From Astrocystis sublimbata (lineage: Eukaryota; Ascomycota; Sordariomycetes; Xylariales; Xylariaceae): a DNA stretch of 64,000 bases. Positions 1 to 64,000 of the stretch are shown here, one piece after another. Where the stretch lies: contig JAJNNY010000077.1 of assembly GCA_022453515.1 (NCBI GenBank), positions 1-64,000 on the forward strand. Direction: 5' to 3'. The notes below the pieces were generated by a model, which worked only from the letters and a program-made list of their open reading frames with translations, ran no database searches and was not told where the DNA came from. Numbering within the stretch: position 1 is the stretch's first letter; every line of letters begins with the position of its first letter. The translations under genes were made by a program, and so were the position numbers.

Positions 1-453
1 CATAAATAAGCACTTGGGGGACCATGTTGCGGGGATGTGGCCCAACATGCTGCAGCAGCACCGGGGGCGGGATCTCAGGTGGCGTGTTGTAGGAAGAGAT
101 CCATCTCTCATTCGGACCAGGAAACTGGCGAGACTGGTCAGACCTACATACATCACTCCTCCGTGGTCTTGGCATGCGGTGGAAGGCTTGGGTCTCACGC
201 AACTATCCTGTAAACTACGGCAATCATGTTGACGACCAGGGATATCGCAGCATTATTCACGGAAGCGAGCGAAAAGCTGTATCACTTCGAATACCAGCGA
301 CACCAGCCTTGAATTAATTCATTGCCTTTTCACGGAGGCTCACGTTCTCAAGCAACAACTGAAGTAAATTTCTCTCTCGTTCTCTGGTTTGCCCTCTCTG
401 GTAGAACCGAGGGTAGTATCTTGAGTTTGAGCTGCCTCTTATACACGCGGAAC
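1..453. other. gene-free stretch at window edge
   Basis: I see no gene with recognisable protein features here. The short open frames lack family motifs. The 3' end of the GH3 gene abuts this stretch, so part of it is probably its 3' UTR. Confidence 0.5.
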
Positions 454-1509
454 TCACAGCGTGGCTCTAAGCGACGAGACACGCGCCGTCGACGCCGAGA
501 ATGTTGAACTGCTCAGCGCACCCGAGTTCACCGCCGTCACCAAGGCACTTACAACGCCTTCGCCCTGACTCACATTTCGGGCAGCCGCAAGAACGATGTC
601 GACGCCAGCCGCCATCGCCAAAACCCCGCGCTGAGGGTCTGTACCAAACCCATTCAACCCACCAGCCTCGATCGCATCCGTGATGACAACCCCTTTGTAG
701 CCTAGCCACCCGCGCAACTCGCCCTGTATCCACTTGCTGCTAAGCCCGCTGGGGTACTTGGCATCCAGCGCCGGGTACAACGCCCACGAAGGCATGATCA
801 TCTTGACCCCCGCCGCAATGGCCGCCGTGTAAGGCGCCTCGTCAATGGACCGCAGATCTGCCAGACTGCGGCTGATGGTGACGGGTCGCAGGTCCGTATT
901 CTCCGACGCCGACGCCGCCCCGAGTCCAGGGAAGTGCTTCGCCGTCGCCACGACGCCCTGCGCTTGCTGCGCCTTGATGAACGCCGCCCCGCATTGCGCC
1001 ACCACGCCCGGGTCCATGCTATACGACCGCTCGTTCTGGTCTTCGAAGTCGCCCGCCGCGTGGTACACGTCCAGCACGGGCGCCAAGTTGCCGTTGTTCC
1101 TGTACGCCTTCAGCGCCGCGGCGGCCTGCACACCGGCCGTGTTCCCCGCCGCCGCCAGGTTCGACTGCTGCCCGATCATCTTCTGCGAGAGCGTCGGGCC
1201 GCCCGGCAGCCGCTTGACCTGTCCGCCCTCCTGGTCCGTCAGGATGAGCAGCGGCCCTTTCACGGCGCATCCTGCCGACGCGTAGGCGCTTTGCAGCCCA
1301 CTGATATAGCCCGGTAGCGCGGAGTCGACGTTCTCTTTGAATATGATCACACCGCCCAGCTGACACTTCCCTGCGAGCGTCGTGAGACGCGCGGGATGCG
1401 CCGTCCCTGGGTACGAGAAGATGACGTGCGCGGCGGCGTCGGCGGCTGTTATGGCTAGCGCAGAGCTGTAGAGGCCTGCTGTTGCTAGGAGCAGGCGGAG
1501 GAGAATCAT
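454..1509 (-). CDS. secreted glycoside hydrolase family 3 protein (NagZ/actinobacterial-like)
   Basis: Uninterrupted 351-codon gene starting at an ATG. The first ~20 residues (MILLRLLLATAGLYSSALA) form a signal peptide, so the enzyme is probably secreted. The rest is a single GH3 catalytic barrel: LGGVIIFKEN (about 51-60), TDQEGG (91-96), NLAPVLDVY (141-149), KHFPG (191-195) and VITDAIEAGG (276-285), with Asp278 where the GH3 nucleophile is expected. GH3 enzymes remove beta-linked sugars; the one-domain form resembles beta-N-acetylhexosaminidases of the NagZ type. The usual NagZ loop after KHFPG, with its His-Asp acid/base pair, is replaced here by LGAASASENTD, so substrate and acid/base residue are uncertain. 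The family form is familiar from Actinobacteria, so an old transfer is possible (inference). A TATA-like box lies about 85 bases upstream. Confidence 0.88.
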   Translation of the reverse strand: MILLRLLLATAGLYSSALAITAADAAAHVIFSYPGTAHPARLTTLAGKCQLGGVIIFKENVDSALPGYISGLQSAYASAGCAVKGPLLILTDQEGGQVKRLPGGPTLSQKMIGQQSNLAAAGNTAGVQAAAALKAYRNNGNLAPVLDVYHAAGDFEDQNERSYSMDPGVVAQCGAAFIKAQQAQGVVATAKHFPGLGAASASENTDLRPVTISRSLADLRSIDEAPYTAAIAAGVKMIMPSWALYPALDAKYPSGLSSKWIQGELRGWLGYKGVVITDAIEAGGLNGFGTDPQRGVLAMAAGVDIVLAAARNVSQGEGVVSALVTAVNSGALSSSTFSASTARVSSLRATL

Positions 1510-2209
1510 GGTGGTGAACTTATCCTAGGGTTTGGTGATGGGGGTTACATGGTCACAAGTCTACTGGCCGAGGATGGCGCGCGAGAGAGGTGCTATATAA
1601 ACTCATGTTGAAGAGTGCGCGATGCCGCTAGTTGGCATCGGGATAGGGCTACATCTTGTCATCGCTGTGAGCTTAAACACTTCTTCTTGCGGTGTTGATC
1701 TGCTTGGGCGTACCGCGTGTTGCTGTTCTCAGCTGCTATTCGCCTTCTTGAGTAGGGAAGGTCGGATTACTGTGCATCTGGGTAGTCCAGATAAGGTTGC
1801 ATTGCGGGGCGTGAGCTAGTCTTCATTGCCTCAAGTGTGAGAAGGTCAGTTTCTTGCTATGAACTGGTGTCACGTAAGCGGAATTTTTCCGTTGTCCGCT
1901 AGTCGAGATATTTTCATTCAGCTTGTTTAGCCTTTCGAAACGTGACCCGATTTCCAGAAGGATATCTGTCGATAGGTTGTGGATCTTGACGTGAACACCA
2001 ACGTCGTTTTGGGAGCAAGGTGATGATCGTCTCGCCCTTATTGGAAGACTAGGGGTCGTCATCTCCTGCACGTTGTGGCGCATGCATGAGTCTGCCTTGC
2101 CCAACAGAACCTAGACGCTACAATAATGTGGCAATAAAATAATAGTTGGCAGCCAGCAAGAAGATGCGCTGAAAGACCCTTCGTCTATACAATCTTATAC
2201 ATAGTGTTC
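1510..2209. other. divergent intergenic region, GH3 / HET
   Basis: Shared upstream region of the GH3 gene (minus) and the HET gene (plus). It holds the TATA-like box noted separately. I see no coding or RNA feature I can support. Confidence 0.5.
1594..1601 (-). promoter_or_regulatory. TATA-like element upstream of the GH3 gene
   Basis: TATATAAA on the plus strand (TTTATATA on the minus strand), about 85 bases before the GH3 ATG. Position and sequence fit a core promoter. The motif could occur by chance. Confidence 0.35.
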
Positions 2210-3987
2210 ATGGCCCATGATAATAGCTACCAGCACAAGCCTCTGGCCTCGCCGTCATCAATCCGTATCCTCAAGCTACTCCCCGCCTCCAGTCGGCAAG
2301 CCCCTGTCCGGTGCACCATCTCGCAGGTTGAGCTGGGCAGCCCAGATGCTAGCTACGAGGCGCTCTCCTACGTCTGGGGAGCCTGCTGATCACTCCCAAT
2401 TGTCTGACCGCGCTCGTTGAACTCCGCCGGCCGCTGCGGGCGCGCACGCTATGGATCGATGCAATCTGCATTGACCAGTTTACTCATGCTGTCGCGACCG
2501 CGGAGCGCAACCAGCAGGTCGCGATAATGGGCGACGTGTATTCCTCGGCAAAATGCGTAATTATATGGCTGGGTCCAGCCGACGACCAGCCGACGTCTCC
2601 ATTATTCAAATACCTGAGGCTTTTAGCGTCTTCCCGGCATCTGGATGGACCGGAGAAGCCACGGCTAGGAGATCGGGAGCATCAGCAGGCCAAACTTGAG
2701 CAACTTGTTCGCCTCCTCGAAAACCCATGGTTTTCGAGAATTTGGACGATGCAGGAAGTCATGGAGCCCGGGCGCTGCACCGTCATGTGCGGTTCATCGA
2801 CCATCTCGTGGCATCGCTTCGTTGACGCGGTACGGGACGCTGGCGCTGACCACCACTCTAGCGCAAACGCCTTGCTCGTATATCTCAGGGGCAACCTACC
2901 CGGAACGTCGTACCCAACACCCCATCCCAGTGATTGGCTGCAGAGATTTCATGATGTCAAGCTACTGAAAGCCATGTGCACCTTGCAATGCAGAGTCCCG
3001 CACGATAAGATCTACGGGCTGCACGCAATTCTTCGAGCGCGGGGCTTACACCTATCACCCCCGGACTATAATAGACCTCTTTCCCAAGTCCTGGAAGAGA
3101 CAGCGAGAACATACGTGCAACGTAGAGGGAAATTGGACATCTTGCGAATAACCCTTCCGCCGGATGAAACAAGCGGCTTGCCCTCATGGGTTCCCGACTG
3201 GCTCGCGGGTGTGGCGATCAGCGAGGTACAGTGCAGTGATATCACGGGGACGGTTCTGGTGTGCTTCGACGACTATCCATTGCAGATGTCTTCATGCCGT
3301 GAAGCTCTTGCCGATGCTACAGACGGAAACTCGCAGGTCGCCGGAGAGCTGAGGGTGAAGGGGAAGTGCATTGGAACGCTCAAAACTGTCAGTGCTGGTA
3401 AGTCCATTGGGGCGCAAAGGGCCGGAGATCATTCTCGATTTCACGAGTTTTTCCCCACGTGTAAAGAGTGGTGTCAAATGATATCGTCAGCGAAGAGCTA
3501 TCCGACCGGGGAGGATCCCGAAGTTGCAGGGCTCTGGACAGTCGCGAATGCTAGACAAAATCTTGGCAACAACGATCCTTTGCATGCCGATCACCTTCGG
3601 ATATGGTTCAGGGCGCTGTTAGAGCACGGCACGCTCCCCTGGGACGCAGATTCGGCCCATGCCATGACGACGAAACACAAAGACCCGCGAAACAGCACTA
3701 TTGGGGCACCAGAAGATTTGGACATAGTACGAATGGTTCAAACTATTGTCAACTATAAGGCGAACTACGCCTTCTTCACTCTCGACAGCGGATATTTTGG
3801 CTCTGCGTTTCGTACATGCCGCGAAGGTGATCACGTTTATTTGTTAGCAGGGCTAGACGTTCCCTGTATTCTGAGACCCCGTGATGAGGGGCTTAGTTTT
3901 GTTGCTATTGCTAACGTCCACGGGGCAATGGAAGGACAGCTTTGGCCGAACAACACAGATGACCTGGAAAGTCTTTCCTTGATATAG
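2210..3987 (+). pseudogene. HET-domain (heterokaryon incompatibility) gene, frame-broken
   Basis: The first in-frame ATG is at 2210. The N-terminus reads as a normal HET protein: KPLASPSSIRILKLLP, then the block YEALSYVWG (ending near 2380). A TGA follows at 2387. The family's next block, ITPNCLTALVELR...LWIDAICIDQ, resumes in a different frame from about 2383 and stays open to 3987. That second frame carries the remaining HET signatures: VYSSAKCVIIWLG, WFSRIWTMQEV, and later PHDKIYGLHAIL and LPSWVPDW. The residues normally between WGxP and the ITPN block are missing, so a small out-of-frame deletion fits better than an intron; no GT...AG pair restores the frame without losing YVWG. HET proteins trigger incompatibility cell death in filamentous fungi. 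The gene is probably inactive as sequenced unless this is an assembly error. Confidence 0.75.
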
Positions 3988-4332
3988 TAGTAATCAATGC
4001 ATTATTGGTGCTGGGACACAGCTGTTGAAATTTTGCAGTCCCACCCTTTAAGGTTTTTCCGTCAGAAAGACCTCAGAACATGTCACCGGCCAAACCCACA
4101 TTTGATATTATGCACATGTTGACGATTAGGAAACACGAATCAAGAAATGCAGCGTCCCCATCATCAACCAGTAAACGTAAAATTTCAGCCCAAATCCTCA
4201 AGGAGATGGAGATTGACCCATCGAGAGCCAATGATTACCATCAAAAGCTCGGGCTAAGAACAAATCCATGTGACAATTCATATCAAGCAAGTTGGGAGAA
4301 GAATACCCTGTAATTAATTACGTAGACACTAT
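3988..4332. other. convergent intergenic region, HET / Rei1-like
   Basis: Lies between two 3' ends. It contains one 77-codon ATG frame (4080-4313, plus) with no recognisable feature. Probably UTR sequence. Confidence 0.4.
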
Positions 4333-5322
4333 CTAGCCACACATATAAACAGGCGTCTCAGTGTGCCAATACGCATACAGATTCTTATTCCCCTTCCGAT
4401 CGACCTTGCTCTGCCGCCGCTTCTCCTCCTTCTGCACCTTGACCATCTGTCTGTCTCTCGTAGCCAGTATCGAACGTTGCTGAGACGCGGTCAAGTGCAT
4501 CAAGCTGGTGCGATCGCTTGCACTCAGACTTGACAACTGATATGCTACCGTTTCCTTTTCTCTTTTATCCCTCTTCGATAAGAGTTGTGTGCCGGATGTA
4601 TCCGAGTCGAGCTCCTCTTTGCTGGGACCGTCTTCTTCGCCAGATGTCGTGTATTCTAAACCGGAAGCTGGGGTACGGGTACGGGTCCGACGACGGATGT
4701 GAGTAGAAGATAGTCCCGCTTGTGATGGTGACGACTGCCTCGATATTATCTTGCCAGACGGCAAGCGGATCGAGTGCTCATCGACGACCAGTAGTTTTTG
4801 GTGCGTAGCCTCCGTCGGTATCCTGTCGCTCCCGTCCTCGCCATCGACCTCAACATCGCTCTCTGCGTCGTCGTCCGACTCAGAGAAACCGTAGAACTCG
4901 GCGTACTCTGATTCGTCCTTTGATATGTCGAATTTACAGTGCCCCTTGCCGGTCATGTGTTGCTGTACGGCCTGTACAGTTACCCGCTCCGTCCCACAAT
5001 GGATACATTCCCGGTACCCGAAGATGACCAGATGTAGATATCGGAAGAGAGTTTCAAGGTCGACTGCTAGATGTTGTCGACTTGGAACGAACAGACTGTG
5101 TGACTTTTGCATATGTACCACACTGTCATCAAAGCTTGACGAGACAGTGGGACAGAAGAGGCATTGCCCAGGGGTAAAAGGTTGCATGTTTGCGTTAAGC
5201 GAGTCGATGGTCTCCCCGTGAGTTGCGGTTATTGAGCCTGCTTCAAGAATCGACGAGGTCGATAGATTCATAGGTAGAGTTGAAGTTGCTGCTGTAGTTG
5301 TGGTTGTGGTTGTGACTATCAT
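4333..5322 (-). CDS. Rei1/ZNF622-like C2H2 zinc-finger protein (divergent paralogue)
   Basis: Single-exon 329-residue protein starting at the ATG of a Thr-rich leader. Two C2H2 fingers of the Rei1 type are visible: CLFCPT...HMQKSH and, after [37 protein letters not shown]. An acidic segment follows ([20 protein letters not shown]). The C-terminus is basic and ends [20 protein letters not shown], a tail I associate with fungal Rei1-related proteins. Rei1/ZNF622 proteins are cytoplasmic 60S ribosome maturation factors that release and recycle Arx1. This copy is shorter than canonical Rei1 and lacks the N-terminal finger, so I read it as a paralogue rather than the essential gene. Its role is open. 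Confidence 0.7.
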
Positions 5323-6670
5323 TGATGAAAGAGAAGTAATTATGCGTTAGACCACTTTAGGTAGTACTGAAACAACTTGGAAGTGTCGCTAATAGTAGTT
5401 GAGAGCTGTGGTATGAGATGTGTGTGTTTATGCAATTCTGTGGAGGGATGCTACGAACTTTATATAATTCTCTTATAATACGTAATTACCCCATAATATC
5501 GCAACCGTTGCTCACTCTCTCAACTTCTCACGAGACGAGGATAGCATAGCGGCTCAAGAGTGAGCTTTCAGCAAGCCTGCGGGCTCAATACTTTCCCGCA
5601 GTGCCCGCGTTGCTAAATTAGCGCGATGCCACGCCACGCTGCACTGCCCTTGGCGCCGAGATCGACCAATGAGATGCTTGCAGACTGCCCTGATAGGTTA
5701 TGAATCATAATGAGGATGCATGAGAAAATCTACGAGGATCTCGGAGCAAAGAGCCTCAACTGGTCGACTAAGGGATCTCAAGTCTGACAATGTCTTGCAA
5801 TGCCTGGAAGAGGTCCCGGCGCCGATCCGGGGTCGCGTCAGGATAGATCCGCATGTAATGGCATGGGTGGCAGCACCATCAATCTACCGTGCCGTTCAGC
5901 TCATATGAGGTCTCCGAAGGAAACCTAAGGAACATCCATGATCGGTTGCAGGGACCATGGAGATAAAGGAAAAGTCACCAATTGATAGTTATCTCCGACA
6001 ACGCCGAGAGAGCCTTGGACTTGCAGGCCCGGCACGCACCACCCTAGAGCTTCACGGCCTTGGCGTCGGAGGTGGCATCAACGATTATCACTGTCTTTCC
6101 TAACCTTACCTCATTGAATGTGAAATTGAATTTAAGAGCAAGTCTAGTGGGCGTGGATGCCAACTTGATGAGTGGAGAGATTAGATACTATAGTTATTGT
6201 ATCGAACCCTTTATATTATGTATATGATTATTTTGAACGGGGTTATATCTTCCCGTCGTAGACGAAAAGGCAGCCGCAGGGGTATCTGCCAGTACTGCAG
6301 TCACAAACTGTTCCTTCCCAACGCACCAGATATCGTGGTATGATACCGCATCATCTATGGTTCGTTAGAGGTACAGTCTGCCTAAATGACATGTTAGCAC
6401 TGCCCAGCGCTAAGATGTTTGAGCGGCTCACTGCAGTGCGCATATGTCTGCTTCTTCTTCTTCTTCCTCCTCTCTCATGATGTGACCTTCGACCGCGGAT
6501 GGCCGAGAAGACCGGCGGGCCTGTGACGATGGGTGCGTCGGAGTACTCTAGTGTTCGTCCTTACGCGCGATAGTTCTGGTGGGCGCTAGCGCATAAGTTG
6601 AGTGGCGCAGGAATGAGCATCGCAGGCTTTGGACGTAGTCGAGTTGGTTGGCACTGATGCAAGGACCTCC
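5323..6670. other. intergenic region without recognised gene
   Basis: About 1.3 kb between the Rei1-like start and the LRP1 stop. The first part is AT-rich and holds TATA-like sequences near 5460-5480, which may serve the Rei1-like promoter. A CTT/CCT-rich run lies at about 6450-6475. No supported gene. Confidence 0.45.
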
Positions 6671-7521
6671 TCATGACTCGGATGATTTCTTGCTCTTCTT
6701 TCCCCTTTTCCTCTTGTCCTTCTTATCCTTCTTGTCGTGTTTCTCTTTCTTCTCTTTCCGTTCGGACTTGTCCTTCTTCGCCTTCTTGACTTTCTTCTTG
6801 GGCTGTTGCTCTACCTGGGGCTCGGCTTCATCGCCCGACTCGTCTTCCGACTGATCGCTGTCCTTCGAAGTGATGTCTTCGCTCGATTTCTCCTCGGCAG
6901 TTGCCACATCCAGTTTGCGCTTGGCTCCCATCTTGGCCTTCAATGCCGCCATGGCGCGTTCCTTTGCGATCATCTCACTCAGCTTCGTGTTGACTTCCTT
7001 ATTGTCCGCAAGATCCGCTCGTATGCTATACATTGTTAGTGCGCCCATTCATGACCAAAGATAGCATGTGAGAATCTAATATGAGATGAAAAATGAAGGG
7101 GAGGACCACAAGTAAAATGAAGCACTGACAAGCTAATGGCGGCCGCTTTGTTGAGGCTCTGCTGGGGCTTCTGGGGAGGAAACTCAATCTTCTTAATCTT
7201 CTCGAAGGACTGGCGCACCCTGGCGAGTTCTTTGGAGATAGGATGCTCCTTAACATCGTCACCGTTGAGACGAAGGGAGCCTGAGATAAGTTGGGAGTCA
7301 GCTTCAATGAAGGCTCATGATAGACATGACCATTCTCACTTACAGAAGAGGGTAGACTCTATAGCATAGGCCATAAGCAAGTAGAGCTTGGCCTTATCGA
7401 GAAGGGGCACTTTCGTAGCGAGGTCGGCGGAGTTGTTGACCAGAGGCTCCAGCGCATCATCGAGGTTGTCGACGGAATCGTCCAGGCGCCCGAGCAAGGG
7501 GAGAATGTTGGCAGGATCCAT
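6671..7521 (-). CDS. LRP1: nuclear exosome cofactor Lrp1/Rrp47 (C1D family)
   Basis: Three exons: 7521-7344, 7280-7130 and 7025-6671, giving 684 nt and 227 residues. Both introns are GT-AG (62 and 104 nt class) and joining them restores the family sequence. The N-terminal Sas10/C1D helical domain begins MDPANILPLLGRLDDSVDNL and continues through KAKLYLLMAYAIESTLFC and HPISKELARVRQSFEKIKKI, the hallmark C1D/Rrp47 stretch. The C-terminus is a long Lys/Glu-rich tail (KKKVKKAKKDKSERKEKKEK and onward) typical of Rrp47. In yeast Rrp47 binds Rrp6 and Mtr4 and helps the nuclear exosome process snoRNA and rRNA precursors. The basic tail fits RNA binding in the nucleus. Confidence 0.92.
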
Positions 7522-8445
7522 TGTGAAGATGAGCGACGAAAGGGTGATGAAGCGCAGATGAACTAGCGCCTGAGCGTTAGACCTCACGGAGTGTCTAGAT
7601 GCAGTTACAAATTACGGGGCGCGAATATGAATATGTTGATCTTCCCCGGAGCGCCGATCTTGATGAAGAGTAACACTCGTAGTAAATAGCGCCTCAACGA
7701 GAATGAACCTTAAGAGTTGTGTTTACGATTCTCGCAAGTTTGTAAGTGCACGCGGTACTTTACTCGCTGGCTGATCTATGGGCCGGCCAACTGAGGGAGG
7801 CAGGCGACCTTGTCGCAGGAGTAGGCGCGTTGTAGGAGAAATTATGGCGGTGTCTCGTGGCAGAAAGCCGATGAGAAGGTACATGGGTACTTAGCCACTG
7901 GCGTGGAGCTTCGCCTTAGCCTCACTTGAAAATGGCGACTTGCTCATTGGTCTGCTGGCAGGCGGGTATCCACACGCCCCACCGCGATCGGACTGGCACG
8001 CTGGGTGAACGGGTCGGTGATGGTTCGCAAAGGGCTGGCGATTGGCAGAAAAATAAAAATGCACTAACTACTCGTAACCTGACATCTGAAAGTCGCCGCC
8101 GTCATGAACATCGCGCCGCCCGCCTTTCTTCGTCCCCGTCTCCGTCTCCGTCCCCGTCCCCAACCCCAACCCCGTCCAGCTCCCTTTCCGAGTTGTGCGA
8201 TTCCATGCTGCCAATGCTGTGCTTCTGAGTTCCCTGGTTCTTCTTTGTCCATGCAACACTTACCTTAGAGGTCCCCGCGTGGCATCCCCTCGCATCGCAT
8301 CCCACTTCGCTTCGTCGTCGACCCCGGCTTCATTTTATGACGTTCCACTTGGAGCCTCCTGAGCCTCCTGGTCGAGCCTGAGTACCGCCAACTCGCCCCT
8401 TCCGGCCACCACTTTGCTCAGACCTTTGAGATGAGATTCATCTAG
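7522..8445. other. divergent intergenic region, possible 5' exon of the reductase-like gene
   Basis: Upstream of LRP1 (minus) and of the PanE-like gene (plus). An ATG at 8104 opens an Arg/Pro-rich frame (MNIAPPAFLRPRLRLRPRP) in the same reading frame as the downstream gene. It could be a first exon with a mitochondrial leader, but I could not fix the splice sites. Confidence 0.3.
8131..8176 (+). repeat. CCGTCT/CCGTCC short tandem repeat
   Basis: Imperfect 6-base units (ccgtct, ccgtcc, then ccaacc) run for about 45 bases. If the ATG at 8104 is used, they encode alternating Arg-Pro/Arg-Leu. Confidence 0.7.
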
Positions 8446-10245
8446 TCGCCCCGACCAGCCTCCACACTGTATTCCCACATCGCCCGCAGGCCGCTCTCGC
8501 GGGCGTGGCCGCGAGTCCGGCGAATACCGCGCAGACTCTCCCCATGGCTCTGCCATAACCTCGACGTGGGCCGGGGGGCCACCACGCACGTCCTCTTCCT
8601 CCACACCACCAATGCCGCCATAGGCACCCCGTCATCCCAGCACCATACACCCTTCCCTGCTGCGAGCCCTGTACCGCTCCCTCCACCACCACGAGCAACG
8701 GCGGAGAATGATTCAGCATACGAAACAACGCTAGCTCCGGAAGCCAGCCCAGTCGAACCACGGGAATCAGAAGTTCATGTCGACGAAGAAGCCGAACCAA
8801 GCACTCCCGTCGAAGCGGATACCAGGGCAGAAACAGTCATAGAGACAGAGATAGAGACCAAGACGGAGAGTAGTGCCAGCGTTACCAGCACTACCAGCAT
8901 CAACAGCGCCGACGGAGCCGCAACGAGCCCTGCCCAGGCTGTTGCTGAAGACATGCAGCACGTGGTGGAAGTACAGCAAGCGCATCACGAGCTACAACAG
9001 CCGTCGGAAATTCTCACTATCAGGGACCAGGACACCAACGTCCCGCTGTCCAGACAGGTCCATATCGTGGGCATAAGCTCACACGCCAGATTCGTCGCTC
9101 ACGCTGTGGCGTCCACGCCTGACATGCCACCCATTGGCATCTATGTCAGTCACCGCAAGCCTTTGATTGGCTGGGGTGAAGAGTTCCGGAGGTTGACTCT
9201 ATATGATGCCCGGAACAAACCCATCTCTTCGGTTGGCATACCATGTCCACAACAGGTACGGGATATACGCTCTATCCCAGCGCACGAAAAGCATGAAACA
9301 GCTCCCGACCAATTCCTGGACAATGTCATCGTCGACACGGAGGCAGCAGCCATCTTTCCCATGATGAGGAACCTGAGCCATCGCATCGACCGCCACACTA
9401 CCATTTGTCTACTTCACCCCGGGCTTGGCCTGATGGAGGCCATCAACAAGGAAATATTTACGGATCCCGACCAAAGACCCAACTTTGTACTCGGTCACAG
9501 CACCCATAGGGTCACCAGAGTGTCGAGCACCATGTACTCGTTAAAGCAGAGGCTATCGGGCACCCTCTACTTGCACGGGGCGACGGAATTCGAGGGCTCG
9601 ACGACCGCGGACCCAGCCATCGCGCACGAGAGGCAATGCCAGACAAAACACCTGGTGCAGCTGCTCTCGTCGACCCCGACGTTGAACGCCATTGGGCTAC
9701 CCTTGGTCCGGTTTCTGTCGTGGAAGCTACCGTGGCTGATATTTTGCTGCGCCGCCGACGCGATATCCGTGGCGCTGGGCTGTAGGTACAAGGAGATCTA
9801 CCACAACCCGCACGCGCGCACCATGTGGGACAACATCCTTGACGAGACCACCTTCATTGTCTCTCAGCTGCCCGAGATACGGGACATACCGCACCGGAGA
9901 GACTATTTCGTGAGCAACGCGCTACGACGGAAGATGCGGACGTACCTGGCGGCGCAAAACAATAACATCAGCCCGTGGGTCAAGCATGTGCGGATGGGGG
10001 TGATGCCGCCGGTGCACTTCTTCAACGGGTACGTGATCCAGCAGGCGGAGGCGCTCGGGCTGAGCCACAAGCACAACAGCACGGCGTATAATATGGTCAG
10101 GGCGCGGACTCGGGCGCGGCGGCGGGAGCTCGACCGTGACATGATGGGCACGACGCCCTACATGATGGACGGGGACCACATCGGGGGCGGACAGCCGCAC
10201 CCCACTCTCGAGGATCTGCTCAGGCTCGAGCTTGAGGAATTATAG
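8446..10245 (+). CDS. ketopantoate reductase (PanE/ApbA)-like protein, start unresolved
   Basis: The frame is open from 8446 to a TAG at 10245. No ATG precedes the conserved domain within it, so the true start must lie upstream across an intron; 8104 is one candidate. The segment from 8446 is Arg-rich (RRPLSRAWPRVRRIPRRL), like a mitochondrial leader. A low-complexity Glu/Thr/Ser linker follows. The domain begins RQVHIVGISSHARFVAHAVA, then PPIGIYVSHR, and NLSHRIDRHTTICLLHPGLGLMEAIN, a pattern of fungal 2-dehydropantoate 2-reductase family proteins. The C-terminal helical half follows (about VKHVRMGVMPPVHFFNGYVI). The dinucleotide-binding GxGxxG is degenerate (GISSHA), so NADPH-dependent catalysis is doubtful. 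Many fungal members act in mitochondria in undefined roles. Family call good, function uncertain. Confidence 0.65.
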   Translation, partial: SPRPASTLYSHIARRPLSRAWPRVRRIPRRLSPWLCHNLDVGRGATTHVLFLHTTNAAIGTPSSQHHTPFPAASPVPLPPPPRATAENDSAYETTLAPEASPVEPRESEVHVDEEAEPSTPVEADTRAETVIETEIETKTESSASVTSTTSINSADGAATSPAQAVAEDMQHVVEVQQAHHELQQPSEILTIRDQDTNVPLSRQVHIVGISSHARFVAHAVASTPDMPPIGIYVSHRKPLIGWGEEFRRLTLYDARNKPISSVGIPCPQQVRDIRSIPAHEKHETAPDQFLDNVIVDTEAAAIFPMMRNLSHRIDRHTTICLLHPGLGLMEAINKEIFTDPDQRPNFVLGHSTHRVTRVSSTMYSLKQRLSGTLYLHGATEFEGSTTADPAIAHERQCQTKHLVQLLSSTPTLNAIGLPLVRFLSWKLPWLIFCCAADAISVALGCRYKEIYHNPHARTMWDNILDETTFIVSQLPEIRDIPHRRDYFVSNALRRKMRTYLAAQNNNISPWVKHVRMGVMPPVHFFNGYVIQQAEALGLSHKHNSTAYNMVRARTRARRRELDRDMMGTTPYMMDGDHIGGGQPHPTLEDLLRLELEEL

Positions 10246-10890
10246 GCACAAGGTCAGTCTGCGCCGTTGGTTAGGCAAAAGACACGCATATACTGTATAT
10301 ATTAGTTGTATTTATGACGATCACGCAATGTACATGTACGAGGTGCCATTGTCGCCATCTCTCACCCACACTCATACTTGCGGTCACATCTTGTGACAGC
10401 ATACTGTACTGTTACAGATTGGGGGTAAATGATGACCCTATTCAATCACGCAACTTACTCTAGTACCAAATAGAAGAGATGCGGCGGTGACAACATACAC
10501 GGCTTGCAAAATACCAAAAGACGACCAATGGGGCTAAACATATATGAGCGAAGATTCAGTTGGTATCCATGGGGTTGACGCCGGCTTTTTTCTATTTCTT
10601 GTTTTTTTTTATTTTACCGCAGTGATGAATGAATCGATGGGAGAGATGTGATTGTGATGACGGTGATACCGCTAAAACAAGCGTGGTATATACACAGCAA
10701 CCTCATAGGCACAGATGCGATCTGCTTGCTTCTTCACTCCAAAACAGAACAATCACACCAATGGGTCTCAGAGAGGAAGGGGCATGCCGGATTCCTCTCT
10801 TCAACATTCGATCTACCTCCTTCCTTCATCAAGTCCTCATCCCTCTCAGCTCTCCTAATCACGTTCACGTCCCGCACACTCAGTAGTGGC
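10246..10890. other. convergent intergenic region
   Basis: 3' flanks of the reductase-like gene and MIX17. It contains a T-rich run near 10590-10615. Nothing else I can support. Confidence 0.5.
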
Positions 10891-11447
10891 TTAGTAGGGC
10901 TTGGCAGCCTGCTGGCAGGCCTTGAGCTGCTCGAGGTACCAGTTGCAGATCTGCATGTTGCCGCCGTTGTCATCCATGCACTTGGTGAAGCTCTCGGCGG
11001 CGCCGGCGCAGTTGTTCTGTTGGAACTGGCTCTGGTTGTTCTGGTTCTGGTCGTAGCTGTTCACCTGCTGGGGCGAGGCCTCGGCGGGGGCGCTGGAGCC
11101 GCCGCCGAACATGCCGCCGATGGCGTGGCCGATGGACGAACCGACTGCTACACCGCTGGGGGGACGTTAGTGTTTGGCGAAACAGGAGATTTTGATTCGG
11201 GCCACGGAGAAGAGGATGGAGGGAGAGGAGGGAAGCAAAGCACATACGCGGCGGTGCTAGCCATCTGTCCGAAGAGACCGGGCCCCTGCGAAGCCTGGGG
11301 AGCAGCGGCGGCGCCCTGGGGAGGGTGCTGCTGGTGCTGCTGGGCGGGAGCGTATGTGGTGGCGGGACGCTGCTGTGTAGGGGCGGCGCGGGCAGGGACC
11401 GTGGGGCGCGAGGGCGCAGGGCGACCGCCGGAGCGTTGACGAGGCAT
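10891..11447 (-). CDS. MIX17: CHCH-domain mitochondrial protein Mix17 (CHCHD2/CHCHD10 family)
   Basis: Two exons, 11447-11248 and 11155-10891, joined by a GT-AG intron to give 465 nt and 154 residues. The N-terminus is Arg/Pro/Ala-rich (MPRQRSGGRPAPSRP), consistent with mitochondrial targeting. A Gln/Pro/Ala linker and a hydrophobic Gly-rich helix follow (VAVGSSIGHAIGGMFGG). The CHCH fold has the twin CX9C pattern: CAGAAESFTKC and CNWYLEQLKAC. Family members sit in the intermembrane space, are imported by the Mia40 disulfide relay, and affect cristae and respiratory function. The C-terminus KPY closely follows the second CX9C helix, as in homologues. Confidence 0.93.
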
Positions 11448-12085
11448 CTTGTTGTTGTTGTGGTTTTTTTGTTTTATTGATTTGGTCTATGGTTGTTGAT
11501 TTCGCTGGTGGAAAAGGACGGATATAGAAAATCGACGAATGGAATGAGAGACTGTAGGTACCGTAGGAAGGGCTCGTCTTGGTCTGGGGTATCCTCTCTC
11601 GGCTTTAAGAGGGAAAAAACGGATGCGACCTAGCCGGACGAATGACAGAGCTCGGCCTGGAAGCTGCTAGACCTACAGAACGGTACTGACCTGCAGAGTG
11701 CTCAATGCCGCTGCTGTCATTGGGTGGGTCACATTTAGTAGCTTCTGGTCACACACACCGCCTGCTGTATCGGTGTGCCTGTGACCTGTGACAGGCCGCT
11801 TACGGCCTGTCGGAGGTCCCGCAGCCCGCCTGTCTGATCAGTCAGTGTACTTTGACAGAGAGCTACAGTACCTCCGAAGACAGTGGCGTCGTTCGATGAT
11901 ACCTCAAAATTCCACGATCAATTTCACGTACAGCATTGGTTAAGTCGTGCAAAGCAGAGAACACTCGGTCATAACGGAAAGTGATATAATTTTGACCCAA
12001 CAAGCTCCTCCAAGCACGTCAATTTCTCAGAGGAGCCGAGGGGCATCGGCTCCCCTCCGCGCCGATCCGCCAACCGCCAGCCAAC
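11448..12085. other. divergent intergenic region, MIX17 / COQ4
   Basis: Shared upstream region of two mitochondrial-protein genes. It holds a T/G-rich stretch next to the MIX17 start. No further feature supported. Confidence 0.5.
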
Positions 12086-13030
12086 ATGAACAGTCTACGG
12101 CCCTCGATGCGCTCCGCATGCCGCAGTTCGACTCTCACCACTCCGTCCTCACAACCCCTAGCTAGTCTCCTATCTACAATACATCCTACCTCGCCCTCCA
12201 ACCCAGCATCATCCCACACAACTCCACACTTCCAACGGCCATTCTCCGTCCTCAACCGGCCACCGCCCAACTACCCCGGCCATGTGCCCCTCACGCGCAT
12301 CGAGCGCGCCGCCCTCGCGGTCGGGTCCGGCGTTCTCTCGTTCCTGGACCCGCGGCGCGGCGACCTGATCGCAGCGCTAGGCGAAGCGACAGCCTCGCCG
12401 TACTTCGCGAACCGGCTGCGGCGCGCCATGCTGTCGTCTGCGACCGGCCGGCGCATCCTGCGGGACCGGCCGCGCATAACCTCGTCGTCGCTCGACCTGC
12501 CGCGGCTGCGCGCCCTGCCGGCGAACAGCGTCGGCGCGACCTACGTGGCCTGGCTGGACCGCGAGGGCGTGACGCCCGACACGCGCGCTGGCGTGCGCTA
12601 CGTCGACGACGAGGAGTGCGCCTACGTCATCCAGCGCTACCGCGAGTCGCACGACTTCTACCACGCCCTGACCGGCCTGCCCGTCGTGCGCGAGGGCGAG
12701 GTCGCTCTCAAGGCCTTCGAGTTCGCCAATACGCTGCTGCCCATGACGGGCCTCTCGGTGCTCGCCGTCACTACCCTCAAGCCGGCGGAGAGGCAGCGGT
12801 TTTGGGATATCTATGGCCCGTGGGCGGTGAGGAATGGGCTGAGGAGCGACGAGGTCATTAATGTCTACTGGGAGGAGGAGCTCGAGACGGATGTGGACGA
12901 GTTGAGGGCGAGGCTGGGCATAGAGGCGCCGCCGGATCTGAGGGATATCAGGAAGCAGGAGCGCGCGGAGAAGAGGAGGGCTAAGGAGGCGATGGCGGCA
13001 GCGGCTGGTAAGCCGCCTGTTGCTGCGTAG
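12086..13030 (+). CDS. COQ4: ubiquinone biosynthesis protein COQ4, mitochondrial
   Basis: Intronless 314-residue gene with an ATG start and a Ser/Arg-rich mitochondrial leader ([17 protein letters not shown]). The COQ4 core follows: [20 protein letters not shown], then [15 protein letters not shown]. The metal-binding signature is intact: His189-Asp190-x-x-His193-x11-Glu205, in [17 protein letters not shown]. Coq4 is a peripheral inner-membrane protein on the matrix side. It organises the CoQ synthome and has been linked to C1 decarboxylation/hydroxylation of the quinone ring. The C-terminus ends in a Lys/Glu/Ala-rich tail ([18 protein letters not shown]). Third position GC is very high in the middle of the gene. 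Confidence 0.96.
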
Positions 13031-13529
13031 GATGGGTCCATAGGGCTGTAGGAAACGGGAGACAGTGGTACAGGCGGTAGGTAAATGATCAAGAGGGGAA
13101 GATGACCCTGAAAAGGGGGTGTATGTTGTGTATATATGTGTACGATCACCCTTGACTGTGCTGCTGCTAGCACTGCGCCTATATCACATTTCAAAGTTAC
13201 CAAACAGAGGTAATGTAATCGAATAATCAAGTGGACGTATACGTCTCGGTGGGAAGTGTGTGCCCCTGAGAAGGCCCTCCTGGTAACGCCTGTGCCATGC
13301 CATTGCAGTTCATACAGTCTCATACTGTCGCGTGCTCGTTGTTCTGCTTTTTCGTCGTCTGCTACTCCTGCTTAGCTTAACCTGGTCTCGTCCTACTCCA
13401 CTTCATATTTCGGGTATTCATCCTCTTCTGACTCTGCTCTGTCGCTCGTTTGTTCGTGGCCCAATCATTATCCATTCGCTTCGCAGCAATACGAAATGGG
13501 TATGTCGATATCGAAATGGATGTCGCTGA
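13031..13529. other. convergent intergenic region, COQ4 / PDCD5
   Basis: 3' flanks of two convergent genes. I see nothing beyond probable UTR sequence. Confidence 0.5.
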
Positions 13530-14197
13530 TCAAATATCCAAGTCGTCGTCCTCGTCGTCCCAGCCCTTGCGCCTGCTGACGACGATCTTCTCCTCCTCCT
13601 TGTTCTCGGCGACGGCCGACAGCAGCTCCTTGAGCTGGGCCTCGGTGACCTTCTGGCGCAGCTGGCCCGTGCGCGCGAGCGTGATCAGGCGGTTCTCGAT
13701 TTCGGCGGCCCGGCTCTCCTTGACGAGCCGGATGCGGCCCAGCCGGTCCGCCGCCTCGGGGTGCAGGATCTGGTTGAGGATCGACTGGCGCGCCTCGGCT
13801 GCTCGTCGTGGATCGATCGGTGATTAGTGGCTTGTCACAGAGCGCGAAAGTGGGAGGGGGGGTGTCGGTAGGAGGTAGCGAGATTGATACCTTCTTGCCT
13901 GTACACGCAGAAAAAATAGCTGGTTAGCGACTGTGGCTTTTGTTTGGTGTTGGGTCATAGGAACAAGAGTTGTTGACTCATAGCTGTTCAAGATAGCTGC
14001 GACTCACTGTTGCTGGGCCTCGGCCTGGCTCTGGCCTCCTCCGGGTGCTCCTCCTCCGGGCCCGGCGCTGCCTTGCTGCGCTTTGAGCTGCTCGAGACGA
14101 GCTTTGCGGATCTAGATTGCGTTGCTTGGTGTTAGGTAGTCTCTCATTTCGCGTTTGGCGGGTTTGGGCGCACCTGTTCTAGCTCGGCGTCGGCCAT
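13530..14197 (-). CDS. PDCD5: PDCD5/TFAR19-type DNA-binding protein with an 8-nt microexon
   Basis: Four exons: 14197-14174 (24 nt), 14111-14008 (104), 13898-13891 (8) and 13798-13530 (269), total 405 nt and 134 residues. Each junction is GT-AG. The 8-base exon GCAAGAAG is needed to join QQ to EAEARQSILNQIL in frame; it is flanked by GTACAG before and GTATCA after. The protein reads MADAELEQIRKARLEQLKAQ, a Gly-rich insert, then LHPEAADRLGRIRLVKESRA and IENRLITLARTGQLRQKVTE, the PDCD5 three-helix core. It ends in an acidic tail (WDDEDDDLDI). PDCD5 homologues are small nuclear/cytoplasmic proteins tied to apoptosis in animals and to chaperonin (CCT) interaction. Confidence 0.93.
13891..13898 (-). 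other. PDCD5: 8-nt microexon of PDCD5
   Basis: Exon 3 reads GCAAGAAG on the minus strand, between an upstream ...GTACAG acceptor and a downstream GTATCA donor. Skipping it would break both frame and conserved sequence. Confidence 0.8.
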
Positions 14198-15409
14198 GGT
14201 GGTTTCGATGGGGACACGTCTGGATTTTCGAGAAGGGGGGCTGTACGAGATATAATGGCTTGGTCGGTTGATGATGATGGTGAGTGAGGTGTAAGTGAGG
14301 TTGCGCTCCCGAGTGGCCTAGCCCAAGGCAGCTTTAGGTAGGCATGCCTGTCTTGGCGGCGGTTGAGGAAGCTTCCAGGGTTTTGTGGCGGGGTGGCGGG
14401 CCCATGGCGGTGCCCCTCGGTACATGGGACCCTGTCACGGCCAACCTTAGCTTAACAGATCGTCTAATATATCGCGATAAGTTTATCTACTCTTTTGTAT
14501 CTTAGGTGCTGTGATGATCCCACTACTACTCTAGTGTCAAATCTATAAGCCTTAGTAATTGTAAAAGCGAAGCGATCCGTTAGTCTACTACCCCTATTTC
14601 CTTCTATGCGTAATTAAAAGTTGCTTCTCTGCAGCCCACGCATCAAATCACCAAGGCGAACCGCAAGCTGAGGCGCAGATGAGCCATCAACTAGATACCC
14701 GATTCGGTAGTTGCGGTATCTTACGGTAACGAAAACGCCGTGTCGTACGGGTCTTAGCCGGGGGGGCTGTATAACGAATTGTGATTTGCCATATCAGCTT
14801 GCCCCTGCCGCCCCCGGGACGCCGCTGATTATAGTATATCCAAGTAGATCGCGCCAGGGGTTTGACTGTCGATGCGACCATGCAATGCATGATTGAAAAT
14901 CATGCAGATACTTACATCAACACCCAGGCATGCGGCAGCGAATAAGAACAGCATTGTCTGTAGCTAATTCCAGATGGCCTGTTATGTCTCACGTCGTGAA
15001 CGGCAATTAACATGTAATCAGTTACTTCATTGGCTTCCGGGTAATTCAAGAACATATACACCAGCGTCGCATGGAGTGAGAGATCGACTTTGCATATGAC
15101 TGACTGCATGCATGCAATCCAACCTTGATATTCGAATCTTTGACATGATAGAAGAAATGGCAGGTAGTAGTGATTGATCATCATCAAACGTCCATCCAGC
15201 AGACCTACTCTTTCTTATCCAGCTCACACGAAGGATAAAAGGTCAAGATGGAACCAGTCCCTCCAACCTGTTCTACCAGTCCCCAACACCATCACTCAAC
15301 AGCACCCATCACCAACGCAAGCTACAGCTCATATTGTCCTAATACAACCTGACACTCTCACGCCCCGAAATATATCAAATCCAAACCAAACCCAGCTCGA
15401 ACAATCACG
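14198..15409. other. intergenic region, start of the accessory block
   Basis: About 1.2 kb between PDCD5 and the first small secreted protein gene. No open frame with recognisable content. A weak TATA-like ggataaaa lies near 15233. Confidence 0.45.
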
Positions 15410-15706
15410 ATGCAACTTCCCACAATCCTCTACGCCCTCCTCGCAACCATCGCACCAGCTGCGCTGGCCACGCCCTTACAGCGCGCCTGCCAATCCTGCG
15501 ACCTGGACTGTCCCCGCGTCATAGGCAACAGCATCGGAGTCCCTCAGTTCTGCGCCATCGTCAACGACAAGCCGCTGTGCGTGCAGTCGCCTCCGTGCGG
15601 CGGGTTCGGAGGCGGCATCGGGGGCGGCGTATCGTGCCCCACGGGCTTCAAGTGCGTTGCGGATGACGTGCTTGGGGGGACCTCTAGGATGTGCGTGCCT
15701 TTGTGA
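15410..15706 (+). CDS. small secreted cysteine-rich protein
   Basis: 98-residue single-exon gene starting at an ATG. The N-terminus MQLPTILYALLATIAPAALA is a clear signal peptide with an AxA-type cleavage site. The mature part has nine cysteines in about 75 residues (ACQSCDLDC, QFC, PLC, PPCGG, SCPTGFKC, MC) and a Gly-rich loop (GGFGGGIGGG). Nine is an odd number, so one may be unpaired or the model may miss one. No enzyme motif is visible. Size, secretion signal and cysteine content match fungal effector-like or small cell-surface proteins. Two more such genes lie within 5 kb. Confidence 0.75.
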   Translation: MQLPTILYALLATIAPAALATPLQRACQSCDLDCPRVIGNSIGVPQFCAIVNDKPLCVQSPPCGGFGGGIGGGVSCPTGFKCVADDVLGGTSRMCVPL

Positions 15707-16414
15707 AAGGGTGTCCAATGTAAAGATGGGAGGGAATCGTATTGACTCAGGTATGACTAATTATTTAATTACTCATTGCTACTAATACCCATTGCCCATG
15801 CTAATGTATTGCAGCAATTTGCTTGTGATAACAACCTCGGTTTTCAACTCTACGATGGTGTTGTCTTCGGGGGAAGGTGACGTTACAAGGATGTCACTTG
15901 GGAATGAGAGATCCTGCTTGTTGTACCTAGCAGCTGGGTTATGATGGGCTACCGGGAGCATGGTTCTCATAGAACCTGTTCGACAGTTCCTCGAGTGTGT
16001 CATATTGAGAAGTTACTATTACGTGCGATCGTGTTTTTGCTCCTTTCTGGTTTTGGAATCCAAAAATAGAATTCACCAGCAATTAATTGTGACCAAAAGG
16101 ACTGGGCACCGGGTAGCCAAGTCGTTATTGTTGGTAGCAACGTTGAAACTGCAGCAACTAGTTCGAAGCATGCCCAACTCTTTGTCTCATCAAGTATACA
16201 AGTTTCAACCAATCGCTGCAACGGTCCGCACCCAGGACTACGAAACATTAAGTACCAACAACACATAGCAAAATACTTTGTCCCGGAGAAACCGCTTATA
16301 TACTCCCCCTTCTGAATCAAGATTATCAAAGCATGTTGGTCTGAAAGTTTTTGTCTCAATCGTCTTGACTCCTCTTCCCATAACCATCGGTAGCTATTTA
16401 AAAACAAATCACAA
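15707..16414. other. intergenic region
   Basis: Between the secreted-protein gene and the sulfotransferase-like gene, both plus strand. No supported feature; a stretch before 16415 (gctatttaaaa) is A/T-rich and may be promoter. Confidence 0.45.
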
Positions 16415-17197
16415 ATGGCGACATCTAGCGAAAAGTCCAGTGACGGACTATTCCGCATGGGCACCCATTCCATGTCCAAGGCGTACCGCATCCTCGGCTT
16501 CGAAACTTTCCACGCTCTCGACGACCCCTGGAACGCCGACTGGGTCCGACTAGAGAAAGCCGCAGAGGGCACCTGGCCAACGGTGCCGCATGCCCGATCC
16601 CGGCCTCCCTTTTCGCGCAACGAGTGGGACGAGCTCTGGGGTAACCAGTATGACGCGGTCTGCGACACCTCGGCGCCATTCACCCTCGATCTCTTCCGCG
16701 CGTACCCGGATGCCAAAGTCGTCATCGTCCAACGCGACTTCGAATCGTGGTGGCCGAGCTTCCAGTCCGAGATACTAGACAACCTGTTTTCACCGCTGTT
16801 TTCGGTCCTGTTCTTCCTGGCTTGGCATCTCGTGCGCTACCGAGCCGGGCACGCGATGACGAAGACTATGCTTGGCTTCTTCGGCGCCAAAAACAGAGAG
16901 GAGATCGAAGCGCATGCCAGGGACACGTACGAAATGTTCTACCGAGAACTGCGAGGTAACGTGCCGCCTGCGCAGCGGCTGGAGTACAAGATGGGCTCGG
17001 GCTGGGAGCCCTTGTGTTCGTTCCTGGGAAAGGAGGTCCCGGATGTGCCTTTCCCGTTCTCGAACGAGCGGGACGCACATGCCGCGGATGTCAGTGGAAG
17101 GAAACAAAAGTTGTGGCTTTCCATATTGAAGAGATCTAGTTTGGTGGGTATCTTGAGTATTGCAGCTATTGGAGCTGCCTGGTGGTTTTCGACATGA
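16415..17197 (+). CDS. sulfotransferase-like protein with C-terminal membrane segment
   Basis: 260-residue intronless gene starting at an ATG. It matches the fungal Sulfotransfer_4-type P-loop family. FRMGTHSMSKAYRILGF (about 14-30) occupies the place of the PAPS-binding RTGTxS loop. PPFSRNEWDELWGNQYDAV, FRAYPDAKVVIVQRDFESWW and MGSGWEPLCSFLGKEVPDVP are the other family blocks. The final ~20 residues (SLVGILSIAAIGAAWWFS) form a hydrophobic helix ending at the C-terminus, so the protein is probably tail-anchored, with its enzyme domain facing the cytosol. The loop lacks the usual Gly-x-Gly-Arg start, and the real donor and acceptor are unknown. Many fungal members of this family are uncharacterised. 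Confidence 0.78.
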   Translation: MATSSEKSSDGLFRMGTHSMSKAYRILGFETFHALDDPWNADWVRLEKAAEGTWPTVPHARSRPPFSRNEWDELWGNQYDAVCDTSAPFTLDLFRAYPDAKVVIVQRDFESWWPSFQSEILDNLFSPLFSVLFFLAWHLVRYRAGHAMTKTMLGFFGAKNREEIEAHARDTYEMFYRELRGNVPPAQRLEYKMGSGWEPLCSFLGKEVPDVPFPFSNERDAHAADVSGRKQKLWLSILKRSSLVGILSIAAIGAAWWFST

Positions 17198-17931
17198 AGC
17201 AAGCCTTTTGGTCTTAGTTAGCAAGAGGAAAGATAGACAGAGCCTAGCAATTTAGTGACGTGATTGATTTGTCTTCTTTACTTTAATGATGCTATCTCTG
17301 AGGACACCAAATAGAGCAAATGTAGCATAATTACTTGCCCACGATTGAGGCCTAAACTAGAGCCCATTATTCAATGCCAGTACTGATACCTCGAAATTAT
17401 CAATTACGACCACCAGAACTGAATCATGAGGGTTTTTCAGGGAGCACTGTTAGATGAGACTACGAAACTCCGTGAAACTTAAACTATTCTTGGGAGCATA
17501 GGGAAGTTTAATCCAGCAGAGGTGGAAGGCATGTAGCACTCAAAACGCGATTGTAGAATAGAAGTTATCAGAATTCATTACGATAATGCGCCTGTCTCAA
17601 GTCCCAAAGCAGTCGATGTGACCTCAAGCGGTCTGAATAGTGACAGCCAGGCCTAGCTACTAACAAGTACCGTACAATAAGTCGATTTTGTAGTCCTATT
17701 CCTGCCGTACACCTCAAGCCCGTAATCGGCTCTAGAATCTCTGTTTGAAGAAGACATATTTAACATCACCTAGAAGCAGCTGGCGTCTAAATTCTTCGAA
17801 AGGCAGGCTGTCAGGTAACGGGATATCTGGTTGATCTGGTTGCGGGCTGTCTGGCGGCGGGTTCGGGCTATCACGCAGTCATAAGCTTTGCTACGGATTG
17901 CATACACATCGAAAAGGTAGGAGAAACATAA
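17198..17931. other. convergent intergenic region
   Basis: 3' flanks of the sulfotransferase-like gene and of the next secreted-protein gene. AT-richer than the flanking genes. No supported gene. Confidence 0.45.
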
Positions 17932-18221
17932 TTACCGAAGGTCTTTGCATTTACAAGCACCTCCACAATGTTCCACATCATTGGTGTGCACTTGTCCCTT
18001 TGTATCACACCAGGTATCGCGGGCCCCTGACGTGCACTCGTTCAATCTGTTTTCTCCCGTGCACTGGAGTACGTAGTTGGCGGACCGCATGCGAGGAGAT
18101 GTGGCACCTGCCATGACGGCGAGGAATCCGCTCAGAACGCCGATAGACTGTGAAGCGTAAGTCGGTTTCCAACATTATCGAGCTGGCTATTGAGGAGATC
18201 AATGTATTTACCTACCTTCAT
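17932..18221 (-). CDS. small secreted six-cysteine protein, two-codon first exon
   Basis: Exon 1 is only ATG AAG (18221-18216). A GT-AG intron (GTAGGT...TTCACAG) follows, then exon 2 (18147-17932). Together they give 222 nt and 73 residues. Splicing creates a signal peptide, MKSIGVLSGFLAVMAGA, which supports the model; without exon 1 the hydrophobic stretch has no good start. The mature peptide has six cysteines (VLQC, LNEC, DTWC, VEHC, GACKC), enough for three disulfides. No recognised family. A TATA-like box is about 125 bases upstream of the ATG. Effector-like by size and layout; function unknown. Confidence 0.7.
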
Positions 18222-19874
18222 AATGCTCGATAGGAAAATGGACACGATTTGAGTGCTCACAGACCGTAAGAGAAGACGATACTGTATCTCATAGGAGATG
18301 TCTTTAGATTATGGCCGGCTCATAAGATGGTCGTGTGGCCCTATTTATATTACCTTGACATACTTTGTTCCCCTTTGATGAATGGTGTGTAGTACCATGG
18401 TGGATGGAGCACATGTGCGAGACAGCCAGCGCGATCATTACTACCGTTGTGCTCCAGCTTCAACCATTGGTGGAGGTATAGATGGAAAACAGAAGAACTT
18501 CCAACGAAGCTCGAGATCGTGTAGAAAGAAGGGAGGCAGCCCTAGCCCGCAAATGCTATTGGCATAGAGTGTGCCACAGATCGGAAGTGAGGCTTCTATA
18601 TGATAGGTGCTCAAAGACATATTGTATGATACAGAGACACGGAGTCACAGAGTCACAGAGTATGCCTAGCTAGTATTATCAGTATCGGTGGCGGCGTGCT
18701 AAGCAAGACTGTGCACGTAGGTGATATCTAGAAAGCAAAAAGCTTGACTGCCTCGGTGATCGGAGGTCTTCAAAAGCAAACACGGCTATCCCTTCTCTTC
18801 TGGCTTTCATCTCAAAGTTTCAAACCAGCCCTCATACCTCCCTTCGCACATCGTACCGTACGTATCGCCGATAGCGAAATATTCAGGGGTTGCCGGCCCG
18901 TCCTGACTCTATCAGTGGTTCTCCTGCGTGTTACGAGTGACCCTCGATAATCGCATCATCGATTCAGGTGGGACGGGAGATGCTAATGCAACCCTGAGAT
19001 CGCCGAGTGGAAGAGCACAATGCTTCACCAGGGGTTTGCAGAAACAGGCCCGATGTAGTTCCTAATCGGCCACCAAGGAGCGGATCGAAGCTAACGTTGC
19101 ACGGGGTCCGACAACGGAGCAATGCCAACTGGGCTGTCAAACCTCGATGATTGCTTCAGGTTGCCTGGTAAGTAATGACCGAGTGCGTGTCAAAAGGTCC
19201 TTCTTCGGCGATGAAAAGAAAGGCGAAGGATTGAAGATCAACATCGCCTCGTCTGCCATAGCATAGCTAGATCGTTTTCCTGTTCATGTTAGCTTAATGG
19301 TTATGAGGTAAAGGGGCTGTTTTCCAACGCCCTGTGGATGGGCGCTAGAAGGATGGAGGGGGCGATGGATGTTCTCATTCACTGTTCGCATTGTCGGTAA
19401 CAAACAGCTTTTCGATGGCGAGTATAGGACGTTGGAAAGTTCCTGAACTATCTTTTCCCCTGTTTGCACAAGGTCAGAGTCACATATTGGTTCACTGAGG
19501 AGTCGAATTCTGCTTGGCTGATTTCCAGAAGGATGGCACAAGAGGTACTATTTAAGCAAAAATTACTACGTAGCACAACGCAATCTTGATTGAGTCGGGA
19601 GTACTCCCAATTTCCATATTTTTTGTACAGTACACGTAGGCGCAGAAATATCCAAAGCTCGTTTACAATGGCCCAGGAAAGCTTTTAAATTCGACTATGA
19701 TACTGCTGCTATGTTGGATAGCAATACAATGACCATAACCCCCACCCCCCCTGACCACAAAACCAAATCTTAATAAATCACCATCGTTGACAGCACTAGC
19801 TAGATACTCTCAAGACCCAGATATATGTTCGTCCAATACTAGAACATTCAGAGGAGCATGGCTTAATTCGCCCC
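18222..19874. other. intergenic region between two secreted-protein genes
   Basis: About 1.6 kb. It holds the TATA-like box at 18342 and short CACGGAGTCACAGAGTCACAG repeats near 18640. No supported gene. Confidence 0.45.
18342..18350 (-). promoter_or_regulatory. TATA-like box of the six-cysteine secreted protein gene
   Basis: TATAAATAG on the minus strand, about 125 bases upstream of the ATG at 18221. The next secreted-protein gene has a TATA box at a similar distance. Confidence 0.4.
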
Positions 19875-20225
19875 CTAGATGCAGGTGTCGGCGTCGTTGT
19901 TGCCAACTCCGTTGCATCCATTTTGGCAGAACTGGATGAAGGTGATGTCACCGTTCGATCCGCAGGTGAATTGCGAGTTCGTGATGTGAGCGTCGTCGGT
20001 GGGCTGCCCATCAGCCGTTAGGACAGCAACGATATGGTCGTGGTAGTTGCCTGAACCAGGTTATTAGCAAACTCGATCGGCAAGTGAGCATTTATTCGAC
20101 TCCCGTGTTGACTTACCTCTGTTGAGAAGCGACTGTCCACAATAGGTACCACCCTGCTTGCAAGAATCCGCGATTGCCGAACCGGCAACGCTGAGGAGGG
20201 TGATAATAGCGAAAGAAGTCTGCAT
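19875..20225 (-). CDS. small secreted six-cysteine protein (fungal effector-like family)
   Basis: Two exons, 20225-20117 and 20050-19875, with a GTAAGT...TTCAG intron, giving 285 nt and 94 residues. MQTSFAIITLLSVAGSAIA is a signal peptide. The mature part reads DSCKQGGTYCGQSLLN, then GNYHDHIVAVLTADGQPTDD, and ends FIQFCQNGCNGVGNNDADTC. The six cysteines and the YCG...L, G-N-Y, and FC-x-x-GC spacing match a widespread group of small secreted proteins of plant-associated ascomycetes whose function I do not know. The intron sits just after the second cysteine, as expected for such genes. A TATAAAG box lies about 135 bases upstream. Confidence 0.8.
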
Positions 20226-22122
20226 TGTGACGAATGTAGAACCTCAAGGTTGTGTTTCAAGTACGAAAGTTTGTTTGGAATTTGAGGGATTGATGAAAGT
20301 GTGCGAGCTTGTATGTTGGATTATGGTCCTGATGGAGAGGGCGGGAGACCAAGGCCTTTATACCTCGACAGATGATGTTGATACTTCTACGTCACCGATT
20401 TTCCAGTTGCTGTCCTTGCTCAGATACCCTACAACTGTCCATGAGGTGAGCGGTGTAGGGTTTAGAATGGATGTGTAACTACTTGACTCTGAAAATAGCT
20501 TATTGCTCACGAAAAATAGTAAGCGGCTGGAATGCTAGATCATAGAGAGAGGGAGCATCGCCGGGATGTTCGAAGGAAGCGAGTTGTGTTGTAGCGGATA
20601 ATCCGGACAGCGGCTCATCCGCTTCCTTGGCCTTGTTGTAATTTCGATTGCACTTCTCATATCTCTTGGTATTGGGCTGTTTATTAGTCCTGGCTGCGCG
20701 GGCACGTCATAGAGTCTAGTCCCAGTCTGTTGGCGCTCCCTCAGCTGCCTAGAGTCATGGTATCCAATATGGCAAAGCATGAGCTATTGTTCGCTTTTAG
20801 GAGGCGAGGGTAGCTATGAAACCTTGCTGGCTTTGAACGGAACACAGGATTGATACACATCACGGCTTGAAGCTTCTCTCTACAACACGCGCGCACAGCC
20901 GTAGGGAAGTAATAACCACAACAACAGCAACAACAAAACTCCGCCTAGCGTAAGATAATATGATTTTGCATGCAGGAACTCGGTAGTTGCATTGATTATC
21001 TGCAGTCATGATTTGGCGGCACAGTAAGACTCTCAAGAAAGCTTAGTCCGGCGTCTTACTTGGGGGCTCAGAGATGCAGGTAAAGATGTGTAAGAACTTT
21101 AGAGTCAACTTCTCATCCGCTGACGTATATGTCGCAGTATTGTATCGCATCAGGGAATCTGATCGGCAGCAAACGTAAGCTCAAGCCATCCTTCCGGAGG
21201 TTGGTTGGTTGCGGCTACCAACCTTGATGATCTGACGTACTAATTGCATTGAAAATCAATCACACAGATTGTATGTAATTTAATATTGGCTGTAAGTACG
21301 ATGTACGGTTGAAGATGTGGTAGAGCTTCCAAAACTGCAGCTTATTCATGACTATCGTTGTTAAAGACTTGTCTACGTTGGGTATTTTTTACACGTTATT
21401 CTATCACGCATTGGCGAGGCGAATACAACCCATGCTGCTTGAGAACAATGTAATCTCCACGGCATAAGCCGCAACAACTTGCAACACAGCATGGCAGGGC
21501 TTGAGGGATTCTTTTGTGCTACGTATTACCCCGCGCTCGTATTGGACGAGGTCTGACAGTATCTCCAGCCCCTCGGGACCGCTAAGCAAGCCCCAAGCCC
21601 GAGAAGTGGTCACAGTAGGATTCGTCTTTGTGACACGAATGTATCAGTCCTCTAGGGTCAGCCGGGCTGTGTTTTTCTAATAGGATTGTAGAAAGTATTT
21701 TATACTGGCTGAATTGAAATCGATTGCATCATCATTAGCAATAAGATAAGCCGGGTAAGCACACAGGCTATGTCCGTTGGATCTGCCATTTCCTCGTGAG
21801 TAGATCCATGCATCTTTAGAATGCGAATCATGATCACAGATGGGAGGTGAGGGTAAGCCTGACACCCAGGGTCTATTATTATTCCCTCCTGTATAACACA
21901 AACAGGTTACATGTAATCAGGTCTCGGAGGAACCTGAAGTCCCCATAATAGCTATTCAGTTGTTCTCTTTAAAGCAGACGCACAATTTGGCTTGAGAATA
22001 CATGCAGCAGCCGTTACAGAACTAAAACTCATTTTCAAGGTTCGATGGATGTAACTGGAAGTCAGCCATCCCAGCAATTGCATAATGAGGACTAACACCA
22101 AAAAGTACTGCATCAACCTTCC
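20226..22122. other. gene-poor stretch of 1.9 kb
   Basis: No open frame with recognisable content on either strand. A short aac/caa-rich run occurs near 20920-20940. The remainder is unremarkable mid-AT sequence. Confidence 0.45.
20356..20362 (-). promoter_or_regulatory. TATA box of the 94-residue secreted protein gene
   Basis: TATAAAG on the minus strand, about 135 bases upstream of the ATG at 20225. Good match and spacing for a fungal core promoter. Confidence 0.45.
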
Positions 22123-25100
22123 TTAACCACAACTCAGATATGACTTGCGTGTCCAGTTTAACCCACAACGCACAGGAACACTGAACGGCTTCCCGCTCTC
22201 AACAAAGGTCCCTCGCATTAAGTTCCAAACCGTAGAGTCGTTCGCCATATCCAATGATGTGTCATCTTCATCCTTGTCCCAAGGTCGCCAACCCTCGTCA
22301 TCGTGCACACACCAGCGTAACGCGACAACCGGAGATCCTGGGTCTAACTTCGAGGTGGCATCCCCCACCGGCGGCACAGCATTTAGTACTAGGAACACAT
22401 ACCCTTCGGCGTCCTGACTACTTGGTCTGTAAACAAGCCGAGGATCGCGGCGGGGTGTAGATGCCGGAAAATAGATCGGGTTACGTAGTGTCGAGACGCT
22501 GTCGCCGTCAAGGACAAGTTTCAGGATTTTGGGACTGCATGTAAGTGGCGGCAGGGCAACTATGACGTGAGAGGTATACCAGTATGTTAGTACAGAGGGA
22601 GGTTCAATCGCTATTAGCGGATCAGCGAGGGTGTATTTAACATGGACGAGATGAGTTGCCGTGATGCCTTTGTTATCTGACGGAAAATTCAGTGATGCTT
22701 TTGTCACACTGCATTCGGTGTATAGTTTCTGCCGAGCGAACGTAATGAAAACACAATGGAGGACATTTCCGCAAGGCGAAAAGTAAAGCTCTGGAATGAT
22801 TGATTAGTCACTGGTACTAAAATTAGTGCCTCATAGCACTTATGTTCTGAACTTACCTCGGGTACTGGCTAATATGAAACCCCCCAACCCATCCGAGATG
22901 CCCGATACTTCTATTGATGTGTGTGTTCCTTCGTCGAGATTTATGACTTCGAGTTGCGACGATTTATACATGAACGCCACGACAGGTTTAGTTGGGTGTG
23001 CGGCACATATGATTTTCGAATACATCAGGGGCTGGTGTGTCCATGGTTGGGTCCAGAAGGGAGCACGACCATTAGATATGATGATGAGATAGCTGGTGTT
23101 CTTCTGATTACCGGCGCTGCTTTCGACATCTGACTCATCAGTGTCCAATTCGGAGATGCCGTGCTCGTCACTAGCTGTCTCCGACAGTGATTCGTCATCA
23201 GAAAATTCATCTTCATCGTCAGATAGTGATTCTTCTGATGCTGTGTCCGAAGACTCGCTGTCATCGTCACTATCTTCGTTGGAACAATCGTTGTGACCTG
23301 AGCTCCATGTTTGAGCACTCCTTTGCGCCATATGAATTACCGAAGCAGAAGACTTGCTGTCGGTCCCATTCACATCGCGGCATCCAAGCATGTCCCAAGG
23401 CAATTTTGATGCCGACAGCAATTCGCCAAGACGCGTGGGAGGTTTGAATCGTTCGCTGTGTTCCCGACTTACTTTCCGGAGATCCATACTGCATGTGTCG
23501 ACGCTCCAGGCAATTAGCTCGTTTTCGATACCATCCTCTAAAGACTGACGTATTACCCATTCGGACATGTTGGACTCCACAGGGAGCTTTTGATGTGACT
23601 GTTTAGGTTGACTCTGAGTCTTGAATAAAGGCTGTTTTAGATGCCTCATTACATCCGGCGGGTCATCTTTCGTTCGGTATGCAACCTCAACAACCAATTT
23701 CCTCCCGCTGAAGCCTAATCCGATGATCTGAGAAGCCGTAAGATCGTGGCTATTGAATGCGTTTTCTAGATTCACGCATTTCACTACTGCTGTCTTTGAA
23801 AGTGGCCGGAGCCAGCAAGAGCTGATGAAAGGTTTCATGGGGACGCACTGATCCAACACTTGAGAATGTGTAATCATCACCTCGCGCCATTCATCGACAA
23901 AATTGCATAGTGATTGGTCCTTGAGGCTGCCATCGGGGGAGCAATCGCTAAGCCAGGTTGGTAAAGGCACCGCGAAGCTGTCGTCGCCCTTCCACTCCCG
24001 GCCTTTGATGGCCATGTTGTAGCCACGCTTATTGCTTATGTATCTCCCGAATATGTATGGAACAACATGACTCTGTACACACAGGCAGTTCCAGAAGTTC
24101 TTGCTACCAATGAACTCCTGAACGGTCTTGCAGGAGACCGGAGATGGTTGCTGGACGAATGCATCGCTTAGATGTTGAAACCAAAATGTAGCTGCATATC
24201 GTAGGAAAGCATGCTCTTTTGGAATATTTTTGTCAAGGAATCCAAAGTCCATGTGCTTGGAGTATCTGCCGTACATGAGATATGTCAGGCAGTTCAGCCC
24301 AATTTCCTCGTGAGCAGCGGACGGCGTAACAAAGTACTTGTGGAGAGACTCGTCAACATCGAGGTCGGAGGTCTTCGGATCCTGCCGAAAGAAATCTCGG
24401 ACGCTTTTGTGACAGAACCTTACGAGTTGAGTCCGAGTTGACCCCGTAATACGCTCTTCCACAATCACTAATGACCCGCATAGTTCATGTATGAGTTCTT
24501 CTTTCGGCAGTCGAGATGCACTATAGTCTTTGCTTCCACGTTTAATTGCTAGTGCATCAAGCAATTCATCGACAGACATGGTCTGTTGTGCCGCGCTTAA
24601 GGTGAGGAATATACGCCTAAGGATGTAAGAGAACTGCACATATGTTTGGGCGTCTATTTCAGACTCACCTGGCCACCGATTGCTCCATTGGACCCAGAGC
24701 GTCGATTTTCGCTAGAGTGCGCGCATAAAAACCATTGAGCTTTTTCGGAAACGTGGCCAATTCAGCTCGAATGTCTGCCTCACTCGTGAGCTTTCCAAGG
24801 ACCTCAGACACGAATCTGGCGATGAGGAAGTTATTGTCGCACTCGGCAGCCCATGCTCGAAGACGGCTCTGACAGCTTATCTTTGTCGAAAGATAACTCC
24901 TGATATCTTCTCGTATGGCGTCTGGACTTGGACGTATCTCAACAGCTTTCATTTTCCGAAGTGTCTTCTCAACCTCTGAAACACGGTTGGTAAAGAGCCA
25001 CCTGGTCGTGCCAAGAGTTGGTCTCCCAATTAGCCACTCCATATGACTCATCATGTCTTTCTCGTCCTCGCATTCATCTATTCCATCGATGACTATGTAA

Positions 25101-26320
25101 AGGTCGTCGTTGCGAGTAATGAGTTCGTGCACGACACTTGCTATGACGCGAAGATTGCTCAAATATGGAGAAAACTGTATTTCCTTCTCATATAAGTCTA
25201 CCAACTTGTCGGACGGCGTTTTGGTAAAACCAAGAAGCTGTAGAGCAAGTGTTCGAAGGCCGTCGGCAACGTATCGATTGGAGTGCTTGCTAAAAGAATA
25301 GAAGAAGTATGCCACCTTCTTGTCCGCTCTGGTCAGATAGTCTATCACCGCGGATGCGAGCACACTTTTCCCGGATCCAGGCTGGGCATTATACCAGAGC
25401 AAGGCGTTCTCTCTAGAGCCGCACCACTCTTGAAACCGTGTATCTTCGAATATCCAAGAGCATGTATTCTCATGTCGTAGATCCAATCGTATCTCACAGT
25501 CGCCCTTGAAGTCGACGCCGTCTCGTCCCATTATCCATTGTCTGATGTTATTCTTTAGCGACTTTTGTTCGGCATCCGCTCTAGCCTGGCGGTCTGCATC
25601 CGTCATTTGGAATTCTATGGCCTGAGATATTCCTAAGTTGATGTGCATATCTTCTTGAAGGCCTTTGAGAGCTTCCTCGGTTTCCTTCTTAAGAGGCGTG
25701 ACCAAAGCTCTAGGAAGAATGCCTCTGGGCTTGGAAGACGATAGTACTTTAGATAACTTGTACCAAAAAGTGATAATCTCCTTGTAAGAGTGCACAAGTC
25801 GGGGGCCTAGGTCGGGGGATGGGGAGAGCCTCTGATAGATTTCCAAGATCCCAGCAACACGCTGCATAGCAACCACGATGATTTCAAGATATTCGTCAAC
25901 AGCTTGGGCCAGCTCTAGAACAATGCGAGCTCCCGAAAAAGCTATGGCAACGCCAGACGGCGCCAGCTGCGCCAGTTGCTCACATCTTTTCAGTACCGAC
26001 TTGAATACCTCAAGAAAGGGGCTCAGCCGATGAAGCAGCTGGTACCCTTTTCCAGCGCGTTTCTTAGCATCGAGTTCTAAAACCGAGCGCTGCAGCTCTA
26101 GAGCTGACACCTCAATCTGTTGCGGCCCGCCATCTGCACCTGGTGTTCCAATGGGGCTTGCAAGTGCCTGCAAAAAAGGATTTTTGGAATCTTCCTTATG
26201 CTTTTCTTTGAGTTCAGACAGGAACTCATCGATCGCGGTGGCGAATGCCCCAGGAGGGGCAGTCTCTCTGGCACCCCTAGCACTCATACTCTGGTTTAGG
26301 CTGGACGCGGAAGGGTCCAT
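22123..26320 (-). CDS. NACHT-domain NLR-like (STAND) protein
   Basis: Three exons: 26320-24669, 24616-22857 and 22790-22123, total 4,080 nt and 1,359 residues. Both introns (52 and 66 nt) are GT-AG and keep the frame. An N-terminal helical region of about 240 residues (RLSPFLEVFKSVLKRCEQLA...) resembles the N-terminal domains of fungal STAND proteins (Goodbye/DUF7708-like; exact family unsure). The NACHT core follows: WIFEDTRFQEW, Walker A AQPGSGKS (312-319) and Walker B LYIVIDGIDEC (407-417), then WLFTNR. A winged-helix-like region comes after (RFCHKSVRDFF). The C-terminal half has an acidic Ser/Asp/Glu stretch and WD-like strands (ending FSPCGNVLHCVF) but no clear tandem repeats. Such proteins are fungal immune or allorecognition receptors. 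The ligand and any partner effector are unknown. Confidence 0.88.
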
Positions 26321-27773
26321 TGCGGAAATGTCAATCTAGGCATGTGTAAAAGTCGCAAGACACTCGGTCACTGATATGGTGTCATTGCAAGTCAATATTC
26401 AACCAGATAATAAAGAGGCAAAATAGCATGTGTATGTGCACACTACTAGTACTAGGTAGCAGAGTATAGGTGAGTAATGAGAGGCAACAAGACATGCATT
26501 GCACGCCTCATTTGCACAGCGATACAATAATTAGCTGTAATGCGATCCGGTCAGGCGGTCGTGATTATGGTAGGGTGGGGGCCAATGTAACACTGGACGG
26601 CAATACCAACAAGATGGTTGAAGGATCGTATTAAACCCGGGAGTGAACCTCAGTCCTGGTCCTGGTATAGTCTAAATAAGTCCCCGCGATCAACTTTTTA
26701 CCCTGTTCGGCTGCCTGCTGGCGTTTGTGGTTGTGAAGCTTTCTCTTTGTAAGCATTATTTTATATTGCCACCCGATTAGCGACTAGGACTCTCCAGAAT
26801 CGCTCTGCAAACCGGGCACCCGTCAACTGAGCGGATTTGAGAATACTCGAATCAACAAGGATGGAGGTGGCTTCCCATATTGATAGCACGGCAACTGTTA
26901 CGTGGCTCAACTCTCTCAACAAGCTTCGAGCTCACAAGGGTATGTGCATATGTACTCAGGGGGCTCCGCCCAGGCGCTGATCAATTCACGATATTTACAA
27001 GTGATGAACTGTTTACCACCAGGAACAGCATAGAACAACTCAATCCAATCATGTTCATTAGGGGGTGATTTTATTCCCAATTGAGCTTGCCCATGCTACT
27101 ATAGAGGCATGAGAGGCGAGAGAGGTTCTATCGATGGTGCAGAACCGGTAACTAATTATAGCAGATCGTGGGGGCTTACACCATGTTCTTCTGTGAGCAG
27201 GGTTGGTGTGGGTCAATCTACCCCTCAAGTACCTATAGATTTGTGTATACAACCCCGGTGACGATAATTGCCTTATACGCATGCAAATGTTGTCTAAAGT
27301 ACATTGTTTCCTTTTTGAGTATCAAGCAGTCGAATACGCTACCGGTGCCCTCATGCTGCTTGGCTGCCATGGCGTAATGAATGCCCCCTGGCTCGCCTCA
27401 TTCCTCTCTTTTAGACCCCTAATCCACTGATGTACCGACTTACCGAATGTTCTAAGTCCTACCAACTTCTTGATGCGTGACAAATTGGGCTTAGCGGGCT
27501 TCGCGCATCCACCCCTTCTGCTCTGGCGGGCGCCTCTGGAACCGCCCACATGCATTTATTCATCCACTGTTTTATCCGGAGAGAACTAGATCCCCAAACG
27601 GATTGAGCTCTTGAACTGCTCTTGCTGGGTTTGACCGTTTCCCAAAACAAGTGAACGAAGCCTCTTGATTGGTTGAGACGGTTGACAGGCGCAGGCTCCG
27701 TAGCCAGCAGTGTTCAGGACTATGTTGTGAATGGACGTGTCCATGTCTCCTTCTGCTTCTGTGGTGTCCTTTC
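26321..27773. other. intergenic region
   Basis: 1.45 kb between the NLR-like start and the kinase-like gene. No supported gene; open frames are short and lack motifs. Confidence 0.45.
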
Positions 27774-28927
27774 ATGAAGCAAAGCACCAGCATGGAGTCT
27801 GACGAGGATTGCGACCCTCTAGTAACTGCCAAAGTCATATCAGTCTTGACAGCTGGCGAGAAAGACGACAATGCAATAGTTTCTGTCAGGTTCAACGGCA
27901 TATGCTTTAACATTGAGTTGTCACCAACTTTCTTTCAGAATTCGCCCACGACCACCTCTTTGTATCTGAAATACTTGGAAGCCCTACATCCATGTGGTCC
28001 TGGGGAGTTCGAAGGTATCCACGACACAGATGTGTACGAATGAATTATTACCTTGTTCAGACCTCTTTTCGTTCAGCTGGCCCCGAAGCCGTTATCATCA
28101 TTCGACCCCGAGAAGATTCGCAGTGGGGAGGCCAAACCTCTTCTATCCGAATACTTGTTTCCGCAGACGTTCGGCTGTAAGCTCGAGGCCGTGGATGAGG
28201 TGTATATTCCACGCCATGTTGACGACAAAGGTGGTCTCCTTCCGTCGCGAGCGTGGTTAGACACTGATCTTCTGGATACCATGGAGGATTGGACACGTTT
28301 CGTTGATCCCGCGGAGATTGAGGTCTACTTCCAAGACCCGAAGGACGCGCTTAGCCAATTCCCGCGTAGGGTACGTGTTGATCTGGACGGCTCAGGAAAT
28401 ATGACCACCTGCTTCTTTAAAGAGGGGTTCGGACACAGTTTTGGAGACTGTCCGTTGAGCAGGGAAATCAAAGCCTACGAGAAGATACACAAAGCCAATT
28501 TTGGTCCGATGTGCGAGTCGGTCGCCTGTACGGCGTGGCTCACGAGGAAAAGGAAGACTTTACGCTTGGGCTATTGCTAGCATACATCGACCATCGAGCC
28601 ACGCTTTACGATGTCGTGAGAGAAGATACACCACTAGCTATGAAGCAAAAATGGGCGAGGCAAATTGAGAATACGCTCAAGGAGCTGCACCGAGTAGGGG
28701 TGATCTGGGGAGACGCCAAGGCCGACAATGTAATCATCGACAACGAGGACAACGTGGTACTCACGGATTTCGAAGGTGGTTATACCAATGGATGGGTGAG
28801 TGCCGAGAAAGCAGGGACTGTTGAAGGCGACCTGCAAGGTTTGCAGAACATCATGGCATTTTTGTTTCGATCTATTAATCCCAACGATAAGTACTTAGAC
28901 AATGAGGATTCTCAGGGTTGTGTGTAA
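27774..28927 (+). pseudogene. protein-kinase-like gene, broken by a frameshift
   Basis: From ATG 27774 the frame runs MKQSTSMESDEDCD... to a TGA at 28041. The same frame resumes as PLFVQLAPKPLSSFDPEK. An intron with a weak donor (28007-28060, or 28032-28076) could bridge this. The frame then carries the N-lobe: CFFKEG (beta-3 Lys) and SREIKAYEKIHKANFGP. Near 28505 it must shift: the expected continuation (DVRVGRLYGVAHEEK, GLLLAYIDH) is in another frame, as if one G had been lost in a CCGGAT context. The C-lobe follows, with HRVGVIWGDAKADNVIID in the catalytic loop and VVLTDFEGG in place of DFG. It ends normally at 28927. Fungal kinase-like proteins of this type are common near HET/NLR genes. 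Unless the base loss is a sequencing error, the gene is inactive. Confidence 0.7.
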
Positions 28928-29606
28928 GTATCATATTTCCTCTCGGAAAACCCGCGACAAGCCTGCTGAGGTGTTCGTATTGATTGAATCTTATTATTGC
29001 GTATTGAACTGTTTTAAAAACTGCTTCATCTGAACAAGCACCTGCATAAGTCGATCTTCACAGCCTGCAGTCGCTCGCAGTTCTAATGGTACTGGTACAC
29101 AGTCTCGGCAGTCTTACCCTCGCTGGCAAGGTTGCAATTAAATACTTACTACATATGTACTCGCCCCATAAACCTGGATCTGCTGGTTCGCGTCCAGCTC
29201 GCCACCTCAGCTCCAACACACCATGCTGCATGACTTTTTGCTGGGGTTGCAGCGCCATGGAGACAGGGGGCAAGGTGCGCGGATCATATAGCAATTGCCT
29301 TATGTGACTGACGTGTTGACCTGCATAACGAAAGCAATCATTCATAGCCTGCTTAATGATGAGCCTCATAGCATGGCTTCACGTGCTCCTTACCCTGCCT
29401 AATGAGGGGGAAATGGCGCGATGACAGGGCCAATTGAACTACTTGTTCAGACAAGCGGATGTTCCCGTGACTGAGCGAATCTGATTGATAATACGGCAGC
29501 AGTATGATTCCCATACAAATTCGAATTATTATCATCATAGTTACATGACATAACTCCAATCCAACAGCACATTGTCTGTACCAGCTTGTAGGCTGATTAA
29601 CTAAAA
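28928..29606. other. intergenic region
   Basis: Between the kinase-like gene and the AAA+ gene, same strand. No supported feature beyond probable promoter of the latter. Confidence 0.45.
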
Positions 29607-31725
29607 ATGCCCGAAAGCAAATCCGTCCCCAAGGAGGGCAGCCAATTCGGCTCTCGCTGCGAGTTCAGGACGTACCACACGGTCCCCAACAAAGAAGGCC
29701 GACTCAAAGTGAAGCCCATCGTCGACCCCTTTGAGAGTGGTGCCAAGAACCACATTGACAACACCTACGCGCTCGTCATCCACCGCGAGTTCACCATTGA
29801 AGACCAGTCGGCGCCCAAAATTGTGAGTCTCAAGATCAATTCACCGCAGTTACTCAAAGCGTTCCGCGATGTCGTGGGATCGTATCCCTACGTGCCGTCG
29901 GACTTCAAGTCGCCCTTCGACATCACCAACCCGTTCCAGATCCTGGTGCATTACTGGGACGAGCTGGACCAGTACCGGAGGGAGACGAGCGACAATGAGA
30001 TGAAGATGCATATGAACTTGTTGTTTCAATTCATGGACAGCGAGGTGGGTGACAAGAGGTTGAAAATTCTGAATGCGATAAAGCAAGGCCAGATTACGTA
30101 CTTCACCGCGTGGGCGGTGTTCCGCCCCGGAGACGTATTGTACACCACTGTCATGGACCATGGCTGGCTGATGCGATGTGTCAAAACCGCGTACGAGGAG
30201 AACAATACGATTGGTCCCTACTTCGAGGTTTATTGCACATATACAGATCATGACGGACGAAACGTAGGCGTTGCAACGCACAAGGAGCTGCTGATCCAGA
30301 AACAACATTTTGGGGCTGAGAACCCTACCACAATTACCGGCCTGCCGATATATCCCAGGAGATTCGTTCAGATTGATCGTCTCGAGGAGAGATTAGAAGA
30401 AAGAGGAAAGAGAACTCTCGGTCTTCTTGGCCATTCGGTTCAGACGTACGACGGGCTCGCGGAATACTTGAGAGAGCCGCCCTCGTCTTTTTGGCACTAC
30501 CGCATGGCCGCGGCAGCGCCCATTTGGCTCCCATTTACTGTACGTGCCCAATTTCCCCACGAAACGCAGTTCGTGGCGTCATCCGGGCTGATTGAACTTA
30601 CGATTAGGAAACCGGGAGAATTGTCCTCGACAAAGCAACGTTCCAGGAAGATTACTCATCCAAGACGCCTCACATCACCAAGGGCCCAACCGAGCTGAAA
30701 CTCTGCCCTCCTTTCTCGATCGGGTACTCAATAGACAAGAAAGAGTGGTGTCGCTTTCTGGTCGATCACCTCCGCCCTGTGCAGTGGAAGCCCGACGCAT
30801 GGGAGAGGCTGATTCTAGAAGAAGAGCAGAAGCTCGTCCTCCAAGCGCTCGTAACCTCCCATTCATACCCGGAGAACGCGCGAGACCAGCCGGAGCAGAA
30901 AGGGAAGGGCTTGGTAATCCTCCTCCACGGCACGCCGGGTTCGGGAAAGACTCTCAGCGCCGAGTCCTCTGCGGAAATGACGCATAGAGCCTTGATATCC
31001 ACTTCGATGGCTAGCCTCAGCACGGAGCAAATGTAAGTCAAGTTCAAAGTTTAAAGTTCAATTGAGTCAAGAGCATGTGCCAGCGCTCACAGCATAACCA
31101 CAGACCCTTCATCTTTGAGCACAACCTGCGTCGCCTCTTACAATACGCGACGCGATGGAAAGCGATCGTGCTCCTCGACGAAGCCGACGTGTTCCTCGAG
31201 ACGCGCGAGGAGAAGGCGGGCAGCGCGGATCGCAACGCGCTCGTCGCCATCTTCCTCAAGGAGCTCGAGTACTTCTCAGGCATCATCTTCCTGACGACGA
31301 ACCGCGTCGAGACGTTCGACTGGGCCATGAAGTCACGCATCCACCTGGCGCTCGGCTTCACGCTGCCGGGCCCGTCGGTGCGGCGGCAGATGTGGACGCA
31401 GGCGCTCAAGACTATGCCTGAGGACAAGCTGGGTATTGAGAATGTCGAGGAGGCTGTTGCGATTCTTGCGGAGCGTGCCCTCAATGGACGCGAGATCTAT
31501 AATATGGTGAATACGGCGCAGACGATTGCGACGTTCGAGAAGAGAAAACTGCTATTGGATCATGTTTTGAAGGTGCTGAAGGTCCGGGATACGTTTGAGA
31601 AGAAGCTAAGGCAAGAGAGGACAAAGCTGAATCAATCTTTCTCAGAGCAAGCCCCGGCAGGCCACCAGTTGGTGAAAAGGGGCTCACTATTAACGGAAGA
31701 TCCAGAGACTATTGATGGGTTTTGA
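29607..31725 (+). CDS. AAA+ ATPase with N-terminal DUF7025-like domain
   Basis: Three exons: 29607-30539, 30608-31032 and 31104-31725, total 1,980 nt and 659 residues. Introns start GTACGT and GTAAGT and both acceptors restore conserved sequence (WLPFT-ETGRIV; STEQ-IPFIFEHNL). The N-terminal half has the fungal block ending YCTYTDHDGRNVG and the motif AWAVFRPGDVLYT, as in DUF7025 proteins. The AAA module has Walker A GTPGSGKT (419-426), Walker B AIVLLDEADVF, sensor 1 FLTTNR, and arginine residues in MKSRIHLAL. Family members are widespread multi-copy fungal ATPases of unknown substrate; by fold they are probably protein-remodelling machines. It lies just downstream of the broken kinase-like gene, but no functional link is shown. 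Confidence 0.88.
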
Positions 31726-32527
31726 TTGAAGGTTAGCTCATGTCAAGTGCTTTCGCACCGGAGTGAAGGAATATAGCAGTAGCCTCGTAGCCAAGTAGAA
31801 TAATAGGGGTCAGGTGTCAATTCTATTGGTTCCTGGGCTCTCCCTTTCAGTGGGAGTTGCCCAGCCCTTGTATACACAGATCTCATAGCCCAAACAGCCC
31901 CCTCTACATGGGAGCCCCTGGGTCATGGTGAGGCTCATGCTTACATTGCCCCGTACAGGCTGGTGTCTGACACAATTTATGTTCTAATATTTTCAACATT
32001 CAGATAAGTAACAGTTCGACTGTCTTATTATCAGCTCAGACCTAGACCACCTTTACTCCATACATACAAGTCAACGCTGGCTCAATAGCAACACCTCGCC
32101 TCAACTCAACCACTCAACCACCAATCGCCCCCTAACTTTACATTGAATTCAAGGTTCATCATTATTCAGAGTACCTATTCCAGCTTTGTTTCCTTCTTTC
32201 TATATATACCCTCTTTCTCTTTCTCCATTCTTCCCCTACAGCATCAATAGATAGATAGGGCCGGCCGGGATAGACATCTAGTCATTCAACCGCCCAGTCC
32301 CTACCTACTTCAAACAGACATTAAAAAGCAGTCTCCGCTCCCATCTCTTCAGTAAGCTTCCACTTGCTCTTGAAGCGCCTGAAGATGGACTTGGTGCTAT
32401 TCCCTCTCTCCACACTCCCTACATTCGGGAGCGAATTAGACCGCGGCGGATCAAACTGCCACTCGGTGTCGACGTCCATTTCCCACTTCAGTTGCAGGGG
32501 CGGCGGAGGTGTGCGGCACCCGATGTT
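31726..32527. other. convergent intergenic region, AAA+ / SKT5
   Basis: 3' flanks of two convergent genes. Contains a pyrimidine-rich run at about 32185-32240 (ttctttctatatataccctc and beyond). No gene supported. Confidence 0.5.
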
Positions 32528-35500
32528 CTACATCACGGTGCAGTCGCCCTCCTGCTGCGTGCCGCTGACCTTGCTTCTCGTGACGCGCTCGCGCTGGCGG
32601 GCCTGCGCGTTGCGGCCGGACCGCTTCAGGTCCTCGAGCCGTTCCCTGGCCTTGGGGAAATCCTGGGCTGTAGACTCCGTGTTAGCGCTTACCCTATTTT
32701 TCTCAATAATGTGTGATAATGTTGTCTACTTACCAGCCGCGCGCCAGTACCACCGCTTCGCATCCTCGAGGTTGGCGGGAACGCCGATACCCACTTCAGT
32801 GAAGTACCCCATCGCATACTCCGCCTTCGCCAAACCCGCCTGCGCCGCCTTGCGCGCCCACAAGTACGCTTCCGTGTCGCTCTGCTGCAGGACGCCTTCG
32901 CTGCCCGTCAGGTACCAGCCACTGAGAGCCAGCTCGGACTGGTGTTCGCCCTGCGTCGCGGCGCGGCTGTACCACATGATTGACTGTCTGGGATCGATGG
33001 GGCAGCCCATCGAGCCGTACTCGAAGACGCATCCAAGACGGAACTGACTGAACTTGTAGCCGAGGGCGGCCGCCTGCTCGAATAGTTGCAGAGCGTACTG
33101 CTCGTCTCGGATGATCACATCGTTGGGTTGCGCGGATTCGTACAGGAGACCGAGTTCGTGGAGAGCGTGCGGGTTCTCGGCGTCGGATCGCTCGGCGGCT
33201 CGCTTCAGCCAGCCGATGGCTTCACGGGGATTCCGCTGCTGTCCGAGGAGCCCCTTGAGAAGTATCATGCCAACCTTATACATGGCCGGGGTATCGCCTA
33301 ATGTGGCAGCGCGTTTGTACCATTGGATCGCCTTAAGGGGATCCTTGCGTGTGCCGCCTCCGTCGTCGTTACCGAGTTCACAACAGACAGCCGTGCGGTA
33401 TGCAGCAGCAGCATGGCCGAGTTTGGCTGCTGACTGGTACAGTGTGAAGGCCTCCTTCGGGTCAGGTTCGTGACCTGTTGCTCCTCGGCCCACGCAGTCG
33501 GCCAGAAAAAACATGGCATCCGTGTTCTGCGCACCCACCAATTTCTTCAGGATTTTCTGTGCATCCATCACATATCGCTCGCGGGACCTCGCCCTGGCCT
33601 TGGGGTCGGGAAGTCTGGGCACAAGGACGTCTGCTGCTTCTATCAATCTCTTAGCTAGTGTAAGGGCAGACTGCTGGTCGTTGGGCTCATTTTTAATGAT
33701 GGCGCGTAGCTGCTCGAGCTCTTCGACGGTGACAGGTGGCTGTTCGGCCACGGATTGAGGTCTCGCATTCTGAGGTGCGTTCTGGGGAGGCATAGGTTGC
33801 ATAGATTGCATAGGTTGCATAGGTTGGGAAGACATAGGCTGGGGAGCCGGGGACGGGCGTCCTTGCGCTCCAGCCGCGGCAGTTGGCGTACCACCATTGT
33901 AATTCCGGACAGGAGGTGGCTTATCATTCATATTCGACATGGTATTCTGCATTAGACCGGCCCGCATAGGCGGTGGGTGCCCAGAGCTGGATCGACTTGC
34001 CGGCGGACTAGCCGGTGAGCCTGCCTTTGAGGCTGCCGGGTTTCCGGGCAAGCCAGGCTTGTATGCCTGGAATCCACCGGTTGGCACGGGAGGCATCTCA
34101 GACGCCATCTCGAATACGGCCGACTGGGGCTCTCGTAAGTTGGGTTGTGATTTTGTTCGTGACATCTCCGGCAGACGACCGGGCCCGGGCTGAGGCGTGC
34201 CTGACGATCGAGGAGGGGGTCGCATTTGTTGGTCGAACGACGACCGATGGTCCTGAACAGGTAGAGGAGCAGCTTCCATACTCGCCACGCGCTGCGGTGG
34301 TTGTCCAGCTCCGTATGACTCGGTACTCATCCTGTTGTCATAGTAGGAGTCGTAGAAATCCCCTATAGGACCCCGATCGGGTTCATCATTCCACCCGGGA
34401 GGCTGTAAAGCGGCGTTGTTCATCGGTAGAGGGGGGGCCTCATCGGGATACGTCCTATGGGGTACAGGCCGACTGCCACCGGCTGTGGCTGGTCGCGGAG
34501 GGGCCATTTGTTGCGCAGGCTGTCCGTTGGGTTTGACACTATCGGAGCGGGGAGGCATCCCATTGCGCATGGGTGGGTAGTCGTTGTTGTTCGTAGGCAT
34601 GGTCATGCTTCGAGACGGAGGGCCGAAGTCGTTGCGTTGCGGCGACATGGGCTGACCATAGCCATCGTTGTAGTAGTCGTCGTAGCCTTGCTGTGGAGGC
34701 GGGGGTGGGCCTCGCCGAGGATCGGGATAACCCTGGGGCGGAAAGCCTCGTCCACCGCTTCGCTGGCTGTCCATGGATGGGCGTCCGTAGTCATCCATCG
34801 ACTGCTTTCTGGGCCCAGGTGCGGAACCCCTGCTTGGAGGCGGTCGTCCGTTCATGTCCATCGAAGCCATGCGGTCGAGAATCTGGTTTTCTCGATCGAG
34901 ATCCGTCTCGCGGTTGTGGCCAGGAAACACAGGAAATGGACTGCCAAAATCCCTTTCACCAGGGCTCTTCAAGGGAGGGCCTGACCGATTGGCTAGAAAG
35001 CATCAGCAACGTGTTTGAACAGGCGAATATCTCGGTTTGACCGTCTTACCCTGTTGATCTAGCGAGCCGCTCCGGTTAGGCGGACCACGACCTCCTGGGG
35101 GACCTTGAGGCGGATAACCCCTGCCAGGACCTGGATTGGGCGGTGGCCCGCCACCACGCATCGGTCCACCACGCATCGGGGGACCGCCGCGCATAGGTCC
35201 ACCTCTTCCCCTCGGCGGCGGTGGACGATCTCCTCGTCCCGGACCAGGACCAGGAGGACCGCGGTACATGTCTTGCTGCGGGTAGCCCTGGTTGGGGGGC
35301 GGGGGACCTCTTCCGTAATTCATATCGCGGGGCGGAGGCTGGCCGTAGCCCTGACCGTAGCCGTCATCGTATTGATCGTAACCTCCTCCATAACCATAAT
35401 CATCCTGGTACTGGTCGTACTGGCCGTACTGGCCATGCTGGTCATATTGTTCGTATTGATCGTACTGCCTCTGGGGAGCAGGTGGGTAGGCGCCGCCGCC

Positions 35501-35569
35501 GCCTCCGCGAGGTGCTCGGGCAGCAGGCCCAGCGTAGGGTCGCTCGGCAAAACCACCGTCGTATGCCAT
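32528..35569 (-). CDS. SKT5: chitin synthase III activator Skt5/Chs4 with Sel1 repeats and CaaX box
   Basis: Three exons: 35569-35050, 34992-32734 and 32667-32528, total 2,919 nt and 972 residues. The start is the first in-frame ATG and sits in ACCATGG. Exon 1 encodes a Gly/Pro/Gln/Tyr-rich region with QYDQYEQYDQHGQYGQYDQY-type repeats. Exon 2 begins NRSGPPLKSPGERDFG, has long Pro/Met/Gln-rich disorder, then about seven Sel1 repeats (for example AIQWYKRAATLGDTPAMYKVG and YALQLFEQAAALGYKFSQF). Exon 3 encodes AQDFPKARERLEDLKRSGR and ends CTVM, a CaaX prenylation box, as known for yeast Chs4. Skt5/Chs4 binds and activates class IV chitin synthase (Chs3) at septa and bud necks. Missing exon 3 would lose the prenylation site, so it matters for the model. 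Confidence 0.93.
33790..33828 (-). repeat. SKT5: short coding repeat in SKT5
   Basis: Imperfect 9-10 base units (cataggttg, catagattg) encode a QPMQPMQSMQPM run in the disordered region. Confidence 0.7.
35408..35467 (-). repeat. SKT5: 9-base-period coding repeat in SKT5 exon 1
   Basis: Units such as gtactggcc/gtattgatc encode repeated (D/E/G)QY tripeptides. The composition is prion-like (Gln/Tyr/Gly). Confidence 0.65.
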
Positions 35570-38500
35570 GGTGCGAGTGGGGGTTGGCGCAGTCGAGCGA
35601 TGGCGAGCGATGGCGAGGGATGAGTTGGCGGTGAATGCGCAGCGGACAGGGCAGCGATCAACGACGCCCTGCAGCGAGTGCGACCAAAGCAAAAGCTCGG
35701 GCGGGTGCTGTGTCGTCGGTGTAATCGTCTCTGGTGCAAGTCCGGATTTCGCTTTCGCCGGGGCTATGAGCAAGCCATGGATTGCGTATGGCAGCGGGGA
35801 TTGGACCGCTATTGTCGACACAGGGTTTTGCCCAATGCTGCGATGTACTAGTGCGTTCGTGTGCTGCGCCGTGTGCGGGTGCGGTGTGTGTGTGTGTTTG
35901 GTCGGCGATGGGGCAGTTGTTGAGGTTTTGTTGTGAATTGTTGGTGGTGGTGGTTTTGGTGGTGGTATTGGGTACACTGTAAGGTTGGTGGTGGTGGTGG
36001 GGACGGGTAACTCGGTACCAGTACAATGAGGATGGGCGGTTTCGAGATTGGAGGGCCGAGGAGGGCCTCGACAGGTTGTAAGCACGCAGGCAAGCGCGCG
36101 GCGTTGGGTGCAAAAGGTGGGCGAGGTGGGTTCGGCCCAAGTTACAGGCGGCTCGGGACGCGCAGGGCTGGCCGCTGCAAGCTTAAAGCCTATTAGCCGA
36201 CCATGCACCACCTGGGCAACCTGGGCATGCACCAGAACCAGCACCAGAAGCAGCACTCGCAACACCGCTTCCTTCTGCGGCGGCGCTTGATCTCACTTAC
36301 AACTGGCTGGTGAGAGCCAACTTGTGCACCACCACTTACAGATAACCTTAGGTAGGTACTCAAGCCTTAGAACGATCCGATTGAGCGATCCGGCCTGTAG
36401 ATCGAACCGAATAGCGAGGATCGAGGCAACCGGGCCTCCTCAAGTCCCGAGCTTATTGCTTTGAATGCGTAGGTCGTCGATTGAACTAAGTGCCAGACAA
36501 TGGGTGTCGCATAACGCTGCGCTTGGTGAAGAAAGGACGAACGGGCACTCGAGGCAATATCGCTCTGGGCCTTGGACAGACCTGATTCTAGGCTGGCACA
36601 GAGAATAATGCGAAGTTACATGTAGGTAGGTCATGTCATGTCATGTCCATACCTAGGTAGTATGTAAGTATGTACTATGCAATGCAGGTGAGCTTGGGGG
36701 CTGGGGCTGCTTGCCAAAAGCTATGAAGCACCATGTCACAAGTCACCAAAATAGAATACATCAAGGTACCTTTAACGTTAGATCCACGGGGAATGGCACA
36801 GCTATTCGACCCTGGCTGACCCTGACCGCCTCAGCTATCCTAAGAAGGGTAACGACAGAATAGCATGCAGGTGGTCGGTAAAACGCGGGAGGGATGATGA
36901 AATTAGAACCCTATGTCGGACGGGAAAGGATCGTCACCACCGACGCATTCGTACATAGTACGACTTTCAAGAGATCAAAGTGGGCGAGTTGGGATGCCAT
37001 GACATATAGTCCTGTCTGGATTATAGGAAGGTGGCTCGGGTGGCACGGTCGATTAAGACACCAAGATCAAGGGTCTCATGGTATTCGTCTCTTTTTGACT
37101 CTACTTTCACGTTTTTCAAACTGGGACCACGGGGAAGCCAAAAGTCCAACCTTCTGACTTCACGTACTAACGGGCCTCTGGCCTGTCGCAAATACGATAG
37201 ACCCAGCCTGTTCTTGCAGATCAGGTACCGGACCGGCAATGAATTGCAGCAGTATGGCATGATAGCAGCCTCAGGGATGACTTGGGAAAGGTACATTGAG
37301 GTACCTGGCTTCGTTTCAACTCTCAGCACTGGCAACAACCCTGCCCGAAGCCAAACCCCTTTCTAATGTGCCACTTGATAAGTCAATGTTGGGTGTTGAT
37401 CTCAATGAATGAACATAGAATAGAGCCCGTTGGCTTGGGTTTCTGGAATCTAGCTACTGTAGACCGTGCCCTGATAACCACCTGCCCAAACACTCGCCCC
37501 ACCCTGCCGTCTATGCGCTGGCGGCAGCTAATTCGTGTGTGTAAACAACAACTTGAAACCTTCACCAATGTACCTATGTTGTTTGTGTGTTGTGAGGACT
37601 TGCTATTGCCAGCAGTTACTTATTCGAGTTTTCTATTTCTGCTGTATCTTCCTTTTTACTGTAGGCGTATCCATAATTATATGACTGATCTGAAGCAGGT
37701 GTTGACGGATGCGCAGTAACGTCGTCATCTAGCCCTACAGGCATTCCTGAGAGTCTGGTTTCCAACGGCATCCTTATCCGAGAGCCCCTTCCAGTAACAC
37801 TAGGTAACAAGCAACAACACCTGCGCCGATGCCATGATCAATCTTTCATGACAGAGTTGGTTCCGATGTCCGCCCGTCGCCACGTTGAACATGTGTTCCC
37901 ATTTCCTCGATAGTACGAGCTCGGTACTGTAGATATAAATTGCATCCCATCGCATGCCCTTGCTTCTCAAACACCCGTTGTTTACACGACTATCCAGGAC
38001 AAGTTCGCGATAGAGTGGGCGCATGAGTATGACAAGTTGCGAGAAACACCGAGTCTCACCTTGGTCCCACCTCGCTTTGTGTCAAAAATAGCCAGGGTCG
38101 AGGCTAGCCCGACCGCTCATTGGCGACGTCAGCTCGAGCAAGCATCCTGGTCCTGGTCCGCGAGGGCGGTACTTGACATTATTTCATCGAAACCCTCTCG
38201 ACCCTTTCAGAATGCCGACTGTTGCTAGCATCGATCCAGACCCTCTTGGACTACCCTCGAGTCATGCTCTAGCAGCTCTAGTAGGACCGGGCCCGGATTG
38301 AATCATCTTTAGACTGGTAAACATCATGTTTGGCCACAAGCACAGACCGCATGTTTGCGAGAACCCATGAAGCACATATTCGATTGGATGTAAAGAATTG
38401 ACTCCGTGATGTCCAGAATCACCAAAAAACAAAGTTCGGATAGCGAGCTCCCGACACATATTCGGTGATATGGAACGTATGGCGCAGCCTCTCTGCATCC

Positions 38501-38894
38501 GTAACCATGCGATCCTACCTCGGCCAACACCACCTTACCATGCATCGGGTAGGCACCGCGCTCTCAGGCGGGAACCGCTGGGCCGCTGAATTGGGCGAGT
38601 TCGCTGACCGGCCAGAGTGGGGGCTAACGGCCTTGTCCCGGGGATGTGGGGGGCGGGGTGTCCCGCGCATTGGGGTCCAACGAGCCACTTACGAGCCACA
38701 TGATTGACCCTCGTAAGCCACAATACCGAGACTTTCGTCATTGATATCGCAAAGCGTACTCGCAACCGCCAAAGCGCTTAGCTTCGCTTCCCAGCACGAC
38801 ATTCGAGCTCAATCAATACACGACGACAATCATTCTCTCGAAACGTCCCCATTCCGAACCCCAATTCAATCGGTACCGTGCGCACAAGCACAAC
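35570..38894. other. long intergenic region (3.3 kb) upstream of SKT5
   Basis: Holds a TG run (about 35886-35899) and a GGTGGT-rich stretch (35941-36002) close to SKT5, probably promoter or leader. CCTAGGTAGGT-type short repeats and a catgtcatgtcatgtc run appear at about 36340-36665. I could not support any gene in the remaining 2 kb up to CBP4. Confidence 0.45.
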
Positions 38895-39530
38895 ATGAGT
38901 GGCAGGCTAGGCAAATGGCTGACGATGCTAGGCGTGTAGGCAATCCCTCCCCCCACCCCCTCCACGAGACCAACCAACCAAATTACCCATTGAGAACAAG
39001 CGCGACTGACACTCCAATCGCAACAGTGGCGGCGCGGTATCAGTTGGCGGTCCGTTATTCGTCATGTGGTTACAGCCTACGGATGAGGAACTTTTCAAGC
39101 GATACAACCCCGACCTACAGAAGCGGAGTCTTGAGGGGCGGCACGAGAGGCAGCAGGAATTCGACGATTTCGTATGCAAGTTGAAGGAATACTCCAAGTC
39201 CGACAAGCCGAGTACGCGCTCCCGTTCATCGACCGCCCCCATTCCACATTTCAGGGCCGACCCTGACCTCGGGGCTCTTCTACATCTCGCCATCATTACG
39301 AGCTTTGCGTTGAGGGTCACCGGCTAACATACAATTGCGCTGTAGTATGGACGGTACAAGCCGAAGAGGCCGAAAAGATGAAACAAGAGATGATGCGGAA
39401 ACAAAAACAGGACGCCGAAGCCGCGAAAGCGAGAATGGAGGAGATGCGGAGGGAGGCTGGACTATTAAAAGGTGGCGGAGAGCTGAAGAGCACAGGGAAG
39501 ACGAAGCCGACAGATAATCCAGTAGCATGA
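38895..39530 (+). CDS. CBP4: cytochrome bc1 assembly factor Cbp4
   Basis: Three exons: 38895-38935 (41 nt), 39027-39211 and 39346-39530, total 411 nt and 136 residues. The short first exon gives [14 protein letters not shown] and splices to [18 protein letters not shown], completing the single N-terminal membrane helix. Then comes the family signature [18 protein letters not shown], followed by [17 protein letters not shown], spliced to [14 protein letters not shown] and a charged coiled-coil tail. Cbp4 is anchored in the mitochondrial inner membrane and stabilises newly made cytochrome b with Cbp3-Cbp6 during complex III assembly. All junctions are GT-AG. A start at the internal methionine before WLQPT would lose the membrane anchor. 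Confidence 0.93.
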
Positions 39531-39828
39531 TGCGTCGGGCGATGTGATTTCTCTGGCTTTCGCTGTATCACCACTGTGTCTATAACGATATGTATACGCA
39601 TTCGACGGGGTTTTCCGAGGAGTTCGGCGTTGGGCAAATGCAAAATTACAGCATGACGAAAGCATCTTCATACTCTCCGCATGCAGTGTCCTAGATTTAT
39701 GAGTATAAACATCTCCACATCGTGCAGACGGGGCTCACACCCATTGCAGTTCCGTATTGGCGTTATGAGTAAACAGGAGCAATGAACTCATGTTATGGTG
39801 AGCATGCACGATTAGCGCATTTCCCAAG

Positions 39829-41189
39829 TCATGTTGTAGCTTCATTCTCTAAGCTCGCTAATCGGTTACTTACCAACCTCCGCACCTGCTCCCATCTCTC
39901 CACCAACAGAGCAGTCTGCGAATGTAGACCGACCTCAAGAGTCCGAATGCGCTCTACCGTCTCCTCGATAACGTCAAGGTACTCGCGCAACAGCTCCGAC
40001 AGCAGCGCATCCACAACCCCCTGGCTCGCCTCCCCATCGTCGCTCCCGTTGACAAAGCGCATCCACTCGCCCACCTTGCAGCACAGCAATCTCAGCGCCA
40101 CCTGCGTGCGATGACAAACCGTGTCACTGTCCAAGACATACCTGCCCAAAAACCCATTCTCCTCAAGCCGTTCCTTCTGCTTCTCGTCCAACCTCTTCAT
40201 CAAGACATCATCGAGAAGGACCTCGTCCCAGCAATTCCCCTCCATCACAAACCCGTACTCCACGAGCAAGAAATCGCCCCCATGCTGCCCATAGCAGATC
40301 CTCACCTCCTCTCCTTCCTTGATATCCTTCGTCGCCCGGAACGAAAAGCCATCGCCCCCATACGCAGTATGACAGTCTGCTTCCGCCGCATGGTTGAACA
40401 GGTCCGCGACAGGCTGCAGCGCCATGTGGTCGTCGCGCGTGGCGCCGCGCCTCTTCTTGAGCGCCGCGTCGAGGTAGTAGAAGGTGCGCGAGTTGACCAG
40501 CAGCCAGGCGTGTCTGTAGCGTCTGTAGCCCTCCCCTTTCTTCCCCCTCTCCACCAGCTCTTCTGGAAATGCGGCCGCGGCGGCTTCCCGGTCGCGCTGG
40601 AACTTGGCTTCCTGTGCGGCAAGAAGCGCCGATGCGTGCGTGGGCAGCAGAGCTTGCAGCTCGGGCCGCCAGGTCAGAGGCATGCCGTCGAAGTCATGTT
40701 CCTTCGGCACGACGGCGTCCCAGGGCGCGTACTTGGTGTTTGTGGAGAGCGCTAGCTCGGCGGCGAGGATGCCGTGCACGGAGATGGCTGAGCCTTCGTC
40801 GAGCTTACGCAGTCGCGCCTTGGGTACGGTGGAGAGGGACCGTAGGCAGTTTGTGGGTACGTCGAGGATGATCTCGTCGGCCTTTATGTCTCAATTTAGT
40901 TAATGAGAACATCGGAACATTGTTTTTAGTAAAATGAAGTGAGGATCGATGAGATGAGGTGAGGTGAGATGAGATGAGCTGGAGTCCGAGGTCGACGGTG
41001 GAACGGGTCAACATTGCATTGCATGCAGCTGAAGATAAGGATAAGCAGCCGACTTACTTGGATATCCCTCGTAGCAAGCACGCCTACGCCGCGGCCCGGG
41101 ATGCGTTTCGGCTCGATGCCGTTGGGTTTGACGCCATGGCTCGTAGCCCAATCTAGGAGTTCTCGGAGAGGGTCTATCTTCTTACTCAT
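39829..41189 (-). CDS. SET-domain protein lysine methyltransferase (RKM/SETD3-like)
   Basis: Two exons, 41189-41058 and 40881-39829, phase-0 GTAAGT...AAAG intron, total 1,185 nt and 394 residues. The N-SET strand PKRIPGRGVGVLATRDIQ joins to ADEIILDVPTNCLRSL. The long insert of the class follows, then the SET core: PVADLFNHAAEADCHTAY and GEEVRICYGQHGGDFLLVEY, with the conserved NH and the YG-x-x-x-N/D-like loop. The C-terminal helical domain (about 120 residues, ending EVGLHSQTALLVERWEQV) resembles the Rubs-bind substrate domain of Rubisco LSMT-like methyltransferases. Fungal relatives (Rkm) methylate lysines of ribosomal or elongation proteins. Substrate not determined here. Confidence 0.88.
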
Positions 41190-42249
41190 GGTTTCCGGGG
41201 CTTTATGGACTTTGAGCTGGATATATGAAGATGTATTGAGATGACTTGTTTTCAGTTATAAAAGACATGGACCATGTTCAAGTAAATCACCGAGATTTCA
41301 TTTGAATAAGACCCGCTGATACATATGTGTCGCAAGTTGAGAATGTGATATGAAAAGGTGTGAGTTCGGTGGATGTTGGATCGGCGCTTGGGAGAAGCAT
41401 GTTCTCCACCCCGTCCCGGTCTCGAATGGTGTGGGTGGTCCCTTTTCGGCGCCTAGCGGTGGTCCATAGGCCGCACTTAGTTGTGGATAGATGCCGGTGC
41501 TAGGTAGGAAATACCATACACTCACAATGAGCATTATGGAACAGTTCATGCCGAATTAGTTTTGAGCAGATCATTATGTTATTTCAGGTGTTCCAAATAC
41601 GCGAAACAGGGGAATCAGTTATGGTGAGAGCAGTTTGACGTAATGTAGCGGTTTAGTTGTCGACCTTGAATGCACCTCGGGACGGTGGCATCTTGGATCG
41701 TTGATTAAGCATGTTTTTAAAGTTTTAGAGTATGGTCTCTTCCCCAAAACTGTAAGTTAGTATGCACGAAAAAATGGAAATTACTGAATGATTATCGAAC
41801 ACTGCAATCAGGCGTCTACTCTTTGTATGGACCAACTGGCAATTGAGAGGGACAACGGCCGTGGGAACATAAGGCAAGTGCTCGGGCCTTAAGTCCGTCC
41901 ATAACGCCGGCATTAGAGTGGCCCACTGGGCGGCTCACCCATCCCCCACTATGATTAGTAGAGCTCTCCCCCAGAACTGTCGGTGGCGTCATGTCCTGTT
42001 TCAACCATCCCATTTAACCGCACTTCATCCCTTCCATTTGTAGATGGTCATTCAGGGCTGTGAAAGTAAAGCAAACACTAGGCCAATCAATTATAACCAT
42101 TGCACTTTGACACTTCTCATAAGTCCTGATCCAATCCGTGTCGATTAGATCATTAGCCTGACCGCTGGACCTTCATTGGTGCCAAGGCCGTCCTGCCGTG
42201 AGTGTCCGGTGCTGCCGGAGCAAGTCAAACTACAGCTCAACATATCACC
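41190..42249. other. divergent intergenic region, SET / DCAF11-like
   Basis: About 1.06 kb between two divergent starts, so it probably carries both promoters. I see no other feature. Confidence 0.5.
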
Positions 42250-44561
42250 ATGAGCGCCTCAAGATCTCAGCCGGACGATGTGGAGGACAACCACACAGAT
42301 CCGTACTTTGATGCCGTAGAGGAGGAAGAAGATGACGACCTCGATGATCCCGACTACGATGACGAAGAGGACGAGCCGGATGAAGAGGACATGACCTATC
42401 ATGATCTGATAAACGACGACAGCTACGAAGAGGAATATCACGGTACGCTAGCGAAGCCACATTCGTCATTTGTCAGATTGGCCTAACTTTCTTCTCTAAT
42501 CATAGACGCCGAGGAAGGCCTTGAAAACCTGGGCTTTGTTGTCATGGAACAGTTGGCAGGCGGCGATGAAGGACAAGCCACCCAAGGTGCAGCAGGGGAA
42601 GGTGCCGGCACGGAGCGCTTCTCCATAGAACGACGAGTCATCGACCTCATAGCAAGTACGTCTTCTCATGTGACATTGGGTTGATCTAATATTACATTCT
42701 GACACGTCAGCAGATGCAGGTCGTCGGGCAGGATTAGTCTCTCAGCGGGAGCTCATGAATCTCCTGCGAGGTCGCAACCTAGGAATCTTGCTCAACAGTG
42801 ATGATTACGATGAGGAAGATCTCCATTTTGGAACTCGAATGAGACGACGACGACCCTTGGACCCCAACCGATTTCCCAAAGTACCAAGCGAGAAAGGGAG
42901 GGAACTCATGAACTCAGGCACCTTCGGAGCTAACGATACTTCGCCTCCCCTGAGAAAGAGGAAGCAGCTAGCGCGACGTATCTTGGAACGTGAGCTGGGC
43001 ACAGGTGATAGAGCATACCGCAGGATGAATCAGGGCATGATAGCGCAAGTGAGTTACGCTCGCTAGCCAGATTGGTTCCGAAAATATGCGTCCACTGACT
43101 CTGAATAGTCCATGATACCTCGTACTGATGCCGATATGATTGTCAACTACAAAGCACCTGTCTACTCCGGGCAGTTTTCTGACGATGGAAACTTCTTCTA
43201 CTCCGTTGTCAAGGACTTCAAAGTCCGCATGTACGACACGTCCAACCCATACAACTGGAGGCATTACAAGACAGTATCGTTCCCGTTCGGATCTTGGACC
43301 CTGACCGACGCATCACTGAGTCCAGATAATAAATGGCTGGCGTATACCTCCATCCAGAGCAACGTCTGCCTAGCACCCACGGATCCAAACGACACCGGTG
43401 ACCCGTACACTCTCAGCTTGGCGGAGTATGGCGCCCGACGAGACACATATCGCGGCAGCTTCGGTATCTGGTCCATCCGATTCTCAGGAGACGGTCGGGA
43501 GCTCGTGGCGGGTACCAACTCTCGTGCCATCATCGTGTACGACATTGAAACACGCCAAGTGCTGCACCACATTGAAGGACACGAGGACGACGTGAACGCC
43601 GTGTGCTTCGCCGACAAGTCATCGCCGCACATCCTGTACTCGGGCAGCGACGACACGACGATCAAGGTGTGGGATCGGCGTAGTATGGGCGACGGGCGGG
43701 AGGCGGGCGCCTTTGTCGGGCACATCGAGGGCTTGACGTACATGGACAGCAAGGACGACGGACGGTACCTGCTGAGCAACGGCAAGGACCAGAGCATGAA
43801 GCTGTGGGACCTCAAGATGATGTACACGTCGGCGCAGTTCCGGGAGAAGAACCCGCGGCAGCACGTGCCCTACAGCGACTTCGACTACCGCTGGAGCCGC
43901 TTCGACGAGGACGACTGGTTCCCGCACCCGGACGACAACAGCGTCGTCACCTTCCGCGGCCACCAGGTCCTGCGCACGCTCATCCGCTGCCACTTCTCGC
44001 CGCCCGCCAGCACCGACGCGCGCTACGTCTACTCGGGCTCGTATGATGGCAAGGTCTACGTCTGGAACATGGATGCCACCATCGCCAATGTCATCGACGT
44101 CAGGAAGGCGACGCAGCCGGAGAGGGCGCTGCCCAGGGAGGAGAGGCAGTACTACGGCCGGCGCGAAATGCCAGGCTGGACTACCGTTGTGCGAGATGCG
44201 AGCTGGCATCCGACGGCGCCATTCATTGCTGGTGAGTGTGACATCATTCTATTCCATCCTTTTTGTATTTTCCTCTCCCCTTTTCTCTCATTTATTTTGA
44301 GAGAGGTGAGACTTACTAACAAGTTTCATCGTAGCGTCCTCCTGGATCGGCCAGGATGACCGAAGCGGCACGGTCAGTCTGCATTCGTACAACGAGGGAA
44401 GTCTGGACGAGGGGTTCCCGGAGATGGGCACTTCGTATGACGAGCAGTTGAATAAACTGAACCGCGAGCGGGGAGCAGATGACGACGATGAGGACGAGGA
44501 AGATGACGATGAGGAAGATGACGATGACGATGATGACGAGCGGGGCTTCCCATGGTCATAG
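42250..44561 (+). CDS. WD40 protein of the DCAF11/WDR23 family
   Basis: Five exons: 42250-42442, 42506-42655, 42714-43048, 43109-44231 and 44335-44561, total 2,028 nt and 675 residues. The N-terminus is very acidic (EEEEDDDLDDPDYDDEEDEP). RAGLVSQRELMNLLRGRN and a basic segment precede the propeller. WD repeats begin MIVNYKAPVYSGQFSDDGNF and continue with GIWSIRFSGDGRELVAGTNS, VYDIETRQVLHHIEGHEDDV, LYSGSDDTTIKVWDRRS and YVYSGSYDGKVYVWNMD. The last exon adds SSWIGQDDRSGTVSLHSY and an Asp/Glu run. DCAF11-type proteins are substrate receptors of CUL4-DDB1 ubiquitin ligases. The third exon has a tandem CAGCAG acceptor. The fourth intron contains a textbook CTAAC branch point. Confidence 0.9.
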
Positions 44562-45253
44562 CGAGGGGATGCCAACATGACCAAGACCTGTGCCTGCTAC
44601 GGGGCACACTCACAGTCATTTGCAATTACTCACAGGATTCGCAACGCAAGTCAGCACTTTTGTATCAAATGCTCTTCAAACCATTCCGTTATTCAGGCGA
44701 TAGGCAGGCAGTTTAGTTTAGCTTGGCTTGAGGCGTTTAGGGACATGACATGACTTGACAGGATGGAAGCTATCCAGTCAACACACATTACAAGTTCAAT
44801 GAAACGGAATGAACAAGATTAGGTATATCGAGTATTATTTTCTTCTCGCTCTAGAGCGCCCGACAAGGGCCTCACATGCAGTGCTATATTTTTGGGTTAT
44901 TTGTACAAGTGACATAAAGCAAAGGCTCGCTGTCTGTGAAGGGCGTCTCAAGGTTGCTGCCTCCTTCACGCCTAGGCGCGCTGGACGACAACGCGTGCCG
45001 TTTAACTCCTGTCGTATGCCAGCCAGCCAATCTAGCCTCCACGTCCATTCCTGATTGTCGAGCGCGGGTGGGTGGTATGGCGTGTGAAGTTGGTGGGTGC
45101 ATCGTATTTGATCATTATGGTATCTTACCGCATTGCAGCGAGGGTCGCGACAATCGGCGGTTGTTGACAAGTAGGCAGATAGTCTGAGATGGAATCATTT
45201 CGGTTCATCCGGCTCTGCTCCACCGTCCCTCTTTCTCCTTTAGATAAGTCGAC
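44562..45253. other. convergent intergenic region
   Basis: 3' flanks of the DCAF11-like gene and SSS1. No supported feature. Confidence 0.5.
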
Positions 45254-45560
45254 CTATGCGCCTCCTACCAGGACATTGTTGACGGGGATGTGGACTGTTC
45301 GACACGTAAATCAGGTTAGCACGTGTTTATCTACGTAACATTGATTGATTCACAAATGCGAAGGAGGAAGGGGGAAGCGGTTCCGTACTCAGCTTGACGA
45401 GGTAGCCAATGGCACCCATGACGACGAAACCAACGCCGACGGCCTGGCAAATCTTAATGTACTCGTTGCGGTCGGGCTTGGTGCAGCGGTTGATGAACTG
45501 TGTGCCGTCCTTGACGAAGTCCTTCTGGACGTCGATGAACTCTGTTATTTGGTCGGCCAT
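45254..45560 (-). CDS. SSS1: Sec61 gamma subunit Sss1
   Basis: Two exons, 45560-45389 and 45294-45254, total 213 nt and 70 residues. MADQITEFIDVQKDFVKDGT, then FINRCTKPDRNEYIKICQAV, is the amphipathic helix of Sec61 gamma. VGVGFVVMGAIGYLVKL is the tail-anchored membrane helix. The 13-codon second exon gives IHIPVNNVLVGGA, the conserved C-terminus, which confirms the GTACGG...AACAG intron. Sss1 is an essential clamp of the ER translocon with Sec61 alpha and beta. Confidence 0.96.
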
Positions 45561-47237
45561 TTTTGCGTGAAGTGTGTATGTATGTGTGTGTGTGTGTGTG
45601 TGTGGTGTTGGTGTATGTTTGTTGCTAAGTATGCGCTCGAGAATTGAAGCTTGAGTCGGAGTGGTCGTTCGTAGAGGGAGAAAGTGGCGATGCGAAAGGG
45701 AGGAAGGTGATGGATGCGCTGTCTAGATCGAGCTTCGACTCATTCAAGGGACCTAGAAGATGCGGCCAGATTTCCCCTGCTGAGTCTGGCACGTTGGGAG
45801 CTCGGCGGCGCGCTAGTCTGCATTGGCTCCTCATTAAGAGGTGCCTGGTGGTCGGGGCTTTGAGCCACAGCGTCAAGCCACAATGCGCATAGGCCATTGA
45901 GCCTCAATTGGAACTCCCCCGGAATCCCCTATCCGCTAAGGACTCGACCAGTAAACCACAGACTCGACATGGTCAGCTGCGCGCCAATGGAGCAAAGTGT
46001 CGGGTTGGTGCGCTCCTATTGGGCAGGGGTTTCCCGAGGGGACTCAGTCGCGTACCCCTACGCTAAGCCCATTTTGCGCTAAGCCAAGCTGCAAGTACCT
46101 TCCGCTAGAAGCACCTACCGGAGGTACCTACCTTAGCCCAGCTCGCCTAAGCTAAGGCACTCGAGAAGCCGAGCGCCCAACGTCAACCTGGCCCGCCTGG
46201 CCAAGCTCCCATTGAACAACCTTCATATTTTGACTCGTACTACCCGACAACCTTACCATGTCGACTCCATCTACATCTCCTCCTCCATTCTAGCTGCCAC
46301 CCATCTTGTCCGTCTCATCTGCCCGACCGTGACGTACTACGGCCTACTGCCCTCTATCTGCACCAGTGCATGGATGCCTCGTATTCACGAGCCGCGACAC
46401 CAGAGCTTACGCACATACAAACACGAGCAAAACTTGCGCAACTCCCATTCTAAGGACCACGCTCACATTGCCCTCCATTAAATTATTGATACGCGACTAG
46501 CCACTGCTGGTTCCGAACTGACGCACATCTCAGCTAATTGAAGCAATCGCACGTGCACAAGCACACGTGCACTACGCGAAGAGTCGCAGATATCGAGGCG
46601 GGTTGCACCACCGGAAAGCTCAGGGCTTTGGTGGTACCGACGGCGATACTCTCGTCTGCCTCGCAGTTTCTTGTTTTCTTTCCTCTCGAGATACTGCCAC
46701 ATCTCTACCTACTATCCAGTGTGACCTGGATGCCTGTACCTGTTCGCATCTTCTCTTAACGTCTGCAGACCTGGACGCTAGACACCGACCCGCGTGTACC
46801 TAGGGAGACTGGCCCGAGATTGCAAGCACAGAGCTTCGTCTCGTCCTCTCCGTTCAATCAACGTCCGCCTGGCTGATGGGCCGGTGTGCTGTTCGCGCGT
46901 GTTTTCCTGCCGCTGGTCTTTGAGACGGGACGAGAGACGGAGGACTGCTTCGCGAGGGGTCGTGATTTGGTCGACGCCCCAATATGTACGTATCATGTTG
47001 TGTCCTGAAAGTGTCTCTTTCTCCATCTCACTTTTCTTTTTCTCTCTCCGTTTGTCTTTTCTGGGTCGCTCTCCTTCCATGTATCTCTAGAATACTGATG
47101 AAAAGGTCCGAAAGACGCCAGGCACTTCTTGTATCTAACTCCGAATACAAACAGTTGCTAGAACCACACTGCATCCCTCTGACCACATATTCTGCCTTTG
47201 AAACCCCGTAACCTACAGGCATACCCTATCCTTGAAG
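45561..47237. other. divergent intergenic region, SSS1 / CPSF6-like
   Basis: 1.7 kb. Holds the TG microsatellite and a patch of CTACCGGAGGTACCTACC-type short repeats near 46110-46130, of the same kind as those near 36.6 kb. A long pyrimidine-rich leader (47020-47080) precedes the CPSF6-like gene. No gene supported. Confidence 0.45.
45572..45604. repeat. TG/TATG microsatellite in the SSS1 leader
   Basis: gtgtatgtatgtgtgtgtgt and further TG units, ending near 45604, just upstream of the SSS1 ATG. On the mRNA strand this is a CA run in the leader. Confidence 0.8.
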
Positions 47238-48427
47238 ATGGCCGACGAGGATTTCGAGATCGACGTCTACGGCGACGCAAACCCCGACAATGACCACAAG
47301 ACCGAAGAGTCCCATAACGCCCAGGCCTACGAAAGCAACACCAATATTACCATTGCCAACGGCTCCAACCCCCCAGAGTCTGTCAATAACGACAGCCACC
47401 ACGGCAGCTACGATAATCGAGACCACGAGAGTCATGACGAGCACGGTGCCCCGACGAGGCAGTATCAGCAAGGAGTCAAACGCAAAGGCGAATCCGACGA
47501 CAGGCCGATTGACCCTGGTGCCACAAACTGCCTTCTGATCTCAGATTTGAACTGGTGGACAACCGACGACGCTATCCGTGGCTGGGTCGCCAATGCTGCC
47601 TCCGAGGAAGAGTTGAAGGACATCACATTTAGCGAGCACAAGGTCAACGGCAAGAGCAAGGGGTGCGTACAGTCCTTCGGTATGAATACGTCACACAAAC
47701 ACTGACATCAAACAACAGACAAGCCTACCTCGAGTTCACATCCCAGCAGGCAGCCACCGCTGCCAAACACGCGATCGACGCGGCAGGCCCAGACGGAGTC
47801 CAACCCGGAGGCAAGAAACACAACGTCATATATTCCAGCCCAGTCAACAACCCGTTCCGCACATTACCCAAAGACGCGCCTGCCAGGGGCAAGGACAACC
47901 CGACATCCCGCGGCGGCGGCGGTGGTAGCTACAACGACCGCGGTGGCGGCAACTTCCGAGGTCGTGGCAACTTCAACCGCGGCGGTGGTTTCAACAGGAA
48001 CTTCGGCGGGAACAACATGGGAGGCGGCGGTGGCTTCCATAACAACAACAATATGGGTGGTGGTGGTGGCGGTGGGTTCGGCAATAACATGGGTGGAGGT
48101 GGGTTTGGCTTCGGCAACATGCCCGGCGGTGGCGGCGGCAACTTTGGCTTCCGCGGAGGCATGATGGGCGGCAACATGGGAGGCAACATGGGCGGCGGCA
48201 TGCGAGGAGGAGGCATGCGCGGCGGCCGCGGCGGTGGCATGGGTGGTCCGGGGATGAACCCCGGCGGCATGAACAACGGCATGATGGGTGGCATGGGCGG
48301 CATGGGTATGCCGATGATGGGCTTTGGTCAACAGCCTCAGTTCAACCCTGCCTTCTTCGGCGGCAACCAGCAACAGGGCGGCGATTGGCAGAACCCGCAC
48401 GGCGCGAAGCGACCGCGGGGCGAGTGA
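47238..48427 (+). CDS. CPSF6-like RRM protein with Gly-rich tail
   Basis: Two exons, 47238-47662 and 47719-48427, total 1,134 nt and 377 residues. The acidic N-terminus ([13 protein letters not shown]) is followed by an RRM. RNP2 is [17 protein letters not shown]; the intron splits the domain and RNP1 is restored as GKSKG-QAYLEF. The LxWWTTD signature is characteristic of CPSF6/7 (CFIm68-like) RRMs. The C-terminal 200 residues are Gly/Asn/Met/Arg-rich with RGG-like repeats ([17 protein letters not shown]). It ends HGAKRPRGE, an NLS-like basic end. CPSF6-type proteins bind the 25 kDa cleavage factor and tune poly(A) site choice. Whether this fungus has that partner cannot be seen here. Confidence 0.87.
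47920..48310 (+). repeat. Gly-rich coding repeat of the CPSF6-like gene
   Basis: GGC/GGT-rich imperfect repeats encode [10 protein letters not shown] and MGGNMGG units. The reverse strand stays open by composition (Pro/Ala/His), which is a shadow. Confidence 0.75.
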
Positions 48428-48937
48428 TACCATGAGATGAGATGAGGTGCTCTCCCCCTACTTGTTGTTGTGGTTGTTGTTGTTGATGATGATGAATTTT
48501 TACTTACTCTCCACCTCTTTGTCTGATTATGAAACGGGTTAGGGAGGTGAGTCTATTTAAGTGCTTTAATGCAAAGAAAGATCGGCGTTTTGTTTTATGG
48601 ATGTTATTGTTGTACGCTTTGCACCTTCACTCAAAATGTATTTACCTACTTACTCAAGCAATGGCGGGGAAGAAGAAGGAGGTAGAAAAAGCAATGGCCA
48701 GACGAACTAGATATTGGTTTGGTGTGTAATGCAATGCAATGCGATGTGTAGATTTATCATTGCAGCTTTTTACGTAATATTTCTCGTTCTAGAGGGGGTA
48801 TGTAGGATTAGGTCTTGGGTGAACCTAAGGAATTCAAAATGTTCTGATACACACGTCACAATCTTACTGTCTTGTTGCCAACTTATATAGTGGGGAGTGG
48901 AATGTGAGCTGTAGGAATTGCAATATATATATAATTA
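48428..48937. other. convergent intergenic region
   Basis: 3' flanks; contains tgttgttgttgttgatgatg near 48465-48492. No supported gene. Confidence 0.5.
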
Positions 48938-51900
48938 TTATATACAATCTGAACACCTCGTATGTCCACAATGCCTGCAATAAGCCTCATCTTCGTCTGT
49001 CGTCCACTCATAATAGTCTTCTTCTTTGCAACCACAGCACGTGATCTTGTCGAACGTGAGCTTGTCGATCCTGTTTTCAGGTGCGAGGCTGCTTTCATCA
49101 GACCCAGAGTCAGAAGTATGCTCGCGACTGGAACCCCTGCTAGAATTGCTGTGCTGGTATCTAATTCGACCTCTTATCCTTTTCCGAGTTCCTGGTGGGC
49201 TTGGTGCTCGAGGATGCAAGGAACGTTCATGCTGGTTGTGTGATGGCCCTAATGGAGGGGCCATGACCGCCGGATGTTGATCACCAGGTACGGTCAACTT
49301 GACCAGGCTATAAAAATATTCCAACGTCGACCTCAACGGGTCTTCGTCTTCCTCGTCTTCCCCCTTGTTGTCCAGTGGCTTATCTCCCTCGCTATACTTC
49401 TTTTCGACGCCCTCTAATCCGTCTTCGTCATGATCCACGTGTTCTACTATGCGCCCGCGCGATGGATAATGATGAGGATACCAGGAGGGCGTAAAACCGG
49501 GGGGGTCTAATGAAGTTTTAGGCTCAGGCGGTACCTGCTGCAGGAAAGCATCATCCCTTCTGTCGGAGTTCTCAATCGCCACTTCTCTGCCATGTAAGTG
49601 CTGGTTCTCTGCCTCATCGTTCTGTGTCGTGGAGTTCGCATGTTGGTCTCTGACGAGCTCCACTGCGTGCATTGCCACCCATCCTCGTATTTCGCTGTAC
49701 ATATCGGTCATCATTCGTACCTCTGCCTCCTGAATAGCTGCATCCACAGCTCTGCTCTCGCAGTCACAGTTTTGAGTAGCCGGAGCGTGACAAATCGCAC
49801 AGTCGGGGTCCATACGGATGACAGACTTCCGGCTCTTCAACCGCGTTGCACGGTCAAACACCCTGACAGGGTCGTTGACTTCCAGGTCTAACCCCATGAT
49901 ATCCCGAATGAATCCCCACTCGGAAAGTCGTGTAGCCGATGAAAGGTCAACGTCAACCATATTGTAATGATTGGCTGTTATATTTTCTACCATTTCCGTT
50001 TCAGTGCAGCTTGAGGATAGCGGGTCGTCGTTTCCTGTGTTGCTGACTGGGCGACTCAATGTTTCATAGGTGTCCCCTTCGCTGTCTGAACTGACTTCTG
50101 CCCACTCGGCTGGCTTATTTCCCGTGTTATTGTTGAGTTCAAGTTGAAAATCTCGAATTGTACTCCTAGTTTCAACACTAGACATTACGGATATGTTCGT
50201 TTCGCTGTCTGAGTCGTGCAGATCTGAGATATCCTCCTCGTAACTAGGCAACGACTTGAGAGCGAAATTATGTAGATGTCCGATAAGATGAACTTCCATG
50301 CTGATACTATCGACCTCCTCAGGCTCAATCCCGCAAAGTGGGCATGATCTGAACATTGGGCCAACGGCACGGCCGTTCTTGCTTGCGAGGACTTTCAGCT
50401 GAGGGTCCGTAAGCTTCACTGTGTGCTGCGTCTTCATGTGGGCGAAATATTCGTCTACAGTGTTGCAAACGAATTCACCGTGCGATTTTGACGTGCAACG
50501 CCATCTCAAGGAGTGTTGTCGCATGTGCTTCAGCCATTCGGAAGTGTGCTTGTAAAGGTGGTTGGGAGAGGTACATTCTTCAAACATGCAAACATACGGA
50601 TCGAGGTCCCTCATTATATGCCGACTATAGATGTCAGTTAGTGACAAGTGTATGGTAGATTGCATTTCCAGGTATAAGACATACCGCCACTTCGCCTCGT
50701 CAACAACATCTCTTGTTGGCAAAGCCACGAAGCAATAGGGGCATATTAGCTCTGGAACAGCTTGAAGGCACTCTTCCCAATCACTGGCTAATATTCTTTC
50801 GTACTTTTTCCCTAGAAACACAGTCAGTTGTCGGGGGGCCAGACTCTCAGTCTCTGTGTCAAACAAGCTGAGGTCTCCTTGATGTTCCTTTTCTCTTTTC
50901 TGTTTCAGCATCCTATACTTTCGTCGAACGTTACCACACGGAGCAGGAGGGAAACGGAGTTCCTGATGGTGGCTTATTGCAACACTCTTAGATGCTGCTA
51001 CAGAAGGAGCGGACGCCTTTTGGAAATTCTGGGGCGACAATGTTGTCGCAGTCACTGCTACTGATTTCGCGGTGTTTCTAGTATTTTCCTTGGAAGCAAT
51101 TGTCTCGCTGGAGTCTTGCTCTCGTGATCGATCTATTGTAGGTTTTATGGCGGGCGGACCTTGAGGCTGTATGATGGTGGATTGTTGCGGTTCCCGCCGA
51201 GATTGCTTATCGTACCTGCCATATTTAGCCCTGCGGTATAGAACCCGTTTGCGACGTTGCAACATTGTGCTAGCTAGACGGTGCTGGATAGTATCGGTAG
51301 CACCAGGAAACCTATCCCGTACGTGGTTGGTGAACATGGCGAAGAGAAACGGTGCGGCATCATTCCCTTCGTCATCACCAATTTTGAACTCTGCAACTGC
51401 TGCATCACTCTGTGTCTCTTTGCTTGCTCGGCGGATAGTATTCGAGAACTTGTGAAGGAGGCTGACTTCATTCAAGATCTCGCGGAAAGCATTCTCAAGT
51501 CTGTCGTCAATTGTTGGTGTAGATCCTTCATTGGCGGGACGTAGCGTGCCGAGTATCTGGAAGCCTGAAATATGCTCTATTAGTATGATGGGACAGGGTA
51601 TCTGCCTATCTACATAGCATGACTCCCCTATCACAATTATAAGGACTTACATTCCCGAAGACGGTAGTCTAAAGCCTCCAGGACAGCGACCACTGCGTCC
51701 CGAACTTCAGGGGCCGCCCGGAGACGGTGATCTAGAGACGCACGGTCGGAGACGAAAACCTTTATGTTTGAACCCCATAGGGAGAAGCGGGCGAGTTGGT
51801 CCTCCACTAAAGTCAGTTCCCGGGGATGAATGGCAGCAGCCTGATTCAAGCACTGTTGGAACGACTGAAGACACAAGTTCGCGCATTCTGCGACCGTCAC

Positions 51901-51939
51901 ACTGGAAGTTTGTTGATGTTGGTCATCTGTTCCGGCCAT
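48938..51939 (-). CDS. fungal C2H2 zinc-finger protein with STAND-type N-terminus
   Basis: Two exons, 51939-51651 and 51564-48938, total 2,916 nt and 971 residues. The N-terminal ~100 residues (FSLWGSNIKVFVSDRASLDH...; ALDYRLREC) match a domain that in many filamentous fungi precedes NACHT, kinase or zinc-finger modules. In the middle lie zinc-finger units: LICPYCFVALP, VCMFEECTSPNHLYKHTSEW followed by LKHMRQH, FVCNTVDEYFAHMKTQH, and FRSCPLCGIEPEEV...HLIGHLHNF. Two further Cys clusters occur near the end (CAICHAPATQNCDC; ITCCGCKEEDYY...CRHCGHTRCSDC). The gene is head-to-head with the subtilase gene, 307 bases between start codons, so the two could share a promoter. Exact role unknown; nucleic-acid or protein binding is expected. 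Confidence 0.83.
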
Positions 51940-52246
51940 TGATCCAATGTCGAAATCACAGAATGATGGATAAAAGAAAGGATGTTTTTACCTCATTTTG
52001 GGCGACCAAGACTTCCAAGATCTCGAACAGTAAATCTCGACCGGGGTCATCTTGGCGGGTTACATAAGAGCGTAGTATTCGGGCTGATGCGGGGTCTGCG
52101 CACCCGAGTGGCACGAGCTATTTGTCGGCTGCATCCTGCTCATCACAGTCTCTCGTTACTCCGTTCTCGCCGGAAAAACTCAAGCCTCAACAATCTACCA
52201 GTTAGCTCCGGCTGGCATTGTCCAGTTGAAAGAACAATGTCAAAAG
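51940..52246. promoter_or_regulatory. bidirectional intergenic region between zinc-finger and subtilase genes
   Basis: 307 bases separate the divergent start codons. The frame of the subtilase gene is open back to about 52087 without an ATG (IYQLAPAGIVQLKEQ), so the subtilase may have an unseen 5' exon here. I identify no specific operator. Confidence 0.4.
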
Positions 52247-55200
52247 ATGGGCCTCTTCACTGCTACTGGTGACACCAACACCGTCTCCACAGCATACCGC
52301 ACAATACAAGAGATCGCCACCGTTATCAGGGCGGTTGAAGAGGACGATGCGCTCAAAGCCTTCTACGCCCATCTTACAGCTTACTGTATCATCATACGTG
52401 ACCATCTAGGTCGCATTAGCCAGGCTGCTGTTGGTCTGGATCAAGAGCTCTATACTAGGCTTTTGAAGCGGCTTGAATGCGTCATTACAACCAATACTCA
52501 TACAACTCTCAAGGAAAATGCAGCCAACAACACTGTCGGCGCGAAGCTCGTCGCGCTCAATTACCTTTGGGGTGATATCCGCAAGAGCAAGAGTCAAAAC
52601 ATCAAGCTTGAGCTTATCCGATCGTGCCTGGACTTCGGTAAAACACCCGAAAAGCGTAATGAGTTCATCCAATCGCTCTTCACCTCTGAAGGGGACATCA
52701 GGAAGCTGTACCCGGAGGATCAAGCGGAATGGCTAGCGGAGAGTCTCACTACTCATAAACCTGTCGGTGAGCCACCGTACGCCGTGCGAATCGCAGCACA
52801 GACGGTTTTCGATGCTTTAACCGCTTGCAAAGACTGTCCATGCAACCCAGAGCACGATTTCAATGCTAGGATATGTTTGGGCACATATAGAGAGCCCGAT
52901 CCCGGCCCCAAAGCAAAGGTGGATAACGAGCTTGGGTTTGACCTATTTATTTCAATGATGGAAGAGTGGCATGAGGCGCGTGTCAATACAGCAACAGAAA
53001 CAGTTGTCCAATTTGCAGTCAGCGACGCAGCAGGCCAATCCCGATCAAGCAAAAAGGACAGGTTGAACAAGCCCATGAAGATCAAGAGGCTGTGTGAGCC
53101 TATCATGAAGATCAAAACCATGACGGCCTATCGTCTCAATTTAAGGGTTATCCGTGGCCGGTTGTTCAAAGTGCAGTCGCAAAAGAGCAATGCTATCTTT
53201 GACACTACCCTGAACTCCATATCCTTGGAGCAGATTCTTCACGGGTGGTCGCGCTCCTTCACCGAGAGAACGAGGCGGGTCCTCGCAGTGATCCTCAGCT
53301 CATCCGTCCTTCACCTATTTGATACCCCGTGGCTGCAGCCTGTGTGGAGTTCCGCCAATGTTTTGTTCTTCCGCACAGCCACCGGCGCCGTTCCCTTGAA
53401 ACCCTTCATTCAAGCCCAAATTTCCGGCTCGCTTCAACGACAATGCTTTGCGAAGACTATAGAGGAAGCAGAATTAGAAAACGTCAATCATCAGGAAATA
53501 GTCCTGAATAGCACCAATCCCGACCATATTGATGCCGACGATACAGACTCCTCCGACGATATTGACCCTGATGACATTGATCCGGACGACTGGATTCATC
53601 ACCAATGTCCATCGCTCATCTCACTGGCGGTTGTGTTGATGGAAGTTTATTTCGGTACGCCTTTCAAAAGTCTCGCAAAGCGATATGCCGTTGAACTGGG
53701 AGAGGACCAAGAGTTGCGCAGCTCTACCAGACTGATCGATACTACTCTTGTGTTTGATGCCTGCAAAGGGGAAATTCCAGAGAACTGCTTGTTTCTTTCT
53801 GCTATTGAAAATTGTCTGGATCCCTCCAAGTGGGAAGATGTCGAAGGCTATGTGCTAGACAAAGAAACCTTACAAACCAGGATCTACGACGAGATTGTTC
53901 GACCCCTAGAGACTGAACTGAGTCAAGCTTACAGCTCTATTCCAATTGGGAATCTTGACAGCTTTGCACAAAGTTTGGATTTTGCGAATTGGGACCAGGC
54001 CGTCCAGCCGCTAAACCGCCAAGTGAAGCTTGTCACGCAGACGGGGCACTCATTTGCTACCACCCGGGACTCCAGCCCATTCTCAGAACACTCAGAACTA
54101 AATGATGTGAACGATTACTCTTCAGTCCATGCAGGCCTTCGACCGGGTTTTCAAGGCCATGCGCCTCTCAAGCAAGGCTACTTGCCCACCTCACGTAGTG
54201 GTCACAACCCAGCTACTGATGCCGTACCTTTGTCGACTTATACATCTTTCAAGTTCTTCGATGACGAAACAGCCTCGGAGGCTCATGATCCGTCATCGTG
54301 AGTGTATAATATTCTAGGGGCGAAGACGACCCCTGGAGAAGTGGTCTTGTTATGTGAAAATTCACTAACCACATCGTTATAGGTGTCGAAGCTACCTAGA
54401 TTGGAAGAATAAATATCATGAAGTGTATGAGAAATATATTCCAGGACAGCAAGGAAGCTGTTGCGCACCACCGGTCAGGATCGCGATTCTAGACACTGGA
54501 TTGGATATAACACACCCGGACATAGAGGCTCGCATAGAAAACATCAAGGGGAAGTACAATTGGCTTCAGGATAAGTTCAAGCAGTCCGTGCACGATCGCA
54601 ACGGACACGGCACGTTCACCGCCAGTCTCGCTCTCGACTACGCGCCCGATGCAGACCTCTACATAGCCAAGATTGCAGAGAACAAGCCTTCGAACCCCAA
54701 GATTGTGGCTGAGGTATGTAAACGTAGCATATACTGAACATGCGGACTATCAGAGGTAGAATTAACCATGCACACAGGCCATCAATTATGCGGTTTCAGT
54801 ATGGAAAGTCGACATCATTTCGATGTCGTTCGGCTTTCCGACTTGTGATATAGAAGGCTACCAGGACCTTGAGAGTGCTCTCGATAATGCATACAACAAC
54901 AAGGTCCTTCTTTTTGCTGCAGCTTCGAATAACGGCGGTCGGCTCGGCCGCTCGTTTCCTGCTCGGGAGCCGACGGTTATCGCAGTACATGCAACTGATG
55001 CAAATGGCAATCGGTCTCCATTCAGCCCTACCGCAACGGATGATGATATCAACATAGCATCCATTGGCGAGGCTGTAGAATCATCTTGGCCCGTCCATCT
55101 ATGTGATGAAGAGGCTTTAGACCCGAGTTATGTCCGATACAAATCGGGCACTTCATTTGCAACCCCAATAGTCACAGGTATCGCAGCGTTTCTTCTGCTA

Positions 55201-55413
55201 TATGCTAGGATACATCTACCGTCTAAAGCTTCTCTGTTGAAGAGTCATAAAAGAATGAAGGCGGTACTAAGAAAGGTAGCAGAGAAGGGGATCAATCATA
55301 CACGACGGGATGGCTACCATTTCATCGATCTGAGCTTACATGCTGATAGTTTATTTGGAACGAGCAAGGATCATATCGATGCAACAATAACTAACATCAT
55401 GATGATGACATAA
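52247..55413 (+). CDS. DUF7580-subtilisin (peptidase S8) fusion protease
   Basis: Three exons: 52247-54297, 54383-54713 and 54778-55413, total 3,018 nt and 1,005 residues from the first ATG. The coding frame is open about 160 bases further upstream without an ATG, so the N-terminus may be longer. Residues about 340-470 carry the DUF7580 marks RVLAVILSSSVLHLFDTPWL and SLAVVLMEVYFGTP. A DDxD-rich linker (DDIDPDDIDPDDW) lies between them. The C-terminal subtilase has a complete triad: Asp721 in IAILDTGLD, His759 in NGHGTFTA, Ser920 in SGTSFATP, with oxyanion Asn845 in AAASNNGG. No signal peptide is visible, so the protease is probably cytosolic. It sits between the C2H2 gene (divergent) and the gasdermin-like gene (convergent, 124 bases). 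Confidence 0.9.
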
Positions 55414-55537
55414 AATGTATATATTGTACATGTACGAGGCGTGTCGATGATCATGTTATGTAGTCAACTCAAATCAATACATACCGTGGCAGGAACGAAA
55501 CCCTATGAATGAGGTACTTGATACAAGAACGTTTTTG

Positions 55538-56539
55538 TTACCCAACCTCTTCCCTCATTCGATTCAGCTGTGAGCGACGAGCTATGTCTGAAGTTTCCCC
55601 ATCCAGACCAATCGTAGAAGGCGAGATTGCGAATAGCACGAACTCATCGTCATCAATCAAAATTTCCTCCACAAGACCTCCCTCGACTTGGTTGTCGATC
55701 TCCTGTTCCATTATAATCAATTCCGGCCCATTCTTCGTCTCGGTTGCGGCATCCATTAATGTACCTTTTGCATAATCATCTTCCCTCAGTTGCCCAGTTC
55801 TCTTCCCAACCATGACCCTCCGGACTCTAAATGCAAATAAGAAGCTGCTATCCGTCTCCCAAGTCACGTTTCCTCGATCACCTGACGCCCCTCCGACTTC
55901 AACCCCCCCTCTCATTGGGACGCCACCCCAGGTTGTTGCATCAACCTCAGGACTCAAACCGCCACTGATAATACGGGCTTGGGGCGACTCAGCTTTGGCG
56001 CCGCTAGCTATCTTCAAGCCTGTGACAATGTAAATGGGTTTACGGTATCGTGACTTGGCCAGGTAGCGCTGCACCGAATCCGTGTCTACACACGCCTGCA
56101 AGTAATCATGGTCTGGGTAAAACTGCTTCGTTTCCAGCGCGTCAAAACTGAAGCGAAGTGAATCTCTAGGACACCGAATGAGTCAGCGTGTATAATGTTG
56201 ACGCGAATATGAACACAGTTGTGCAGATGAATGGTAGATAGAAGATGTGAAATCTCACTCAGACTCCCAGCTTGCTGTGGCATCAACTCCAATACCTAAA
56301 ATCATAGACAAAAGTCTCCCGAAGACTCCAAATCCCCCAGTTCGTGACTTCTCTGTCGAGAACATGAATTGAGTCTTTGACGACGTGAATATTTCCGAGT
56401 TGATCTTTGGGCCTCTACACAATGGGCGCTCCATCGTCTTAAGCGACGTGAAGACATTGCCAAGTTGAACGGGACTGGATGGCGACGCAGGTAGATCCCA
56501 TGTTGGCGCAAGGATAAAGGAAGGCTTGCGATTGGCCAT
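55538..56539 (-). CDS. candidate fungal gasdermin-like pore-forming protein
   Basis: Two exons, 56539-56259 and 56165-55538, GTGAGA...CCTAG intron, total 909 nt and 302 residues. The start MANRKPSFILAPTWDLP is the first ATG; upstream codons are non-ATG. A hydrophobic GVFGRLLSMILGIGVDA ends exon 1. Then FSFDALETKQFYPDHDYLQA, the strand RKPIYIVTGLKIASG (135-149), a Gly-rich loop (GGVPMRGGVEVGGASGDRG), and the strand FLFAFRVRRVMVGK (202-215). The two strands and the loop between them resemble the corresponding segments of the gasdermin N-terminal domain, where the YVVTE-like strand and the AFRV-like strand occur in the same order. An acidic tail of about 80 residues could be the inhibitory end. 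Size fits fungal gasdermins. The call is by pattern and neighbourhood, not alignment; otherwise it is an uncharacterised fungal protein. Confidence 0.55.
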
Positions 56540-56938
56540 AGTCTTATCGTGTGTCGGAAGCTTTGAGGCCACACTGGATCAAATAACAACGAGTCGATCT
56601 TGGGTAGAGATGATCAGATGGCGGCGGCAGGCAGCAGCTGTATGCGGGAAGTGTGTGGCTACCTAGGTACTCAGCAGCAATGGGGCGATGAAGACCCGGA
56701 AATAGTGAAATGCATATGCAATGCAACCATCCTTCGAGGATCATTAACTGATTGGCTCGCTTGGGATGTGCTTGACGAAAATTAGCCACTAGACTTTCTT
56801 CAATTGAAGCGCCTCATATCCCCACTCGCGAAATGCTGGATACGAATAAAAGGGATCTAATCACACGGATCTCATCATTTGATTGTAACTCAAACAGGAT
56901 AAGTTTGCAACATCTAGTTGTCTAATTATTGAAAGATT
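56540..56938. other. intergenic region
   Basis: Upstream of the gasdermin-like gene and downstream of the DUF3176 gene, both minus strand. A short plus-strand open frame (from 56600) lacks features. Probably promoter and 3' UTR. Confidence 0.45.
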
Positions 56939-58888
56939 TCAAATATCCTTTCTAAAGAAATTCATATATCCTTGCTTATCCGATTCCAGCCTGACGAGAA
57001 CCCCTTTCGTCGTATCGTCCAAATCCTGCTGAGAATTCCACTGCATCATACTCATGTCCGAAGCCCTCCCCGCATCGTCCCGGACATTAGTCGCCAGATA
57101 GGCCAAGACGCTATCTTTCAGCAACGGCGTCCGTGACGAGACCACAACAGAGGAAACAAAGAGCAGCGTGATCAGCGCCGTTATCGCCACGGGGAGAATG
57201 AGCCATATGTACCGGACCCGTATATATCTCTCGTCGTAGAACGCCTGGCCAGGGATGTTGGTCACGTTGAAGTTCTCGTCCGGCGTGCTGCTTCGCATGA
57301 GGTTGGTCAGCGAGTCGGCCAAGCTATTGGTCATGTTCTGCAGGTCCTGCAGGTATAGCAGCCGGCCCGTGTTGAAGATGGACCCGTCAGCGAGTGCGAG
57401 GGCCTGGTCGAGTGCCGTCGTTGCTAGGAGCGAGTGGAGGTACTCCGTGAGGGCTTCGTAGGTGCCTTCGTCAAGCTCGTATCTCAGCCCAGTCTTGTTC
57501 GCTTGATATGTATAGCTCTGACTCCCTGCTATGGCGGCGTCGACTGTTGTGTTGAAGAGATAGTGCAGTGGCTCCGAAGTCTCCTCCGCGTACTTGACGA
57601 CGCCGCCCGGCTTGGTCGTTATACCCTTGTATGTCCGCGAGCACCAGAAAAAGCTAGCGAAGAAGGCATCGGCCTTGGGAGGCTCGAAGGTTGCCTCGGA
57701 GGTGGTTTTGGTGCTCGTGGAAGCCGCTCTGAGGGCAAAGAACTCGCCAACTTCGATGTTGGTTGTGTAGAAACCCGGTATGAACCCAGACTGGAGAATC
57801 TTGTTGCCGGAATTGAAGTCGACGCTCGGTATACGGAAGCTCAGGCTGGGTGTCACTGGGTACAATGCGGCAGCGAGTTCGGGGTTTCCACTGTGGTTGT
57901 TCGACATAGTGTAGTTGCACGTCGCATATGTCGTGTTTCCTCCCCCACCTGGTGCCGTTTCGCTTGCCATGTCGCAGCCGTCGCTAGCAACGGATGCGCT
58001 GTTCCAAGTGCTGCAAACGCCCATTGTTGTGATATTGTCCCAGGTGCATCGTGCTGCCTCGGGGGGACAGGAGAAGAATGAGTTGAAAGTTGACCCCTGT
58101 AGGGAATTCAAAACCTCAAGTTGAAATGGAATAATCTTTGTGTTCAGACCTGGAACATGTTAGCACGCCGACGAGACCGTGATGCAGATACGAGAATCAG
58201 ACGAGAAAGGGATTCAAGATTGGGCGTTAATACCTTGATCCTGGACTTGCAAGTTTGAACTCTTGGAGATGTATCCAGTTGCACTCCCCATATCAATAGT
58301 CCCATTGGTGACATTCGTTTCTTGAAGAGGAAACGCGAGGAGTTGCTGAGTAGTGATGTCGAGTCCCAGGGTCAATATGGTGACCAACGAGAGCCCTACA
58401 GCGATCAAGGCTTGCCAAAGATTGGAGACCTGGAACAAGAAGAGCAAGGAGCCCCAGGGGCCTCTGCTAGCACCATCAAACAGCTGCAGGTCTGATAGCT
58501 TCCGTGGTTTGCTACCGAAGTACCGCCATTTCAGCTGGCTTAGGCAGGACGCCGCTGGTACCAGCAACGCCGCCTTCGATATGGTCGTCAAAGCGGCTAT
58601 GACAGAGTTAGGTTGGACAGGCAACCCCCATTTTCTTAAGGGCGTGTTGTCGGTTGTCTTGAGGAGTGCTATAAGGCCGGCGGTTGATGCAATGGAGAGC
58701 ACAAGGGCGGAAATTTCCCACCACCACCATATCCGAAATACGGAAGTCGGTTCCCTGGCTGATTCGTTCGGAGGTTCCGCTCTGAAAGTGTCCGCTGGAT
58801 TATCGATCCGTACAAAATCCCCTCTCTTATCTCTCATTGTGGACAAGGGGAAGTCCATGTTTTGACGTGTTTTGAACCGATTATCCAT
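56939..58888 (-). CDS. DUF3176 family membrane protein
   Basis: Two exons, 58888-58234 and 58149-56939, total 1,866 nt and 621 residues. After a soluble N-terminus (about 50 residues) come FRIWWWWEISALVLSIAST, then AALTTISKAALLVPAASCLSQLKWRYF and LWQALIAVGLSLVTILTLG, the DUF3176 membrane core. A large, N-glycosylation-rich domain with paired cysteines follows (CPPEAARCTWDN, CSTWN, CDMAS, CNYTMSNNHSG). A final helix, YIWLILPVAITALITLLFVS, precedes a cytosolic tail. The layout is four membrane segments with an external loop between the third and fourth. DUF3176 proteins are numerous in filamentous fungi; their function is unknown. The extracytosolic cysteines suggest a surface role. Confidence 0.88.
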
Positions 58889-60294
58889 GAAATGACTGTC
58901 TGATTAGCATCGAGGTTGGATATCCCGAGTTGCCAGTGTCTTATACTCATTTCACACTCGAAGCACCAACTGAGTAAAGTAAAATATGCAGCGCTCAGGA
59001 GAAACAGTGGAGAGCTGCCACCAGATAGGAAAAAGCAATTTCGCATTTCTTGAGACTGCTTTTCAGCTTCGCTATCTTGTTGGGGGCCATAGACATACTT
59101 ATTCCCCTGCCTCTACCTAGTCAATGACTAGTCTTGGGTCTAGAGCTAGGTATGTCTAATTTTAGTACATCTGACTAAGCTAGTTTGGGAGTAGCCAACC
59201 AAGACTCTGGGGTTTGAACTTTGCCCAGCTTTTTCGTCTGACCGATCGTAGCAAGCGAGGCAAGGTCTCCCAGCTATCAAAATGACGTGGTCGGGCTTAT
59301 GGATGGATCTGGGGTGTAACCCGAATGCTTTGCCCCAATTAGGTAGTGTTCAACAAATGGCTTGTGATATTCAAGTCCTACGTAACAAGGACCGTACAAA
59401 GGAATACCTTTTTGCTGTATGATGGTTGTGATTGTGTCGTGATCCTATTTGTGATCTGCCTACTATGCAATTGCGGTACTGCGTGTTGTATATACACACA
59501 ATGTCGTATACCCAAGCATTGCGAATCTGCCACCTCTGGCTGGGGAGAATCCGTGCACGCAATCATTGGAGGCTGCTATGCAAGAGCCCACACGTCATAG
59601 ATTGAAGAGAGCCATGGTAGCTCGGAGTATCTGTAGGGCTGGCTGGTACCATGGATGGCATGGACTTATCGGGCGCTACTATTTCTGGTGACAAATTGTA
59701 CTACCAAGACCATTCGTTGTGCGGCAGCTACTTCTATATTTACCGAGCCGAACCTTGTATGGCTGCTTATTACCTTAGGCGCAAGTTTAAAGGACAATAA
59801 TTCGTTGTAGAAGAGCTCTAGTCTTGGATTGGGGGATTGGGTAGGGACTATCAGTATTAGCGTCTCTCTGGTGGTGGTTGTCAACTTGTCAGAAACGGAA
59901 CACGGGCGCTCGGTCCCTCGGTGTGAACTTAGCGTATCGATAGTACAGCGCGTATGACGTTTAGCGCGGTTGAGAGGCGCGCGTGAATTCTCCTTGCAAC
60001 ATCATTCACTTTATGCAGTCACGTGCAAGGCGAGACGTCTTGACTAAAGGAAAGATCGCACCAGACCGTGATTGAAAGTAAAACCGAGAACCTGCAAGTC
60101 TCTACAATAGTATGCAACAATGCCTGATAATACCATCAAAGACAGACCCAGTCCGGCAGAAAACCACTACAGATTATCTCAGAAGGCTCTCGTCGGACAC
60201 ACAAGGGTGCTGTTTAGGCAGGCATCAGACCACCTTTCATCCAAAGGCCTCCCGACTCCGGAAGCCCTCGCCATGCCATCGTCATTAGCCATGA
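58889..60294. other. gene-free stretch of 1.4 kb
   Basis: Between the DUF3176 gene start and the acidic hypothetical gene. Short open frames on both strands overlap and lack features. No supported gene. Confidence 0.45.
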
Positions 60295-61461
60295 TCATCC
60301 GTCCATCACACAGCCCGAATCGGCGAATCCATCATCAGCGTCCTCCATCTCCACATCCTCCTCCATGAGGAAATCATTATCCACATCCATGAGGAAATCA
60401 TCTTCCATGACGAACGCTGCCAAGCCTTCCGCTCCCGTATTCTTCGCCTCCAGCTGTTCCACAACCTTCTTCCTAACGCACATCTTCGGTCCATCAGAGT
60501 CATCCATTCTGTCTTCAAAATTTTCACTGATCAGCAGCACACGATCGCCAGCAAATCCGAACTCCATGACATCAATCCTGTCTGGGAACGGCAGGCGTCC
60601 GTAGTATATGCTCATCTCGCGGACGAGGAAGAACGCCTTGTAGCGCACCTCCTCGACGGGCTGCCACTCCGCCATGAGGAACATGATGGTCGGAACCGTG
60701 TTCTGGGAGTATGGATGCAGCTGGAGCATAGCCGTACATATGTTCTCATTGCCGGGGGAGAACTCGCCCATGATGACAGGCATCGCGAGGTCCAGCGCCA
60801 CCTGAAGGGCCTCGAGCTGGCGATCTTCGTTGGCGTGTCGAAGGATATCGGCATGCGGTTCTTCGAGGGTGGGGCCTTGGTCGGCTGCCTCAGGTTGAGG
60901 TTCGATGGCTGGACCGGGGCCGGAATTTTCGCAGGCAAGCTCTAGTTTTGCAACCCAGTCTCTTCCACGGGGTGGCTGAGGGACCGGCTCTGCATACTCT
61001 GGCTCGAGCAAGGTCGTAAAGTCCTCCAGCATCTGATCGTCTGCGGAGATATTCGGCCGTCTGTTGTCGGGGATGCCGAAGAATGACTCAGCCTGCACCT
61101 GAGAGAAGTCCCCTCTTAATGCTCGACCGAAAGGCTCGGGATCATACGCGAGCGGCAATACCAACAACGCTGGGTCGATAAGGTCCGGGGGACATTCGGC
61201 ATCATGGTCCGGTCTGCAAGGCAAAGGTCGAACAACCACAGGTCCGGAGTTCGCATAGCCATCCTCACGGTGCCCTGATCGGACTCCGTATGCTCCCGAG
61301 GTGAACAAGTTCTTCACTGTCGATGAGCGCGGGTAGGCCGCCGAAACTTGTCTCGATACATCAGCGATCCACTCCGAGCTCCTTTGCGTGTTATAAGGGA
61401 CGTTCGTTGCCTCATCACCATAGACTCCCCAAGGTACAGGGCAGAAACGGTAGGATGACAT
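60295..61461 (-). CDS. acidic hypothetical protein
   Basis: Uninterrupted 388-codon frame from the ATG at 61461 (MSSYRFCPVPWGVYGDEATN). The frame extends eight codons upstream with a GTG but no ATG. No domain is recognised. The middle part (LQVALDLAMPVIMGEFSPGN, then MFLMAEWQPVEEVRYKAFFL) looks folded. The C-terminus is a Met/Asp/Glu tail with a short internal repeat (DDFLMDVDNDFLMEEDVEM). No signal peptide or membrane helix. The length of the open frame and its coherent composition support a real, possibly lineage-specific gene. It neighbours the SIM-array protein on the same strand, but with 727 bases between them. Confidence 0.6.
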   Translation of the reverse strand: MSSYRFCPVPWGVYGDEATNVPYNTQRSSEWIADVSRQVSAAYPRSSTVKNLFTSGAYGVRSGHREDGYANSGPVVVRPLPCRPDHDAECPPDLIDPALLVLPLAYDPEPFGRALRGDFSQVQAESFFGIPDNRRPNISADDQMLEDFTTLLEPEYAEPVPQPPRGRDWVAKLELACENSGPGPAIEPQPEAADQGPTLEEPHADILRHANEDRQLEALQVALDLAMPVIMGEFSPGNENICTAMLQLHPYSQNTVPTIMFLMAEWQPVEEVRYKAFFLVREMSIYYGRLPFPDRIDVMEFGFAGDRVLLISENFEDRMDDSDGPKMCVRKKVVEQLEAKNTGAEGLAAFVMEDDFLMDVDNDFLMEEDVEMEDADDGFADSGCVMDG

Positions 61462-62188
61462 GTTGCGGATGGGGGATGGTATCACGGGGATTTCCGCCAG
61501 AGACCAGCGTATGTGATGCAGGTTGGGGTGAGGAATTCTGACGAGGGGAGATTGCTGCTTGCATCATAGGTACGCCTGGGGTTGGTGCTTCTTACAGGAG
61601 GGCCGAGGGCGCTGGTGGTATCATGATAGCGCGGTTCAGTTGCTCGAGTGAATGGCACGCCGCCACTCTCGGCTCTTGCAGTGGCAGGGTTGGACAGACG
61701 CGTGCGCGGTGAACCAATTTCCCAGGCGTAGCCGCCTAGTGCGGCCTATTTTCAGCTCTGTGGGAAAGACCTTAAGGGCCTACGTTGCAATTCATATCCG
61801 GTACGTACCTGATTATGAGGCTGTTATCACTTGGGTTCTGCTGAGCTCCAAGGTAGATCAAGTACCAAGTCAAGGCAGGGGGGGTTAGCAAACACCGCCG
61901 TGTTCTTACGTATCAATTTCTACAGACCAGGGTCAAGAGCAAGAGACAATAATTGGAATAGTGTCTTATTGTATGCAGTACTACAGCATGACGGATATCG
62001 CTATGCCAACGAGCCTTATGTATGTAAGCGCGACGCAAATAACGCACAACTCTTCTTTTGCATCGTCGAGAACACATCCAGTGGCCCCCAAAAGCTGACA
62101 AGTAAAGCAGTGTCACCTTAGTACAGAGGGAAAATGTCGTGCTCAGACACTTGGTAGCATCTTAGAGTCAGTGATCATGTGAGCATGT
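61462..62188. other. intergenic region
   Basis: Between the acidic protein gene and the stop of the next gene. No supported feature. Confidence 0.45.
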
Positions 62189-63638
62189 TCAGAGCTCCTC
62201 TTCCTCCTCTTCTTCCTCCTCTTCCTCCGCCTTCTCTCCTCTCTCCTCCAACAATCGCGCCGCCCAGGCTCCAAATGTCCTGTCCCCTATCATCGTGTGA
62301 TCCAACCATTCATCATCGCGTATGAGACGCACGAGCTTTCGAAATTCGAGGGATCCCTCGCGATTGGCGCAACGCAGAGCCTCGGCAACGACAGGCTCCC
62401 ATGTTCGTAAGGCATTGATGAAAAGAACCTCTAATTATATTGTGTTAGCAACGTCTGGTAGAGGAACTTGGCTGCCGAATGAACTTACGGACGAATTGCT
62501 CGTCTAGCTGCAAATTCCACTCAGATCGGACCCTCCGGCGGATCTTCTGACACGCTTGGAGAAAGTCTGTTCCCGAGGCGAAGTCGCATCGGTTAATGCC
62601 GACAAGTTCATCAAAAACTTGCCAGGCATTGAGATGGTCGTATGAGGTGTCGCGGGGTTTGCTGGGGGCCGAAGGGGGAGCTTTGGCTGGTGCCTTACCT
62701 TTTGCCTTAGCTGTTGGTTTCTTTTGAACAGACTGAGTCGACAAGGGCAAGTTGACCAGCTCGTTGTTCATTTTGTTCGAAGTGCCGTGCTCAGAACCCA
62801 TGACCATATCAGCGGTCTTTGCGACATTGTCATCTTCGACATTCACAAGTGCATTCCGATCGGCAAGGAAGGTCAGATCCTCTTTTTCAGCCTTGTTCTT
62901 CTTGACGGTCTCAATGAATCTCTTGATCAACTTGAGGTTCTTGTCATCGAACGCCTCGCTTGAAGCGTGGACACTTTTGGTGGAACCGCTCGCAATGTTG
63001 GTTTCCTTGGCCAATTCTTTCGGATCCTTGGAGGCATCATCCTCACCACGGAGGGGGGGAGATCGTGCCTGAAGAAATCGCTGACCACGAAAAGGCACAA
63101 CAGGGGGCTCCATGAATGATGATGACTTCTTCTCGCGTGCAATTCCCGCTTCTAGGGTAGAAATCAATCGTTGGAGCGGTTCCGGGACCGATTGGTGCGG
63201 GCCTGGGAGCACTGGCTGTTCGCGTTGCTGACGTGACATCATTCTTGCCTCGTCGAGAACAACTCCGTGAAGAGTAGTACCACTGGAAGAGCAAGGACCA
63301 CCGTTATCTGGAACATCAGGTTGGGCGTTCCGAACCTCCGAAGTGACCTGAGGGGTAGGTGCTTTTCCATGAATGACAGTGGATTGATGCGAATGGGGAG
63401 CCTCGACCATGTCCAGGTCAATGACAGTGGGTTGATGCGAACGCAAATCCTCAATCAAGTCGAGGTCAATGACAGTGGGTTGATGCGAATCCATGTCCAC
63501 GTCACTATCCGAATCGACTTGAGTTAGATCAACGAACCCTGGCTGACGCCTTGTAGGTGCCATGCGGGAAATGTTCCGGCGACTGCCACTAGGAGAGGAA
63601 GCAGACGAAGACGCCAAATCAATGATACGGGGCGGCAT
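62189..63638 (-). CDS. hypothetical protein with tandem SUMO-interaction-like motifs
   Basis: Two exons, 63638-62489 and 62430-62189, GTAAGT...AATTAG intron, total 1,392 nt and 463 residues. The N-terminus has a series of SIM-like cores: PRIIDLASS, GFVDLTQVDSDSD, HQPTVIDLDLIED and HQPTVIDLDMVEA. A fourth copy, HQSTVIHGKA, is degenerate. Several are followed by acidic or Ser residues, as in known SUMO-interaction motifs. A Lys/Pro/Ala stretch follows (KKPTAKAKGKAPAKAPPSAP). The C-terminal part is alpha-helical and conserved-looking (HLNAWQVFDELVGINRCDFA, VQVLFINALRTWEPVVAEAL, RLIRDDEWLDHTMIGD) and ends in a Glu run. No RING, SAP or other named domain seen. Possible SUMO-dependent nuclear factor (inference). 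Confidence 0.7.
63373..63500 (-). repeat. 48-bp coding tandem repeat (SIM array)
   Basis: The motif atgacagtgg(g/a)ttgatgcg starts at about 63373, 63421 and 63469, a 48-base period, encoding the 16-residue unit SHQPTVIDLDxxExxx. The third (low-coordinate) copy has drifted. Confidence 0.85.
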
Positions 63639-64000
63639 GTTTCCGACGTAAGTGAAACTCCACTGGGTAATACTGGATGAAATCTGTCGGATGAGTCGTG
63701 GTTGGGGTTAAGGAATTGTGTGAGTGTAAGAGTAAAAGTTGTGCAGTAGATGGAGTTGAGATGCAAAAGCTGGGGAGTAGCGTTTCATCCAAGAAGACGA
63801 ATTGATATTTTCTCACATCAAACCGCCTGTGTGAAAAGTCGAGGGCAGGCGACGATAGGACCTCAGTTGCAACAGTCGGAATGCACGAGCGGTCGACTAG
63901 TTCTGACTGGGCGAGGAGGGACGAGAAGAGGAGCTGGGTTGCAGAGGAAAGCAGGCAAGGGAAGTGGTTGCGAACTCCAAAGGATGTTTGTGCATGCCAC
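63639..64000. other. upstream region at window edge
   Basis: Upstream of the SIM-array gene. No feature supported. Confidence 0.5.

Follow-up and report, generated by a model that had tools for sequence, protein, structure and literature searches.

Three adjoining genes at positions 48938–56539 of Astrocystis sublimbata DNA encode a C2H2 zinc-finger protein, a DUF7580-subtilase and a gasdermin. The open reading frames of all three are present, as read from the sequence, in the window (the whole stretch of 64,000 nucleotides that was analysed). The features of the locus are as follows.

48938–51939, minus strand: C2H2 zinc-finger gene, 951 residues (exons 51939–51651, 51564–50685 and 50624–48938; 28-sequence alignment A3)
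49757–49801, minus strand: CxxC...CxC motif (PDCAICHAP...CDCE) in the zinc-finger gene, with C685, C688, C696 and C698 invariant in A3 (971-residue numbering)
50276–50743, minus strand: stretch of C2H2-like fingers, containing the intron 50684–50625, with conserved columns in A3
51940–52246, no strand: upstream region of 307 bp shared by the divergent zinc-finger and protease genes, from coordinates, in a layout that recurs elsewhere
52247–55413, plus strand: DUF7580-subtilase gene, 1005 residues (exons 52247–54297, 54383–54713 and 54778–55413; relatives aligned in A2)
52247–52711, plus strand: N-terminal all-helical region, residues 1–155, in AlphaFold2 models (block pLDDT mostly 76–94)
52784–53926, plus strand: DUF7580 domain (PF24476, E 2e-31), predicted degenerate protein kinase fold
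54474–55281, plus strand: subtilase (S8) domain with D721, H759, N845 and S920 (PF00082, E 5.3e-32), interrupted by the intron 54714–54777
55414–55537, no strand: gap of 124 bp separating the protease and gasdermin genes at their 3' ends, from coordinates
55538–56539, minus strand: fungal gasdermin gene, 302 residues (exons 56539–56259 and 56165–55538; P0001 and profile A1)
55541–55753, minus strand: gasdermin C-terminal tail, residues 232–302, beyond the segment aligned with the HET-Q1 pore chain

The coordinates, strands and gaps given in the initial annotation are correct, with the zinc-finger and protease genes head-to-head across 307 bases and the protease and gasdermin genes tail-to-tail across 124 bases. 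The second intron of the zinc-finger gene (50684–50625) is a correction to the earlier gene model, and the spliced 951-residue product agrees letter for letter with the deposited protein P0105. The gasdermin product is the deposited A. sublimbata protein P0001 (100% identity, full length, equal length). Scanning the 307-bp gap for bacterial-type promoters, which has no bearing in a fungus, returned nothing.

The 302-residue protein matches RCD-1 in a phmmer search (E 3.2e-6), and comparison of its family profile A1 with solved structures retrieves RCD-1 (E 1.7e-13), the HET-Q1 pores (3e-9) and bacterial gasdermins (about 0.01). Since the profile matches the solved RCD-1 and HET-Q1 pores, the protein is, on sequence grounds, a fungal gasdermin (fGSDM) homologous over the pore-forming domain, which bears out the gasdermin-like character first suggested for it. 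A non-gasdermin fold was rejected because PDB sequence searches gave no match of weight to any other solved family. The HET-Q1 chain alignment reaches position 228 of A1, beyond which the tail is variable and acidic. By analogy with HET-Q1/HET-Q2, we infer that this tail is inhibitory and could be removed by the protease, at a cleavage site that is likewise putative.

The subtilase had been described as catalytically complete, and this holds: all four catalytic residues (Asp, His, Asn and Ser) are present in 34 of 36 aligned sequences, the window protein included, and the other two have a gap at one catalytic column. In a Foldseek search with the whole-protein model the top fold match was the intracellular subtilisin 7y6m (E 5.6e-11), and the protease is likely cytosolic. 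This search listed only subtilisin-type proteases and nothing on DUF7580, and a viral structure library gave six subtilase-type matches followed by mixed proteins, including kinases, with non-significant E values. The DUF7580 fold was addressed with a separate AlphaFold2 model of the N-terminal 600 residues, which yielded structure matches to kinases across residues 182–564. With motifs placed by eye, no HRD- or DFG-like motif was found; the consensus after the long helix 340–357 is WLQPTWSSS in 52 sequences, with no conserved Asp, nor did one appear at residues 380–392. From the model, DUF7580 is predicted to adopt the fold of a degenerate protein kinase, that is, a pseudokinase. The sensor role proposed for this domain in the initial annotation gains a more concrete form from the predicted fold, and the sensing itself is putative. 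A HeLo-type Pfam match to the protease was not seen, an absence rather than a disproof, with residues 1–155 barely probed by the structure searches. No NACHT or NB-ARC Pfam domain was found in the protease, the zinc-finger protein or their aligned relatives.

The zinc-finger protein has the Cys2His2 ligand pattern of its class. In residue numbers that follow a 971-residue reading retaining intron 2, C371, C374, C422, C427, H443, H447, C453, C504, C507 and H526 are invariant among the 28 sequences of A3, and H472, H477 and H522 are nearly so. The Pfam zinc-finger models did not match the window protein in a library that lacks PF26082, and P0105 carries a precomputed PF26082 label. A STAND-type N-terminus, as initially assigned to this protein, found no relevant Pfam match across the 28 aligned sequences at E 0.01. 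Searching PDB chains with A3 gave no match.

The arrangement recurs within the A. sublimbata genome, where a family search found five DUF7580 genes. Four of these have a zinc-finger gene head-to-head, with less than 1.5 kb between the matched frames, and for the fifth the zinc-finger gene lies about 10 kb off, beyond AT-rich DNA; a gasdermin stands beside three of the five. The head-to-head layout recurs at C132, C135, C141 and C104. Proteins of this zinc-finger type were found by protein search at no fewer than nine loci, a lower bound, and the linkage to DUF7580 in four of five cases is therefore beyond chance. Co-divergence of the zinc-finger and DUF7580 copies within the genome was too saturated for use. 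At the position of the gasdermin at C141, a 284-residue open frame (L019:2337–3188) looked gasdermin-like by eye, a reading rejected because it was supported neither by sequence comparison nor by the profile; the frame matched no family in Pfam or NCBIfam, had no second copy in the genome, gave nothing in a search of plasmid records and was left out of the gasdermin counts.

The genes also remain linked in other fungi, as judged by shared contigs and gene numbers. A shared contig is a proxy, called when equal-sized contigs occur under one organism name, and for large contigs it indicates a common scaffold and not adjacency, which was judged from consecutive tags and from the loci of A. sublimbata itself. 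The comparison took in 13 of 18 gasdermin, 58 of 86 DUF7580 and 89 of the best 120 of 145 zinc-finger entries; entries lacking an organism name, two S8 entries that were bacterial or unnamed and the weaker zinc-finger entries were set aside. By this measure, zinc-finger and DUF7580 proteins occur on one contig in 28 of the 32 other organisms listed with both, and gene numbers are consecutive in eight of nine pairs with ordered numbers (pairs with JGI-style DRAFT numbers were kept out of the ordered set). Among twelve named gasdermins from other species, eight share a contig with a DUF7580-S8 protease, seven with a zinc-finger protein and 11 with at least one of the two, in protein lists that miss remote relatives, such that a missing entry is not an absence. 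Both ordered gasdermin and protease pairs are consecutive (Xylaria curta g4378/g4379 and X. multiplex g288/g289). Two joined gene models were present among the 224 proteins scanned, one (P0051) carrying DUF7580, S8 and gasdermin in a single predicted protein and the other (P0183) a zinc-finger part and gasdermin. The match in F. sp. LHS14.1 (2.8 Mb) may be another zinc-finger copy.

In several Fusarium species and Thelonectria, a nucleoside-phosphorylase domain takes the place of the protease and the zinc-finger gene is kept. Seven of 11 named DUF7580-PNP_UDP proteins have a zinc-finger protein on the same contig, the two genes carry consecutive numbers in three cases, and a re-scan confirmed the PNP domain in P0079 and P0071. 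The constant part looks like the zinc-finger and DUF7580 gene pair, and the changeable part like the effector attached to DUF7580.

The likeness to het-Q1/het-Q2 of Podospora anserina pointed out in the initial annotation is well founded, and the gasdermin-protease pair is a member of that known kind. As in het-Q1/het-Q2 and the wider ‘Q2L’ clusters, the gasdermin gene adjoins an S8 protease gene and the gasdermin has a short C-terminal tail; the 124-bp tail-to-tail spacing lies well within the 10 kb used to define Q2L clusters, and the S8 protease has the complete catalytic residues that the definition asks for. About 80% of fungal gasdermins are reported to be clustered with a protease gene (PMC10197012). 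Unlike HET-Q2, which has 388 residues (PMC10989679), the 1005-residue protease here carries the N-terminal helical region and DUF7580, and in contrast to het-Q1/het-Q2 a zinc-finger gene is attached and related gene pairs have PNP_UDP instead of the protease. RCD-1 of Neurospora crassa belongs to the same gasdermin family, but is reported to act without cleavage and to depend on a pair of allelic variants (PMC12881547), whereas here a protease gene adjoins the gasdermin. MLKL and the fungal helical-bundle/pseudokinase proteins likewise have a helical region followed by a predicted pseudokinase; in the present case, however, a protease follows the pseudokinase and the gasdermin is the predicted executioner. 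One clause in PMC12881547 mentions fungal gasdermin clusters in which protease domains are joined to domains predicted to be kinase-like, and it probably takes in the present architecture broadly; it names no DUF7580, zinc-finger partner or protease-to-PNP_UDP exchange. The protease-gasdermin pair is of a kind already described; the zinc-finger gene and the putative sensor region are new.

The families, catalytic residues, arrangement and recurrence are established from sequence. We propose, with a probability of roughly 0.7, that in this three-gene cluster the helical-pseudokinase-subtilisin protease would cut the tail of the adjacent gasdermin, likely under control of the zinc-finger partner. 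The zinc-finger protein and the pseudokinase-like part would act as a joint sensor or switch that detects a trigger, and the activated protease would remove about the last 60–75 residues of the gasdermin. The freed N-terminal part could then form membrane pores and bring about the death of the cell compartment, as is reported for HET-Q1/HET-Q2.

It is unlikely, though worth weighing, that the module comprises the protease and gasdermin only, with the zinc-finger gene as a neighbour or a mere transcription factor for the locus. Two-gene clusters are the norm in PMC10197012, C2H2 motifs are compatible with a DNA-binding regulator, and C46 has a gasdermin and an S8 protease with no zinc-finger match within the stretch examined. 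However, at C135 and C104, where no protease or gasdermin match was seen, DUF7580 still has the zinc-finger gene head-to-head with it, and the zinc-finger gene also accompanies the DUF7580-PNP_UDP genes described above, so it is linked to DUF7580 and not to the gasdermin pair. That the gasdermin kills through a variant partner after cell fusion, with the protease incidental, would fit RCD-1 as the best profile match, above HET-Q1, but RCD-1 is described as an exception (PMC12881547, PMC10197012). The acidic tail past the pore part and the eight of 12 named relatives that share a contig with a DUF7580-S8 protease also argue against this RCD-1-like route, which we regard as very improbable.

In animals, proteins are released through gasdermin pores, and a comparable role of the cluster other than death, for example controlled protein release in development or fruiting, has a small chance of being correct. 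Secretion is named as a role to explore in PMC12881547, but the fungal gasdermins of reported function act in cell death (PMC12881547, PMC10989679, PMC10197012).

Returning to the proposed sensor and its protease, zinc-finger and protease relatives occur on shared contigs in many other fungi, in some cases alongside another predicted killing domain, a pattern suggestive of an alarm unit that fungi can reuse. The domains named for fungal NLRs include S8 and PNP_UDP (PMC10197012, PMC12881547). Swapping the killing domain while the partner stays is a logic known from these receptors, but the cluster proteins described here are without NACHT or NB-ARC. We suggest tentatively, at a little under even odds, that the divergent C2H2 and DUF7580 pseudokinase pair serves fungi as a portable immune receptor of two proteins with interchangeable killers: subtilisin together with gasdermin in Xylariales, enzymes of the nucleoside-phosphorylase type in Fusarium and Thelonectria, and perhaps further ones. 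If so, the pair would stand next to the NLRs as another class of receptor in fungal regulated cell death. Which stimuli activate the putative sensors of fungal death pathways is a major open question (PMC12881547). The cluster makes it testable by offering a defined and recurrent candidate sensor pair, with four to six occurrences in a single genome and, across many ascomycetes, on shared contigs.

The gene models of the three-gene set, all derived from splice signals, lie on contig C165 of the 42.6-Mb A. sublimbata assembly, and their coordinates bear out the gaps of 307 and 124 bases claimed in the initial annotation:

51939-48938, minus strand: zinc-finger gene, 951 residues after removal of the intron 50684-50625
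52247-55413, plus strand: protease gene (DUF7580-S8), 1005 residues
56539-55538, minus strand: gasdermin gene, 302 residues

The first zinc-finger model carried a 20-residue insert that is absent from every other aligned row and is flanked by splice signals; removal of this 60-base intron gives a product identical to the deposited protein P0105. A deposited 302-residue protein from Astrocystis sublimbata (Xylariaceae) matches the gasdermin product from end to end with 100% identity. The protease model is supported by relatives of similar length, its own-species protein being absent among the matches listed.

No Pfam model matched the 302-residue gasdermin, even at an E-value of 10. A single-sequence search of the PDB retrieved RCD-1 (E 3.2e-6), and a 15-sequence profile retrieved RCD-1-1 (E 1.7e-13), RCD-1-2 (E 5.1e-11), the HET-Q1 pore (E 3e-9) and bacterial gasdermins (E near 0.01). 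Profile position 228 is the last to align to the HET-Q1 pore chain, and past it the alignment contains an acidic tail with a partly conserved stretch at its end. HET-Q2 is reported to cleave HET-Q1 at Phe238 with the loss of 40 residues (PMC10989679; PMC12881547). By analogy, a putative cleavage site in the window gasdermin would fall around residues 228-240, where the conserved DYxKGA stretch has just ended.

In the protease, Pfam identifies DUF7580, a domain with a predicted pseudokinase fold, at residues 180-560 (E 2e-31) and Peptidase_S8 at residues 715-962 (E 5.3e-32). The window protease retains its catalytic Asp, His and Ser as well as the oxyanion Asn; all four residues are present in 34 of 36 aligned sequences, the other two having one gap each. 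A fold search with the whole protease model gave intracellular subtilisin as the best match (E 5.6e-11). The protease is likely cytosolic, since its first residues lack a hydrophobic signal stretch as judged by eye.

Linkage in other fungi was scored from protein-search rows as the same organism name with an equal-sized contig, gene tags often being given as well. Thirteen named gasdermin rows were counted, one from the window's own species. For the 12 others, a DUF7580-S8 row lies on the same contig in 8 cases, a zinc-finger row in 7, and one or both of these in 11; all three families occur on one contig in Xylaria castorea, Nemania sp., Biscogniauxia sp. and Coniochaeta ligniaria. DUF7580 and zinc-finger rows have a contig in common in 28 of the 32 organisms listed with both. 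The four without one are Fusarium falciforme, F. lateritium, F. solani and F. graminearum, whose unshared rows probably come from different assemblies because the printed tags differ in prefix. Counted from the protease side, a zinc-finger row is present on the contig of 19 of the 39 named DUF7580-S8 rows, and a gasdermin row on that of 8. Gene numbers are consecutive in eight of nine DUF7580/zinc-finger pairs with ordered numbers, with S8 (Scytalidium lignicola, Hypoxylon texense and Neonectria ditissima), with PNP_UDP (F. decemcellulare, F. gaditjirri and F. pseudograminearum) or with no listed effector domain (F. austroafricanum and F. culmorum); in the ninth, from F. avenaceum, they are twelve apart. 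Gasdermin and protease are likewise numbered consecutively in the two pairs of these genes for which the order is known (Xylaria curta and X. multiplex). A scan of the 224 listed proteins found DUF7580, S8 and gasdermin in one Cylindrodendrum protein (P0051) and the zinc-finger part with gasdermin in one Microdochium trichocladiopsis protein (P0183). These may be merged gene models, in which case they are still evidence of neighbouring genes. P0183 also carries Zn2Cys6, PHD and SANT-like labels, and represents a merged model or else an unusual fusion.

Within the A. sublimbata genome, a protein search located five gasdermin loci (window, C2, C132, C46 and C164) and a family search five DUF7580 loci above the cut-off (window, C2, C132, C135 and C141). 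Surrounding stretches of up to 10 kb were searched with profiles built from the three families of the window; C104, found from the zinc-finger side, is excluded from the five.

Gene content of loci in the A. sublimbata genome, by contig
Window: gasdermin, DUF7580-S8 and zinc finger
C132: gasdermin and DUF7580-S8, the latter head-to-head with a zinc finger
C2: gasdermin and DUF7580-S8 tail-to-tail; correctly oriented zinc-finger gene about 10 kb off
C141: DUF7580-S8 and zinc-finger gene head-to-head; no gasdermin match
C135: DUF7580 and zinc-finger gene head-to-head; no S8 match
C104: weaker DUF7580 (E 9.8e-8) and zinc finger head-to-head; S8 not matched
C46: gasdermin and a 374-residue S8 frame without DUF7580
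C164: gasdermin adjoining zinc-finger gene, same strand, contig end; neither DUF7580 nor S8 matched

The protein search lists at least nine finger-type loci in 42.6 Mb, C135 being missing from that listing. The proximity of a zinc-finger gene at four of five DUF7580 loci is not chance, since simple arithmetic gives a probability of about 2% for one within 5 kb of a given gene even assuming a hundred zinc-finger genes. Some sister-locus matches run across stop codons, through introns or decay. At C132 the N-terminal match of the zinc-finger gene is weak (1e-4) and its finger match is 2e-13. At C2 the stretch between the pair and the zinc-finger gene is mostly 33-37% G+C without any frame of 150 residues (L036:1-7000 covers about 7 kb at 33-36% G+C without long frames), and could be a mutated repeat insertion splitting the set. 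At C141 a 284-residue open frame (L019:2337-3188, plus strand) lies tail-to-tail with the DUF7580-S8 gene, in the gasdermin's place in the window; it has no second copy in the genome and no sequence match to gasdermins, and may encode another kind of effector or a gasdermin that has diverged strongly. The S8 frame of C46 (stretch L017) is near HET-Q2 in size and adjoins a 1112-residue HET-domain frame. Pieces of the last 300 residues of the window zinc-finger protein (48938-49837) are copied at C13, C146 and C102 with 62-73% identity, other genomic matches of the gene having 26-44%; its CDC-motif part may be a mobile domain.

PNP_UDP replaces S8 in 11 named DUF7580 rows (ten Fusarium, one Thelonectria), confirmed by re-scan in P0079 and P0071 and taken from the precomputed label in the remainder. 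For seven of the 11 a zinc-finger row occurs on the same contig, and in three of these cases the gene numbers are consecutive; other Fusarium DUF7580 rows retain S8. Thus, the zinc finger and DUF7580 seem to be the constant element and the effector the variable one, as the effector varies (S8, PNP_UDP) while the zinc-finger partner persists. PNP_UDP domains are named among immune signalling domains in PMC12881547. A GTPase domain occurs additionally in four F. graminearum-group rows (P0087 re-scanned), none of which has a listed zinc-finger row on its contig; these rows, P0087-P0090, carry AIG1/MMR_HSR1 labels, two with PNP_UDP as well. In A. sublimbata itself, on contig C161, the plus strand of stretch L040 carries a zinc-finger match (4638-5714) and, after it, a frame containing a PNP_UDP domain (7162-9489), and this arrangement coexists with the protease version elsewhere in the genome.

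The window set belongs to the gasdermin-protease systems already described. According to PMC12881547, PMC10197012 and PMC10989679, protease genes adjoin about 80% of fungal gasdermin genes, the proteases are multidomain, some being fused to predicted kinase-like domains, and two- or three-gene clusters are reported. Neither the zinc-finger partner nor the effector exchange was found described in the literature searched: DUF7580 is not mentioned there, 'zinc finger' and C2H2 are absent from PMC10197012 and PMC12881547, and a search combining gasdermin, zinc finger/C2H2 and incompatibility returned apparently no such cluster. Clave et al. 2022, outside that search, may list this architecture.

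In the likely chain of events, a trigger would be detected or relayed by the zinc-finger protein together with the pseudokinase-like part, the least supported link; the subtilisin domain would then be activated or brought to its target, the gasdermin stripped of its tail, and its pores would kill the compartment. The zinc-finger protein might act as sensor or adaptor, or might control transcription of the two divergent genes. The fusion of some relatives to TPR or WD40 repeats (P0211, P0224 and P0186) speaks for a part in signalling, since the proteases of gasdermin clusters in fungi often carry repeats of this type (PMC10197012, section 15). As a whole, the window is reminiscent of a small neighbourhood of immune genes, since a HET-domain frame (2353-3984, plus strand) and a NACHT-type frame (NPHP3_N/NACHT; 22843-26335, minus strand) share the same 64 kb, with a winged-helix match below the cut-off in the frame next to the latter.
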